Assembly (NCBI GenBank): GCA_947184155.2
Contig: CAMXCT020001691.1
Coordinates: 637,027-701,026 of the forward strand
Direction: 5' to 3'
DNA: 64,000 nucleotides
From: Cladocopium goreaui
Lineage: Eukaryota > Sar > Dinophyceae > Suessiales > Symbiodiniaceae
Of the stretch, positions 1 through 64,000 are shown piece by piece (the stretch's first letter is position 1; each line of letters starts with the position of its first letter). Both the position numbers and the translations under genes were made by a program. A model generated the notes under the pieces. The model worked only from the letters and a program-made list of their open reading frames with translations, searched no databases and was not told the DNA's origin.

Positions 1-181
1 TTTATCCCCCATAAAGCTTCGTAAAGCGGGTGATGTGCGTCAACTTAGCTATCATAAACCAACTAAAAAATCAATTAAATCATCATTATTGGTTCAAACT
101 CCAACTATGTCACTATGTTCCGATGTGGGGTTGATTGACCGGTTCAATCCCCTTTTTTGTTGGATGAATCTCAATTTTCAG

Positions 182-1162
182 CCAGGAAACGGAGGAGTGG
201 TTAGAGTCCCTGGAGGCTGTGCTCAGCACGCACGGTGGGGTAGCCAGCAGTTCGGGAAACTTGGGTGAAAAAATATGTGGGATGTGAATTTTGATAGGAT
301 ATAATGAAACATTATATATATATATGCACATGGGATATCAATCTAGAGAACTTATGAATGGGACGAACTTATCGGGATGTACATGGGATATCAATCCAAT
401 ATCCGCGGAATATGCATTGATAAATAAATAAATAAATATATATATACATACACACACACACACTATATTTGAATATGTGGTTTTTACCCAATCTTGGTGA
501 AACTTCAGGACTGGGGATGTCCAACTTATCCAAGTTCCATCCAAGTTCTACTGTTTGGCATCTCAATTAACCAAAATGGAGTAGATTCACCGACAGCTGG
601 GATACATGCGCTGGAGAAGCCCTGAAAGTCTTCAATGACTCCTGTCACCCGGCAGTTTCTAGTGATGATCCACACAGAACCGTTAAGGGGATAAGTCCAC
701 ATAGTCATTCTCTGGGGCTGAGAATCAGCCACACAACGACCTGGCGATGATGGGTGACTGGTGATGCTATGTTCATTGATGTCCCGCATCCAATCCACTT
801 TGCTTGTCAATACACCGTAATCGTCCACTACCTCCTAGATTTGGTACCAACAACCAGCAAATCCGCTGAATTCAGGACATATATATATACATATATATAC
901 ATAATCACAATATCAAGTATTTACCCCAACGTAAGCTTCCATTTTCAATGATCAATTGTACCCTAGTAAACTCAGTAAACTCTATTTAGTTCGATGATTT
1001 TCCCACACTGATGTTCATGCGTTCTAATATTTATAGACTATTATCGACATATTTTACCAGAAAACACATGCAATTTTGGTGGATTTTCCAGCGAGCCATC
1101 GCCGGTAACGCTTCCCAGGCCCTACACGGGCACGCTTCTTGCTCCACGAACTGGGGGATGAG
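182..1162 (+). CDS. Two candidate exons resembling the N-terminus of pyruvate dehydrogenase E1 (AceE type)
   Basis: An exon at about 182-234 reads QETEEWLESLEAVLSTH and ends at a GT donor (235). A second starts at 1119 after a CAG acceptor and reads GPTRARFLLHELGDEA when joined in phase (one base plus two). The joined peptide matches the start of homodimeric bacterial-type PDH E1 (ET-x-WL-x-x-E-x-V ... G-x-x-RA-x-x-LL-x-x-L-x-x-EA). In that family this segment precedes the thiamine-diphosphate domains of the enzyme that decarboxylates pyruvate. The exon end near 1162 is uncertain (GC donor at 1163). No later AceE motif could be recognised downstream, so this may be a fragment, a pseudogene, or a chance resemblance over about 32 residues. 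The interval between the exons is AT-rich intron. Confidence 0.4.
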
Positions 1163-1639
1163 GCTTGTTGCAATTTGAACAGCTGGGGTTTGGTAGAACA
1201 AGACATGCGAATTCAAGGGGGTATTTGTACAAATCACAAGACAAGATGATGTAAAATAAATGATGTATAATATATATATATAACTTATAACTCTATAAGG
1301 CACATTTCCGATATGTTTTTCCTAACGATTCACACCGGTGATGCTAGAAATCCTCAAGATCTGAGAAGATGTATGGGATTTGGTGCGTTTTGAGCGCACT
1401 AGAGTCACTTAGTGGGTATTCTTGAGGAATGGCTTTTATATAATTTGCGTCAGGTATTCTTGATCAATGGCTCTTATATTATATATATAATATGTATACA
1501 TACATTCTTCAAGATAGACTGCTGTTGACCTTCAAAAAAAACCTGGAGGATCTAATTTTTCGCCGCATCAACTTTTGAATCAGCTGGCTACTTCATGGGA
1601 TCTGCTGCTCCGGGGCTGTAGGCTCAAGGCTGTTTAAGT

Positions 1640-2385
1640 TCAGGTCCTTTTACATATGGGCTTGTGGTGACCCACAAGCGCGCCATGGCGGCTGGTGCTT
1701 TGCTTCGTCCCTTGGCCATGGATGACCATGGGGATGATCGTTTTTGGTTTTTCAAGAGGTTGGCTAAGGGAACCCGGATTTTCCCCAGAAGATACCATCC
1801 AATACCATCCAATACCATCCAAGACCTAGAATGACCTGGAGCAGTTGAGTTTTTCCAGCTTCCGGCTTCCCAGGGTTGCTGGCAGTCCTGCTTCCGCGGA
1901 GCCTTCCGGCCGCGTGGGTGAGCTTGAGCGATCTGCAAGGTGCAACTGACTGATCCACCATGGATGATTCCCCCCTTGCCATGTTTGATTTCCATGGGGA
2001 AGAACATGAATTTGCGGGCAAATTCAGGCTACAGTACTACAGAACCTTTGTTTTGCTTGGGTGGATTTGATATGTCTTTATCAGAAGCGGTGACACCCCC
2101 AGGAAAACTTGAACGTTTTCTTTGCTGGTTTGATCTGCAGTCCACCCTGTGGCCATCAGATTGGGGGTCACTGGACAGGTGATTTATCTCCTGATGAGCA
2201 TCACACGACTCTCGGTTTCAAGTTTGCCTGAACGTCATTTTTCCATATTTTCCTCTTGAAACGACAATTGGGATATCCCTCAAGAATTGGACCATCACGA
2301 TGGCCTTGGAGGCTTTTGATGGCAAAATGAAGGCCAGCAACCATAAATTCCGCACTTTGGACGATTTGTGACAGTCAATTAGCAG
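1640..2385 (+). other. Coding-like islands, possible exons of an unplaced gene
   Basis: Several short open stretches have exon-like composition and plausible splice sites. At 1650-1732 a frame contains VTHKRAMAAGALLRPLAMDD. At 1877-1940, after a CCCAG acceptor, a frame contains VAGSPASAEPSGRVGELERS. At 2072-2180 a frame contains LERFLCWFDLQSTLWPSDWG and ends at a GT. At 2290-2371 a frame reads ALEAFDGKMKASNHKFRTLD. None is recognised. They share the strand of the gene ending at 5976 and may be its earlier exons, but the phases were not all resolved. An antisense ORF over the first two is probably a shadow. Confidence 0.3.
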
Positions 2386-2573
2386 TCATGAACCCAAGAC
2401 AACAAAACAGAACCATCATTCAATGATATTTCTATATAATATAGTCTATACCTATATATATATAATACGTATATATAATATATATTCTTGGCTTAGATTG
2501 GATGGACTCCATTCTATCCCAGTGTTTCGCGCTTCAATCCCCAATTTTGGGCCCATTTTTTCAGTATTCCCAG

Positions 2574-2674
2574 GCCACCGGAAATCCTGGAGGCGGCGGA
2601 GTTTCTGCAGCAACACGCGCAGGAACTGGAGAATAGTGCCATGGCGGCCCGTGGATCGGCCCGTGAAATTGGAG
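2574..2674 (+). CDS. Candidate internal exon, Glu/Ala-rich
   Basis: After the acceptor TTCCCAG a frame reads PPEILEAAEFLQQHAQELEN and then SAMAARGSAREIG. Its amphipathic, Ala/Glu/Gln-rich composition suggests an alpha-helix. GC content rises sharply against the AT-rich flanks, as in the other exons here. The end is uncertain; a GA donor near 2675 or the following T-rich run would end it. The function is not recognised. Confidence 0.4.
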
Positions 2675-3158
2675 ATCTGTTTTTTTGATTCTTTTTTGGA
2701 GATTTAAATCTTGGATATTTGATGGTTGTTTGATGGTTATTGGAGATTTAAATCTTGGATATTTGATGGTTATTTGATGGTTATTGAGATTTATTCGGAT
2801 CAAATTGATTTAAATCTTACTTCTACATCCATGGATGTAGGTGAAGTTCAGATTTTTTTTTGAAGCGTAAATTTGTAATTCTTAATGAACAAAATCCAAA
2901 ACTCGCAAATGGATGCAAATGGTACGTACTTAATTTGATGTAGAACCATCCATTTGAATATTTTTAATGGTAAACCTCGGACTTTTCTGCTAGGGATTGC
3001 TTGGAAATTGGGACATTTTGGGATATTGCAACCAATGATTATCCCAAATTGGAAGTGGGAAAATGGTCTTCTTCGGGTAATACCTATGAATATATAGTAC
3101 CAATTTTGAAAATCCATCAGAATTTGGTGATTTTGGGAACTATTCTCCCTGATCCAAG

Positions 3159-3246
3159 GTAAAGTGAATCTTTCCACGCTGCTGCTACTGGATCGCGCGG
3201 ACCCCAACGATCCCAACGTGCCCGTGGGACCCTCCCAGGAGCGGCA
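3159..3246 (+). CDS. Candidate internal exon (VNLSTLLLLDRADPNDPNVP)
   Basis: After a CCAAG acceptor the frame reads GKVNLSTLLLLDRADPNDPN, then VPVGPSQERQ, and stops at a CAGTTG donor. GC-rich third positions stand out from the AT-rich introns on both sides. No family is recognised. It is on the strand of, and may belong to, the gene that ends at 5976. Confidence 0.4.
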
Positions 3247-3689
3247 GTTGATGATTCTAGGGGGGGGGCTTATTTTTTCCCAATATGTATATGATATTTA
3301 AATTTAATATGATACTTAAATATTATTAGTACTAATAGTACACATCTATGATTCATATTGGGATACAATGTACTTATTATATCTTATTATATGATACATA
3401 TTGGGATACATAGCTTCAACGGAGCGTCGTCCCGGGATCGCACATTGTCACATCTCCCCAGAGATGGATCCAGATGGATGGGAAAACCATTGGTGAATGG
3501 TAATGAATACTGGTTAATAGCCATGGTTAATACTGGTTAATACTGGTTAATACTGGTTAATAGTGGCTAATAGTGGTCAATCATGATGAATGGAATGATG
3601 ATGAACGGTGATTGATGGTGGATGTTCCATTGCTATGTTTGATTCAGGGTAACGATAAACATGGGCCTTTCTGTCAATGTTGAGCCATA

Positions 3690-4020
3690 CTTGGTTACAG
3701 TTGGTTGTTTGTTGGTGAGTGTCTCCAATCTCTTGAACCTGCTCCAAAAGCTGTTTGGTGAACTCTTCATCGATACTAGCTTGTCATCTTTCCTTTGTTT
3801 GTTTTTACTCGTTTTTAAATTTTACTCGTTTTTATGTATCATTGTTACTTATTAGGCATTTTAATGCATGTTTGTTACTTCAGGCATACTTAGGCGACCA
3901 TCTTTTAATGGCCCCGCATGCCCCTGGTCCATCTGCGTGAGGATGAGTTGGACCAGGTGGAGAAATCCTCAGGTGGCCGTGGACGAAAGATCCTGGAGAA
4001 GGCAGATCACTAGTTCAGTT
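3690..4020 (+). other. Coding-like stretches of uncertain frame
   Basis: At 3710-3778 a frame contains VSNLLNLLQKLFGELFIDTS. At 3945-4005 a frame reads DELDQVEKSSGGRGRKILEK after a GTGAG acceptor, with a GC dinucleotide at its end that could splice in phase 0 to the exon at 4661. The bases just upstream (3914-3944) also look coding in this frame, but a TAA with no acceptor after it blocks that reading. Either the start lies at 3945 or the exon is damaged. Confidence 0.3.
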
Positions 4021-4036
4021 GTCTTGTATATTATTT

Positions 4037-4139
4037 GGGTATGGATCAATACCTATTAATACAATTTTTATGGGGATGAACATCCATTTACCAGCTATTT
4101 TGATGTTCACCAGGGGTACAAGGTTTTGACACACTGCCA
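4037..4139 (+). mobile_element. Introner/MITE family 2, copy 1
   Basis: A roughly 100-bp sequence begins with a TGG(A/G)TCAATACCTAT-like end, contains ATGAACATCCATTTACCAGC in the middle and finishes with GGTTTTGACACACTGCC. Near-identical copies occur at 12394-12487 and 32399-32504, with an inverted copy at 34561-34670. The ends form imperfect inverted repeats (TGGGTCAA / TTGACCCA). All copies lie between predicted exons, in likely introns. No coding capacity is present. Confidence 0.6.
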
Positions 4140-4660
4140 TTTGTTTATTTATTATGATCATGATTATGATGATTGTTTGCGTTATGATTATTATTACTAT
4201 TTTTTTAATGGGAACCGTCACCATTTGATTGTTTTTTATTCACGTGATTTCTAGGCCAAAACGTTTATTTATTGTTGGTACTGGACAATCATTTCTTAAT
4301 GAGCCGAACATGAACTCTTTCTTAAGAAAGAGTTCTTTTGCAGGGCACTGGTACATTGGGCAGCAATGTTGGTAGCAATGTTTGTCTACGCATTTAAAGC
4401 AATGTCGCTGTTTTTCTGAAGACATGGAGGTTTATATAACACAATTTGACCAACAAAGACATGGGCTATACGTGTTGAGTTTTTTCAATACCAAAAGACC
4501 CACAGTGGCCCAGTTCTGGGGAGGTTTTTAGCCGGTTTTTAGCTGTCAGTTCTCAAAAATGGGCTTCACAAAAAAATCCCCATCAAATCCCATAAAATCC
4601 CATTAAGTCACATTAAAATCCCCTAAAATCCCACATTGATAGCCATAAGAACCGGAAAAG

Positions 4661-5976
4661 ATGGAGGAGGTTTTGAGGTTCCCCATGATGCCAAAAGATG
4701 CCTATGCCCTTCCTGTCGAGGCCTTCGCGATGGCAAAACGTCTCAGAAGTCATGAGGGCAACGTGGTGGCTAGTGCAACTGGGATCTGAGAATTCCCACA
4801 GTGTTCCCATGGACGAAAAAGCTGTTGAGTCGGAATCAAATTGGGGTTGGCTCAAATTTATTGCCACCCATCGTCCCATCGTTATCATTTTGGAATTTGC
4901 GAATGCTGGAGATTAACATTTCTGGGTCCACTGGTCCCCCATTCTTGATCCAGAGCCACTTCTCATGGCGCCATGGTCGAGGTGGGCATGCACCCAGTGA
5001 AATCGGTCAACAAAGGATGAGCAGTTGGAACAAATCTCTACGATTGGTAGATTATGAATGATTATGACATATTATGACATATTCTCCAAGCTTGGGACTC
5101 ATCCCATGTGCCATCCTAGATCATCTTGACCATTTCTGAAACCAGGAACATCATTTCACATATATACATCTTCCTAAGCCAATCTTTTCGTGGTGCCCCA
5201 GGCAGTGGAGATCTTCAGTCCAGGGAACTGCTTGACGAAGATCCTGTACCTCCTCTATCGACCCTTGGCACACATTTTGGATCATTGTGTCAAGTCAGGC
5301 ACAAAGGTATAACTGGATGAAAAACCCACCAAGTTGATAGCTGGATAGCTTGATTTTTGTCAGGAAGCAGTTGATAAGACCATCCTGGATATTTGGAAGA
5401 AAAATGCCCAGATGGCTGGGTGATTGAAACAGAGCTCGGAGAACGTCTCCAAGATCCTTTCCGTTCCAGTCTTTGCTGAAGTGAAAAGAAGTCTAGCAAT
5501 GTCTTCAAACAACAACTTTTGCATTTCATACAGAGTTCAAATTTAATTTCCCATACAGATCCATACAGCTTGATTGATACTTGATACCATGTTTTGTTGT
5601 TTGAGTGACCGGCATTCATCATTTGGGAAACCACATGGTACTGTATCAATTTTCAACACGATTCCGAACCGCCCAAACCCAAGGATTTAGTGACGAGGAC
5701 GACTTTCCATACTTGCCTCGAAAGTTGGGCCCTTGCCACTGGTCCAAACTGCCGGGGTGGCCTCCTTGATCCAGAGATCTTCCTAGATCCTGACACCTCC
5801 AGATACCCAGCAAACAGATGTTAAAAGTATATGAAACAAGTGATTTTTAACCTTGAAATCATTGTTTTCCTCCATATTTTTTACGGTTGGAGATCAAGGT
5901 TGACCGAACTTTGCCCGGAGGTAATGTCTTCAGATTCGACGTGGGAGAACTGAGTAGTGGTGGACTCTTCGACTAG
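4661..5976 (+). CDS. 3' half of an unidentified multi-exon gene (six phase-consistent exons)
   Basis: Exons at 4661-4782, 4954-5015, 5206-5306, 5364-5419, 5691-5756 and 5934-5976 join with matching phases (2, 1, 0, 2, 2) and end with TAG. All introns end in AG; donors are GA after exons 1 and 2 and GT after exons 3 to 5. The peptide runs through MEEVLRFPMMPKDAYALPVE, AMVEVGMHPVKSVNK, VEIFSPGNCLTKILYLLYRP, EAVDKTILDIWKKNAQMAG, DEDDFPYLPRKLGPCHWSKL and FDVGELSSGGLFD. It is about 145 residues, soluble-looking, with a hydrophobic stretch around KILYLLYRPLAHIL. No family is recognised. The 5' exons probably lie upstream (see 2574, 3159, 3945). For the third exon an alternative acceptor at 5201 keeps a different phase. 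Confidence 0.6.
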
Positions 5977-7049
5977 ACGCGGACAGCGGAGTGAAAAGGG
6001 AACAAAACATTCGTACAGGCTGAGGTTGGAGGAACTTGTGTTCATGAAAGACCCTGAAACTCCCCTCTAGCTGTTTAATGTAGCGAACTGGAAAATCATC
6101 ATAAATCATAAATCATTGAACCATGGTAAATACGTTAAACAACCAGAGAGTAGTTATTTTTATTTTTCGATTTTCGATCGACGATTTTTCGTCTGGAGTT
6201 TGTTCCACATTCTTTGAACAAATCATTCGGCAACAGATTTTCTGCAAGGCTTGTTGGTAAGTTGAGACTGATCAACGCGTGGTAATATAGGTACATACGT
6301 GCATTGTGCAATCTACGAATCTATTGTGATCTATTGTTGCACAGTTGCACATTGGCATACAATGTATTTGAATGCGCTATAGATATAAGGACTATAAGAT
6401 GAATATCATCCATGTCTGAATTGTTGTATGCATGATTGCTACAGTAGATTCGTTGATGTATACATAGATCATTTGCCAAGTAAACTATGATAAATTGTTA
6501 CACATTGCTATAGCATATGCTATGTATGGTACCCATACACATATAAAACATATTCTATACCCATTCTATGGATTCCCATGATGCGATGGATGAAAGTACA
6601 ACTGAACAGTATCTATCAATTATTATGAACAACTTTATGGTATTTGAACTATGATTGTAAATTCATCTTACGATTACTGAGAGTATAAATATATATTCCA
6701 ATATATCTACCATGTACCAAATATACCATATATTACCATATTTATAGATACATCAGATCTTATCAGTAGCATGAGAATTGGGATTTGACCATATATATTT
6801 CTATATTTCTACCATACTTCACTATAGAAAACTAACAGTTTGCTATGGAAAATCAACATGTCTAATGGGTAATTCAACTATTTCTATGGCCATTTTCAAT
6901 AGCAAACTGCTAAATTACCAGAAGGTATAAGTTGGTGATATCTACCATAAACATCCATAAACCATAGTGAAATTGGAGTTATAAACCAACTTACCATTAA
7001 CCAACTTAGTATAGATGTTAGTTTACCAGAGGGTATATCATCCTCGAAG
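5977..7049. other. Interval without a recognised gene; decayed inverted-repeat element at 6829-6928
   Basis: After the TAG at 5974-5976 the DNA turns AT-rich with no convincing exon. At about 6829-6928 a sequence with GTTTGCTATGGAAAATCAAC and, further on, TTACCAGAAGGTA looks like a decayed copy of introner family 1 that has lost the left TACCCTCTGG end. Stretches near 6300-6800 are rich in TA-type simple sequence. Confidence 0.5.
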
Positions 7050-7145
7050 AGTATGGAAGTTTCGATCATCTTCGCGGACCAGGCGGTACGAAAAGGTGTG
7101 CCCATCTCCGCCTCCATCACCACGCCCATGTGCGCCCTGCCACCG
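7050..7145 (+). CDS. Candidate internal exon (VSIIFADQAVRKGVPISASI)
   Basis: A GC-rich island after an AG acceptor reads MEVSIIFADQAVRKGVPISA, then SITTPMCALPP, and ends at a GT donor (7146). It lies about 15 bp downstream of a family-1 introner right end (TTACCAGAGGGTA at about 7023-7035), the arrangement expected if that element supplied the intron end. The protein family is not recognised. Neighbouring exons of the same gene could not be assigned. Confidence 0.45.
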
Positions 7146-7475
7146 GTGGTTTTAACCGGATATTCCATGGCTTAGCGACAAGAACGGGGATGTTTACCAA
7201 CCACATCCAACCACAAAAGGGATATGATGTGGATATACGTGGATATACGTGGATATACGTGGATATCTTGGGTCTTGCAAAGGTTTCAACAATCAAACAT
7301 TGGTAATGACCATATTGCAATAGAGATATCAGTGGATAGAATGGCATTAAACCAATAATTAGGGGATACTCTGGGCGTAACAAAACCAGCAAGTAGATCC
7401 GGCTGCATGGCTAATGGGGTTTAACATGGTTTAAGATAGTGAACACATTGGATTTGGCCATCAATCAATGGAATT

Positions 7476-7588
7476 TAGCCTCTGGTAAACTAACATAGCG
7501 AACTGAAAGATCCACCATTTTTCATGGGAAAATCCACTATTTCGACTGGGCCATTTTCAATAGCAAACTGTTAAATTACCAGAGGGTA
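7476..7588. mobile_element. Introner/MITE family 1, copy at 7476
   Basis: The left end is TAGCCTCTGGTAAACTAACA and the right end TTAAATTACCAGAGGGTA, inverted repeats of each other over about 20 bp with few mismatches. The interior carries the family signature CCATTTTCAATAGCAAA. The left end has one change in the outer TACCC. Confidence 0.75.
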
Positions 7589-7799
7589 CCCATGAACAGC
7601 TTTGGTCACGCTGATCCCACTCCTTTGTTGGGGCGGTTGGAGGATACCTCCTTTGGCTGGGAAGCCAACATATCCCTCCATAATTCCCTAAACAACTGTA
7701 CTGTTGTGCCATATTATCCATACATTGAAGCGATCTACAACTTGTTTGGTCGGGTCCAGAGTATAAATCATCAGTTTTCCGTTTTTTTTCCCCTATGAC

Positions 7800-8050
7800 A
7801 CCTCTTGTGGAAGGTGAATCACGGCCTACGCATTGAGGTCTGTGAAAAGTGTTTGTTGCGTTCCAGCAATGCGTTAAAACCAATCAAAACGACACCATTG
7901 AAACCCAACTTTCGATAGCCCGAAAGTCCCCGAGGGCTTCAAGTGGCATTTCCAGCCCTGTCATCCGTGCCATGTCCCTGCCTTTAGCAGCTGTGAAACA
8001 TGGGATGCGGAGGCAGAAGGTTAGGCCTCAAAAGGACCGATCAAACGCCC
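7800..8050 (+). other. Two coding-like islands
   Basis: At 7801-7877 a frame reads LWKVNHGLRIEVCEKCLLRS. At 7913-8062 a frame reads SIARKSPRASSGISSPVIRA then MSLPLAAVKHGMRRQK. Both are GC-richer than their surroundings and on the plus strand. Splice sites were not resolved and no family is recognised. Confidence 0.3.
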
Positions 8051-8362
8051 TACAAATCCCAACATAGGTTTGTCTGAACATAGTATACTGGTAGTAGGAT
8101 ATATGTATAATCAAATTTTGATGGTAAAACGGTTAATCGCCAGACAGACCCATATATATATATATTATATAAAACATATTTTACTCAAGTCCCAACATGA
8201 AAACTGCCTCAAAATTGCAAACATAAAAGCCAATTTTATTAAGACACCATGCGGCCATCATGCGTATTCAACATGTCCAAGTCCACAAGTCCTGAGATGT
8301 TGTGGAGGGTCCAGGCTGTTCGTTCTGAGAATTTAGTGGGAAACTCTATTCAATTCACTATG

Positions 8363-8466
8363 TACCCTCTGGTAAAATAACATAACTATGGAAAATCACC
8401 ATTTATAGTGAGTTTTCCCATGAAACATGGTGATTTTCCATAGTTATCTGATTTTACCAGAGGGTA
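8363..8466. mobile_element. Introner/MITE family 1, near-perfect palindromic copy
   Basis: It starts TACCCTCTGGTAAAATAACA and ends TGATTTTACCAGAGGGTA. Internally ACTATGGAAAATCACCAT is mirrored by ATGGTGATTTTCCATAGT, so nearly the whole 104 bp folds into one hairpin. This is one of the cleanest copies and defines the family. Confidence 0.85.
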
Positions 8467-8512
8467 CCCCTATCAAAATGGCTATTTTGGGGGTATCCCC
8501 CAATTTTCACAG

Positions 8513-8650
8513 CGGCATTGCGATGGCTGGCCTGACCTCCTTGCAGCGCCTTGCCGTGCCATGCTGCGGCTGCTGCGATGGAGATGGGGCGGCTGGGGCG
8601 AGCGCCGAAGCAGGGGATCCTAAGCGGAGCAGTGGCTGCGAAATCCCAAT
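8513..8650 (+). CDS. Candidate exon, Ala/Gly/Cys-rich
   Basis: After TTTTCACAG a frame reads GIAMAGLTSLQRLAVPCCGC then CDGDGAAGASAEAGDPKR. The island is strongly GC-rich within AT-rich DNA and begins about 45 bp after the introner that ends at 8466. A second frame (RHCDGWPDLLAAPCRAMLRL) is also open over part of it, so the frame is uncertain. No family is recognised. Confidence 0.35.
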
Positions 8651-9319
8651 TTACAATGTTTTAACCATCAATTGGGTGTGTCTGAAAATGTCGTGTACCC
8701 CTAAACCCAATGGTTAATGAATGTTAATGATCAGACAATCCCTATTAAATGGCTATTTCATTGGGAATATACCCTATTTTCAGACAAACTCAATTAGGGT
8801 TAAACCATGAATTAGGGTTAAACCAGCAGCATTTTGATGGGTTTTAACCATCGATTCGGCGGGTTCAAACTCCAAAACCCCGTCAATTCTGGACTTAGAC
8901 CCATGATTTAACCATGAATTATATGGGGGTTAAATATTGAGTGGTTGATGATAGGGTCTTGTATCTATCTGAAATATCTAAATCTATCCAATATCTGCAA
9001 TCTATGGGAATGATCATCCATTGATTCTGGGTGTTTCCCGTTCGGAAAACCAGCCGGTTTTTAAGAGCTCATTTGATGCTATCCAGGAGCTGGGAAACCT
9101 CCAATCATTGGGTATTTTGCCATGAAGAGATGTGGAGCTTTGCATGAGCCGGCTCAATTGTAGCCTAGCTGCTAAGCTCAAAGAAAACTGTAACATCAGA
9201 TTGCCAGCTTAGGACCAGACCGTGCACCTATCATCACCTATCCACGATGCCCTCGGTGACCAATCCCTCAGGTGCATCGCAGCGGGCGGCCCACCGTTCC
9301 GGGCATGAAGCGCCCGACA

Positions 9320-9396
9320 AGGACACGAGGGAGGCTGGTTCTGGGACCCCAAGACCTTCCGTACGAAAATCGACCACTACGAAAAAGGGCATTGGG
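9320..9396 (+). CDS. Candidate exon (GWFWDPKTFRTKIDHYEKGH)
   Basis: One of three frames reads GGWFWDPKTFRTKIDHYEKG then HWG and stops at a GT donor (GGGGTTCACC). Its Trp/Phe/Lys-rich composition looks more protein-like than the two longer open frames over the same bases, which are Ser/Thr/Arg-rich. The acceptor is probably an AG near 9320-9330. The function is not recognised. Confidence 0.35.
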
Positions 9397-10281
9397 GTTC
9401 ACCATGTTGAAAAACACACGTGGGAATTGTGGCATCACGGGGATGTGCGGGACGGAGATATGATAAAAGCATCAGCTCATCAGCAATGGTGAACTTCGCA
9501 TCTTTGGTGCGTCGTATCTCCATATTTCTTACGGACCCATAGTTTCTCGCTAAAGCACATTGAACAAAACCCGAAGATCCAGGTTTCGTTTCTTCATAAA
9601 TTCAACACATGCTTTACAGCCATTGTTAATCATAAATTTCCACCATGAAATGGGGCCTATCATTCCCTATGGCTGAACTCTAGGAACTGCTCCGCCTCTT
9701 GCGCTGTCCGGAAGGATTGCGCCGCTGGCGCCAACTGCAGGATAGGGAGCTTGGGGGGAGCTAGGGGAAATGGTTCATTTGGGTTGACAAACATGATGTG
9801 GCTAGAAATGTTAACACCATATAAACATGATGATCAACATTATGATTTTCATGGTTTTTATATGAAATTCATGAACACCATCAAAATGCGTCCCATAATT
9901 TGACCATCCCCAGTGACCGAGCATCATGTTGCATCTACAATACTCATACAGTGTACGTACACCAATCACTATAAATTGACATTGGATCTGTGGACAAATC
10001 CCAATGATCCCAATATATATCCCAATGATCCTAATTTCAATAATCCCAATCAATATAGTACTTAAGGTAGATATTGGACAATTCATGGGGTTCCAAGGAC
10101 AATGATCTACAAGAAAGTGGTGGGTTTTTTCATATCGATGGTAGTTTGCAGGAGGGTAGTATTACGCGCAAACACCCCGATTCGCCCACACCCCTTCTCT
10201 GCTGTACACTTGGGGATATCAAACGTTAGACTTTACATTCAATTGGGAAGATCAACAAGGGTATTTAGGGAATATAAGTTT

Positions 10282-10718
10282 CCCACCCCCGTTAAACTTT
10301 ATATTCATTGAAGATCTTCAATAAGGGTTTAATTCTCCCACCCCCGTTACACTTCTACATTCATTGAAGATCTTCAATAAGGGTTTAATTCTCCCACCCC
10401 CGTTAAACTTCTACATTCATTGAAGATCTTCAATAAGGGTTTAATTCTCCCACCCCCGTTAAACTTCTACATTCATTGAAGATCTCCAATAAGGGTTTAA
10501 TTCTCCCACCCCCGTTAAACTTCTACATTCATTGAAGATCTTCAATAAGGGTTTAATTCTCCCACCCCCGTTAAACTTCTACATTCATTGAAGATCTTCA
10601 ATAAGGGTTTAGTTCTCCCACCCCCATTAAACTCCTACATTCATTGAAGATCTTCAATAAGGGTTTAGTTCTCCCACCCCCGTTAAACTCTACATTCATT
10701 GAAGATCTTCAATAAGGG

Positions 10719-10721
<3 letters not shown>
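10282..10721. repeat. 56-bp tandem repeat, eight copies
   Basis: The unit contains CATTCATTGAAGATCTTCAA and TAAGGGTTTAATTCTCCCAC. The motif TTGAAGATCTTCAA is itself palindromic. The spacing is exactly 56 bp across eight copies (anchors at 10311, 10367, 10423, 10479, 10535, 10591, 10647 and 10703), with few substitutions, so expansion is recent. It is followed by a (GAT)n tract. Confidence 0.9.

Positions 10722-10761
<40 letters not shown>
10722..10761. repeat. (GAT)n microsatellite
   Basis: About 13 uninterrupted GAT triplets directly abut the last unit of the 56-bp array. Other microsatellites in the window are (CAT)n near 11656-11682 and a mixed (CAC)/(CAT) tract at 34976-35090. Confidence 0.9.
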
Positions 10762-10861
10762 TGTAAGAGACTCGCACAGGTCCCTATGCTGTGCGTGCCG
10801 ATATACAACATGAAGTTAGCCATGATGCAAAAAACTCCCATTTTTATCACGTTTTCAGCAC

Positions 10862-10916
10862 ATACGAAGATGGCCGCCGACAAGCGCGGGCAAATCGAGG
10901 TGTTTGCCCGTAGTAT
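10862..10916 (+). CDS. Candidate exon abutting an introner
   Basis: After GTTTTCAGC the frame reads AHTKMAADKRGQIEVFARSI and runs directly into the introner that starts at 10917. If the exon ends at the element, the introner supplies the donor. A homologous inverted segment occurs at about 10156-10189, so this could also be repeat DNA rather than host coding sequence. Confidence 0.3.
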
Positions 10917-11030
10917 TACCCTCTGGTTATTTAACATAGCCATGGAAAATGCCCCATAGAAATAGATGGTTTACCTATTTACAGCATGGGTGGATCTTTC
11001 CATGGCTATGTTAGTCATAACCAGAGGGTA
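10917..11030. mobile_element. Introner/MITE family 1, copy at 10917
   Basis: It starts TACCCTCTGGTTATTTAACA and ends TAGTCATAACCAGAGGGTA. The inner pair is CATAGCCATGGAAA / TTTCCATGGCTATG. The terminal inverted repeats are about 30 bp. Confidence 0.8.
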
Positions 11031-11489
11031 TCTATAATAGGTAAACCATCCATACATAATAATGGCCCAGTTTCCATGGCTTGATTTATGGAAATCAAAT
11101 GCTCCATTTACAGATGGTTTTATACCATTTGATTCACCTGATAATCATATCTATTATCCATGGATACCATAGATTAATAGGGTAGATTAATCTATTATCT
11201 ATATTATCTATATTAATCTATATATTAATCTATTTATGATAATCAAACATGGCTTTTTGGAAATTTCCCCAGCAATGGTTTGATGATTTTCCCAGCAACC
11301 GAAAAAACGGCTAGCGCGGGGATTTCCCAGCTATCACTAGGCCTCCCACTATCGTTGGTTAAAACTCACGTCTGAGATCCTCTTCAAGTCACAATAAATT
11401 TCCCTTCCCAATCACATTCCCCTAAATTTCCCCTGAAATTCCCTTGAAATCCCCATAAAATCCCCATAAAATCCCTATAAAATCCCCAG

Positions 11490-11575
11490 AAACTTGGCCA
11501 TGTTGGATCCGTCAGGCCGGACGCGGTGGGTCGGTGCTTGAGTGGGGCGCAGCGCTGGGAGTGGCTGGGCATCAG
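11490..11575 (+). CDS. Candidate exon (HVGSVRPDAVGRCLSGAQRW)
   Basis: A GC-rich island reads KLGHVGSVRPDAVGRCLSGA then QRWEWLGIRTLVL before a stop. It is flanked by AT-rich DNA with TTTTCAG-like tracts. An antisense frame is also open, so the strand is not certain. No family is recognised. Confidence 0.3.
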
Positions 11576-12204
11576 AACGCTGGTTCTTTGATGTTCTTTT
11601 CAGCATGAATGATTCATGATTCATGGGTTATTGTGGTTATAATTAAATCATATATCATCATCATCATCATCATCATCATCATAATATATATATATATTTA
11701 TTTAATTTGTTTATTTATTTATTCATTTTCTTTTTAATCTTTTAGCCAGTAAACCCCTATGATTAATGACTGATAATTAGGTATATTGTGGTCCAATGGT
11801 ATATTATAGTAAACCCTCTTAGTAACCCCCCTATTATCATTAGCAAACCCCTATTATTAGTAAACCCCTATAATTATTGTCATGGGTATACCCTTATTAC
11901 TGGGACGATGTTATGACCGTCTATTGGAGTTTACCACATCAGACGAGCCACAAAAGACGCTTAGAGATGGCTTGCCATCGTGATATTGGTTTCAAAACTT
12001 GAAAACAAGAGTTCGGGCATTCAAATGCCTACCAAGGTGGGCCCCAGTTATGTTTGTTGGTGGCCCCATTAAAAGTATATTCATACTTGCCATAAAACCA
12101 ACAAACAGTTATATAATAAAGCCAACAAACAGTTTTTCTGAAGCCATAACCCCATATGTATATTATTGACTATTATTGTATATTCATGATTGCCATAAAG
12201 CCAA

Positions 12205-12385
12205 CAGTTCTTGAAGTTACTGGTAACCAACTTATCGCTTCGCTGGGCCCCGAGGTCTGCGCCAGGCGGCAGCTGTGGCCCGATGCCTTGACGTTGATCC
12301 AAGAGATGCCCAAGATGGAGGTGCGATTCGCACCTGAACGGGGCGATGGGGAAGAGATGAGAACCATTATCAAAACAATAATGGA
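12205..12385 (+). CDS. Candidate exon with a pentatricopeptide (PPR)-like repeat
   Basis: A frame contains CARRQLWPDALTLIQEMPKM then EVRFAPERGDGEEMRT. The pattern C-A-x-x-x-x-W-x-x-A-L-x-L-x-x-E-M-x-x matches the helical hairpin of PPR repeats as seen in dinoflagellates, where PPR proteins bind organelle RNA. Only one repeat is visible. A family-2 introner follows at 12394. It could be one exon of a PPR gene or a fragment. Confidence 0.45.
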
Positions 12386-12393
12386 TCACATGG

Positions 12394-12487
12394 ATATGGG
12401 TCAATACCTATAGATACATTTTTAGTGGGATGAACATCCATTTACCAGCTATTTTGGGGTTCACTAGGTACCAGGGTTTTGACCCAT
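12394..12487 (+). mobile_element. Introner/MITE family 2, copy 2
   Basis: It contains TATGGGTCAATACCTAT at the left, ATGAACATCCATTTACCAGC in the middle and GGGTTTTGACCCATCCC at the right. It is homologous to the copies at 4037, 32399 and 34561. Confidence 0.6.
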
Positions 12488-12879
12488 CCCCACATAAAGA
12501 ATGGGAGCCTATTATATATATATATATTATTGTATATTATTGTCATTTGTTGTCTATGGTCGTTATTTGTTAATGGTACTCCAATTATAATTGATAAGAA
12601 TAGATAATAGGGTGAGACTAAATGATCATTCACGACCCTATTGAAACCTACAAGAACAGCAACGATCAGAAGCTGTCGATTTATTTCTAGCCTATTCAGA
12701 ATTGATATCTCAAGATTGGGCGCTTGAACAGGACACTATTTCAGTTTGGTGAATTAGATTTAAGTTATTCAGCGGGTTTGCAACGGATAACCCTATGTTT
12801 TCAGATCATTCTTGTGGAAATCCATTGAGTTTTACACATTTTGTTGGTGTACTGGAGATAGATTGGGGACTTCAATCAG

Positions 12880-12992
12880 TCAATGACTCTGGAACAATGG
12901 GACGAAGGGATGAAGATTGCCATTTGGGGACCCCATTCTTGTGCCCATGGGAAGGTGCAGCCGAATATCGTGCAGCTCGGCCTAGATGGATG
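12880..12992 (+). CDS. Candidate exon (SMTLEQWDEGMKIAIWGPHS)
   Basis: After TTCAATCAG the frame reads SMTLEQWDEGMKIAIWGPHS then CAHGKVQPNIVQLGLDG. It has a clear coding look and no stop. The end is uncertain, with a GA donor near 12992 or a GC donor shortly after. A further coding-like island at about 13164-13210 (KAREVVFFKLYGRQQA) may be the next exon. The family is not recognised. Confidence 0.45.
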
Positions 12993-13231
12993 CGAAACTA
13001 TATGGACATTCTGTTGGGATATCATAGATATCCGTAGATATCCACTGTATAATATATGATGATATAATTCCCTATGGATCCAAGTTGATCCAAGTACCTT
13101 ATAAGCTTATAAGGAAGTGTTTGGATCCATATCCATTCTATATGACTGGGATGCAGATCTAAGAAGGCGCGCGAAGTTGTCTTTTTCAAGCTATATGGGA
13201 GGCAGCAAGCTTGGTGATTTTGACGGGAAGA

Positions 13232-13338
13232 TACCCTCTGGTAATTTAACATAGCTATTGAAAATCACCATTTTTAATGGGAAAATCCACTATTTCTATG
13301 GCCATTTTCAATAGCTATTTTGACATAACCAGAGGGTA
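13232..13338. mobile_element. Introner/MITE family 1, copy at 13232
   Basis: It starts TACCCTCTGGTAATTTAACA and ends TTTTGACATAACCAGAGGGTA. The interior carries CTATTGAAAATCACCATT and CCATTTTCAATAGCTA. Confidence 0.8.
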
Positions 13339-13390
13339 AAGGGTAGTTGTGGATGTTCATCCCCTCGTTTCAATGGGCATTGAGCATCTC

Positions 13391-13562
13391 TTCAAGTCAG
13401 TTCGAAGTTGGCCAAAAAAGTGCCACGTTCGGTGCGGTGCGGTGCCCCATGGTGCCCCTGAACTTCCCACATCTTCTTCAGCAAACTTCGGAGAAGGGGC
13501 ATCTTTCTGGTTATGGACCCATTTTTAATGAAAAAATGGCGCAGGGCGCAGGGTTTTTATTT
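13391..13562 (+). other. Coding-like island, possible exon
   Basis: After TTCAAGTCAG the frame reads FEVGQKSATFGAVRCPMVPL then NFPHLLQQTSEKGHLSGYGP and stays open to a TAA at about 13563. The antisense strand is also partly open. No family is recognised. Confidence 0.3.
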
Positions 13563-13929
13563 TAACTGCCGTTTTCAAAATGGATTGTGAAGGAACATCC
13601 TTAACCTCAAACTGGGCTGGATTCATTATCCTAGTGCCTCACAGCCGCCAAAAAGATAGAACGTCATGTTCAACGAAAAATATTCTGATAGTGAAAAGTA
13701 TGTGTCTTCTCTTTGGCCGCTCGAAACGACATGTACATGTGTATATACAGTGCACATATGTATAACATTGTACAATCCCTCTCTTTATGTATCTATACAT
13801 ATAATATGAATGATATTAGGATATTACGTACTTGTATTATTATTTTTTTTTTTTTTTAAAGCATATATATATATATATTAGTGTTATCTTATAATTAATA
13901 CATATATATTAGTTGCATCATGTTGACAT

Positions 13930-14040
13930 GCGGTCGAATTTTGCACCTCCGGCGAGGTGCTGGAATGCCGTTCTGGCCGCCTGCGAACGTGGAAGAGCTT
14001 GGAGTCTTGGAGCCCTGCCGGCGTCGCCTGGGGAACCAAC
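13930..14040 (+). CDS. Candidate exon with a PPR-like repeat
   Basis: A frame reads CWNAVLAACERGRAWSLGAL. The pattern W-N-A-x-L-A-A-C-E-R-G-x-x-W is a hallmark of dinoflagellate PPR repeats. It may belong to the same gene as the PPR-like exon at 12205, but the intervening exon at 12880 is not PPR-like. Confidence 0.45.
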
Positions 14041-14066
14041 CACCTAAGCACCGAAACATGAGGAGA

Positions 14067-14182
14067 TACCCGAGGGTAAACTAAAATAGATGTGGAACAT
14101 GAAGCATTTCTAGATTGTGAAGATGATTTTCCTAGGGAAAGCATCGGTTTTCTACGAAACTACGTTAGTTTCGCCTCGGGTA
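14067..14182. mobile_element. Introner/MITE family 1 variant with CGAGG ends
   Basis: The left end is TACCCGAGGGTAAACTAAAA and the right end CGTTAGTTTCGCCTCGGGTA. Compared with the standard TACCCTCTGG/CCAGAGGGTA ends, both termini carry matching changes, so terminal complementarity is kept. Confidence 0.65.
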
Positions 14183-14314
14183 AGCAGCAAACATGGGGAT
14201 ATTTCATGAGGATACCATTGGGGATATCATTGGCGTTATACCTCGTCATCTCGGGATTGATATAACACGGCACTGCACAGAGATGGGTCACACATGGTTT
14301 CATGGATAAAAGGT

Positions 14315-14419
14315 TACCCTCTGGTAAACTAACATAACTATGGAAAATCACCATTTTCAATGGGTAAATCCACTATAAATGGCCATTTTCAATAGCTATT
14401 TTGACATAACCAGAGGGTA
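14315..14419. mobile_element. Introner/MITE family 1, copy at 14315
   Basis: It starts TACCCTCTGGTAAACTAACA and ends TTTTGACATAACCAGAGGGTA. It is closely related to the copy at 13232. Confidence 0.8.
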
Positions 14420-15654
14420 ACCAGCACACATCGGACTGATTTGGTTTCAACACCTATGATTTTCGATGCGAGAACGAGCGTTCGTTGATCAGCTTATTTT
14501 GGATGTAAACAGCAAGGTACAGTTGCGCCAGTTACGCCAGTGTTGATCCAGGGCAAAGCGATACATAATGCTGTTGGTTATATCCCCCGATATGGCCCGA
14601 TATGTTCCATTATGACGGATGAAAAAAAAATATACATAGCCTCTATTGTTGGCGGTTATCTCACCATTATTGTAATTTAGGCATCAGTTGTTACCCAAAT
14701 GATTTCGGTTCTTTCTGTAGAGTTCAATTCTGTCTTTTTCCGAGATCTTGCCGCGGACTTCCACACTGTATGTGAATCATTGTGGTTTCTTCTTTTTCTC
14801 TGTGCTTCTGTTTCTAGTTCATAGAACCATTTGTAGGTTCTTATTTGTTGGTTTTTATTGAATCCCCAATCAACTTGATGAATCTTTGGGGAAGTCCGAC
14901 GGAATTTGTTTTATTCCTCACCTATCACCACTTCAACCGTCCTGGCTCCTCCTCCATGGATACATATACATATACATACTGTAATTATACATACATACAT
15001 CTATACATCTAATATATTATGATATTCACATTTTTTTCCCCGAACTTGGGCAACCCTCCAAAACCCTACTTCAGAAGTGACCGATCAATTTGTGGGTACC
15101 TGGGACAGGCAAAACCCTTTTTCCTCTTGTGAAAACATGGTATCACCCGGAATCCAATGTGGCAATGGGAAGTTCTCTGGAATATAAATGGAGGTTTCTA
15201 GCTAGGAATATCATAAATGATGGATTTTCCATTGCCAATTTTGATTGCCAGAGGGTACCCCATTTTTTTTTGTTGATCATCATTGATCATCATTTTCCAT
15301 GAACTGCACAATGGCCGTATATAAAAAATTGGCGGTAAATTGGTAGTTTTAGGACAGACCCAGATATCATCGTGTTGGTGATGTATCCCATTCTATCCCT
15401 ATGAACAATCCCCAACATTATTGGTTGGTAAAATTTCCCATTTTTTTGGTTGAATCCACCCATGATATCCAATTTACAATCAACTTTATCATCTTTTAAT
15501 CCTGTTGATCAAATCTCCCCAATTTACCCTCCGGGAATCAAACCATGGCAATGGGAGATTCACCATTTATCTATAATTTTCCTGTTACAGCCTCCATTTT
15601 GATTGGCGATTTCCCAGCTAGCCACGCTTGATTACCCAAGAGTAGTTCCATCAA
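14420..15654. other. Interval without a recognised gene
   Basis: AT-rich DNA with no convincing exon. A right end similar to family 1 (TTGCCAGAGGGTACCCC) occurs at about 15247-15259 and a left-like end (TTACCCTCCGGGAATCAAAC) at about 15523-15543. They may be the outward-facing ends of two damaged elements of a related family whose interior has TTTTGATTGCC / GGCAATGGGA. Confidence 0.4.
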
Positions 15655-15670
15655 TCAAATTAACCATCAT
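15655..15670. repeat. Target-site duplication, left copy
   Basis: TCAAATTAACCATCAT occurs here and again, perfectly, at 28630-28645, on the two sides of the retroelement. A perfect 16-bp direct repeat at the edges of a LINE-type ORF set is the expected product of target-primed insertion. Confidence 0.85.
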
Positions 15671-15734
15671 GTTTCCTGTTTCCTGGATGTCTCGCCAAGT
15701 CAGCTATTGCGGAAATGGCCAGAGATCCAACGTC

Positions 15735-18700
15735 TTATCGAATCTCAAGGTGGGTCATTGCCACCATTGGCATCTCACAATCACGGGCAGGGACAGGGAG
15801 TCGGAGAAGCGCTCGACCATCCCGCCGTGCTGGCTGTGTGAGACAACTACCATACCATCGTTCGCACCTATCCAGTCGAAAATCCGACCATGGCAGCCAC
15901 ACACAAGCTGCATGGAGCAGCAAAAATTCAGATTGGGGTCGAACGAATTGATGAACAAGACCCAAGTTCCATGACGCCGCTATCTCTTTGAGCATATGTG
16001 TGAACCACCTGCACCTCAGTTTGAAAGAAATTCCAACCATACTCGCCGCCGGGCGTGTGGCCGGGTCAATCCAAGTCTCAAAATGCAGTGGTCCTCCCTC
16101 TCCTGTGCACAACATGTAGTCAGTGTAGATTTGGTAAAAACTGATCCATCCTGGTGGTCTGTTGGCCTCTGTTAACCCCTGAAGAAACCAGCGTCCCACT
16201 GACAAAACCAATCTCTCACCATACTTCTGACACAGATGGCGACCAATCCACGTTACCTCCGGTGGAGCCCTCCAAATGGGCTGCTTGGAACGTGGAGGCA
16301 AAATCACTTCCCTGACCTCGTCAGGTTCATGGCTTTCTGTTTGGACTTCTTGTTGATGGAAAACAACTGCTCGGCTGATAGACAGTTGAACTGTGCGAAC
16401 CTGTTGTGTGATGAAACCTGCAAACTCAAAATCACGCATGAAAACATGATGAAGATCCCAAAAACTCTGTGGTCGGAGAACATGAGCAGCACGCGCCGCA
16501 TGGTCGACCAAACTGTTGTAAAGAAAGCACCATGATTCCAAAGCTGAGACACATCCCTGAGGGTCACTGTGGGCCGCTACCTTGGTAATGACAACCATGC
16601 CAGGGCCACCGTCACCTAGCAGAACACAAAGCTGAGACCAGAGGTCAAAATGTCTACAATTGGCTGTTGGTTTCCATTGTTTGCGGAGGATGGCACGCAC
16701 ACGGTTAACAACCCCCTTGCAATCACACCAAATGCGCACTTTCAAACGACTATGGTGGGCAATCCTAACTGCTTCCAAAACAGCTCGGAGCTCCGCCCGG
16801 TAGGCAGACTGTAGAAGACCCTGAAGTGGACTAGCGGCAAGGACCCTAGACCCAGGATTGGTGCCCACGTCATGTGACGAGGCTTGCACAACGGCCCAAC
16901 TGGCCAAGCGCCCTGCATGTGTCGGGTGGTGGCATGAGCCATCTGTGAAGAGGTCCAGCCAGCCGTCATGTGGTGGGTACATGTGAGTCAGGTCAAAAGG
17001 GGTCTCTTGTATGTGCAACAAGGCTTGCATATACTGCTTCCAACACGCTGGTCGCAGGCCCCACCCATAGCTTGTCAAAAATTCAGGCAAAAAGGGAATC
17101 ATGGCCCAAACGTGGGGATCCATGTTGGCCCTGTGCACCTCAAAGGCCTCACATTGCCAAAACCTATGGTATCTTGAGTCAGTGCATTGGCAAAATTGAC
17201 ACATGTTACCATCTTCTTCCTGCCAGTATCTTTGTGCATCGCGGGTGAAGTGTGCACCATTGAGCAATTTACGGCAAAGCCCAGCATCTTCAGTGGGTTG
17301 TGAGGCAATCCACTGACGCGTGCCTTGCACATCAGCAAGGTGCAGGTCCTTAAACCCGGCTCGGTGGGCAACTTGCTGTGACACTACCCCCTGCCACGAG
17401 AGTTGTGCCCTGAAGTCGATTTCTGCCATCGTGCAAGCAAACAAACAAAAGGGACCAAGAAAGTCTTCAAGCAGACCGTCAGCACGAATTGACCACCCCA
17501 GGACCTGGAGCCTGGACAACAAAGTCTGGGTGATGGAGTTACCGGGGATATCCGTCCCCTCCCAAGCAAGTCGCGTCAAAACAGGTTGGACAAAGTCAAG
17601 TGCTGCACAATCGCGCACGCTTCTGATGGTTTGCATGACTGACCAATAGCCCGGGTCACAAGCTGGATGTTCGATCAAACCTAATTGAATCCAGGGGCTG
17701 CACCCTGCCCCGTCGGCCTGTAACCCACGGACAGCTCCAGATCTCAACCGCTGCAGGATGCTACGACCAAGACCTGTAGAGGCGACTCCATGAAGACCTC
17801 TAGGCCAAGCCGCTGTCGTCAATGCGCGGACTTTGATTTTGTACGGGCATGGTGACAACCTTAAACGATCCCACATGTCATGCAAAGCATTGACTCGAGT
17901 CTGAAGCGTGTGATTGGTGTGTTGGAGGGTCAATTGCAGGTGCGCTCCAAGGTTGCGCCCTCCATGCTCCACTCGATAGCCTTGTTGTTTTAACTGGCGT
18001 CTGCCCTCAGCCGATAAGCACCAAACATACGTCTTCTTCTTATCAAGTTGCAGGTCAACCTTGGCACAAAAAGCCTCGAGGCGGTTCATGGCGCTTTGGA
18101 CATACTGGGGGTCTCGGATCAGCAACTGCCAATCATCAACAAAACTGAGCGTGGTGCAGTGAGGGCTGAGCTCATCCATCCACCAATGGAGGACACAGTC
18201 AAGCAAGATCATTGCCAGGACTGAGAGACCATCCCCTTCTGCAAAGCCTGTGACCGACATGGTGGCAGGGGACAAGTTTTGGCGAACTTCAAAATGTCTG
18301 GCCATCTGCATCGTACATCCAGCCCAGGCTGTCAAAACATGCATAGGCAGTCGCAGCATACCAGCCAATTCAAAAATCACTGGACGACTCAAACAATTGA
18401 ATGCCTTTACGATGTCACCTACTACCCCCGCCAGGGGAATGCCACAGTCATGACTTTCTTCAATGGTCAGAAGCATCGAATGCCATACCTGGCCGGCATG
18501 GCTGCCTACCCTGGATCCATGGAGACCTGGTGGGAGCCACTCATCAAGGGCAGCAATGATGTTGCGGGAGTGGTATGAAGACCACAGCCTGTACCCAATG
18601 CTCAGCACAGTTATAGGACGGAAATCAGCCGCAGTGCGCGGTTGGGTAGTTTTGGCAAGTGACACTACCCGTCCAGCTGTGAGTTGTGCAGGCCATTCCC

Positions 18701-20873
18701 CAGTGGCTTCTGCCAAGGAGTAAAACTGACACATGCTTTGGAGGACTCCATCCGGCATTGCACGGTAATCAGCCAATGTAACGCCATCTAATCCCTTGGA
18801 GGTTTTGGCCTTTTTCCTCCTGATTTCTTGCTTGAGGCAACCTAGTGTGAGTGGGGGAGAAGAACATGGCACAGGGCGTGCATGGCGTTTGGCAAAGGCC
18901 AGGATATCATGCCACTGGCTCATTGGGACATTCTCATGGCGTTGCCATCTCGCAGCCCATGATTGTTGAAATTCCGCAAAAAGTTCTTCAATGGCACCTA
19001 TCATGCGTACTAGCGTACACTGGGACCCACAGGCGTCTGACACAGGCTGGTCAACCCAAACCCACGTATCTTCATAGTGCACAATGTTCAGCGGTTTACC
19101 ATCAACAAAAATTGGTTTGGTCTGGTCCCACTGACATGCTTTGTCGAGATGAAGACATTGGGTGTCGGCATCCACATAACAAATCTTACTTTGGAGGGGT
19201 TGAGTGAGCAGGTCAACACTGTCCATTCCCAAACCTCGAATGTCTTGGAAGATCAATTGCGGGGATGCTAGCCGTTTAGCCTTGGCAGTGGCACGGCTGG
19301 TGGCATGCAGTTTCTTTTCCAGTTGGCGAAAAACCAAAACAAAGGAGGCATACATGGCTTCGGCCACAGGCTGATCAGGTGGGACCCTTGGGCATTCATA
19401 AGGGGCCTCATGAACAGAGTGTTCAATCGTACTCCACCATTCAGCGAAGCCGCAATCAAACCCTTTGGCCCTGGTGATGGCACTCCAAACATTGGCTGCG
19501 TGACATGGGTCAGCTTCAGGTTTCCTAGACCGCACAAACCGCACGTACGCCTGAAGTCGGCGTGCTTGCCGATACCAGTGTGCATGCTGGACCGACATAC
19601 CTGTGAACTGGGGAGCCAAGTCACCGGATCGAGGTGCTTTGAGTGGAGCATGTGATTGTCCTACAACTTTCTTAGGTGCCAGCGTTTGGGCACGGCCACA
19701 ACTGGCCTTTGGGAGTGGCACAGGACTCGCCTCGGAGGCAGCCTTCTCCACATCATGCCAGAGATCAGCATACCGTCTGGTGGCATGGCCGCTGGGGACA
19801 GGTTCAATGGCATCAAATTCAAAGGATGGCCACTTCATCTCTTGGGGTTGCTTCCACACAAACCGGGGGACAGCATGAACATTACCCCGGAACCAGGCAT
19901 GTAACACACTGTGGTCTGGCCATGTTGTTGCGTCAATGTCGACAGCAGTCAACAATGTCTGCAATTCAGGTGATATGTACATGAAGTCAACTCTGGTGGA
20001 GCATTTGCAGGTGTTCTGAATCGCATGGCCCCACCTGTCTGAGGCAATGGATTGGATGTCACGAAAACCTGCTGATTCAAGAATCTGAAAGGCGGCCACA
20101 TCATTTTCCTTCAAGTTGAAGTCCCCTGCGACAACCCTCAACCCAGTAGAGTAGAGGCACACCTGCGTGGCAACCGCCCTGAGCAGTTGGTCATTGTGAT
20201 GAAGGTGCTGAGGATGCCACGTGCCTGCAGATTCTCCATACATGGTACCCAAGGTGATCCACATGTCGTTGAGCAAGGTGGATGTCACAAGCACCCGACT
20301 GGAGGCACTGATGTCAGGATCCCACGTTACTGGCAAGGCCCTGGTCGGGTGCTTCGATAGTGCCGCAACCCCTTTCCATCCACCGGATGTTTGAGAATGA
20401 GCACGCACAGGGACAGGATGTCCAGTGATCAAATACCGATATGGCGACTTAGTGACTCGAAGACCTCTGCGAAATGATGAAACTGATTTAGTGGTCAGAT
20501 GAGTTTCAGCAATGGACCACAGGTCGCCATGGCTCAAATACTGATTAATCACCTGAGCTTTCCCCGCCAACCCAGATGGATTGAAACACCCAATACAAAA
20601 ATCTTGGGACTTCGCAGTCGCTCTGGGACCTGGGTGAAGTGCTTCCCCAAAACGCACCCCTAGCACCAGGGTGAGAACATACAAAATTGAAGTGAAACTG
20701 TGGGGCTTGGGTCGGGTTGGTCTGCACGGGCTGGTAAGGCAAGTGCTGCACACAGCCAGGCCAAGACAAAACTGAGCAAAAACGATGGGGTTCAGCAGGC
20801 AAAGGAGGCCAACAGCAACAAGGGCAAGAGCCCACAGTACCCATGCATGGAGGCTACCAAACAGTCCTGCCAC
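15735..20873 (-). CDS. Retroelement ORF with AP endonuclease, reverse transcriptase, zinc finger and RNase H (1712 codons)
   Basis: Residues 1-80 are strongly hydrophobic (about two membrane-like segments), then RFGEALHPGP leads into an exonuclease-endonuclease-phosphatase domain with IAETHL, GDFN (about 250), VDFMY (about 297) and a terminal DH (about 320). This domain would nick target DNA. The RT follows, with GDIVKAFN (about 820) as motif A and SFVDDW (about 912) as the catalytic motif C. A C-x2-C...H-x4-C finger near 1220-1240 (MCQFCQC) resembles the zf-RVT of LINEs. RNase H has FTDGS (about 1308), AELRAVLEA (about 1360), WCDCKG (about 1382) and VAAHSD (about 1432). About 250 C-terminal residues are unassigned. 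There is no nearby ATG; the frame is open from an in-frame TGA at 20883-20885, so it may be made by readthrough of the preceding ORF. It ends at TAA. Confidence 0.9.
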   Translation of the reverse strand: MAGLFGSLHAWVLWALALVAVGLLCLLNPIVFAQFCLGLAVCSTCLTSPCRPTRPKPHSFTSILYVLTLVLGVRFGEALHPGPRATAKSQDFCIGCFNPSGLAGKAQVINQYLSHGDLWSIAETHLTTKSVSSFRRGLRVTKSPYRYLITGHPVPVRAHSQTSGGWKGVAALSKHPTRALPVTWDPDISASSRVLVTSTLLNDMWITLGTMYGESAGTWHPQHLHHNDQLLRAVATQVCLYSTGLRVVAGDFNLKENDVAAFQILESAGFRDIQSIASDRWGHAIQNTCKCSTRVDFMYISPELQTLLTAVDIDATTWPDHSVLHAWFRGNVHAVPRFVWKQPQEMKWPSFEFDAIEPVPSGHATRRYADLWHDVEKAASEASPVPLPKASCGRAQTLAPKKVVGQSHAPLKAPRSGDLAPQFTGMSVQHAHWYRQARRLQAYVRFVRSRKPEADPCHAANVWSAITRAKGFDCGFAEWWSTIEHSVHEAPYECPRVPPDQPVAEAMYASFVLVFRQLEKKLHATSRATAKAKRLASPQLIFQDIRGLGMDSVDLLTQPLQSKICYVDADTQCLHLDKACQWDQTKPIFVDGKPLNIVHYEDTWVWVDQPVSDACGSQCTLVRMIGAIEELFAEFQQSWAARWQRHENVPMSQWHDILAFAKRHARPVPCSSPPLTLGCLKQEIRRKKAKTSKGLDGVTLADYRAMPDGVLQSMCQFYSLAEATGEWPAQLTAGRVVSLAKTTQPRTAADFRPITVLSIGYRLWSSYHSRNIIAALDEWLPPGLHGSRVGSHAGQVWHSMLLTIEESHDCGIPLAGVVGDIVKAFNCLSRPVIFELAGMLRLPMHVLTAWAGCTMQMARHFEVRQNLSPATMSVTGFAEGDGLSVLAMILLDCVLHWWMDELSPHCTTLSFVDDWQLLIRDPQYVQSAMNRLEAFCAKVDLQLDKKKTYVWCLSAEGRRQLKQQGYRVEHGGRNLGAHLQLTLQHTNHTLQTRVNALHDMWDRLRLSPCPYKIKVRALTTAAWPRGLHGVASTGLGRSILQRLRSGAVRGLQADGAGCSPWIQLGLIEHPACDPGYWSVMQTIRSVRDCAALDFVQPVLTRLAWEGTDIPGNSITQTLLSRLQVLGWSIRADGLLEDFLGPFCLFACTMAEIDFRAQLSWQGVVSQQVAHRAGFKDLHLADVQGTRQWIASQPTEDAGLCRKLLNGAHFTRDAQRYWQEEDGNMCQFCQCTDSRYHRFWQCEAFEVHRANMDPHVWAMIPFLPEFLTSYGWGLRPACWKQYMQALLHIQETPFDLTHMYPPHDGWLDLFTDGSCHHPTHAGRLASWAVVQASSHDVGTNPGSRVLAASPLQGLLQSAYRAELRAVLEAVRIAHHSRLKVRIWCDCKGVVNRVRAILRKQWKPTANCRHFDLWSQLCVLLGDGGPGMVVITKVAAHSDPQGCVSALESWCFLYNSLVDHAARAAHVLRPQSFWDLHHVFMRDFEFAGFITQQVRTVQLSISRAVVFHQQEVQTESHEPDEVREVILPPRSKQPIWRAPPEVTWIGRHLCQKYGERLVLSVGRWFLQGLTEANRPPGWISFYQIYTDYMLCTGEGGPLHFETWIDPATRPAASMVGISFKLRCRWFTHMLKEIAASWNLGLVHQFVRPQSEFLLLHAACVWLPWSDFRLDRCERWYGSCLTQPARRDGRALLRLPVPARDCEMPMVAMTHLEIR

Positions 20874-20885
20874 CCCACATCGTCA
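20874..20885 (-). other. In-frame TGA joining the coiled-coil ORF to the RT ORF
   Basis: The upstream ORF ends ...RPREDHE followed by TGA, and the same frame continues as CGA TGT GGG GTG GCA GGA CTG into the RT ORF. The first in-frame ATG of the RT ORF is over 200 codons further on, inside the endonuclease. Options are stop-codon readthrough, a non-ATG start (for example the GTG), splicing, or a recent nonsense mutation. Confidence 0.6.
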
Positions 20886-23800
20886 TTCATGGTCCTCCCT
20901 CGGGCGTTTGAGCAGGCTGCGTATCTGAGACATCTGACTCTCGAAGAGAGCCTGCAGGTTCTGTTGCTGGGACTCAATGTGTCCTCTGAGCTCAGCACCT
21001 TGCGTTTGCAGTTGGTGTTGCACTGAACCAAGCTGAGCAGTATGTCGTGCAGCATGGTCAGTGACTGTGGCCTCAAGCTGGGCATGTTTCTGCATCATGG
21101 TGCTCATTTGCTGCTCAAGGGCCTGGACCCGATCCGGGACATCATCAACTTCCATCTGGTTGGAGCTAGCTGGGAGGCTGGCAAGGACCGCTTTTTGGAT
21201 CTTGGATTCAAGTTGCTTCAGTCCCTCTGATGCATCTGTTTGGCACATGCTTGAGGGTGCATACCATCCCCAGGGGTCAGCAGCAGCCCAAAGATCCGGC
21301 AAAGTTGTTTGCGAGGTCTGGGTGTTGCACAGGGCTATTGTAGCTGGCGTAGCCACAGGCCTTGCTTTGGTCTCTTTGGCATCCCTGGGGCCCTTGTGTT
21401 TGGAAATCATGACATCTCCGTGTCCCATTGATAGCAGTGAGGCTGGGGGATCATCAGTGGCCTGGATGAGCCACATCGCCCCTTTGTTGTCAATTGAGGC
21501 AAGTGGCTGCAAGGGCCGAGCTTCCCAGTCAATCTGCTGCAGGGCTTTGGTCAAGCTGCCTCGGTCAGTTCCAAAGGGAAACGGTCCTGCGAGGAACTGT
21601 TGTTTGGGTCCTGCAGGCAGGTACACTGCATCTGGTCTGACTGCTTTAGACAGATCACTGGCATGGATCGCCAGGGTGCGTAACCCAATGCGATCACCAA
21701 CCCGGGCAAGACCAATAGCCGTGGGATTGGTTTGGCACAGGTGATTCAGTGCAGCTGGCTGCAGGCGAGTCAACCACACAATGGCATAATCCTCATGGAC
21801 TGTCCGGGAGTCCAGGGATCGAGGCTCGACATAAATGCCGGCTGTTCCACTGAGCTTAAGTAGGGGCAACACTAGGCAACTTGGCACTCGGATGCTGACC
21901 GCAAACATAGTGGCACTGCTGGGAGGCTCCGGCTTGTAGCCATTGCGCAGGTATTGACGGCGCCAAACATCAAGTAAGGCATCTTTGGTGTCAACCTTTT
22001 CGTGATTGTGCCAATGTGGACATTGGCATCCGGGTTCACGGCACATTCGCAGCAACGGTACATGGTGAACAACATACTTCATCGGACCTTGGGTCAGGTG
22101 TTCCCATGTACCCTCAATTTCATCTCTGAAAACTGTGATTCTCAATGTGCCAACGTCAACGGCATCAATGTGGATCTTGCGAGAGGCCTGGGTTTTCTCA
22201 ACCAAACCAGAACCTATCTGAACCATGACCATGTCAATGAGCATCGGTTCTTGGTTAACCACACAATGGCAGGGCACTGTCACAGCTTGGTGTGGCAGCG
22301 AGGTCGTCACCTCAGCCAAGGTACATTGCAGAACTAGCAGTGCAAGCGGCAAGTTTGAAACTGCTTTCCCCTGTGCCAAGTAGGGTGCTGCTTCAGCCTT
22401 AGTGACAATCACAACGCCTTCAGTGGCAGGTCCCACAGCTTTCAAGGGTCTTTGGTGCAGTGGCTGGGAATTGCTCTGGAAAACACCCTGTGAAATCGCA
22501 AACTTGGATGGGTCAAGAACAACTGGCGGTTGTTCAGGCGGTGGTTTCTTGCTCTTCTTTCCACCTTTGGGTCTTCCGATATCACCTTTGCCTGCAGCTT
22601 CAGTGATCTTCGACTGGAGTTCAGCAGGCAGCAGGAACTGGAACTTGGATTGGTTTCCCAATGTTTTGAGTTGTTTCCAAGGAATCCTGGAGCCTAAGGC
22701 AGTAAGCACAGGCTGTGCTCCAATGGCCCGCACGGCTGCTTTGGCTCTTGTCCCTGCATGTTCGTGGGGGACTCCATGGTCAATCAACACTGGGATCAAC
22801 TCCTGCTCAGCTTGAGTCGCAAGGCCATTAGCCCAAATCAAGGGCCTGACCCACATGGCATGGTGTTGAATGCCTTCTTGAAACTGAGCTCGGGCAGTGT
22901 CATGTTGAGCCAACACTTCAGCATGTGTGGTCGGAAGGGGTCTTCCGAGCATGATTCGTGCAATAAAGGCAATGGCCAGCGGGCCACAGCAGTCATCAAC
23001 CTCCAAGTTCTGAGGCCACTTCACATGATGAAACCCTGATAAGCGCAGCGCACTGGCTAAGTGTGCAAAAACCTGGGCAAGACAAGCATGATTGCTGGTT
23101 TGATGATCCCATGTATGAACAGTCAACTCTCCCTTTCCTACCACCATGACCATCGGGATCCAGTGGGATTGGACAGGGGCAACCGCAATCACAACTTCAG
23201 GCAATGGGCAGTGGGAATTGGCCCACGCTGCACAGCTTTTCCCTTCAGTCTGGATCCAATTATCCAGGAGCAAGGGGTCAAGGATTACCCAATTCGGGTA
23301 AGAACCACTCTGTTTGAGTTCATCTCTCAATTGGGTCGACAGGTTGGCAAGTTGCCAACGGATCTCATCATCAGCCCAGAAGTGGCCCTGGGTTTCCAGG
23401 AGCTGGGAACGTTCTTGCACTGACATCGGCTGTGCCTCTAAATTGGGGTTACCTTCAACCGGCACCTTGTGCTGGCAAGAGCACTGGTCAGTTGTTGCAT
23501 GGCTCTGGGCATCCAAATGACCATGTTCAAAAATTCGGCCACCTTTAAATGGGCCTGTGGTCGCTGGTGTGTTCTGTACTGCATTTGACTCATCAAGACC
23601 GCACATGTTCCATGAAATAGGAGACATCATGTTTCCATGGGCATCACCAGTTACGTCGGGCAACCTCTGCGTGGGCATTAGGTAGGGGAGTGGCCCACAT
23701 TCCCCATGGTGGAGACGAGCTCCATCATCATGACGGCAAGACAGGGGGACATCACTAACCAGACAGGCATGTTCATGAAGGGACATGGACCGGACTTCGG

Positions 23801-25196
23801 CACTGGACTTGGATGAGGCGACAGTGGCTGGGTACACGGCACCTGCTGCCCTACACTCCACAGGTTCAAGGTTGCCGGCAGACACGTTGGCGGTTCCACT
23901 CATCTTTGGCACTGCTTCCTTGCTACTAGTGGGCAATTTGAAGGGGAGTGGCCCACATTCCCCAGAAGAGCACACTGCGTCCAACTGGTGGTCTGCCAAT
24001 GGTGGTAAACCACGCCCTCGGCAAAAGCATTGGTTGATGGGTGCAAGGCTGTTGGCATCCAAGTGAGCACGGTCAAGGTGTCGTACACCCGCACATGAGC
24101 CAGTGGTCATTGCATTAGTCTGGATGACATGAGGCTCATCGCGGCCACCCATCTTACTGGACATGAGGGACATCACCCTTCCATGTGAGTCAAACTTCAT
24201 GCAGGGCAACCCCTGCGTGGGCATTAAGCAGGGGAGTGGCCCACATTCCCCAGGATGAAGCCGAGCTCCATCAGCTTGACGGCAAGACGATGAGACATAA
24301 TCAACCTGACAGGCATTGTGAGGAGAGGGCAGGGACACGACATCGACTTCAATACGACTCTCAGACGGACCGGCTTTGGCTGGAGACAAGGCACATGCTT
24401 CCCTAACCTCCTCAGGTGGTGGAGGGCCAACCGGCAATGTTGTGATTGCCCCAACCTTGGGCACATCATTCTTGCCACTGGTGGGCAATTTGAAGGGGAG
24501 TGGCCCACATTCCCCAGGAGAACGCACTGCATCAAACTGGTGGTCTGCCAGAATTGGGAGACTATGCAGCTGGCACGGGTTGTGGTTGGGATCATCCAAT
24601 CTGGTGGCATCCAAATGACCGCTTTCAAGGTTACGACCACCCGCACATGGGTCTGTGGTCTTCGGGGTGATCTGGCATATGGGCGACTCCTCAAGATCGC
24701 ACCTGTTCCACATAATAGGGGCTGTCACACGTCCTTTTGCATCACTTGTCGTGCAGGGCAACCCCTGCGTGGGCATTAGGTAGGGGAGTGGCCCACATTC
24801 CCCAGAATGAGACCACGCTCCATCAACATGACAACACGACAAAGGGACATCACAAACCTGACAATCAGGCTCCTGAAGGTGCAGAGACCGGACGTCGACA
24901 CTGTGCATATACGAGCCAACATGGTGTGGGGACAAGACAAATGCGGCAGTTCCCTCCTCAGTGAGTGTGTCGGACTGGTTGGAACCCTGAACTAAGGTCT
25001 GGAACTCCTCAACAGGTCCAGCAACAGTTCCTCCATCATCTTGGGAAGGAGTCCCATCCGAGGACCAAAGGCCCAGCATTTGAAGGAATGGTCCAACAGG
25101 CATGGCAGCAATTACAGACAAGGCTACGACCCCAATCTTGGCAAGGTTTTCCCCTCCAGTGACAAATCCATCTGGACGGCTCTTTTCCCTAACCAA
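20883..25196 (-). CDS. Retroelement ORF: repeat region, second Ulp1-like domain, Cys/His cluster, coiled coil (about 1437 codons)
   Basis: No ATG start is seen; the frame is open from about 25285 and overlaps the preceding ORF. Residues about 130-510 hold five ECGPLP-x3-PT motifs, alternating GECGPLPFKLPT and GECGPLP(Y/C)LMPTQ types. A peptidase-like domain follows at about 600-790, with WADDE, SHW (candidate His), HTWD (candidate Asp), PQNLEVDDCCG (candidate Gln and Cys) and WANG. The His-Asp-Gln-Cys order is that of Ulp1-like (clan CE) cysteine peptidases. A basic Lys/Gly/Pro stretch follows, then a C-x4-C-x-C-x2-WH cluster near 1050 (CREPGCQCPHWH) that could bind zinc or RNA. The last 100 residues (from about 1332) form a Gln-rich coiled coil ending RPREDHE, like the multimerising part of LINE ORF1 proteins. 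Peptidase activity is inferred, not shown. Confidence 0.75.
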   Translation of the reverse strand: MVREKSRPDGFVTGGENLAKIGVVALSVIAAMPVGPFLQMLGLWSSDGTPSQDDGGTVAGPVEEFQTLVQGSNQSDTLTEEGTAAFVLSPHHVGSYMHSVDVRSLHLQEPDCQVCDVPLSCCHVDGAWSHSGECGPLPYLMPTQGLPCTTSDAKGRVTAPIMWNRCDLEESPICQITPKTTDPCAGGRNLESGHLDATRLDDPNHNPCQLHSLPILADHQFDAVRSPGECGPLPFKLPTSGKNDVPKVGAITTLPVGPPPPEEVREACALSPAKAGPSESRIEVDVVSLPSPHNACQVDYVSSSCRQADGARLHPGECGPLPCLMPTQGLPCMKFDSHGRVMSLMSSKMGGRDEPHVIQTNAMTTGSCAGVRHLDRAHLDANSLAPINQCFCRGRGLPPLADHQLDAVCSSGECGPLPFKLPTSSKEAVPKMSGTANVSAGNLEPVECRAAGAVYPATVASSKSSAEVRSMSLHEHACLVSDVPLSCRHDDGARLHHGECGPLPYLMPTQRLPDVTGDAHGNMMSPISWNMCGLDESNAVQNTPATTGPFKGGRIFEHGHLDAQSHATTDQCSCQHKVPVEGNPNLEAQPMSVQERSQLLETQGHFWADDEIRWQLANLSTQLRDELKQSGSYPNWVILDPLLLDNWIQTEGKSCAAWANSHCPLPEVVIAVAPVQSHWIPMVMVVGKGELTVHTWDHQTSNHACLAQVFAHLASALRLSGFHHVKWPQNLEVDDCCGPLAIAFIARIMLGRPLPTTHAEVLAQHDTARAQFQEGIQHHAMWVRPLIWANGLATQAEQELIPVLIDHGVPHEHAGTRAKAAVRAIGAQPVLTALGSRIPWKQLKTLGNQSKFQFLLPAELQSKITEAAGKGDIGRPKGGKKSKKPPPEQPPVVLDPSKFAISQGVFQSNSQPLHQRPLKAVGPATEGVVIVTKAEAAPYLAQGKAVSNLPLALLVLQCTLAEVTTSLPHQAVTVPCHCVVNQEPMLIDMVMVQIGSGLVEKTQASRKIHIDAVDVGTLRITVFRDEIEGTWEHLTQGPMKYVVHHVPLLRMCREPGCQCPHWHNHEKVDTKDALLDVWRRQYLRNGYKPEPPSSATMFAVSIRVPSCLVLPLLKLSGTAGIYVEPRSLDSRTVHEDYAIVWLTRLQPAALNHLCQTNPTAIGLARVGDRIGLRTLAIHASDLSKAVRPDAVYLPAGPKQQFLAGPFPFGTDRGSLTKALQQIDWEARPLQPLASIDNKGAMWLIQATDDPPASLLSMGHGDVMISKHKGPRDAKETKARPVATPATIALCNTQTSQTTLPDLWAAADPWGWYAPSSMCQTDASEGLKQLESKIQKAVLASLPASSNQMEVDDVPDRVQALEQQMSTMMQKHAQLEATVTDHAARHTAQLGSVQHQLQTQGAELRGHIESQQQNLQALFESQMSQIRSLLKRPREDHE

Positions 25197-25219
25197 AAAG
25201 GGTTGGATCTCGGCATTGC

Positions 25220-27067
25220 TCAGAACGGAATTTGGACCTTGGTTGGTGGCAGGAATGCGATCAGCATTGGGTGCAATGCTCCATTAGCCCACCTCCACGG
25301 TTTGGTACATGTTTCATGAGCCTGGACAGCCTCAGCAAATCGATTGCGGAGCAGTGCATGGAAGGTCTGGACATCTGCCTGATTGTCAGGAAGCATACGG
25401 TCATGAAGCATGTAGGCAATGAAGGCCACCGCCATGGCACCGCATCCTTCATCCATCGGGAACATTCGGTACAAACGGGCAGTCTGATGGCCCACAAACC
25501 CCATGGCAGATGCCAGGCGTGTAAAAATGGGTTCCAGACTGGTGTGGTCATTCGTTGAGGAGTCCCACGTGTGGACATGCAAAACCTGGCCTCTAGGGAT
25601 CATCACAATGGGTACCCAATGAGTATGAACAAGGGCAACAGTTGCAACTACACGGGGGGAGGTGCAGTACTGATTTACCCACGTCTCACAATTTTCACCC
25701 GCAGTGGCTACCCACCCTGCCATCAACAGCGGATCAATCATGGCACAGCGATCCAACACAGCCTGAGCACTTTCGTGGTGGGCCTTAGTCGTGAGCAGGG
25801 AGACGAGGTGCCATCGCAGTTCATCATCAGCCCAGACCATACCTTGGTGTTCCAGTATCATGCATCGATCCTGGGCGGTCACAACCTGACTCAACATGGA
25901 TTGCAGGACTGTTTGAGTGGTGGTATAGGAACATCCTAACCGCATGAGACCTGCAGCATCAAGAGAGACCATTGGACAATTGTTAACACGAGGTGAAACA
26001 AGCCCTAGATGGGGGTTCGAACCTGCCGAATGCATCTGGATGCTACCGGGGACCGATGCAACATCTTCCATGGACCTATCTACTCCGGCACTTGCGTCAG
26101 TGGGCAATTTGCAAGGGAGTGGCCCACATTCCCTTTCAGCATGGCTCAAGCCATCTTGATCACCATCTCGGGATGCATCAGGCACTGAGATTCTAGCCTC
26201 ACAACCTAGAGTGACCAAGGCATCTTTGGCCTTGGTAAGCTCATTTCCAACTTCCCTTGGGCTGACTGGACAGGGGTTGGATGTTGCAGCTTGAATGGGT
26301 CGGGAACCGTCAGTGGGCAATTTGAAGGGGAGTGGCCCACATTCCCCTTGAAGTTCATGGCTTGCAGCATGGGAATCATGGCAATCAGGGGGATGCCCGG
26401 CTGGCATCGCATGTTCTTTCACAGGTACACTGGCAATCTGACGAGACTGGACTTCGGGGGACATGACACCGGCAGACACTGCAGAAGGCATGGGGCCTGA
26501 CATCGACGACCCTTGTCGTGGGACATACAGACAAACCTGGTGACCGGCATCTTGAGTGTCAGAGGCAACATCAGGACCTGCTTGGAGTGGCCCCTGGCCA
26601 AACGTTCCAGGAAATCCTTCTTGGCCACTCGTCATGTCAAAAGTGTGCATCTGTGCAGGGCATGGGACAACACACAGCTGAGCCAATTGACCTGGTACAA
26701 TGACTTCTTGCATGGCCCATCGTGATCCATCAGACTTAAACACGGTGACTGCTGACCAATCGAAACCATGCAACTGACCTTCAGCCTCAAGCAACTGTTG
26801 AACTGTTGTGCCAGGGGCAATGCGTACATGGGCAACAGCTACATCTGGTGGATATAAGACCGCGGCACAATCCGGGGGAACATGGACTACATGAAAAACT
26901 GGTGGTGGACCTGAGTCTGTCACAATTTCAGGTTCAGGTTCATCACTGGCAACACTGACCGTCTCAAGGCGGCCTTCAGCATCGACATGCATGGAGCCAA
27001 ATGGAATCCTGTCATCCGGTGGCAAAGGTGGCGGGCGACTCTTGAAGCTGACGCAACACGCCAGCAA
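25220..27067 (-). CDS. Retroelement ORF with first Ulp1-like peptidase-like domain (about 615 codons)
   Basis: The frame opens at about 27088, overlapping the end of the methyltransferase ORF by about 75 nt. A Pro/Glu-rich start is followed by a small domain around VRIAPGTTVQQLLEAEGQL, perhaps a beta-grasp fold (weak). Two ECGPLP-x3-PT motifs lie at about 240 and 315. The peptidase-like domain runs about 410-590: WADDE, THW (His), HTWD (Asp), DEGCG (Cys), then WANG. It aligns along its length with the domain in the next ORF, showing tandem duplication; the Gln of the presumed oxyanion hole appears to be replaced (LYRMFPMDEGCG). The reading stops at TGA (25220), but the similarity to the other copy seems to continue in the next frame, which supports a frameshift here. 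Confidence 0.7.
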   Translation of the reverse strand: MLACCVSFKSRPPPLPPDDRIPFGSMHVDAEGRLETVSVASDEPEPEIVTDSGPPPVFHVVHVPPDCAAVLYPPDVAVAHVRIAPGTTVQQLLEAEGQLHGFDWSAVTVFKSDGSRWAMQEVIVPGQLAQLCVVPCPAQMHTFDMTSGQEGFPGTFGQGPLQAGPDVASDTQDAGHQVCLYVPRQGSSMSGPMPSAVSAGVMSPEVQSRQIASVPVKEHAMPAGHPPDCHDSHAASHELQGECGPLPFKLPTDGSRPIQAATSNPCPVSPREVGNELTKAKDALVTLGCEARISVPDASRDGDQDGLSHAERECGPLPCKLPTDASAGVDRSMEDVASVPGSIQMHSAGSNPHLGLVSPRVNNCPMVSLDAAGLMRLGCSYTTTQTVLQSMLSQVVTAQDRCMILEHQGMVWADDELRWHLVSLLTTKAHHESAQAVLDRCAMIDPLLMAGWVATAGENCETWVNQYCTSPRVVATVALVHTHWVPIVMIPRGQVLHVHTWDSSTNDHTSLEPIFTRLASAMGFVGHQTARLYRMFPMDEGCGAMAVAFIAYMLHDRMLPDNQADVQTFHALLRNRFAEAVQAHETCTKPWRWANGALHPMLIAFLPPTKVQIPF

Positions 27068-28628
27068 GGCAATGCTCCGACATCAGAAAATCCCACTGTT
27101 CAGACCGCAGGATAACATCGATCCTATCCAGAACATATGGCTCCCACCTTCGAATGGCTTCAGTGTGTTCATGTGCGCGCACATAATCCGGATAGGGCCA
27201 GATCGCCTGGCTTTTGGCAATCAGGAGTGTTCGTAGGGCCTGCAAATGATCAATGGGTGTGAATTGGCGTATGCCCCTTTGCAGTTCCTCAAAATGACCA
27301 ATGATATGGGCTCCAATCCATGCAGCCTGCAGTGGGGATGCAATCTGTCCAGCTGCCGACAACGTCAACAAAGGATCTTCACCGAAATCAATCGTTGGGT
27401 CTTGCCCCACCAAAATGCCGCATTCATATGGGTGAATGTGGCGGTACCTGCATTGCCCATTCTGATCAGGAGCTGATTTCACCACAACCCCAAAGAGTCC
27501 TCGTTGTTGAAGCCTCTGTGAGGACAATGGTCCTGAGCGGCATTTGCATGGGCAAGCACGGAGCTGAGAGCCCCAAGCATGTAAAGGACATGGCAAGACC
27601 CCTGATCGATTGATGGCATATGGACACCCATCCTCATGATCAACCTGAAATGCATCCAATTCATGTTCCAACAAGGCAAGGTCATCCTCATGATTGGAAG
27701 GCCACCTGATGATGTAAGGCAAAACATGTTTAATCACCGTGCAATCATGCAGTGTCGGCCATGATTTAAGGCGGATAGGGCCCAGGGCAGGGGCACTCAG
27801 AATGCACCACCATCGATTGCGTGCACATGGCCAAACATGCTGGAGTCGCAAAACTACGTCTGAGAAATGGAACCCTGTTTTCTGGCAAAAGGTCCGGATG
27901 TGATGCATCACATATGTGTCAGTCTGGGCTGGTTCAACGCACTCGATCACCACTACCACCGACCTAAGGTAGTGCGCACAAGCCAAAGTGGCTGGCAAGC
28001 TCTGCGAACGTGGATCCAAGCCACTGCGCCCATCCCCCAAAACTGAATATGGCTGACATGACACGCCTGAGCTGAGCGTAGTAGACCGTGGACACTTTTC
28101 CCACAGTGCAGCCACAGTCGACAATTCCGTGATGTCTCCACATACTGAATGAATTGGCATCTGTGATTGGTAAAGCCCTATCATCAGTGGGTTGACATCA
28201 CAACAGACCTGTGGTGAAAAACAAGTGGAGAGAAGACCCTGGCCTAACCCCCCATAACCAGCACACAGTTCAACGACCTCACGTACTGAATCCCAGCTAC
28301 AAGCATCGTGATGAAGGATGTATGAATCCTGATCAGCAACCAACAATGGTCGTGGCATGGGTCTAGCAACCCTGACATTCAACAGAGAGTATGTGAGACG
28401 TCCCTGTGGCACCGCTCCAGAAAAGGAGAAGAGCTCCTTCCCAATCACCGTGCTCATAAGATGATTCACTGTCGATCCATCAAAAGTCACCATCGATGCC
28501 ACGCATGAAATGCGTTCCCCTCCAACAAGGGCCCTGATGCATGGAGCATACTCAACCATGGCTACTACGAAAACCTCAAAGTTTCGGCATGGACAGTTGG
28601 ACCCGCGGGTAGGTACTTTGAGCCCCAA
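27012..28628 (-). CDS. Retroelement-encoded C5-cytosine DNA methyltransferase (about 538 codons)
   Basis: Enzymes of this family transfer a methyl group from S-adenosylmethionine to carbon 5 of cytosine in DNA. The conserved motifs appear in order: motif I ELCAGYGGLGQG (about 121), motif IV GVSCQPYSVLGDGRSGLD with the catalytic Cys (about 192), motif VI IECVEP (about 229), motif VIII ARNRWW (about 270), motif IX-like RHIHPYECGILVG (about 402) and motif X-like AAGQIASPLQAAW (about 425). A Cys-rich insert, CPLHAWGSQLRACPCKCRSG, falls in the target-recognition region. The first ATG is at 28559 (MVEYAPC); the frame is open to the element edge at 28629. The ENV of motif VI is ECV, but its Glu is kept. 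It overlaps the next ORF in a +1 frame. It sits inside the same target-site duplication as the RT, so it is part of the element and not a host gene. Confidence 0.88.
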   Translation of the reverse strand: MGLKVPTRGSNCPCRNFEVFVVAMVEYAPCIRALVGGERISCVASMVTFDGSTVNHLMSTVIGKELFSFSGAVPQGRLTYSLLNVRVARPMPRPLLVADQDSYILHHDACSWDSVREVVELCAGYGGLGQGLLSTCFSPQVCCDVNPLMIGLYQSQMPIHSVCGDITELSTVAALWEKCPRSTTLSSGVSCQPYSVLGDGRSGLDPRSQSLPATLACAHYLRSVVVVIECVEPAQTDTYVMHHIRTFCQKTGFHFSDVVLRLQHVWPCARNRWWCILSAPALGPIRLKSWPTLHDCTVIKHVLPYIIRWPSNHEDDLALLEHELDAFQVDHEDGCPYAINRSGVLPCPLHAWGSQLRACPCKCRSGPLSSQRLQQRGLFGVVVKSAPDQNGQCRYRHIHPYECGILVGQDPTIDFGEDPLLTLSAAGQIASPLQAAWIGAHIIGHFEELQRGIRQFTPIDHLQALRTLLIAKSQAIWPYPDYVRAHEHTEAIRRWEPYVLDRIDVILRSEQWDFLMSEHCLAGVLRQLQESPATFATG

Positions 28629-28629
28629 C

Positions 28630-28645
28630 TCAAATTAACCATCAT
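28630..28645. repeat. Target-site duplication, right copy
   Basis: TCAAATTAACCATCAT matches 15655-15670 exactly; the flanking bases on both sides differ. It marks the 5' edge of the minus-strand retroelement. Confidence 0.85.
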
Positions 28646-28789
28646 TCATCATCATTGACCACTGGTAACCAATATTAATCAGTATGAACCATCAGCAGAA
28701 CCATGTATATACTGCAACTTCTATATGATATATGGGATTAACCATCATTAACCATCATTATATATATATATATATCCCCATTTTTTTTC

Positions 28790-28920
28790 GGTTAGAAATC
28801 TCCCTGGTGGCCGGTGGCCTATCCACCTCCACGGCAAGGGCCATGGCCTTGCACCTGTTTTCGGACGCCTTTCGGACTCCAGGGGGCCTCACGCCCAACG
28901 CCAGGGGACCTAAAAATGGT
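28790..28920 (+). other. Coding-like island, possible exon
   Basis: A GC-rich stretch reads LEISLVAGGLSTSTARAMAL then HLFSDAFRTPGGLTPNARG on the plus strand. It is the first host-like island after the retroelement. The antisense frame is also open. No family is recognised. Confidence 0.3.
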
Positions 28921-29059
28921 GGTTTCCATAAATGGGGATCCCCATAAAATGGATGGTTTATGAAGAAAATCCGGCTAAAATGATGAAATGTATGATTTAG
29001 GGCTACCCCCATGGATTGGAAACCTGGAGATTGATTCAAGGCTCTGGATTGTGTTCAAA

Positions 29060-29455
29060 GAATCCCGCTGTGTGATGCTTTGTGCTTTGGACGATTTTCC
29101 AAGTCCCGATTTTGGAGTTGGAAACTGTCGCTCGGCCACGCTGTGATGCGGGCCATGGTAGTGGAATACAAATCCCCATGTATATATGCGTATAATATAT
29201 ATATATATACAAATCCCATTAAATCCCCATTGTTTCTGGTTAATTCATCATCAATTTTTGCTGGTGAAATCATCAATTTATCTGGCTAAATCACCATTTT
29301 CCTATGGATGGGAGATCTTTTGGCCAACACGCCGAGAACGATAGTGACTTGGCTCAAGAAAACGGGTGGTTTCAAACGCGGTTCGAGCTGCGCGCAAAAA
29401 GCGAAAGGACCAGGCAGGACGGAAATTCGAAATGGGCTACCCTCGAAACAAATGT
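29060..29455 (+). other. Two coding-like islands, possible exons
   Basis: At about 29105-29158 a frame reads SRFWSWKLSLGHAVMRAM. At about 29308-29460 one frame reads QHAENDSDLAQENGWFQTRF then ELRAKSERTRQDGNSKW, and another is also open. The frame could not be settled and the families are unknown. Confidence 0.25.
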
Positions 29456-29756
29456 AGAACTGTAGAATTGCCAACTTTTTAGAATGTATATCCAATATAT
29501 ATATATTGGGGAGACTGTATACAGTTGGAATGTATGAAAATATAGAAATTCCAGAGCGCTACCCTCTGGGACATCATTTTTATTCATTGTTTTTGATCAC
29601 CAGATGAGACTAGCAAGACGCAGAAAGTTTGGTCAAAGTGGGCCGAGAGTTGGGGATCATTGGATGAGCAGTGGCTGCGTTCAAGCGTTGTTGGTTGATG
29701 ACAGGGGGTAGCTGTACTATCCAACAAGGCTTGATAAATATGGATAGTATGATAAA

Positions 29757-30050
29757 TATTTAGATCATAAATATATAGACTATATATATATAGATATCAA
29801 TATTTTCGGGATATGATAAATATAATATATCCAATATGCTGGGTCTGGATAATATGATGTACACTTACTAATATATATATGATATAATATATATATATAT
29901 ATAATATAATATAATATATATATAATATAATAAATATAATATATATATATATATATAATATAATATATATATAATATATATATAATATATATGATAAATA
30001 TAATATATATAGATATATTATATTATATTATATATATATATATTGGGGAT
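29757..30050. repeat. AT-dinucleotide low-complexity tract
   Basis: Nearly 300 bp of TATA/ATAATATA simple sequence with almost no G or C. It holds no gene; it could be a site of assembly error or slippage. Confidence 0.9.
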
Positions 30051-30084
30051 ATCCCCTATTCTGCTATATGATCACCATCCATGA

Positions 30085-30245
30085 TCGGAATCTTTGTTCC
30101 GACAACCAAAACGTGCCAACGCCTAAAGTGGCAGGTGAGGAAAAACCCATGGCGGAATGTCAGAAGGTCTGCTTCGATGAGGAGAGATGGTTTATCCTTG
30201 GACCGTACCCAATGGGTGACACTCCCATGGTTTTGAAGTATAGTC
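30085..30245 (+). other. Coding-like island, possible exon
   Basis: A plus-strand frame reads CSDNQNVPTPKVAGEEKPMA then ECQKVCFDEERWFILGPYPM. The composition is protein-like. An introner begins at 30297, shortly after it. No family is recognised; it could be an earlier exon of the Cys-rich gene that starts by 32253. Confidence 0.35.
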
Positions 30246-30296
30246 CCTGATGGTGGTTGCCCATTCTCTGGATTAAAACACATATAAAAACATATA

Positions 30297-30400
30297 TACC
30301 CTCCAGTAAATTAACATAGATCCTGAAAATGACCAATTCATAGTGGAAACTAGTCTTCCAACCCCTATCTGGCAGGGTCTATGTTAATTTACTGGAGGGT
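30297..30400. mobile_element. Introner/MITE family 1 variant with CTCCAG ends
   Basis: The left end TACCCTCCAGTAAATTAACA and right end TGTTAATTTACTGGAGGGT are perfectly complementary, although both differ from the standard family ends at the same positions. Confidence 0.75.
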
Positions 30401-30689
30401 TTTTTGGTTTTCTGAAATGGGGGTACCTCCAAATCATCGAATTTCGATTGGGATTTTCCGTGAAATTCACCAGCTATTGGGGTATTCCCCATGACTATGG
30501 AAGCCCCTGGGTCCATCATCCGTGGTGAGCCCACGACTCGACCGCCAGTTGAGCCATTCATTTTATACCCTGGTTGATTGGTTCATATAGGGACTTATGC
30601 AACCTAATTTATTGGTGTTATATGGTGATTATGGTGTTATGATAACTACCTTATTTTTGAAAGGTTCATTTCGCAAATTACTTTGATTT

Positions 30690-31990
30690 GACGGGTAGTA
30701 CGCATAATATCATTGCATTTGCAATCTGCTTGCTTTCATAATCTTTCATACACGTCCTGGTGTTTTCAGAGGTCATATATCTCTTCCACTTGTGGGTCCA
30801 GAACTGTACACTTTTTGATGCGGTGGTGTCTAACAGACGGACATAGCGACTGGTTGATGGTTGGGCTTGGTGGCTCACAATCCTGAAGACGCCGAAGGAA
30901 GTCATCGAAGAAGGCAGATTTCAAGAAGTTGGGCAAGGTATGGGCGACTATGCCTACGCGCTGGGGCCCCAGCATGCCATTGAACTGGGATGTTTTGCCA
31001 CCAAAACAGTTGACTTGACAGGGAGAAGATCAACTGAGCTTGAAAACGAATCTGCACTTCTTTGCAGCTGTGTTTTTTTTGGATACTGATGGTACTGCAC
31101 TGCATTGTGAGTCCTTGGTGAATTATGCTGACCGAGGGCGCAGCATGTTGGCAAAAACCAGGGCAACCTGATGCGTGTAGAGGCCAAGAAAGGATACCGT
31201 TGCAGCAACTTTTGCCAGGTGCGGCCGAGTGCAATTCGACACCTTTTTGAGTGAAGATGTATTGAGTGCCGGTATGTTGGGACTGGGGCCTTTGGGGGTA
31301 GCTTAAGTATGAGGCCAATGAGGTCAAACATGTCATAATGCACTTTCTGGGGTCTCCCAAAATGCTGGCAGCAACCCTATGAAATTCCACGACTTGCTCT
31401 GGGGTCCAGGGATCTGTGGTGCAGGTGTGCTTGTGCTTGGCAGTGCTGGCGTTGTTCATTGGGCTGCTCCTGTGGCTCACCACTGCTCCAGTTTTTGACT
31501 TTGGTCACAGCCCGGGTCACAGCGAGACGAACTTCGATGATACTCAGGTGCCCCTAAAAAAGGGAGGTTTCTGTCCTGGCCAGTGCTGATGTTTGTTGGA
31601 AAAGCCCACCGGGCTTTGGAATGGGGAAACCTTGAAGTGTTAACGCTCTAACTTTGGCCCGTGAAGGTGCCTGGACCTTACCTTGCTCAGGTGTCTCCTG
31701 TTGAGGTGGTGAAATCTCCTTCAAATCCGCAGATTTTTGAAGAGACTGCAGGAATGCAACCCCGTGTCTCAGCATATCACATCGAAGATCTGGACACCTC
31801 AAAACACACCATCCAATGCCATATCTTAGGAGGGAAACCATCTTCTTTGTTACGGGTTTGAGTCCAATGTTTCGTTTTTTTCCTGGAGTACAGGTGTAAT
31901 ACACAGATGTTTGATTGCCTCCTGAAAGATTCCCCAAAGGGTTTCCCAAAAAATGCAAGAACCCCCGATTATTTTGTTGGGCAGAAACCA
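30690..31990 (-). pseudogene. Degenerate minus-strand coding region, unidentified
   Basis: Several overlapping minus-strand frames are open in turn: 31554-31991 (contains LLRYGIGWCVLRCPDLRCDM), 30902-31483 (contains DPWTPEQVVEFHRVAASILG), 30954-31343 (contains MHYDMFDLIGLILKLPP) and 30766-30975 (contains LPNFLKSAFFDDFLRRLQDC). The segments look like parts of one protein broken by frameshifts and stops. No known family was recognised. It is probably a decayed retrocopy or mobile-element fragment in host non-coding DNA. Confidence 0.35.
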
Positions 31991-32077
31991 AGTTGTTTCC
32001 GGTTATTTTTCAGGTATTTCTATTTGTAACGTAACAATCTTAATTGAATCATTGCATTTTCCATTATTTTCCAGTAT

Positions 32078-32188
32078 ACCCTCTGGTTATTTAACATAGC
32101 CATGGTATAGATGGCCCATAGAAATAGATGGTTTACCTATTAAAAGCTGGGTGGATTTTCCATGGCTATGTTAAATAACCAGATGGTA
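32078..32188. mobile_element. Introner/MITE family 1, copy at 32078
   Basis: It starts TACCCTCTGGTTATTTAACA and ends GTTAAATAACCAGATGGTA. The interior has CATAGCCATGGTATAGATGG. It is almost identical at both ends to the copy at 51390, including the right-end change GATGG. The next predicted exon starts at 32253. Confidence 0.8.
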
Positions 32189-32252
32189 CATCCTTTTTGG
32201 AGAATCCAATGTTTGTTGAAACCTCTGCGCTGTACAAAACTGCCACCGGTAG

Positions 32253-35200
32253 GGCCACGACTTCGACTGTAACCAGGGCTACGATGACTGGGATAAGCAG
32301 TGTCACGGCGACGGAAACGTCCAAGACGCTGTTGTTCGGAAAAACCCTAAAATCCGGTGGGTTTTAGGAAAAATGGTTGTTTTCCACAAACCCCATATGG
32401 CTATGGATCAATACCTATTAATACCATTTTTAGTGGTATGAACATCCATTTACCAGCTATTTTGATGTTCACCAGGGGTACTATTGGTGTTTGACCCACT
32501 GCCATATTTTTGCCATGAACAGAGTTGGATGTTTTTGGGACCTTTCTGGTTACTCGGGTTCGGTTGGAATTGCCGGGATCATCTTCAAAATCAGCACTCC
32601 CATTCTAAACGAGCTTATCATTTGGGGTATATCAAACACCATACCAATAAGTCATGAAGGAATGGCATGATTCCAAGGTGTTGACCGTTGACCGTTCTGT
32701 GTGCTACAACCCTGAGGTGGAACCTCGCGAAGAAACAGTTTTGCTGCGAGCATCGTGGCAGGCTGTGATTGATAGCCCCGGCTGGGAGTTGACAATTGTA
32801 TTGCTGTTGGTCATGAAATCTGATTTGGAGCAATTTCCTGAGATGTTCTACGGTTGACATACCTTACATATGCCATGGTCGATTTATGATGCTTTTCTAT
32901 GTTTTTCTTCCCCATCAAAGGGGAGAATCATCCCTCATCTGTAGGAGTTTTTGTACCCACAAGGAATCCCCTTCATGATAGTGGGATGACGATGCCCCAT
33001 TCATCCCAAGATCAAGTTGCTCATCTTGGGTCGATCTTAATGTCATCAGCTCCATGGCTGGGAACCCTGCACTAACTGAAGGATTGCATGGGAAAATCCT
33101 TGGAGTATCCCATGGATACCTGGACCATCCAATCATCCTTACCCTCTGGTAATTTAACATAGCTATTGAAAATTGCCATAGAAATAGTGGATTTTCCCAT
33201 GAAAAATAAGGTGATTTTCCATAGCTATGTTAGTTTACCAGAGGGTACCTTACCCCTTAAAAACCCTACATCTCTTCACCAGGGGCTGCGAACACGCCAA
33301 CTTCGACTGTGTGGGCTCTCCCAACAACTGGGAATTGGATCACCGCGTCCGATGCTGCGACAAGGGCGTGAAGGAGGCCCCAGTTATAACGGCTGGGGGA
33401 TGGCGTTACGGGATCTGATGAGATCTCACGACCTCACTGTTCTCCCTCACTGGAATTTTGGTTAATAAGGGACATCATCCCCAAATGGCCGCAAGATTCA
33501 GGTTAGTGAAATATTGTAATTTACCCAGATTCTTGTAGATTCCTTTCATTTTTTTTTCAGAGGATGAAGTGATAAGGGGGAAGCGCCAGGCTGAAGCATC
33601 CGCATTAGGATTTGACCACTGACCACTGCTCACTTGAAAGTGAAAAAGACCGCGATGTGTTTTTTCGGCATGTCTGAAAATGGGGGTATACCCCCAAGAC
33701 AATTTCAGTGGGCAAAATGATGATCAACCACTGGACTTGCGTGCGGTATACCCCCATTGGTAGACAAACCAATAAAGGTTAGCAGGTTCTGGGGAAAGTC
33801 TGCTTGTGTCCCTGCAAGGGATGCTGAAGACCCGTTGCGGCCGACGAATAAAATTAATTGGTAGCTTCTCAAAACACATGTGATCATGTGGGTGTGTATG
33901 AAAATAGGGCAAACATGGGCACAAACATCAACTGGAATTCATGATGCAAGAATTTTTGAGAATTGCCACAAGGAGTGTTCCCTTTTATTGAACACACCCT
34001 TTGCAGCGTGCCAAAAAAGAGGAACCTTTTACGGTGCAAACACCATCACGACGGGAAGATTTCACCGAAGTTTGGATGATCAGTCAGATTTCTGCGTAGG
34101 CCCTGTGTTTTCCTTGGATCAACTAGAGAGCTGACAGAACACAAAATCCACCCAGAATATCAAGCATCAAGTCAGACAGGCTATCACTTGGATCCATGGT
34201 TGGGAAAATATCCTTGGTGAAGACGTTTAAAATGAAACTGGGAACTGAAGATTTCAATGGAGTTTTCCTAAAATGGGGGTACCCTCAAATCATCTATTTC
34301 AATGGGCTTTTCCATTCTAAGCCAACCATTTTAGGATCCCCAAAGCATGTTTTCCACCCAATCGATGAGGACCTGAACCCCCCATGTCACCTGTACGTTT
34401 TCGCCGGCGGTGAGGCGTGTGTTCCAAAAGCCCATCCCTACAACTGCAACGCAGGCGTGGATGACTTGATGACTTGATGACTTGACCAAGGGACATCCAC
34501 CCGGAAGGGAATCTACAGTGTGTCTATAGAGTCTTTGAGGGGCTGAAGCACAAGAACAGTGGCAGTGGGTCAAAACCAATAGTACCCCTGTAGTTCACAC
34601 CAAAATAGCTGGGATTTATGGATGTGAATAACCCACTAAAAATGGTATCTATAGGTATTGACCCATACCCAGTAAGCAATCACATTTGTTTTGATGATGA
34701 TAGACAAGAAGACGATGATCATGAGTGAGGATCTCTCACACAGTCATAGTCACAAAAAATATCACATTCATACTCATCCTCATACTCATCAGAATATAGC
34801 AATCATTATAATATATTATAATATCAGAAAACACGTCAAGAACACTTTCAATAAAACATAGCAGCAATTACACATCAAAACCAATAAACAAACATAACAA
34901 TAACAATCCTAATTAATAAAACAATCAAGACCATATCAATATATACACAGCAATCATATCAACAACAAGGAATTCCACCACCACCACCACCACCACCAGC
35001 ATCATCATCATCATCATCATCACCATCACCATCACCATCACCATCACCATCACCATCACCATTACCATCACCACCACCACCATCATCACCATCATAATCA
35101 TAATCATGTTCATCCTCATGGGGACTTTCTCGCCTTTCTGTCCATTTGTTTGCCATTGCCCACGACAGGACTCACTAATTGGAAACATGGCTGGTCCTTC

Positions 35201-35609
35201 GGCAAAAAGAAGTGGTGCTGCGAGAAGGAAAAGGTGCGGACCTTTGGACCTTTGGGCGCCCGGGAAGTTTTCCCGGGCCGGTCCAGGGGTCCAGGGGTTC
35301 GTCCAGGGTCCCCCTTAGTGCTGGGACTAAGCGAAGGAAAATGGTTGCCTCACTAGTGATACCTTTTAGATATCCTGAGATAGAGGATCTGAGATAGATG
35401 ATGTACATTTATAGAATATTATATGTATTACAGTAATCCATATATATCTAACAAATACTGAGGACAAATCATCGGGGGATCTACGGGATCACCACGGGAG
35501 TATTCTCTGCGGCAGGTGGGTTGCGCAGAGGCTCCGCATCCGGGACATCATCCCGTGCCGCCCTTGGGTGATCCACAGATGGGCATGACCATCCCCCATC
35601 ATGATGGAG
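32253..35609 (+). CDS. Cys-rich (WCC-domain) protein gene, exons A-F
   Basis: Six exons are proposed: A 32253-32299, B 32717-32761, C 33283-33382, D about 34347-34454, E 35169-35233 and F 35516-35609. Phases match at A/B, B/C, D/E and E/F; the start of D is not fixed. Joined, A-B-C give GHDFDCNQGYDDWDKQWNLA, KKQFCCEHRGRGCEHANFDC and VGSPNNWELDHRVRCCDK. D-E give ACVPKAHPYNCNAGLTNWKH then GWSFGKKKWCCEKEK. The repeated pattern is F/Y-x-C-x-x-G-x4-NW...K-K-x-W/F-C-C-E-x-x-x-x-GC, a Cys-rich module that I recall from dinoflagellate proteins and here call WCC; its function is unknown. Exon F adds GCAEAPHPGHHPVPPLGDPQ, His/Pro-rich. Introns B/C and D/E use GC donors. Earlier exons must exist but were not found. 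Confidence 0.65.
32399..32504 (+). mobile_element. Introner/MITE family 2, copy 3
   Basis: It has TATGGATCAATACCTATTAA at the left, ATGAACATCCATTTACCAGC in the middle and TGTTTGACCCACTGCC at the right. It lies inside the intron between exons A and B of the Cys-rich gene. Confidence 0.65.
33140..33247. mobile_element. Introner/MITE family 1, copy at 33140
   Basis: It starts TACCCTCTGGTAATTTAACA and ends GTTAGTTTACCAGAGGGTA. It lies in the intron between exons B and C of the Cys-rich gene and ends 36 bp before exon C. Confidence 0.85.
34561..34670 (-). mobile_element. Introner/MITE family 2, copy 4 (inverted)
   Basis: GGCAGTGGGTCAAAACCAAT at the left and GGTATTGACCCATACCC at the right are the reverse complement of the copy at 32399. 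It lies in the D/E intron of the Cys-rich gene, so the family inserts in both orientations relative to transcription. Confidence 0.65.
34976..35090. repeat. CAC/CAT/ATC trinucleotide tract
   Basis: A mixed CAC/CAT repeat of about 115 bp, whose antisense reading gives the long VMVMV or DGDGD open frames. It is in the D/E intron and is not coding on this evidence. Confidence 0.9.
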
Positions 35610-35756
35610 GTTTGGAGGTTGATAGCTGGAACACCATAGACTATTATGGCATATATATATATATGTGTGTGTAGCTATATAATAATTAATTACCGTGATA
35701 TCTTCATGCATTGAGTTTGGCAGGCTTGGGTGTGCATGTGTCATCTTTACGTGAGT

Positions 35757-35811
35757 CAATGAATGCTTTCATTTTGGCTCAAGTGGAGCTGAGCCAAAAT
35801 AGCATTCATTG
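35757..35811. other. 22-bp-stem hairpin containing a spliced-leader-like sequence
   Basis: CAATGAATGCT (35757-35767) pairs perfectly with AGCATTCATTG (35801-35811), and ATTTTGGCTCA (35771-35781) pairs perfectly with TGAGCCAAAAT (35790-35800). The loop is AGTGGAGC and a 3-nt bulge (TTC) sits on one side. CATTTTGGCTCAAG (35770-35783) equals the last 14 nt of the dinoflagellate trans-spliced leader, whose relicts mark retroposed mRNAs. The opposite arm reads GCTATTTTGGCTCAG on the minus strand, so a leader-like sequence occurs in both directions. It lies at the start of the 8.3-kb intron of the Cys-rich gene. Confidence 0.7.
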
Positions 35812-35880
35812 CTATTTCTTTCCTGGCCCTGGTAAGGGGTGACCTTCCTAGACCTTGATTGAGCGGCTCACCACATCAAT

Positions 35881-35899
35881 AACCAGGGGTGACCTGGTT
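35881..35899. other. Small hairpin with GGTGA loop
   Basis: AACCAGG-GGTGA-CCTGGTT is a perfect 7-bp stem. Related imperfect copies lie just beside it (AAGG-GGTGA-CCTT near 35836 and 35914). It belongs to the same hairpin family as 43585-43605 and the units of the 37.1-43.0 kb array. Confidence 0.7.
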
Positions 35900-35939
35900 G
35901 GTTACAAGCATCGTAAGGGGTGACCTGGTAGTTGCAAGG

Positions 35940-37145
35940 GGAGACCGTGCATGCAGCGTAAGCTTCGTGGGAGCGATATCCCGGCGGCCACCGAGGCGTC
36001 GCTCCTCCATGCTGCTGCGTTCCTGGAGTTCAAGCAGCACGTGGCGAAGAGTTCTTGGAAGACGCCAGAAACGGTTTTTGTACACCTCCTCTGCGGCGAG
36101 CAGAGTTCCTCAGGGACATTGGCGGCCGGGCACATCGTCTTATCCTGCGCTGTGTGACCACCCAAAGTTCGGGGAAACAACGAGTCATCGACAACGGTGA
36201 CACCGGAGGGCAATCAGACCTTTCTTCCGATGCCAACATGCTTACACTATGTAGTCGCCCATAAGCCTGGTTATGCGTCGTTGGTCTGAGGACGAGGTCG
36301 CCGAGTTTTGTCACCATGATGCCTGGGAGACAGGCTAAGAGGACCTGCCGTCTGCCTACAGGTACTGCCCCATGTCAGCAGGAGAGCTTAGGCTGCGTTG
36401 TCGTCTGGTTTCACTGATGAGTGGCAAACTCCGGTATCCCAGGTCTATGCAGGCCTCTTGTTTAGGCTCCCCCTGGCAATCACTTCGTTCAACTGATTTT
36501 CCCAGACTGTTGGAAGCGCTGACTCGCTGGTATTGCCAAGTTTTGACATCCCTGTACTTTAATGCCGCGATCACTGATGTCCGCTCTGCCAAGGGCTCCG
36601 GGCAATGGGCGATGAAACAACTATGCCTGATGATCGGATCTTTATTTGCGGAAGACAAAACGCAGACCATGCAGAGCACTGGCGCTTCTTTGGGACTTAC
36701 CCATGACCTGAGTTGCATCAATAAGACAGGTCATCTTCGTTTTTGGGCCCGCACCAGACTCCATGACAAAGTTCGTGATGTCTTGCGACAGCACGTCAAT
36801 CAGGCCACTTTACTCGAGGCACAGCTTCCAAACTTTATAGACTTGCAATCTTCTTGGAGCAAGGTATTTCTGGGCGAGTCGGGTATGGCGGTCTCATGGC
36901 CATCAAGGCACGCAACTGGAGCTCTCTATGGTGTTGTGCGCCTTGATCGAGCGCCCCGACCTTTTTCGACATCGACATGGTCTCTGGTTCCTCGACAACG
37001 TTGCCGCAGTCATGACCTTGGTGAGAGGGCGCTCTAGCAATTCGGGGTTAGCAAAGCTCGGCCATTTGATCCATTTGGCTCTGTTTGCACTGCGTGCCCA
37101 GCACTTGAGGGTTCCCAACACTTGCCATGCATATGAATTGACTTT
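35940..37145 (+). pseudogene. Decayed reverse-transcriptase element fragment, 5' part
   Basis: Fragments in three frames read in order as a retroelement RT known to me from dinoflagellate genomes: KQRVIDNGDTGGQSDLSSDA (36165-36225), DLPSAYRYCPM (about 36340-36373), LYFNAAITDVRSAKGSGQWA (about 36550-36610), SLGLTHDLSCINKTGHLRFW (about 36690-36750), then the RNase-H-like RHRHGLWFLDNVAAVMTLVR (about 36970-37030). In intact relatives the third segment carries the catalytic FDDA; here it is FNAA. At least three frame changes occur, and DNA between the MAIK and QLELSMV segments is missing compared with the partner fragment at 42990-43540. It lies in an intron of the Cys-rich gene. Confidence 0.6.
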
Positions 37146-40100
37146 TTAAGCGAGTTTCAGTTTCCAAGTAGGGGTGATCCTACTTCTGGAAACCTGGATA
37201 TTTGCGATTTCAGCAGCGCTGGCTGCTGCTGGTTTTGACTTCCCCAAGCAAGCTGGGTGTCGGCAGTGGCACAGAAATGTGGGCGTTTGCTGTTTTAAGC
37301 AGGTTGGGTTTCCAGCAGGAGGTGATCCTGCTTGGTGTGGCCGTACTTGCTTTCGTGACATATATTGGGGTCCAAGCGGGGGTGATCCTCCTTGATGGCG
37401 CCCAACACTTGCCATGAGTATTGCTTGGACCACAGGGGGAGTGACCACACGGCTGTGGGCCTCTGCGTTCTCAAGTAGGTTGGGTTTCAAGCAGGAGGTA
37501 ACCCTACTTGGTATGGCCGTATTGCTTTAGGGGCATAGGGTTTGGGTCCAAGTGGGGGTGGTCCTACTTGAGGGTGCCCAACACCTGCCATGAATATGGC
37601 TTGAAGTTTTAAGAACAATTTCAGTTCCAAGTAGGGGTGATCCTGCTTCTGGGCAACTTGGTTTCTGGCCATTTCAGCAGCTGGAGGCTGTTGGTTACTT
37701 TGACTGCCCCAAGCAAGCTGGGTTTCCAAGTAGAGGTAACGCTACTTGAGGATCACAGGTTGCCCACTGGCACTGCCAGGGAGTGAACACAGGGCTGTGG
37801 GCCTCCGCTGTCTTAAGCAGGTTGGGTTTCAAGCAGGAGGTAATCCTATTTGGTGTGGCCGCACTTGCTTTCGTGACATAGTTTTGGGGTCCAAGTGGGG
37901 GCGATCCTACGTTTTGGTGCCCAGCACTTGCCATGAATCTGGCTCGAATTTTTAAGCGAATTTCAGCTACCAAGTAGGGGTGATCCTACTTCTGGGCACT
38001 TGTTTTTTTTTGCAAATTCAGCAGAACTGGAGGTTGTTGGGTCTGACTTCCCTCCAGGAGGCTGGGTTTCCAAGTAGAGGTGACGCTACTTGCAGGCCAC
38101 AGGTTGCCCATCGACACTGCAAGGCAGTGACCAGAGGGTTGTGGGCCTCTGCTGTCTTAAGCAGGTTGGGTTCCAAGCAGGAGGTAATCCTACTTGGTGT
38201 GGCCTTACTTGCTCTAGCAACATAGGTCCGGCGTCCAAGTGGGGATTATCCCACTTGAGGGTGCCCAGCAGTTGCCATGAGTATGGCTTGAAATTTAAGC
38301 AAATTTCAGTTTCCAAATAGGGGTGATCCTACTTCTGGAAACTGGATTTTTGCAATTTCAGCAGAGCTGGGGGCTGTTGGTTTTGACTTCCCCAAGCAAG
38401 CTGGGTGGCGGCAGTGAGCACAGAGATGTGGGCCTCTGCTGTCTTAAGCAGGTTGGGTTTCAAGCAGGAGGTAATCCTGCTTGGCGTGACCTTATTGCTT
38501 TAGTGACATATGTTTTGGGCCCAAGTGGGGGTGATCCTACTCGTTGGTGCCCAACACCTGCCATGAACGTGGCGTCAGTTTTTAAGCGAATTTTGGTTTT
38601 CAAGTAGGGGTGACCCTACTGGTGGAAACTTGGAGGTTTTCGTTTTCAGCAGAGCTGGAGGCTGTTCGTTTTGACTGCCCTAAGCAAGCTGGGTGTCGGC
38701 AGTGCGCACAAAAATGTGGGCGCTTGCTGTTTTAAGCAGGTTGGGTTTCCAGCAGGTGGTGATCCTGCTTGGTGTGGCCGTACTTGCTTTAGTGACAATT
38801 GTTTTGGGTCCAAGTGGGGGTGATCCTACTCGTTGGTGCCCAACACTTGCCATGAACGTGGCGTCAGTTTTTAAGCGAATTTTGGTTTCCAAGTAGGGGT
38901 GACCCTACTTGTGGAGACTTGGAGGTTTTCGTTTTCAGCAGAGCTGGAGGCTGTTGGTTTTGACTGCCCCAAGCAAGCTGAGTGTCGGCAGTGCGCACAG
39001 AAATGTGGGCGTTTGCTGTCTTAAGCAGGTTGGGTTTCAAGCAGGAGGTAACCCTACTTGGTGTGGCCTTATTGCTGTAATGGCATAGGTTTTGGGTCCA
39101 AGTTGGGGGTGGTCCTACTTGAGAGTGCCCAACACCTGCCATGAACATGGCTTGAAATTTTAAGGAAATTTCAGCTTCCAAGTAGGGGTGATCCTACTTC
39201 TGGGCAACTTGCTTTCTTTTTTTTTTGCATTTTCAGCAGAGCTGGAGGCTGTTGGTTTTAACTGCCCCAAGAAAGCTGGGCTTCCAAGTAGAGGTAACGC
39301 TACTTGGGGATCACAGGTTGCCCACTGGCACTGCCAGGGAGTGACCACAGGGCTGTGGGCCTCCGCTGTCTTAAGCAGGTTGGGTTTCAAGCAGGAGGTA
39401 ATCCTACTTGGTGTGGCCGCACTTGCTTTCGTGACATAGTTTTGGGGTCCAAGTGGGGGCGATCCTACGTTTTGGTGCCCAGCACTTGCCATGAATCTGG
39501 CTCGAATTTTTAAGCGAATTTCAGCTACCAAGTAGGGGTGATCCTACTTCTGGGCACTTGTTTTTTTTTGCAAATTCAGCAGAACTGGAGGTTGTTGGGT
39601 CTGACTTCCCTCCAGGAGGCTGGGTTTCCAAGTAGAGGTGACGCTACTTGAAGGCCACAGGTTGCCGATCGACACTGCCAGGCAGTGACCAGAGGGTTGT
39701 GGGCCTCTGCTGTCTTAAGCAGGTTGGGTTCCACGCAGGAGGTAACCCTACTTGGTGTGGCCTTATTGCTTTAGTGGCATAGGTTTTGGGTCCAAGTTGG
39801 GGGTGGTCCTACTTGAGAGTGCCCAACACCTGCCATGAACATGGCTTGAAATTTTAAGGAAATTTCAGCTTCCAAGTAGGGGTGATCCTACTTCTGGGCA
39901 ACTTGCTTTCTTTTTTTTTGGGCATTTTCAGCAGAGCTGGAGGCTGTTGGTTTTAACTGCCCCAAGCAAGCTGGGCTTCCAAGTAGAGGTAACGCTACTT
40001 GGGGATTACAGGTTGCCCACTGGCACTGCCAGGGAGTGACCACAGGGCTGTGGGCCTCCGCTGTCTTAAGCAGGTTGGGTTTCAAGCAGGAGGTCATCCT

Positions 40101-42985
40101 ACTTGGTGTGGCCGCACTTGCTTTCGTGACATAGTTTTGGGGTCCAAGTGGGGGCGATCCTACGTTTTGGTGCCCAGCACTTGCCATGAATCTGGCTCGA
40201 ATTTTTAAGCGAATTTCAGCTACCAAGTAGGGGTGATCCTACTTCTGGGCACTTGTTTTTTTTGCAAATTCAGCAGAATTGGAGGTTGTTGGGTCTGACT
40301 TCCCTCCAGGAGGCTGGGTTTCCAAGTAGAGGTGACGCTACTTGAAGGCCACAGGTTGCCCATCGACACTGCCAGGCAGTGACCAGAGGGTTGTGGGCCT
40401 CTGCTGTCTTAAGCAGGTTGGGTTCCACGCAGGAGGTAACCCTACTTGGTGTGGCCTTATTGCTTTAGTGGCATAGGTTTTGGGTCCAAGTGGGGGTAGT
40501 CCTACTTGAGGGTGCCCAACACCTGCTATGAAATCCTACTTCTGGCAACTGGATTCTTGCAATTTCCGCAGAGCTAAAGGCTGTTGATTTTGGCTGCCCC
40601 AAGCCAGCTAGGTCTCCAAGTCGAGGCACCGCTACTTGAGGCTCACAGGTTCCCCATCGACACTGCCAGGCAGTGACTACAGGGTTGTGGGCCTTTGCTG
40701 TCTTAAGCAGGTTGGGTTCCAAGCAGGAGGCAATCCTACTTGGTGTGGCCTTAATTGCTTTAGCGACATAGGGTCCTTCCAATTGGGGGTGATCCTACTG
40801 GTGGGTACCCAACACTTGCCATGAATATGGCTTGAAGTTCAACCGAATTTGAGTTTCCAAGTAGGGGTGATCCTACTTCTGGAAACATGGTTTGTTTTTG
40901 CAATTTCAACAGAGCTGGAGGCTGTTGGTTTTGACTGCCCCAAGCAGGCTGGGTTCCCAAGTAGAGGCAACGCTACTTGAGAAGCCCAGGTTGCCCATCG
41001 ACCCTGCCAGGCAGTGACCACAGGGCTGTCTTGAGCAGGTTGGGTTCCAAGCAGGAGGCAATCCTACTTGGTGTGGCCCTAATTCCTTTAGCGACATAGG
41101 TTCGGCGTCCAAGTAGGGGTGATCCTACCTGAGGGTGCCCAGCTGTTGCCATGAATATGGCTTGAATTGTTTAAGCGAATTTCAGTTTCCAAATAGGGGT
41201 GATCCTACTTCTGGAAACTGGATTTTTGCAATTTCAGCAGAGCTGGGGGCTGTTGGTTTTGACTTCCCCAAGCAAGCTGGGTGGCGGCAGTGAGCACAGA
41301 GATGTGGGCCTCTGCTGTCTTAAGCAGGTTGGGTTTCAAGCAGGAGGTAATCCTGCTTGGCGTGACCTTATTGCTTTAGTGACATATGTTTTGGGCCCTA
41401 GTGGGGGTGATCCTACTCGCTGGTGCCCAACACTTGCCATGAATGTAGCGCCAGTTTTTAAGCGAATTTCGGTTTCCAAGTAGGGGTGTTCCTACTTCTG
41501 GAAACTTGGATTTTTGCGGTTTCAGCAGAGCTGGAGGCTATTGGTTCTGACTGCCCCCAGCAAGCTGGGTTTCTAAGTAGAGGTAGCGCTACTTGAGGAT
41601 CACAGGTGGCCCATGGGCATTGCCAGGCAGTGACCACAGGGCTGTGGGCCTCTGCTGTCTTAAGCAGGTTGGGTTACAAGCAGGAGGCACTCCTGCTTGA
41701 TGTAGCCCTACTTGCTTTTGTGACATAGGTTTGGGATCCGAGTGGGGTCAATCCTACGTGGTGGTACCCAACACCCGCCAGGAGCCTGGCTCGAAATTTT
41801 TAAGCGAATTTCAGCTCCCAAATACGGGTGCTCCTACTTCGGGACACCTGAGGTTCTGAGCATTCAGTAAACTGGAGGCTGTTGGTTTTTGACTTTTCCC
41901 GAGCAAGCTGGGTTTCCAAGTAGAGGTAACGCTACTTGAGGGTCACAGCTTGCCCACCGGCACTGCCAGGCAGTGACCACAGGGCTGTAAGCCTCTGCTG
42001 TCTCAAGCTGGTTGGGTTTCAAGCAGGAGGTAATCCTACTTAGTGTAGCCCTACTTGCTTTAGCGACATAAGTTCGGCATCCAAGTGGGGGTGATCCTAC
42101 CTGAGGGTGCCTAGCAATTGCCATGAATATGGCTCGAATTTTCAGCGAATTTCAGTTTCCAAGTAGGGGTGATCCTACTTCTGGAAACTTGGATTTTGCA
42201 ATCTCAGCAGCGTGGGCTGCTGTTGGTTTTGACTCCCCCAAGCAAGCTGGGTGTCGGCAGTGCGCTCACAGATATGGGCCTCTGCTGTCTCAAGCCGTTT
42301 GGGTTTCAAGCAGGAAATATTCTGCTTGGCTTCAGTGACGTAGGTTTGGGGTCCAAGTGAGGGTCCTACTCGTTGGCACCCGTTTTTTTTTCTTCTTTTT
42401 TTTACGTTCTCAGTAGAGCTGGAGGCTGTTGGTTTTGACTGCCCCAGCAAGCCAGGTTTCCAAGTAGAGGTAACGCTACTTGAGGTTCACAGGTTGCCCA
42501 TGGGCATTGCCAGGCAGTGCCCACAGGGCTGTGGGCTTAAGCTGGTTGGGTTTCAAGGAGGAGATGATCCTGCTTGGTGTGGCCTTATTGCCTTAGTGAT
42601 TCAGGTTTGGAGTCCAAGTGGGGGTCATCCTACTTGCTGGCACCCGTGTTTGCGTTTTCAGCAGAACTGGAGGCTGTTAGTTTTGCCTGCCGCAAGCCAG
42701 GTTCCAAGTAGAGGTAACGCTACTTGAGGTTCACAGGTTGCCCATGATCATTGCCAGGCAGTGGCCACAAGGCTGTAGGCCTCTGCTGTCGTAAGCAGGT
42801 TGGGTTTCAAGCCGGAGGCAATCCTACTTGATGTGGCCTTACTTGCTTTTGTGACATAGGTTTGGGGCCCACGTGGGGGCGATCCTACGTGGTGGTGCCT
42901 TCCACTTGCCATGAATCTGGCTCGAACTTTTAAGCGAATTTCAGCTTCCAAGTATGGGTGCTCTTACTTCGGGAAACTTGAGGAG
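37146..42985. repeat. 5.8-kb tandem array of about 290/345-bp hairpin-rich units
   Basis: The marker (T/C)TTAAGCAGGTTGGGTT recurs 19 times, first at about 37294 and last at about 42790. Spacings cluster at 340-350 bp and 287-290 bp, with a few of 176-254 bp, so units come in a long and a short form differing by a module of about 55 bp. Each unit has three or four small hairpins: AAGTAGG-GGTGAT-CCTACTT, CAAGTAG-AGGTAACG-CTACTTG, AAGCAGG-AGGTAAT-CCTACTT and CAAGTGGGGGTGATCCTACT. Blocks near 37.7, 39.3 and 40.0 kb are almost identical, showing higher-order duplication. The ORFs of 60-120 codons on both strands are by-products of the repeat. The array sits between two fragments of one RT element. 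Confidence 0.85.
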
Positions 42986-42989
42986 CAGG

Positions 42990-43540
42990 GCATCTATGGG
43001 CGAGTTGGCTATGGTGACCTTATGGCAGTGAAGGCTTGCCAGGACGAGAGTGTCACCAGCTTGACTTCAGAGATTGAAGAATGCTTCGAGGTGATCGAAG
43101 CAGTGATGCGTTTCGAGCCAAAACGTGAATTTACAGTTTTGTTGCTACCAATTGCGAAGAACTACAATTCCTGCGGCAGCCTGCAGAGACCCACATTGCG
43201 CAGTTGGAGCTCTCCATGGTAATTTACACCTTGAGTGAGAGCCCTGGCCTTCTCCGCCATCGACACGGTCTATGGTTCCTCGACGCTGTGGCTGCAGTCA
43301 TGACCTTAGTGAGGGGACGTTCTAGCAATTCGGACCTAGCAAAGCTAGGCCATCTGATTCCTTTGGCCCTCTTCGCACTGCGTGCCCAGGGCTACTGGGA
43401 GTACGCCAGAGCAAGAGCAACTGGGCCGACGACTTGGTGGCGCTGCCATGGATCTAGCTTTCATTCGTCGTACCTCCCCACAATCTTTTTCCAGTTGCCA
43501 TTCGTTGCAGTCATTCTCACCTTTGAATTCCTCTAGTGCT
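42990..43540 (+). pseudogene. Decayed reverse-transcriptase element fragment, 3' part
   Basis: Reads EEQGIYGRVGYGDLMAVKAC, then EIEECFEVIEAVMRFEPKRE, then after a frame change AQLELSMVIYTLSESPGLL and RHRHGLWFLDAVAAVMTLVR. The last part repeats the RNase-H-like segment of the fragment ending near 37145. This piece keeps the about 200 bp that the other fragment lacks. It is broken by frameshifts and has no intact ORF. It is followed by further GGTGA hairpins. Confidence 0.6.
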
Positions 43541-43584
43541 TTGGGTGTTTGAGTGCATTGGGTGATACCTGCAAAGGCAGGTCC

Positions 43585-43605
43585 CAACCTGGGGTGACCA
43601 GGTTG
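43585..43605. other. Small hairpin with GGTGA loop
   Basis: CAACCTGG-GGTGA-CCAGGTTG is a perfect 8-bp stem. A second, imperfect one follows (GACCAGA-GGTGA-TTCGGTC, about 43606-43625). Stem bases differ from those at 35881 while the loop is the same. Confidence 0.7.
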
Positions 43606-43870
43606 CTGACCAGAGGTGATTCGGTCTGGGGCTATGTGCGAGTCACATTGTGACACATCCAAAGCAAACCTGAGGAGAGCAGGTGAAACAGACTGAACTT
43701 TGGTAGGTGGTTGAAAAAGAGCTGTGCGCGGAAGACGTGGTGAGTTCTTCATATGTCACTTTGAGATGTATATCTATATATATATATATATTCAATGGCG
43801 GGATTTTCCAGCGATCTTTGATGACCAGAATTCAACATGGGTGAAGCCCAACATCAACCGAGACCCTAAG

Positions 43871-45005
43871 AGAGACCGTTGCCCCACTGTCACCAGGTAC
43901 ATGTGGTGCACGTGCACCACGTTCATCCCTTGCATCACTCTCACATGGTTCCAGTGCCAGCGCCTGCGCCCTTCCACTACCATGACTACCATGCCGTCCA
44001 TGTGCCAGCGCGCAGCTGGGCATCGCATTGGAGGGAACTCTTCAGTCTCAAAGGGGTCAAGTATGGTCAAGTGGTGAACTCAAAGGTATAATTATAGTTT
44101 AAACACCCGAGAATGGATGTAGGAAAACATTGCAAAGTGAAAAACCAAGTCACCTTTCGGAATCTTTCCGAGAAGCTGGGTACTGCACGGGTCTTGCTCC
44201 GTGCGACTGTCAACCCATTCATAAACCCTCGTTGATTACAGTACTTGGGGGCATTTCTCCACAGAAAATGGGGGGATGAGTTGATATCTGCATTAAGATC
44301 ACCCAAAAGATCAACAGCCCTGGGCGAACAAACGGCTGATAAAATTCCGTTCAACTCCGAGAATGACACGGCCATTGCCAAGGCCATGTCCCCTACCACT
44401 GCGATGTGGGGTTGAGCCAGTGGACCGTTTTGTGGTCTGGCGCCAAGAAGGCCTACTGTTGCAGCAAGCATTCGGTCTTTTGCGGAGGAGCTGGCTTCGG
44501 TGGCTGGGAGTGGATTGAAGCAGCAACATTCATGGAAAGAGCATGAAAGAGGTATGTTAATCTATAAATTGTTCATAATTGTTAATAATTGCTATAAATT
44601 ATGCATTCTCTATAGTCATAATATATCCTAATATTCTATGTCAGGTATTGTGGTCCTAATATTTTTCCTAATATGGAGCAATCAATTTCTGTGGCTTCAA
44701 AAACTCCAAAGATTTTGTGCACTTCCTTGATGGGGACTCGTTTTCCCAACCGAGGTGGCCATTATGATCACTCTCACTCCTACGTGACCTATTCGGACAG
44801 TCCGCACTTCACCCACGCCGACGCCTACCACGGCCATGCTGGCTATGGCTACTACACCGGTGACCATAGCTACAGCTACGGCCACGGCGGCAGCTATGGT
44901 GAGGACGGCTACAGCTATGGCAGCTATGGTCATGGACATTTCTCGCACGGCGGAAGCTTTGGTCATGGGCACTATTCCCATCATGGTGGTAGTTGCCTGG
45001 ATTGA
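43871..45005 (+). CDS. His-rich 3' exons G-H of the Cys-rich (WCC) gene
   Basis: Exon G (43871-44065) reads PLPHCHQVHVVHVHHVHPLH then HSHMVPVPAPAPFHYHDYHA and joins in phase 1 to exon F at 35609 (GGA G / AG AGA). Exon H (44755-45005) follows in phase 1 and reads GGHYDHSHSYVTYSDSPHFT, then Gly/Tyr/Ser/His repeats such as HGHFSHGGSFGHGHYSHHGG, and stops at TGA. Such His-rich, low-complexity tails often bind metal ions or act as flexible linkers. The F-G intron would be about 8.3 kb and hold the repeat array. An alternative is a separate His-rich gene starting after 43.7 kb. An introner starts 7 bp after the TGA, so the true 3' end may lie further on if a GT before the stop is used. Confidence 0.55.
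44080..44530 (-). other. Minus-strand open segment, unidentified
   Basis: Within the G-H intron of the Cys-rich gene a minus-strand frame (44067-44471) reads LLGARPQNGPLAQPHIAVVG then DMALAMAVSFSELNGILSAV and AVDLLGDLNADINSSPHFLW. It looks coding-like over about 110 residues but has no recognised family and no clear splice context. It could be a decayed retrocopy. Confidence 0.3.
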
Positions 45006-45011
45006 ATACTT

Positions 45012-45115
45012 TACCCTCTGGTAAACGAACATGGCTATGGAAAATGGACCATTTATAGGTGATTTACCCATTCAAATAATGATTTTCCATAGCTATGTTA
45101 GTTTGCCAGAGGGTA
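45012..45115. mobile_element. Introner/MITE family 1, copy at 45012
   Basis: It starts TACCCTCTGGTAAACGAACA and ends GTTAGTTTGCCAGAGGGTA. The inner pair is GGCTATGGAAAAT / ATTTTCCATAGCT. It begins just after the stop codon of the His-rich exon H. Confidence 0.8.
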
Positions 45116-45959
45116 AGCACTTCAACACGGGTGGCATTTCCTCATGTTTTTTTGCCTCCCAGGGGAGGCGTTTGCCAAAAGGTGACAAAATATAGATGTG
45201 TTGCTGTGTTGATGGCTAGGTTAGCCCTCAATGTCCAGAAAGAAACATATGATTGATGCTAGAGGTTATACCATGGGTTCCCTATGGTTGATGGTTATAC
45301 CATGTTATATATATATACCATGTTGGAACTGATGGAACTCCCCCTTGCTGAGGCTATAGTGCTTCTCGGATGGGACCTGCGCGTGGAAGGTCTTGGTGAT
45401 TTCGACTTATCCCAGAAATGGCTAGTTGTAAGTTGGTTGACAATCCCCATTATATAATAAGTAACCAACTTACAACTAAGTAATCCCCATTGCTCAACAA
45501 TCCCCATTACTAGTTGCTTAAGTAATTGCCATAGTCCTAGTGGAATTATAAGCCAACTTTTCAGATGAGGGACTATCGGTAGACTCGCTGTCACCATGTT
45601 CGGATGATTTTGACGGGGTTTTGGATGTCCCCACTGACCCCCGAAAGTTTGCATGAAAAAAGACACAACCACCGTACCTACCGTACGTATGTATTTTTTT
45701 TTGGGGGGGTATCACAATTTTGAGGAATGGCAGCCCCAAAACAGATGAATCACAAATCAACTGCAAAGAACCCACCGAGTTTGGTCGTGCTTTTTAGTAC
45801 ATCATAGCCATGCATTTTTGGGACACAGCAATTTTGACCCCTCCAACACCTGGAAACTGTGAGGTAACCAAGATCGCTATCCAAAAACATTTGGGAATAT
45901 CAGAATGGGTCTATTTGGAAACCACTACATTCCTTCGTAAGGGCCCCGGAACCACCCAT

Positions 45960-46160
45960 TGGGTAGCTCGGTAGTTGATTTTTCTGACACGATGGAACCC
46001 CCCAAATCCTATCAATGTCGACCTTTCCCGGTTGCGGGCTGTTGGTATCCCACTTTGAGACCAACGGCCCCCCCCGGCCATTCCAAGGCGAGCATTCCCA
46101 GCTGTGGCGAGAGCGTGGCCCACAAGTGCCACTGGATGGCTCAAATTGATCCCATCCTCA
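45960..46160 (+). other. Coding-like island, possible exon with Cys/His
   Basis: A plus-strand frame reads PTAPPGHSKASIPSCGESVA then HKCHWMAQIDPILMLC after possible AG acceptors. The Cys/His content recalls the WCC gene, but no diagnostic motif is seen. Between 46.2 and 47.9 kb I see no supportable gene, only short AT-rich open frames and a local duplication of GAGTATCTCAAGCTACGGGG near 46516-46580. Confidence 0.25.
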
Positions 46161-47922
46161 TGTTATGTCATACTGTTAGGGCCGTTAGGGCTTACAAATA
46201 CCAGAAGGGACCGCAAAATCGATCCAGGACCATGATTATCAGCGTTTCGATTGGGGAGCATTTTGTCGTTTTTTTGGGGTGAATCGATCCGCATCAAAAC
46301 ATTGGGATCAACGAAACACGACAGAGGTTTGAGCTGGCCGGATGGGATGGATCAAGACCTGGCCATTGGTTCAAAAACCAGATTTCGATCACAGAGTTAC
46401 TCCAGTTGTCTGCAGAGATCTTGGTGAAGATGTCAGGCTTTGATCGTTGCACTGATAGGGGAAGGTCACAGATTCCATTCAGACTTGTAGGGATTTATAC
46501 CAAGACTGTGTACTGTGAGTATCTCAAGCTACGGGGCTGGAATGGCTGGAATTTGAGTATCTCAAGCTACGGGGCTGAAGACTGTGTACTAATAGCGTAC
46601 CAGGTCTGAAACCCAAACTCATTCTAAATAAATGTCAGTTATGCGCTTTGAGTGACCCGGTTTACGCGCTCTTCGTGACTCCAGCTTTTCCGCTATTAGT
46701 GACCCAATTTTATGCGCTCTTAATCCACAGTCTCGATTTATACCCATTAATGTGGGTAAAACCACCCATTTGGGAATGGTTTACACCACCTATTTATGGT
46801 GAAATCAGAGGTTGTTTATTATTGTTTTACCATGTTTTACCAACATTATAAGGATTCGCAATTAATGGTCAGATGACCATACCCCATATACCATCTTTTC
46901 ACCGTGGCTCAGATAGACAGGTGTAACTTTGACACATCTTGATCCCGTGTGAGTGTGAAATGGCAGGGTCACACTGACACATGCAACATTGGGTGGCAAC
47001 GATAGGGTGTTTAAGTCAGAGCTGGGCACTCCCAAATATATTTTTTAATTTGCATTTTCATTTCAAAGTACAGTACTTGGATCGCAAAACTAAGCCCATT
47101 GGCTCAAAACTCGTGACCCCTCCAAAATGGAGGATTTATTCTTGGAGTAGATACTGTACCACCTTAACATTTTTGTTTCCGCCGTTGACTTTAATGCTGT
47201 GTGACAGCGGTAGAGACAACACCTTAACCTTAACAGAAATGGAGGGTTTCCTACTAAAACGTGGCCAAATTCTGAGTTTAAAATGGTACAAGGTCCCCAA
47301 CGCCATCCTGGTGGAACCTCCCTGAGGCCCTTCTGATTGGGCTACTGGAACGGGTGGATTCCACTGTGTCTTGGCACAAAAGCACAGTTCCAGGAGGTTG
47401 GTTGGCTGGACCAAAACCATTGGATTCCCATTCAAAAGTGCCAGAAATTGGATGATTTGGGGCTCCATTTCAGGAAACCGACCAGCCCCTAAAAAGGGAT
47501 TATAGGGGCAGTGAAACTCGCAAGTTTGTTCAACCGCACCTTTCTTGGGGAGATCACATTATCGAGAGATGAACCAGATCAACATTGCGCCAGAAGGTGA
47601 GAACAGCAGGGGATTCGAAGATATTCAGATATTCCAAGGTTTTTCTCCGCCATGTATCAAGGCTCGAGGCAAGGGTCCCAGAGATAAGTTTGGAGAATTT
47701 GTGCAGTTTCGGCTTAAGATGCTTCTTTACAAGTTTGGACACCCCCCCAATTATGTTTGTTGGTTTAAACATGCTGCGAAGATGTTTTCACCAACCGCAT
47801 CTAAATTTAGCAAAGGAAAACTAATTAAGGATATATGATATATCCACTAAGATCAACCCTAGAAACAGATATATTAGTTGTTCAATCAACTTACCAATCT
47901 CAAGAGGCCCGGCCCTCCTTGA

Positions 47923-49209
47923 AAGTCTTCAAATGCTTCGAGTAAAGAGATCGTTCCCGAGTGGTGGAGAAATTCTCGAGCTCCCTGGGTCCCTGAACAC
48001 TCCAAAGTTGGGAACTTGAAACTCCTGGCCCAAAGATGCCTGGGACAAGCTGCAGGGGTGCAAGACGGAGAAAACCTAACGGCTGTAGCCAAGCAGGTGC
48101 AAGTAGCTGCATCAGACGCAGCCTTTGCTTTGTGGTGTTGTGGAGGCAACGGAGTAGTTACCTGGGGAGATCCATACAGAGGTGGTGACTGCTCCGCCGT
48201 TCGAGATCAGCTGAGGACGGCGCAGCAGATTCAGGCCACACATGGCGCATTTGCTGCAATCTTGGCAGATGAATCCGTGGTTGCCTGGGGTGAGCCACAC
48301 CGCGGTGGTGACTGCTCAGCGGTTCAAGATCAGCTCAGAAATGTGCAGCAACTTCAGGCTACGGCCGAGGCATTTGCCGCAATCTTGGCCGATGGGTCGG
48401 TGGTTGCCTGGGGAGATACAGACTGGGGTGGTGATTGTTCTGCTGTTCAAGATCAGCTCAGGAATGTGCAGCAACTTCATGCCACAACTGGGGCATTTGC
48501 CGCGATCTTGGCAGAAGGATCAGTAGTCAGTTGGGGCGCTCCAGAGTGGGGTGGTGACTGCACAGCAGTTCAAGAGCAGCTCAAGAATGTGCAGCGGCTT
48601 CATGCCACAGACATGGCATTTGCTGCGATCTTGTCCGATGGATCAGTCGTTGCCTTGGGAGATACAGACTGGGGTGGTGATTGTTCTTCTGTTCAAGATC
48701 AGCTCAAGAATGTGCAGCAACTTCATGCCACAACTGGGGCATTTGCCGCGATCGTGGCAGAAGGATCAGTAGTCAGTTGGGGGGATCCAGAGCATGGTGG
48801 TGACTGCACAGTAGTTCAAGACCGGCTCAAGAATGTGCAGCGTCTGCAGGCAGCAAAGAACACATTTATAGCGATCTCGGCCAATGGATCAGTGGTTATC
48901 TGGGGCCTTCCTGAGTGCTGTAGTGACTGCTTGACACTTCAAGATCGGCTGATGAATATGCAGCAACTTCAGGCCACAGTCATGGCACTTGCTGCGATCT
49001 TGTCCGATGGATCAGTCATTGCCTGGGGCGAGCCAGAGCACGGCGGTGACTGCTCGGCAGTTCAAGATCAGCTCAAGAATGTGCAGCAACTTCATGCCAC
49101 AGACATGGCATTTGCTGCGATCTTGTCCACTGGATCAGTCGTTGCCTGGGGCGATCCAGACTGGGGTGGTGACTGCACAGCAGTTCAAGACCAGCTCCAG
49201 TACTTGTAG
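47923..49209 (+). CDS. RCC1-like repeat protein, single exon
   Basis: The frame is open from 47923 with no ATG near its start, so the true start is upstream through an intron or at a later codon. From about 48150 it holds about eight 41-residue repeats of the form GDCSAVQDQLRNVQQLHAT then AFAAILADGSVVAWGDPDWG, and it ends at TAG. This is the RCC1/HERC-like beta-propeller repeat very common in dinoflagellates, usually annotated loosely as HERC-type ubiquitin ligase or RCC1 protein. No HECT or other catalytic domain is present here. Repeats 6 and 7 are the most divergent (SDCLTLQDRLMNMQQLQATV). The whole repeat block is uninterrupted, unlike the intron-rich genes around it. The propeller probably mediates protein binding; the partner is unknown. 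Confidence 0.75.
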   Translation, partial: KSSNASSKEIVPEWWRNSRAPWVPEHSKVGNLKLLAQRCLGQAAGVQDGENLTAVAKQVQVAASDAAFALWCCGGNGVVTWGDPYRGGDCSAVRDQLRTAQQIQATHGAFAAILADESVVAWGEPHRGGDCSAVQDQLRNVQQLQATAEAFAAILADGSVVAWGDTDWGGDCSAVQDQLRNVQQLHATTGAFAAILAEGSVVSWGAPEWGGDCTAVQEQLKNVQRLHATDMAFAAILSDGSVVALGDTDWGGDCSSVQDQLKNVQQLHATTGAFAAIVAEGSVVSWGDPEHGGDCTVVQDRLKNVQRLQAAKNTFIAISANGSVVIWGLPECCSDCLTLQDRLMNMQQLQATVMALAAILSDGSVIAWGEPEHGGDCSAVQDQLKNVQQLHATDMAFAAILSTGSVVAWGDPDWGGDCTAVQDQLQYL

Positions 49210-49918
49210 ATATTTCAGCATTTGCAGGACGATTTCCATTCTGACCGATTGAGTAGAGATTACAGCTCGGAACCTGGCGTATGCCGCGTGGAGTCTTGTA
49301 CGGGGATGCGGATGAGGGTGGCTCCAACCAGTGATATGGGACCAGACACATCCTGTCAATCGGACGATCATCCAACATGGAACTTCCGGTTGCCGTGTTT
49401 GGTTCACAGACAACATCAACAAGAATTGGTTGAGGGTAACTTTTAACGGCATTTACCACAGAAATATCTGGCTGATCTCCCTTAAATCGGGTCGATTTTT
49501 TCCCCTTCAACCAACCCAGTGAATATAATGTTCATTCATTCTGGTAAAACTTGAATATTTAAGGACTTTACCTGGAAGGTCCCTTTTTATTGTTTTTTTC
49601 CATATTTTTCCATTGTAACCTCCAATATCGATATGGGATTTCCCATTGCTATGTTTGATTGCACTTGGAAATCCATGTCACCTTTTCCGCTGAGGCTTGC
49701 ATCAGCTGGCACGACAGACCAGCCACAAGGCCTACCTGAAGTTCCTTGGTTAGGAACAGCAATGGTTGGTGCGGCTGACGTGGCGACGTTCGTGTTTTCT
49801 GCAACATAAATATACAACGGGGATATATAAAAATACATATATAGTTGGAGCCCGACCCATAGACGGCCGTGGTGTTTTAAGCATTTTTTGGCAATTTTTC
49901 GTTTTTTGATGGTCTTTC

Positions 49919-50470
49919 ATGTCAACTAGCACACAGACGTCATGCTACGTTATGGTTATCTTGTGGTGGGGTTGGGTGGGGTGGGGTGGGGCAATGACGT
50001 TCATGTCAACTTGCACACACACGTCATGCTACGTTATTGTTATGTTCTCTTGCACTTGCACACACACATCATGCTACGTTATGGTGATCTTCTCTTGCAC
50101 TTGCTCACACACGTCATGCTACGTTATGGTGATCTTCTCTTGCACTTGCTCACACACGTCATGCTATGTTATGGTGATCTTCTCTTGCACTTGCTCACAC
50201 ACGTCATGCTACGTTATGGTGATCTTCTCTTGCACTTGCTCACACACGTCATGCTACGCTATGGTGATCTTCTCTTGCACTTGCACACACACACGCACGT
50301 CATGCTACGTTATGGTTGTCTTGGGTGGGGTGGGGTGGGGCAATAACGTTCATGTCAACTTGCACACACACGTCATGCTACGTTATTGCTATGTTCTCTT
50401 GCACTTGCACACACACGTCATGCTACGTTATGGTTATCTTGGCGTGGGGTTGGGTGGGGTTGGGTGGGGC
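49919..50470. repeat. 45-bp minisatellite
   Basis: The unit contains CACACACGTCATGCTACGTT and ATGGTGATCTTCTCTTGCAC. The central copies (about 50060-50290) repeat at exactly 45 bp; outer copies are longer and include GGGGTTGGGTGGGGTGGGG G-runs. Because 45 is divisible by three, two plus-strand frames stay open through the array (15-residue repeats TSCYVMVIFSCTCSH and HVMLRYGDLLLHLLT). No start context or splice sites support translation. Confidence 0.85.
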
Positions 50471-51250
50471 AATGACGGTTGTATCATGGAGTCAACACAA
50501 AAGAACACCCTGAATTGGAAAAGTGAGTCTTGGGTTACTGTCGGCGAAAATCTTTGGGACCATTGACACCTCACCGATTTCTCGAAGAACTTTGCAAGGC
50601 CGTCAAAGCAATGAAGCGCTTCTGAGAAGAAGGAAAAAAAGTGCTGCATCCCAAAAAACACGAACTTATGTCAAAAACGAAGTAGTTTTGGAGATTTTCA
50701 AAACCCTATTTTTCACGTCAACATGAGAAAAAATGACGTTTCGCTGTAGCGAAAACGACATTTTTGTTGATGAAAAACTCCTAAAACCATACGGCCGTCT
50801 ATGGGTCGGGAACCATGTAGTTTTATTAAATAAACATAATAATATTATATATTGTGTATATAGATGATATATGATGATATAATGGGATATAATGATTTTA
50901 TAATGGGATATAATGGGTACATAAACCAGTGATTTGGTCTGGTTTCAACATTTTTTCCAACCCAAAAAAATGACGGATGAGATGCTGATCCCCATTTTTT
51001 GCAGTGTTCAACCCCACTGTTCCCTTGATGACTGGGGATTTTTAGAACCCAAAGCATTGGGGAATTCTTATTCCCCCAGTTTTGATGTTGGTCAACTCCC
51101 CAACGAGTTACATGGAGGTTTCCTAAGTCATGGAGCCTACCTCAAATCATCCAAGTCATGGATGACCTTGACTTAGTATATATACGTAGGTTAAGCCATG
51201 GTGACTGGGGATCAATGACTTAAGACACACGACCAACGCCGACGACTGAG

Positions 51251-51314
51251 GTCGGGAGGTGCCTGTCGGCCGGCCAAGCAGGGACCCTTCCCCTTCAACG
51301 ACTGTCAGGACGGG
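51251..51314 (+). CDS. Candidate WCC-family exon, second locus
   Basis: After CTGAG the frame reads SGGACRPAKQGPFPFNDCQD G and ends at a GT donor (GGG|GTCAAG). It aligns with exon D of the Cys-rich gene (AGGEACVPKAHPYNCNAG): G-G-x-A-C-x-P-x-K/A...P-F/Y-N-x-C-x-x-G. The matching NW...WCC exon was not found downstream, so this may be a further module of the same gene, a paralogue, or a remnant. An introner starts at 51390. Confidence 0.45.
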
Positions 51315-51389
51315 GTCAAGCGCTGAGCCAGGAAAAGTGGAAGTATGGGAAATATGGGAAATCCCCGAACGTTAAATAGAGGTTTTATA

Positions 51390-51496
51390 TACCCTCTGGT
51401 TATTTAACATAGCCATGGTATAGATGGCCCATTTATAGATGGTTTACCCATTAAGAATGGTGATTTTCCATGGCTATGTTAAATAACCAGATGGTA
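51390..51496. mobile_element. Introner/MITE family 1, copy at 51390
   Basis: It starts TACCCTCTGGTTATTTAACA and ends GTTAAATAACCAGATGGTA. It shares its end variants with the copy at 32078, which suggests a recent common source. Confidence 0.8.
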
Positions 51497-51499
51497 AAT

Positions 51500-54400
51500 G
51501 CTTTTAATGGGAACACAATCTATATTTGGGACGGAGATGTCGTGGGGATATAGTCGAGATATAATAGGGATCTGGATATGATAATTATGTCACAATCTGT
51601 CACACTAAAAAGTGTGGACATCAAGGGAACATAGTAGGGGAAGACAATCGGAGGCAGGGTCCATGTCGGTGGAGTGGTCGGTTGAGGAGATGGTAATTAA
51701 TATTGGTTTACAATGGTTAAACTACTGATAAGAATGATAATACCCTCCGGTACATGGACAGAAAGGTCTGGACAATCACCATTTGTATCCATTTGTAGAT
51801 AATTTTCAAGACTGGACAACCTTACTTGGATTTGCATCCCGTTAGTGCGGCAATGTACCACTATATAAGTATACATATATATATATATATTGTATGTATG
51901 TATGTATGGATGGATGGATGGATGCATGCATGTATATCAATCAATAGTTGCGGGGGATAGTGATTACATAGTTATCACCCATTACAAACTTACTCACTGG
52001 ACACATGAAACAGTAGTGACTAGTGAAGGTCAATCTTGGGCCAACACTAAACATAGATGTTTTTACCACTAGTTGCTTGATTAATAGAGGGTTCAGCCCC
52101 ATGAAACAACAGGTAAATGAATGTAATGATAATACTCGGTGCAAATCCTAGTCGTTTGACAAACCAGCCTCTCTGTTGTCCCAAAAGTACTTTATTGTGC
52201 ATACCTGGTTTACATTGCATTTTAACTTGGATAGAATAGAATATTGGCAATCTAAAAGTGATTTGGTGTACTTGTAGGATCACGAATGTGTTTAAACTGA
52301 TGAGTAGATGGGGTTATTCCGCTAGTTCTCCCAACTTTTTGAGTAGAGCAAAGCCAATCTTTTTTTGGCCTTGCGATCACCTTCCCTCCTTTCCACTGAT
52401 GACCATCCAGGACCAGTGCCGAATCGGATCCCCTCACAGGCCACATGGCATAGATGTGGCGGCAGGTGGGGGCATAACCCAAATTGTGGCAGTTTTCACA
52501 AAAACTGACATCTTCCAGGTCCCCGTAGAGACCCCTCTTGATTGATTTGATTGCTTATTGGGGGTTGACCTACGGGACTGTTGCAACCCATAGGGATACC
52601 AACCGGGAAAATGGGATGGGATAGTAAACCTGTCATGGTGAAGTGGGGAAACTGAGGGTTTCTCTCCTGTGGGAGATTCGAACCCGCCAAAAACGAGGAC
52701 TTGACGTCAGCAACGCTCATCGTCGATTTGAACCCAAGAAGAAAAAGCGATGGAACTTACCCCAAAATGGGGATATCACATATATCATCAACAACAAATG
52801 GATGGTTTTTTCCCCACCAAATCGACCTTCGACCTCCAAGGCAAGTAGAAAAATAGCCACAGGCGGGTGGCAAGATGGGAGATTCGAGATGTGCCCTGGC
52901 CGCATAAGAAAACATCAGAACCAGGGAAGAAAGGGACGTCCATACCACCGGAAAATCAAGAAACATGGGGAGATTGATATTCCCTATCTTTTGTTTGGAA
53001 GAAAGACCAAACACTTTGAAACTGGCGATGTGTATGGAGAAAGATAAGACACTCGTGATGGCGGAAACTTTGGAGAGAACTTGTATTTAATTGCTTTACG
53101 CTAAGCTTTCTGACCTCCAAATGTAGTGTTTCCGAAAGCTTTTCGCTTAAACCCGTTCGGGGCATCTATATTAAGTAGGTATTCAGTCCTTGTGACCAGG
53201 GTTGTTAAGCAGGTTAATACATCTTTTGAAAACACTGCTATGGTTATCTATAGTGAGATTGATGCTGACGCCCACAATCTGTATATATAATATAAATAAA
53301 TAAATATATATATATATTGTATGTATACATCCAGCTAAATTCAAAGTTAAGCATTATTTGGGATAGCTCAGCTAAGGCGAGCTATGGTGGGGGAGTACAT
53401 GCAGCATATTGCAGATCTCCATGTGTGCAACTCATAGCTTTTCGTTTTCAGCTCGGTGTTTCTTTCTTACCCCTGTGAAAGCGGCAGGTGATAGAGCACA
53501 ATTGCGAATATCATCACTATGATGTCATGAAGACTGATCCAAATGACAGCAAATGGCACAAGTGACTAGTGACAACATTCGAGCAGCCAGATGAAAAGAG
53601 TTTTGCCATGTTTCCACCCAAACTCTGCACAGGTGAACCCTTTGGGCCCATGGTGCAAGGCAAGGCAGGCCTCTAAAAGGGGCCCTGATGTGCCGGTGCC
53701 GTGTATGCATGACGACTGCTGGGCCAGCTGATGGTTTTCCACCTGAGAGCCAGAGATTTGATTTGTTTTTTTGGGTGATTTATTCCTAATTTGAACAGAA
53801 ACACAGCGTGATCAGCATTTTCTTGGCTGTTCCAAACCCCCCAAACTTGAAATCGGCAGTCCCAGCGGGTAAATTGGAGCGGGGGCAAAGGAACCTTCGC
53901 GAGACAGAAAAAATATCTCCAAGAGGCATGCTCGGACCCGAAGAAAGGTCCCAGAATAGAATTGGAAAACATATGCTGATCATGATCATCCAGATTGTGT
54001 CGGGTTAGAATCTGATTCTTGTTGATTCACAAGTTGGGTCATGGATCATGGACTCTTTTTGTGGCTATGTTAGTAGCTGGTTGCTTATACGAATGGGCAT
54101 CTCATCTATAACAATATCGTACATATAATCATATACATATAATCATATATATTATATACATATAATCATATATATTATATACATATAATCATATATATAC
54201 ATATATATGTATATATACACATAATCATATACACATAACATCAATTAACATTCGTATCATATATACGTACTGTATATAGCCAAAAAAAGCTGTGGGATGA
54301 GATTTTGACTCAGTGGGATCCCCGAAGTCCTGGTGTAAAACATTGTGATATTAAATAGCTATTGGTTATGTCAAAATAGCTATTGAACATGGCCCATTTC

Positions 54401-54700
54401 TATATATAGTTGATATATAGTTGATGTAGCTATTAAAATTATGCTGATTTTCCATGGCTATGTTAGTTTACGAGAGGGTAGGTAACTTTCCAAGATTCCA
54501 AAACTTATAGGCTCCATTTGTATCATGTGTGTATCTGGGATACGGCCAAAATTTACCGGAAGTGAAGCGTGGATGCAGCTGAGACTTGGAAAACGATGTA
54601 TGTATATATATGAGCCCGGTCCCCGGACCCCCACCCCCTGTTTTTGTTTCGACCTAATACCTACATAGGTACATGCATGAGTATTGAGCACATTTATATG
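51500..54700. other. Interval with little supportable coding
   Basis: Mostly AT-rich. A coding-like island at about 53865-53990 (one frame contains RQKKYLQEACSDPKKGPRIE and stops at TGA; another contains GKLERGQRNLRETEKISPRG) may be a terminal exon. Simple TATAC/ATAATC repeats fill 54116-54260. A damaged introner-like right end (CCATGGCTATGTTAGTTTAC) lies at about 54451-54480. Confidence 0.4.
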
Positions 54701-54900
54701 CGCCCTTCAAGGCTCAAGAAAGAGGTATATAGAGTAACCCTGTAGACAAGCACTGACCGGCAACAGGCTGAGAGTAAAACAAGTGCTGTCATTGGGGAAG
54801 ACGCCTTAGCTGATCTTGAAGTAGACGCTAGGGCCCCTCTTCAAGTGGTAGCGGAGCTGTGATCCCTCATTGAGGGTGAGCTCCAGGTAGAGCCCAAGAA

Positions 54901-57900
54901 ATGGCAAGCCATGGCTATGATGATGATGACTTCGACATTGTCGATGCAAATGAATGGAACCAATATGACTCTTATGCAATGAGAAGAGCACCCCAGCATA
55001 CACAGATTCATATGACGCAACAGATGACCACAAAGGTTGCTCCAGCCTATGATGGGCGAACCAGCTTCTTTGCTTTTGAGGATGCAATTGATGACTGGTG
55101 TGACATTACGGAGTTAGAACCAGAGAAACGTGGTCCAGCATTGCGCAACAGACTGGAAGGAGAAGCTCAACAATACAAGAGGCTATTGGATAGAGAATTA
55201 CTCAGGGATCCCTATGAAGGAGTGGCTTATTTCAAAAGATTTCTACGACCTCATTTCATCAAAGGTGCCCAGAACGTGTTCTTATACCGTTTCATGCAGT
55301 TCATGAAGTTCAACAGAGGAACCATGGATCTTCAGAAGTGGATGACTAGATTTCAACTCACTGGCAATAGACTTATTGAGTCTTGGATGGATTTACTTCC
55401 AGAAGTAACAGTGACTAGTCCTGAAGCAATCCTGTTTGTTCAACAACGACGTCAAGAACATGAACGAGATCAACAAGAAAGAGCTGAAGTAGCAGCAGCC
55501 TCAGGAACACCCCATGTAGCTGTTCCTTGGTCAGATGAACTGGCACTAGCGGCATTCAGACAATTTCAGGAAGATCGTAGACAAGTACAGCGACAAGCAT
55601 TCCCACTGGGTGAAAATTTGCTAGCATTGATTTTTGTAAGTCTAGCTGACCTGAGTCAAGATCAGAGAAACACACTCACAAGTATCATGACACATCGTGG
55701 ACGAACCCTCGATCGATACAGCATTCAAGAACTACGTGACCTGTTTTTGGAAATGTTTTGCACTACCAAAACAGCAGTTGACAATCCATTGATGCAACCC
55801 TCTGGCATGGCACAGAGAAGATCTTTCCTCGTACTGGATGAAGGTGAATTAGAAGGAACCGACGGCTATTGGGCCGAAGATGAAGAAGACGGCGCAGAAG
55901 GATTCCTGGATGCTTTAGAAGATGTTTTCTGGGTTTATGATGACGCCAACTTCACATGGTATCAGAGAAGGTTCCAAGGCAAATACATCAGACGAGGCAA
56001 AGGTAAAGGAAAGAGAAAAGGAAAAGGAAAAGGCAGAGGAGGACGAAGGTTCTTCAAATCAAGAAAAGGAAAAGGCCGAGGAAAAGGAAGAAGAAAAGGC
56101 CGTGCTCACATGGTGAGTGAAGAAGATTATGAAGATGAATGGCAAGAAGATGAATGGAATGAAAACTATGACGGCTATTGGGCCGATGATCAAACCTGGA
56201 ATGAAGGCTATTGGGCCTATGATGATCTGTACTACATGGATGAGTATGGATACTTCCAGAGGAAAGGAAAAGGAAAAGGAAAAGGAAAGAAAGGCAAGAA
56301 AGGCAAGGATGATGATGGAAAAGGAGGAAAGCCAGGAGATGGAAAAGGCAAGTCGAACTATGTTCAACCTCAGACCACATCAGCTCCTGCCATACAGAAT
56401 CAACCAACTCAACAAGCTCATTATTCTTCTGCAGCTTCAAGTTCTGGTCATGGTTTCTTTTCATTTGGAACAACTGAACCAGCACGTGTTGATGTTGCAG
56501 AGACAGAGCCAGCACGTGTTGATGTTTTGACATCCACGTATGCAGCACAAGATGAACAACGACGTACTCGTCGTGGAGGACAGAACCAACGTGATGCAAG
56601 AGCACATCAAAACAGGAGAGAAATGAAGAGATTCCCTGTTCTGGTTGGAGAAGTTGGTGCACTACGACAAGGTGTACAACAACGTCCAGCTGTAGTGCCC
56701 AGGCAAGTTGGTCTTCAAGAAGGTGAGGCTTCATGGAAGCCATTGGCAGAAGGCACATCATTGTTTTCATATGGATGCTCTACAGAGATAGAGGAACCAT
56801 CACAGCAGAGTGCTTTTTCATTTCATACTGTACAAACTGATCTGGCATGTGAGAATGGACTAGCTTTTCACACAGAGAATTCTGCACCACCAACTGTGTG
56901 TATTCTGGATCTTGGATGCACAAGAGCTATGGGCTCTCGACGAGCAGTTGAAGCATTTTGCAGATATGTTGACTCACATCCCAACAGTGGACTCTGGTAT
57001 GAAATTCAGCCAACAAGTTCAAGATTCTTCTTTGCAAACTCACAACAATCAAAATGTACTGAGAAGCTCGTGATATTCATGTATGATCATGGATGGAACA
57101 CTCAGTTTACAGAATTCGACATTGTCGAAGAAGGTGATGTCCCGTTATTGATGTCACTTCCACAGATGAGAAACCTTGGATTTCAATTTGAACTTACTCC
57201 AGAGAAGGCTTATTTGTCCTGTGCACGTATTGGCATGAGAAAAATGGTTTTGAGGACAGCCATTAGTACTCATCTCATTCTCGACCTACAAGATGTAGCA
57301 TGGTACATGAGCCAAGTTCATTTCAAGACTCCACAAGTCAAAAGTTTCTATTCACAACACGATCACTTTGAGTACAGCCAGATTGCTGTCAAACAAGATG
57401 ATCATGAAGGAGAAGCTTTGGTGACTGGTGACTACTGGCAGGTTGATCCACTACGTCGTGAACTCATCAGGCACCACAAGGACAAGAGAATGAACTTACA
57501 TGAGATGACTCGATCAGAGAAAACTCCAATTCCAAAAGATCAACTTCTTGATGAGAGAGAAACCCACATGGAATTCCAGAAGAGCAAGAAGAAGGTTCTT
57601 CACAAGGACAACTGGCGCACTGAGAAGAAGAGGTTTTCTGAACAGAGTGAAGAGTTCTGGAAGGGCAAGACCATCTACAAGATCAAGGAGGACTACGTGA
57701 TCCCAGATGACATTGTCAGAAGTGACATTGATCGTGCAAAGCCCTTTCGTGGAAACATTGATGATCTTTTTCACCCTGAGTCAGCCTCTTCAGTGCCATC
57801 AGGTGTACAGAAGAAGAAGCCAAGCTCCTTAAAGAAGGAGGAAGGCAAACCGATTTCAAATGGACCAGGCTCGAAAAAGATTGAGGTAGGTCCACCTGCA

Positions 57901-58977
57901 GCCAAAAGACACGTAGGTAAGCAGAAACCTCAGGTTGTCGATGACTCTCAATCAGGTTCATCAAGAAAGAAGGTTGTTGTCTCCTATCCCAAGCTTGATG
58001 AAGAAGATGAGCTTGATAAGGTAGCTAGGGAGTTAGGTTTGGACAAAATTGATTCAGATGAACCTCAAGTCATTGAACCAAAACATTCTGCACCTGCGCG
58101 CAACCGTGGTAAGCAAGATTCAGAAAGTCAAGTTGAGAAACTAGGTAGTGATGCTCTTGAGCCTAGGCGAGTTTCGATTCCACTGCCTGGTAGTGAAGTG
58201 CAAGCCATGACACCAGCATACAGAAAGATGCTCAGGAAACTGGAGGATAGTGTGGAACTTTACAAGCTTCATATCAAACACTATCACATGTCTCCTACTC
58301 AATTCAGACGAAGGACTTCCATGTTAGGACTTCCTGACTCTGTCTATCAGAAGTATGAGGAGATGTACAACAAGTGTCGTGTGTGTAGTACTTCCATTGC
58401 ACCACCGCCGCGAGCCAGAATTTCAGGCATACGATCCACCAACTTTGGAGATGTTATCTTTGTTGATCATGCTGAAATTCAGTTGAGGAAGAACAAGTAC
58501 ATGGTGTTGCTTGTTCTTGATGGTGCAACCAACTTACTTTGGGCTACGGCACAAAACTCACTGAACAACAAGGAGACCATTCAGGCTCTAAGGTTGTGGA
58601 GTGATGAACACAATTGTATGCCTAAAGCCATTGTAGGTGATGAAGCTTTCTTTCAAGAAGACTTTCTGACTTATTACCGAACTCATGGTATCAAGGAATG
58701 TCCCTGTGGTTCAAGAACCCCATGGCCTAACAGAGCTGAATCAGCTGTCAGACTTTTCAAACGACAATGGCAAATCATGTCCAAGAACCTTGAAGATGAT
58801 AGGTTCAAAGGAATCACCATCAGAGAAGCTGTGAAGCGTACTGTTTGGGCCAGAAACACTCAACTCACTGTTAGTGGTTATTCTCCTTTGGAAATTGCCA
58901 CTGGTAGAAGACCACCAGATCTTCTGGATATTGAGACTTCTGATCCTGCTCAACTTAGTGTTGATCCCTTTACCTGA
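54901..58977 (+). CDS. Copia Gag-protease-integrase ORF (1358 codons)
   Basis: It starts at ATG. Residues 1-300 are Gag-like (FFAFEDAIDDWCDITELEPE, LYRFMQFMKFNRGTMDLQKW). Two Lys/Gly-rich tracts (KGKGKGKGKKGKKGK, around 460 and earlier near 370) probably bind RNA, replacing zinc knuckles. The aspartic protease site reads CILDLGCTRAM (about 670). An HHCC-like region (HIKHYH ... KCRVC, about 1120-1163) precedes an integrase core with VDHAEI (about 1187), VGDEAF (about 1245) and RAESAVR (about 1279), an intact D-D-E triad. The frame is lost near 58965 (GATCCCTTTACCTGA), where a one-base shift leads into the next segment. Confidence 0.85.
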   Translation: MASHGYDDDDFDIVDANEWNQYDSYAMRRAPQHTQIHMTQQMTTKVAPAYDGRTSFFAFEDAIDDWCDITELEPEKRGPALRNRLEGEAQQYKRLLDRELLRDPYEGVAYFKRFLRPHFIKGAQNVFLYRFMQFMKFNRGTMDLQKWMTRFQLTGNRLIESWMDLLPEVTVTSPEAILFVQQRRQEHERDQQERAEVAAASGTPHVAVPWSDELALAAFRQFQEDRRQVQRQAFPLGENLLALIFVSLADLSQDQRNTLTSIMTHRGRTLDRYSIQELRDLFLEMFCTTKTAVDNPLMQPSGMAQRRSFLVLDEGELEGTDGYWAEDEEDGAEGFLDALEDVFWVYDDANFTWYQRRFQGKYIRRGKGKGKRKGKGKGRGGRRFFKSRKGKGRGKGRRKGRAHMVSEEDYEDEWQEDEWNENYDGYWADDQTWNEGYWAYDDLYYMDEYGYFQRKGKGKGKGKKGKKGKDDDGKGGKPGDGKGKSNYVQPQTTSAPAIQNQPTQQAHYSSAASSSGHGFFSFGTTEPARVDVAETEPARVDVLTSTYAAQDEQRRTRRGGQNQRDARAHQNRREMKRFPVLVGEVGALRQGVQQRPAVVPRQVGLQEGEASWKPLAEGTSLFSYGCSTEIEEPSQQSAFSFHTVQTDLACENGLAFHTENSAPPTVCILDLGCTRAMGSRRAVEAFCRYVDSHPNSGLWYEIQPTSSRFFFANSQQSKCTEKLVIFMYDHGWNTQFTEFDIVEEGDVPLLMSLPQMRNLGFQFELTPEKAYLSCARIGMRKMVLRTAISTHLILDLQDVAWYMSQVHFKTPQVKSFYSQHDHFEYSQIAVKQDDHEGEALVTGDYWQVDPLRRELIRHHKDKRMNLHEMTRSEKTPIPKDQLLDERETHMEFQKSKKKVLHKDNWRTEKKRFSEQSEEFWKGKTIYKIKEDYVIPDDIVRSDIDRAKPFRGNIDDLFHPESASSVPSGVQKKKPSSLKKEEGKPISNGPGSKKIEVGPPAAKRHVGKQKPQVVDDSQSGSSRKKVVVSYPKLDEEDELDKVARELGLDKIDSDEPQVIEPKHSAPARNRGKQDSESQVEKLGSDALEPRRVSIPLPGSEVQAMTPAYRKMLRKLEDSVELYKLHIKHYHMSPTQFRRRTSMLGLPDSVYQKYEEMYNKCRVCSTSIAPPPRARISGIRSTNFGDVIFVDHAEIQLRKNKYMVLLVLDGATNLLWATAQNSLNNKETIQALRLWSDEHNCMPKAIVGDEAFFQEDFLTYYRTHGIKECPCGSRTPWPNRAESAVRLFKRQWQIMSKNLEDDRFKGITIREAVKRTVWARNTQLTVSGYSPLEIATGRRPPDLLDIETSDPAQLSVDPFT

Positions 58978-59581
58978 AGACAGAACACAACTCGAGTTGC
59001 AAAGGTTAGCACTGAGGGCACATCAGGAAGCCAGACAAGCTGCTGACCTCAGACATGACATGGCCAAACGAACAATGCCATCAGATGGACCTTACAAACC
59101 AGGTGACAAGGTTTTCGTTTGGAGTTCCCCTGTCAATGCTAATGCTATTGCTTCAAAGGCATGGAAGAAGGAAAGATGGATCAGAGGTACTGTTATCTCT
59201 CAGGAAGGTGCTATGGTCAATGTTCATGTTGACAACGCAGTCATGCGTGTTAATCAATCGAAGGTGAGACGTGACCATGATGAATGGCATGATGTTGCTG
59301 TTCCTGGACTTGACACATCGGAACCTGTTCCACTTGCAGTTGAAGATGAAGATGACTATGAACCAGACATCGCTGAATATGCTGAAGCCTACTTAGGTGA
59401 ACAAGCTCACTGGTTTTGTCAAACTGGCAAATGTGATGTTGTGGAACTCTTCAGTAGCAACACTGGTCTTAGTTGGCACATGGCACGATTGAACATGAAG
59501 GTTGGTGAACCCATTGATCACAAGCATGGTTGGAGTTTCAACAGCAAAAAAGAAACAAAACCAAGTTTGGAAACAACTTGA
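58965..59581 (+). pseudogene. Copia Pol segment: integrase C-terminus and start of a methyltransferase-like region
   Basis: In the second frame it continues LPEDRTQLELQRLALRAHQE then PGDKVFVWSSPVNANAIASK and GTVISQEGAMVNVHVDNAVM, a small beta-barrel-like region after the integrase core. It then reads CDVVELFSSNTGLSWHMARL, which resembles motif I of SAM-dependent methyltransferases, before a stop after the A-run at about 59546-59560. Confidence 0.6.
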
Positions 59582-61604
59582 GAAGCTTGATCCTGAGTAC
59601 GTGTTGATCACAAATCCTTCACCAAATTCCTGGAAATACTCGGTATTCAAGTTTTGCCTTGATGTGATGAAATGGCAAGCTGACCGAGGAAAAGGTTTCT
59701 TGGTGATTGCACCACCTGATTCAGGATTTGCTCAGTTTTTGGCTTGGAAGAAATTTCAGAAAGACAGAATCAAGTATCACATTGGTTGTTTCAACCTTGA
59801 CATGACAAATTACTGTCGTTGTGATCCTTCAATCAAGAACTTGCGTGTGTATTACAATCATGATGAAGACTTTGACATGTTGGAACCACAGCATGCCTTC
59901 AATAGAGAAGGGAAGCTTTGGAATGGTCCACAATGGAAGGTCTTACCATCTCACTTGTGTTCATTCATTGCGCAGTTCACACAACTTGTACCTTTGCAGA
60001 ACATGAAACAATGTTTCTTGTTTGAAGATCTGTTGGAACATTTTGATGATGGAGCATTGTGTGGCACGTCAATGTTTTTGGACCGTGAACCTGAGTGCTC
60101 GTGTTTGTTGCAAGATTTGCATCATGTTGAGACCTCGATTCCAGTGCCGTTGAAGCACATTCTTCCACAGAGATTTACCACTCAGTTACTTGTTCAAACA
60201 TTGAGGAAGATTGATCAGTTGCCAAGGAGTACAGAGGCTAGTGTCAGAGAATCAACTGACCCCAGAATCATTGAATTGATTCCTGGACTTCAAGATGTCA
60301 GAAAGAAGACATTGCCTCAAATGTACTTTGAAGATTGCAGCGTGTTCAGAGGAACTTATGGAAGAGTGAATCCTTTGTTTCAACATCGTGAAGATGCTGT
60401 CTTACTTATTTGGAAACCTGGTGACTATGATCATGTTTACTTCATGTTTGTGTCACAGTTGTATCCACATCATGAACAGTTCAAAATCCATGAATGGAGT
60501 ATGATCGTCTTTTCACAAGAAACGACTGGCGCTATCAAAAGGAGAGTTGAAGATCCTCCTAGTTTAAGTAGCACACCACCAAATGGTGACGATCCCATTC
60601 ATCCAGATCAGCATGGTGATGTTCCACCAGATGATGATGAGATGTTGAGTGGTGATGAACCAGAAGATCCTCTGGATGATGATAATCAACCTGATTACAA
60701 TACTGGACCCGATCCAGGTGATGATGATGATCAAGAGTATATCATTCGAGATGATTATGGACCACCACCTGATGATGATTTGGATATGCCAGGAATACAG
60801 GACTCGGGGGAAACACATCAACCAAGTTCACCATCAACTCCGTTTTCCAATCCTGACATTCCAATTGAAGAGATTGCTGATCCTGGACAAGATGACGATT
60901 CTCCACCAGGACCTGATCCGACGTCAGAGCCTATCAGAGTTCAAAGGAAACAGAGACAGATCTCAACTGATTTTACTGATGCTTTACCAAAGGCAAAGGC
61001 AAAGGTGATTATCAAGAGGCCAAAGGTTCAATTACCAGGTCATGTTCAGCCTATTTCAGTTCCTACTCAAAAACCTCATGATGAAGAAGATGAAGGACCT
61101 TCACATGATCCTACTGCCTCAAGTTCACATGATAATACAATTCCATTGCCTACTACTACACCAACATCGTTTACGCCAGGTGACTTTGCGCAGCCAGCGC
61201 AACAGCAGTCTTCACAAGGAACACCAGAATTGGTATCATCACAACATGATGATGAAACAGAACCATATGAAACAGACGACACTCCTGTTTTGACTGAGGA
61301 TGACATTGCCCAGCTTCAGGAAGAAGATGTGGACACTGAACCTTACACATCAGACCACTCTCATTTTGTCAATGTTGATGGTACTGTTTTCGTTCCTTTA
61401 GGACCAAAGGTCCAAGCTGCACCGGAGTTTGGTTCATACGATGTTACTGGATTCAAACAGTTTGAACAGTATCTTGCCAAGAATGGAAAGAAGCAGCCAA
61501 AGGCAGAATCAGTTATCACTCAAGAAGTCTTGAAAAGTATGCTAAGGAGATCAAACAAGCCAAGCTTGAAGAATTCAGAAGTTTTCTGGATTTCACTGCC
61601 ATGA
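59545..61604 (+). pseudogene. Copia Pol segment: methyltransferase-like region and acidic linker
   Basis: The third frame reads LEKLDPEYVLITNPSPNSWK then DRGKGFLVIAPPDSGFAQFL, placed like motifs IV and VI of a Rossmann methyltransferase, and later CSFIAQFTQLVPLQNMKQCF. A long acidic, Pro-rich linker follows (DDDEMLSGDEPEDPLDDDNQ and others, about 60570-61400), then EFGSYDVTGFKQFEQYLAKN, entering the pre-RT region. It ends with a frame change near 61550. Confidence 0.55.
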
Positions 61605-62140
61605 CTTTCAGAGACAAGAGACGTCATAAGATTGACAACTATGTCACTGGCAGATGGGTGCTTACAATCAAGGTTGATAAGGATGGACAGTTCAAGAAGT
61701 TCAAGGCTAGATGGGTATGTAGAGGCTTTCAAGATGCTCAAAAGTATGACTTACAGACTGACAGTCCTACTGCTACCAGGTATGGTTTTCGTGTGGCATC
61801 TCAGCATGCAGCCTCGATGTACTGGGATTTACTCCACTTAGACTTGAAAACTGCCTTCCTTCAGGGGGAAACATACGACTTAGACCGCCGCGTTATCCAT
61901 GTTCAGTTGCCTACTGACATTGGTTTGCCTCCTTACTTGGTTGGTTTGTGCACTCGTTCCGTCTATGGACTTGCGGACGCACCACGTAGATGGGGGAACC
62001 GCCTTGACAAATTTCTGATTTCGCTTGGTATTCAACCTACAAGAGCTGACAGGTGTACATATGTATGCTATGATGGTGCTTTCAAGGAGCCAAAACAGGT
62101 TAGCTTGCTGACTCTGAGGCAACAGAACCAGCACCTGTGA
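61540..62140 (+). pseudogene. Copia reverse transcriptase, N-terminal part
   Basis: Reads DFTAMTFRDKRRHKIDNYVT, GRWVLTIKVDKDGQFKKFKA and LDLKTAFLQGETYDLDRRVI, the standard copia RT motifs (W-x-L-x-x-K-x-D-x-x-G, K-A-R-W-V, L-D-L-K-x-A-F-L-Q-G), then VYGLADAPRRWGNRLDKFL. The frame breaks after TYVCYDGAFK near 62095. Confidence 0.8.
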
Positions 62141-62655
62141 CATACTACGTAAGCTCACAAGACAGTGAGGAAACGCGTGATGAATCCTCCGACATTGCTG
62201 AGGAAGTTCATAAGTCTCTTTTGGTTGAAGAAAGATTGTTTTCAGCTTGCTATCAACAAACCCAAACATGGAAACAGAGGAAAGAGTTCAAGGAGAAGAA
62301 GGTTGAAGATTGTGCTGGGACTCCTGTTGTTGATGAAACTTTGTTGAAGTTTTTAGAATCTGTTGAACACAAGTCTGGTTGGTATCCTTTTGAAAATGGT
62401 CATGCTCAAGTTGCTTATCGTGCAAAAGCTTTGAGAACTCCTGATTCACATTATGATCGAAAGAAGTTTCACTTGAGAACTTCTATTGTGAAGAGGAAAG
62501 GAGTTTGGTGGTTGCTTGAGATGAATCATGACATGAACAAGGACAATGTTTCCACAAGTTTGGAAGAAGAAGCTGAAGTACTTGTTTCAGTCTTCTTACC
62601 TTCAGAGCGTACTTATCTTGCCACGACACCCACAGTTGACACCAGAGATTGTTGA
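62100..62655 (+). pseudogene. Copia RT insertion region
   Basis: Joins as ADSEATEPAPVTYYVSSQDS then AEEVHKSLLVEERLFSACYQ and RAKALRTPDSHYDRKKFHLR. It lies inside RT between the TYVCYDG and HVDDLF motifs, an insertion of about 180 residues that plant and fungal copia RTs lack. The frame changes again near 62620. Confidence 0.55.
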
Positions 62656-63823
62656 ACAACTCTTGGAACACTTCATGGACCCTGTGAATGGCAGTAATGC
62701 CAAGGGAAGAAAACCTATTGGCATGTGTTGTTTGCATGTTGACGACTTGTTCATTACAGGAACTCCAGAGTTTCTGGAGAAGTTCAAGAAAGTTGTCAAG
62801 TCACAATTCAAGATTGGTCATGAAGATGTGAATGATTTGATGTTCACTGGTCAACGTGTGAAATGGATCATTGATGAGAAGACCAAGAAGAAATCACATA
62901 TCACTGTTGAACAATCACTTTGCGTCAGTGAACTTACTGAGGTTGTCATACCAAAAGGTTTGAAGGATGAAGACAAATGTGACAAAGATCTCCACACTGC
63001 CTACAGATCACTCTTAGGTAGTATCAACTGGTTACAATCAAGAACCCAATTTCAGTCATGTTATCAGTTTTCACGTTGTGCTTCTGCCGCTGCTTCCCCC
63101 ACCATAGGTGATTGCAAAACGCTGAACAAACTTTGCAGGCAAATTGTAGGTGACCCGATGGAACTTATGTTCTGGCCACTCCAAGGTGATCCTAGATTAG
63201 TTGCAATGCCAGATGCAGCGTTTAGGAACAACAGCGATAAATCTTCACAGCGCGCAATGGTTATTTTCATGGCTGAACCGAGAAAGGAAAAGAGCAAAAA
63301 CACCAGGGGTTCTCTTATTTTCTTTGAATCAACCAAAATCAAACGTACCACGTTGAGCACAACTGTTGCAGAGTTGTATGCACTCATGAAGTGTTATGGT
63401 ACATGTCAAATGTTGAGAGGACTGATCAAGGACATCACTGGACTTTCAAGTGAGATTCATATGAGGACTGATGCAAACAATCTTGTGACTACTGCCAGCA
63501 CTACTCATGTTCCTGAACAACAAGAGACCATTCATATGATTCAGAGGCTTAGGAAAGAAGCATGTTCAGGTTCCATTTGTGACTTATCACATATCAGAAC
63601 TCAATGGTGTTTAGCCGATTGTTTGACCAAGAAATCTGCCAATCCTCAGAATCTTATCGATGCTGTTCGACAAGGTGTTCTTAAAGAAGTTGATGCTCAT
63701 CCACCATTCAGATCATTACTGGAACACAAAGCTTACCTCAGGTCATGGTTGCCAACAGTTTGCAGTCATGTTGATTTCAGACATGATGTATTTCTTTTAG
63801 GTGACACCTTGAGGGATTCTTGA
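62620..63823 (+). pseudogene. Copia reverse transcriptase C-terminus and RNase H
   Basis: Reads LEHFMDPVNGSNAKGRKPIG, then CLHVDDLFITGTPEFLEKFK with the catalytic V-D-D of RT motif C, YRSLLGSINWLQSRTQFQSC, and the RNase H with PDAAFRN, STTVAELYALM and TDANNLV. It ends GDTLRDS with TGA. This last segment is uninterrupted for 400 codons. Confidence 0.85.
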
Positions 63824-63889
63824 CTATTTTTTGAATTTGTGCCTGCGGCTCAAGAGGCAGAGTCTCGAGGATCGCACTGTTTCTTCAAC

Positions 63890-64000
63890 ATGTCGAGCTC
63901 TAGCCGGGGGAACAGGGCCTCAGCCGCATCATCTAGTGATCAGGCACAATCGAACACTCGAGGTCAAGAACATCAAAGCTATGATTTTAGTCGAAGACAT
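63890..64000 (+). CDS. Start of an ORF running off the window
   Basis: An ATG at 63890 opens MSSSSRGNRASAASSSDQAQ then SNTRGQEHQSYDFSRRH, without a stop to the edge (37 codons). It is Ser/Gln-rich and starts 66 bp after the RNase H stop, so it may be an extra 3' ORF of the copia element or a neighbouring element. No function can be given. Confidence 0.35.
   Translation, partial: MSSSSRGNRASAASSSDQAQSNTRGQEHQSYDFSRRH

Follow-up and report, generated by a model that had tools for sequence, protein, structure and literature searches.

LINEs of the L1Tc/ingi group reportedly carry an HDV-like ribozyme. They also possess a 2A sequence and are not known to carry a methyltransferase or a Ulp1-like module. 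R2 elements are not known to have a methyltransferase and use an endonuclease of another class than the one described below. They bear an HDV-like pseudoknot at their 5' junction and are site-specific, their target being the 28S rRNA genes (PMC3774820). NeSL and Utopia are LINEs with a Ulp1-like domain; the part of PMC4640811 that describes them presents nematode elements with a restriction-like endonuclease and with the protease N-terminal in one protein, and does not mention a methyltransferase. SymbioLINE-Dnmt, finally, combines an ORF1 that contains a DNMT with an ORF2 for EN/RT/RNase H, shows target-site duplications (TSDs), lacks poly-A and occurs in many copies (de Mendoza et al., 2018, PMC5890265), and the same source gives methylation at most CG sites in Symbiodinium genomes. 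The terms protease, peptidase, ulp, ribozyme, readthrough and MITE do not occur in its main text. Titles and abstract openings of the papers listed by searches of an open-licence library disclose no link of Ulp1 or of HDV-like ribozymes with dinoflagellate LINEs, and no report of UGA readthrough in LINEs or of MITE-targeting LINEs, which does not prove absence.

The locus analysed here, in a 64,000-nucleotide stretch of Cladocopium goreaui DNA (the window), shares features with each of these systems (Table 1). It has the SymbioLINE-Dnmt layout, with a DNMT in ORF1 upstream of an EN-RT-RNase H ORF2, TSDs, no poly-A and many copies. Like NeSL and Utopia it encodes a Ulp1-like domain, but in one to three tandem modules per element and beside an APE-type endonuclease. 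An HDV-like pseudoknot at the 5' junction is common to it and R2, and with L1Tc/ingi it shares a 5' ribozyme (predicted here) and a PGP-ending motif before the endonuclease, although this motif (GEAxNPGP/HPGP) falls short of the full 2A consensus. Capture of DNA methyltransferases by dinoflagellate retrotransposons had already been reported, as a first, sequence-only reading of this DNA noted, and the methyltransferase-LINE combination is published (PMC5890265); the present element seems in addition to have repeated Ulp1-like modules, a putative 5' ribozyme and an unusual link between ORF1 and ORF2.

The element is enclosed by two identical copies of a 16-bp repeat, TCAAATTAACCATCAT. Among random boundary-anchored junction pairs from the window flanks, at least 14 bp were in common in 1 of ~20,000 trials, and the six other close copies with both ends readable carry different repeats of 14–18 bp at their ends; in copy C6057, the repeat starts 8 bases past the shared 3' end. 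A chance origin of the 16-bp repeat is therefore unlikely, and the view that all the reading frames belong to one LINE within one duplication holds. The RT, the APE endonuclease and the TSDs, together with the lack of LTRs, identify a non-LTR retrotransposon. The window element is a real and recent insertion, a young copy whose ORF1 is broken.

Table 1. Features of the element and its flanks (window positions; features on the minus strand run from higher to lower numbers)
Feature	Position	Strand	Basis
TSD, 3' side of element	15655..15670	.	exact copy of TCAAATTAACCATCAT
Whole LINE copy, 12,959 bp	15671..28629	-	ends match homology breaks in close copies
3' UTR, terminates in CAGGAAACAGGAAAC, no poly-A	15671..15734	-	sequence and close-copy comparison
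ORF2	15735..20882	-	first in-frame Met 206 residues in, within endonuclease
RNase H domain (D-E-D-D)	16560..16952	-	Pfam and catalytic residues
Reverse transcriptase core (FVDD)	17997..18629	-	Pfam and catalytic residues
APE-type endonuclease domain	19899..20600	-	Pfam and catalytic residues
HPGP (NPGP in most relatives), 2A-like place, behind hydrophobic N-terminal stretch	20625..20636	-	motif comparison
UGA between ORF1 and ORF2, same frame	20883..20885	-	junction comparison in relatives
ORF1, first ATG (28557-28559) through UGA	20883..28559	-	uninterrupted in sister copy C5807, broken by small indels in window copy
C-terminal coiled coil of ORF1	20991..21155	-	confident part of predicted model
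Ulp1-like module B	22707..23504	-	motifs, fold comparison
Stretch with linkers: seven 42-nt repeats coding (G/R)ECGPLPxxxPT, three 300-nt repeats	23474..26349	-	repeat analysis
Ulp1-like module A	25268..26020	-	relatives' comparison, motifs
C5 cytosine methyltransferase domain	27249..28304	-	Pfam, motifs, PDB matches
5' HDV-like pseudoknot (putative)	28575..28629	-	compensatory changes; Rfam negative
Stem P1	28625-28629/28596-28600	-	
Stem P2	28616-28622/28575-28581	-	
Stem P3	28612-28614/28601-28603	-	
TSD, 5' side of element	28630..28645	.	exact copy of TCAAATTAACCATCAT

That the element holds four separate ORFs, as the sequence-only reading had it, is hardly credible: four frames are indeed visible in the window copy, but ORF1 is one frame of 2585 aa in the sister copy C5807, and in the window copy it is broken by a small indel near 27037 and another near 25278. 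There are thus two ORFs, the first measuring 1,800–2,600 aa across the lineage. The proposal that the methyltransferase and the two Ulp1-like modules are mobile with the element is borne out by the upstream regions fetched from relatives in the same genome, 19/20 of which contain the module and 18/20 the methyltransferase; among the matches listed, 42 of 75 Ulp-like matches share one open frame with a methyltransferase match. RT copies lacking both and having an independent 5' boundary, which would contradict this proposal, were sought among the 20 relatives. The sole copy without ORF1, C1762 (L022), has a 5' junction like that of the others, with the pseudoknot, ~140 bases before ORF2 residue 87, and for this reason looks like an internal deletion rather than a case of an independent boundary. 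The linkers of ORF1 contain 42-nt repeats (at 23666, 23924, 24212, 24476, 24764, 26095 and 26308), whose motif occurs in 0–7 copies in relatives, and the 300-nt repeats lie ~550 nt apart. The structure model of the C-terminal part is poor everywhere but in the coiled coil.

The methyltransferase domain matches Pfam DNA_methylase (E 1.8e-7) and has its catalytic Cys codon at 28056-28058, in GVSCQPYS. The C5 motifs I, IV (Cys), VI (Glu), VIII and X are recognizable in all 15 sequences compared, with SCQP/ACQP/NCQP and ECV variants. The claim that all key motifs are present therefore stands, but with altered letters, SCQP for PCQ and ECV for ENV. Judged by dN/dS, from few pairs and with dS often saturated, the domain is as strongly constrained as the RT. 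The enzyme may act within the element's own particle, on element RNA or on new DNA. Its best PDB matches are the Dnmt2 tRNA methylase and, at a similar score, HhaI. The former match, like the mention of RNA methylation in the discussion of PMC5890265, would suit a Dnmt2-like enzyme directed at RNA (tRNA or element RNA) and not at DNA; since the score of the DNA enzyme HhaI is almost as good, and since the activity itself is predicted from sequence, this restriction to RNA is somewhat doubtful. When a SymbioLINE DNMT was tried in yeast, no methylation was seen, a result that was termed inconclusive (PMC5890265). CpG depletion was considered as a sign of self-methylation and dropped, the o/e ratio (0.48 in the element vs 0.62 and, downstream, 0.49 in the flanks) giving no clear signal.

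Of the Pfam families expected from the sequence-only reading, DNA_methylase, RVT_1, RNase_H and Exo_endo_phos were matched, but Peptidase_C48 was not matched in the window proteins; among 24 module sequences just one matched it, with E 0.05, and no protease emerged when PDB sequences were searched with a profile of the module. The modules nevertheless seem Ulp1-like by fold comparison and motifs: the predicted module resembles Ulp1/SENP (clan CE, C48), in a low-confidence model (mean pLDDT 56) built from a two-row alignment. The His and Cys of the triad (in module B, codons 23163-23165 and 22986-22988, with Asp at 23106-23108) are invariant in 24/24 modules. The Asp is not, being shifted or lost in the second copies of the distant clade. 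The rest of the module changes 2–8 times faster than its neighbours (dN; few pairs, dS often saturated), the excess being just ~2–4 fold against C1113 and C4346. Because His and Cys are fixed in the aligned modules while the remainder changes so fast, the module may have its targets among the ubiquitin/SUMO-like conjugates of the host and not in the element, a role to which I give slightly less than an even chance. Alternatively, the modules could be the polyprotein protease of the element, cutting an ORF1-ORF2 fusion and the ORF1 linkers at the GECGPLP repeats in viral gag-pol style. Clan CE includes viral processing proteases, and the fold comparison matched two kinds of them, from African swine fever virus and monkeypox virus; a readthrough product would reach ~4,300 aa, and the seven repeated motifs lie in linkers adjoining the modules. 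This function is unlikely, however, given that three of the seven close loci (L017, L018 and L019, the last of them partial) and all 12 distant-clade loci with ORF1 lack the ECGPLP motif, and that the module evolves faster than RT and methyltransferase. In a scan of viral contigs with the module profile, none of 61 pattern-matching stretches passed tblastn, so that no relative was confirmed there. Inactive scaffolds that bind ubiquitin-like proteins would fit the unstable Asp, the fast change and the lack of clear Pfam support; with His and Cys invariant throughout, they make a distinctly unlikely explanation. A protease-like module that shares its protein with a constrained methyltransferase next to it, and that changes fast apart from an unvarying His and Cys, points to a testable two-part host interface.

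In ORF2, Pfam recovers RNase_H (E 6.7e-7) as well as RVT_1 (E 1.8e-6) and Exo_endo_phos (E 6.9e-4), the latter two slightly below Pfam's own cut-offs. The catalytic residues looked for are present in all three domains. ORF2 is in the frame of ORF1 in 20/21 copies and has no conserved in-frame start. This conservation suggests that ribosomes would yield ORF1p and, when they occasionally read through the UGA, also a fused ORF1-ORF2 protein. Alternatively, translation could start anew past the UGA, either at a non-AUG codon or by termination-reinitiation; LINEs are known to reinitiate at ORF2 and the junction is ATG-rich in the window copy, but the common frame and the lack of a conserved start make this improbable.

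The P1/P2/P3 pseudoknot sits at the 5' end of the element, where cleavage is expected. Compensatory changes affect P1, P2 and P3 in the window clade, and in the distant clade they occur in P1 and in P3, the structure having been read from the same sequences; four pairs show double changes in the window clade, a number reached by 51 of 500 shuffles, whereas P2 shows none in the distant set, and further pair types do not rise above shuffles in either set. P4 is apparently short or missing. The pseudoknot is probably an HDV-like ribozyme; since Rfam detected no HDV ribozyme in the three regions tried, it is described as working like one and not placed in the family. A spliced-leader origin of the 5' end was considered because GGCTCAAG resembles the spliced leader, and was dropped because the distant clade is devoid of this resemblance and the pseudoknot accounts for the letters.

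The element is very probably a non-LTR retrotransposon of the SymbioLINE-Dnmt type, multiplying by target-primed reverse transcription, and the following cycle is proposed for it. Host transcription would run through an element copy, and the ribozyme at its first bases, supported as a structure, would trim the RNA 5' end. After translation, the ORF2 endonuclease would nick (A)TGRTGRTTT-like sites, where the RT would copy the element RNA, and integration would leave the observed 14–18-bp duplications, as in established LINE biology. More tentatively, I propose a LINE lineage resembling gag-pol viruses, with a 5' self-cleaving ribozyme, a 1,800–2,600-aa ORF1 that joins a constrained methyltransferase to fast-changing deSUMOylase/deubiquitinase-like modules directed against host defence, and a polymerase ORF reached by programmed readthrough of the UGA; for a sister clade, a MITE site would be a safe haven. 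The pseudoknot, the UGA and the MITE target provide concrete handles on the expression and destination of the element; the pseudoknot, the in-frame UGA and the sister clade did not figure in the sequence-only reading. Like R2, this sister clade is site-specific, but its target is one site of an abundant MITE instead of the 28S rRNA genes (PMC3774820).

The LINE at 15671-28629 is flanked at both ends by a 16-bp direct repeat without mismatch. In a search of the window's own genome (1.17 Gb in 6202 contigs), the RT ORF gave 27 scored matches from 2689 candidates, and both ends were readable in seven close copies (the window clade). Their flanking repeats measure 16 bp in the window copy, 17 in its sister copy C5807, 15 in C6192:398538, 14 in C1113, 16 in C6057 (where the repeat begins 8 bases beyond the common 3' end), 18 in C4346 and 15 in C810, and all seven differ in sequence; the eighth close copy, C5125, leaves the contig end and was left out of this comparison. 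A shared repeat of at least 14 bp occurs in 1 of ~20,000 random anchored junctions. Since the repeat is exact, differs among relatives and is rarely produced by chance, it is a target-site duplication that bounds the element, as the sequence-only reading had it.

Insertions of a sister LINE clade (the distant clade) are found at a single position within an abundant MITE. Of 13 loci, 12 have the same MITE end as their 5' flank (the other one, L030, is masked), as do 13/13 held-out loci chosen by the pseudoknot pattern described below, of which 11 were identified by script and two by eye, allowing one substitution. By eye, the MITE resumes beyond the element in all six loci with 3' flanks, and five of them have an exact duplication, TGGTGGTTTGGAA(CA) or, in L025, its CAA form; that of L028 is imperfect. 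The 30-base MITE end, with at most 3 mismatches, has 7695 + 7872 = 15,567 matches (control, 0); whole MITEs are also present. None of the seven readable window-clade copies lies in this MITE; an ATGRTGRTTT-like core occurs in most window-clade duplications and is absent from that of C5807. Inspected by eye, 3' ends in the window and in L033-L038 close with a doubled 7-11-nt unit (AGGAAACAGGAAAC; GACAAAGATGG twice), which in the distant clade continues into the target's TGG.

An HDV-like pseudoknot with helices P1, P2 and P3 lies at the 5' end. P1 starts one base past the duplication, after an A that is kept in 7/7 window-clade copies and that in the window copy doubles as the final base of the 16-bp repeat. 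In the window clade (7 sequences) 97.1% of 105 cells are paired; in the distant clade the figure is 94.1% of 119 cells, from 10 of 12 sequences, with L031 and L022, identical to L020 in their 5' letters, omitted. Slid controls reach at most 56.2% and 50.0%, respectively, a comparison biased towards the model, which was derived from the sequences scored. Each clade has 9 double-change cells (shuffled means 3.0 for the window clade and 2.5 for the distant clade; reached by 0/500), on 4 pairs in each (equalled in 51/500 and 5/500 shuffles); further pair types were not above shuffles in either set. Double changes fall in all three helices in the window clade; the distant clade has them in P1 and P3 but none in P2, and its P3 is 82.8% paired. 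With the best position taken inside a short stretch, P1 pairs fully in 17/18 copies when G-U is allowed (permuted mean 8.5, maximum 14) and in 12/18 with Watson-Crick pairs only (mean 2.1, maximum 8); it is fully paired in 13/13 held-out copies. Rfam gave no match to the pseudoknot in the 3 regions tried. The 8-nt L3 and a C-Y-R-A-A strip ahead of P2' are HDV-like in their letters. PMC3774820 describes a G and a U that are conserved in L3.

The window copy has four long frames on the minus strand, the four ORFs of the sequence-only reading, of which the first three form a single 2585-aa frame in C5807. ORF1 (methyltransferase and Ulp1-like modules) is ~98% identical between the two copies (146 substitutions in 7748 columns); the differences there include two short indels, one near 27037 and the other near 25278. 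Among the matches listed genome-wide, frames longer than 1500 aa hold 51 of 81 methyltransferase matches. Because of these and the single frame in C5807, ORF1 is read as one long protein; either it is broken in the window copy or the assembly is in error. Its linkers contain seven (G/R)ECGPLPxxxPT copies of alternating form (0-7 in relatives).

Of the 21 sequences compared (the window copy plus 20 loci), 20 carry ORF1 and ORF2 (endonuclease, RT, RNase H) in one frame with a UGA between them; the exception is L022, a copy on C1762. The junction pattern was preset (Glu, stop, Arg/Trp, any residue, Gly), and the PGP motif alone as query recovers the same 20 junctions. With two near-duplicates removed, the UGA and the GGG codon for Gly are each found in 18/18, whereas four-fold codons near the junction are mostly variable. 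Genome-wide, a stop-blind pattern found TGA in 11/11 exact matches, six of them copies beyond the fetched set; its 17 one-mismatch matches comprise 9 with TGA and 8 without a stop codon there, about as many as in the reversed-pattern control (10). The first in-frame Met of ORF2 lies 6-206 residues downstream, and within the endonuclease in the window copy. The simplest reading is a putative UGA readthrough joining ORF1 to ORF2. At its start ORF2 has membrane-like, hydrophobic stretches, and GEAxxPGP comes after them (HPGP in the window copy, NPGP in most relatives), in a 2A-like place right before the endonuclease.

Besides the window copy there are 26 RT copies, and upstream DNA was sampled for 20 of these; the methyltransferase was found in 18 and a Ulp1-like module in 19. 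The partial locus L019 starts within ORF1, at a contig end. An independent 5' boundary between ORF1 and the RT ORF was sought in these 20 relatives; L022 alone is without ORF1, and it is probably an internal deletion, since it retains the MITE junction and pseudoknot ~140 bases upstream of ORF2 residue 87. Module number varies (1 in L013, L016, L017, L018 and L019; 3 in L032; 2 in the remaining 13). Among the matches listed, 52/75 Ulp-like matches have a same-strand methyltransferase match within 9 kb, 42/75 share its frame, and 35/81 methyltransferase matches are without a Ulp match; on reading, 5 of those 35 loci (C6192:593747, C2498, C4035, C285, C1645) contain modules.

Methyltransferase motifs I, IV, VI, VIII and X are discernible in 15/15 aligned copies, with the catalytic Cys, the motif VI Glu and the motif VIII Arg pair invariant. 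When 11 copies are combined into a profile, its matches to Dnmt2 tRNA methylase (4e-11) and HhaI (3e-10) are nearly equal. According to de Mendoza et al. (PMC5890265), a LINE-type DNMT in yeast gave no DNA methylation, a result judged inconclusive by the authors. In the aligned methyltransferase stretch, the variable region has a conserved CxCxCR cluster and RHxHPxE, which are perhaps metal-binding.

Elsewhere in the window, the six-ORF run, which includes a long 1358-aa ORF without a match, is probably a broken Copia-like element because of its RVT_2 match.

Features and loci, with window positions where these apply
Feature	Location	Strand	Remarks
3' end with doubled unit	15671-15715	-	
Hydrophobic stretches and GEAxxPGP of ORF2	20625-20852	-	
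(G/R)ECGPLPxxxPT copies in ORF1 linkers	23666-26349	-	
Aligned methyltransferase stretch with CxCxCR and RHxHPxE	27132-28325	-	
ORF with RCC1-like repeats	48016-49209	+	E 5.7e-19
Six-ORF run	54901-63823	+	one ORF, 61601-62140, matches RVT_2, E 1.7e-16
Sister LINE clade, single-site MITE insertion	L020-L029, L031, L032 with L033-L038; L043-L055		TIR CTGGTTGGTGG
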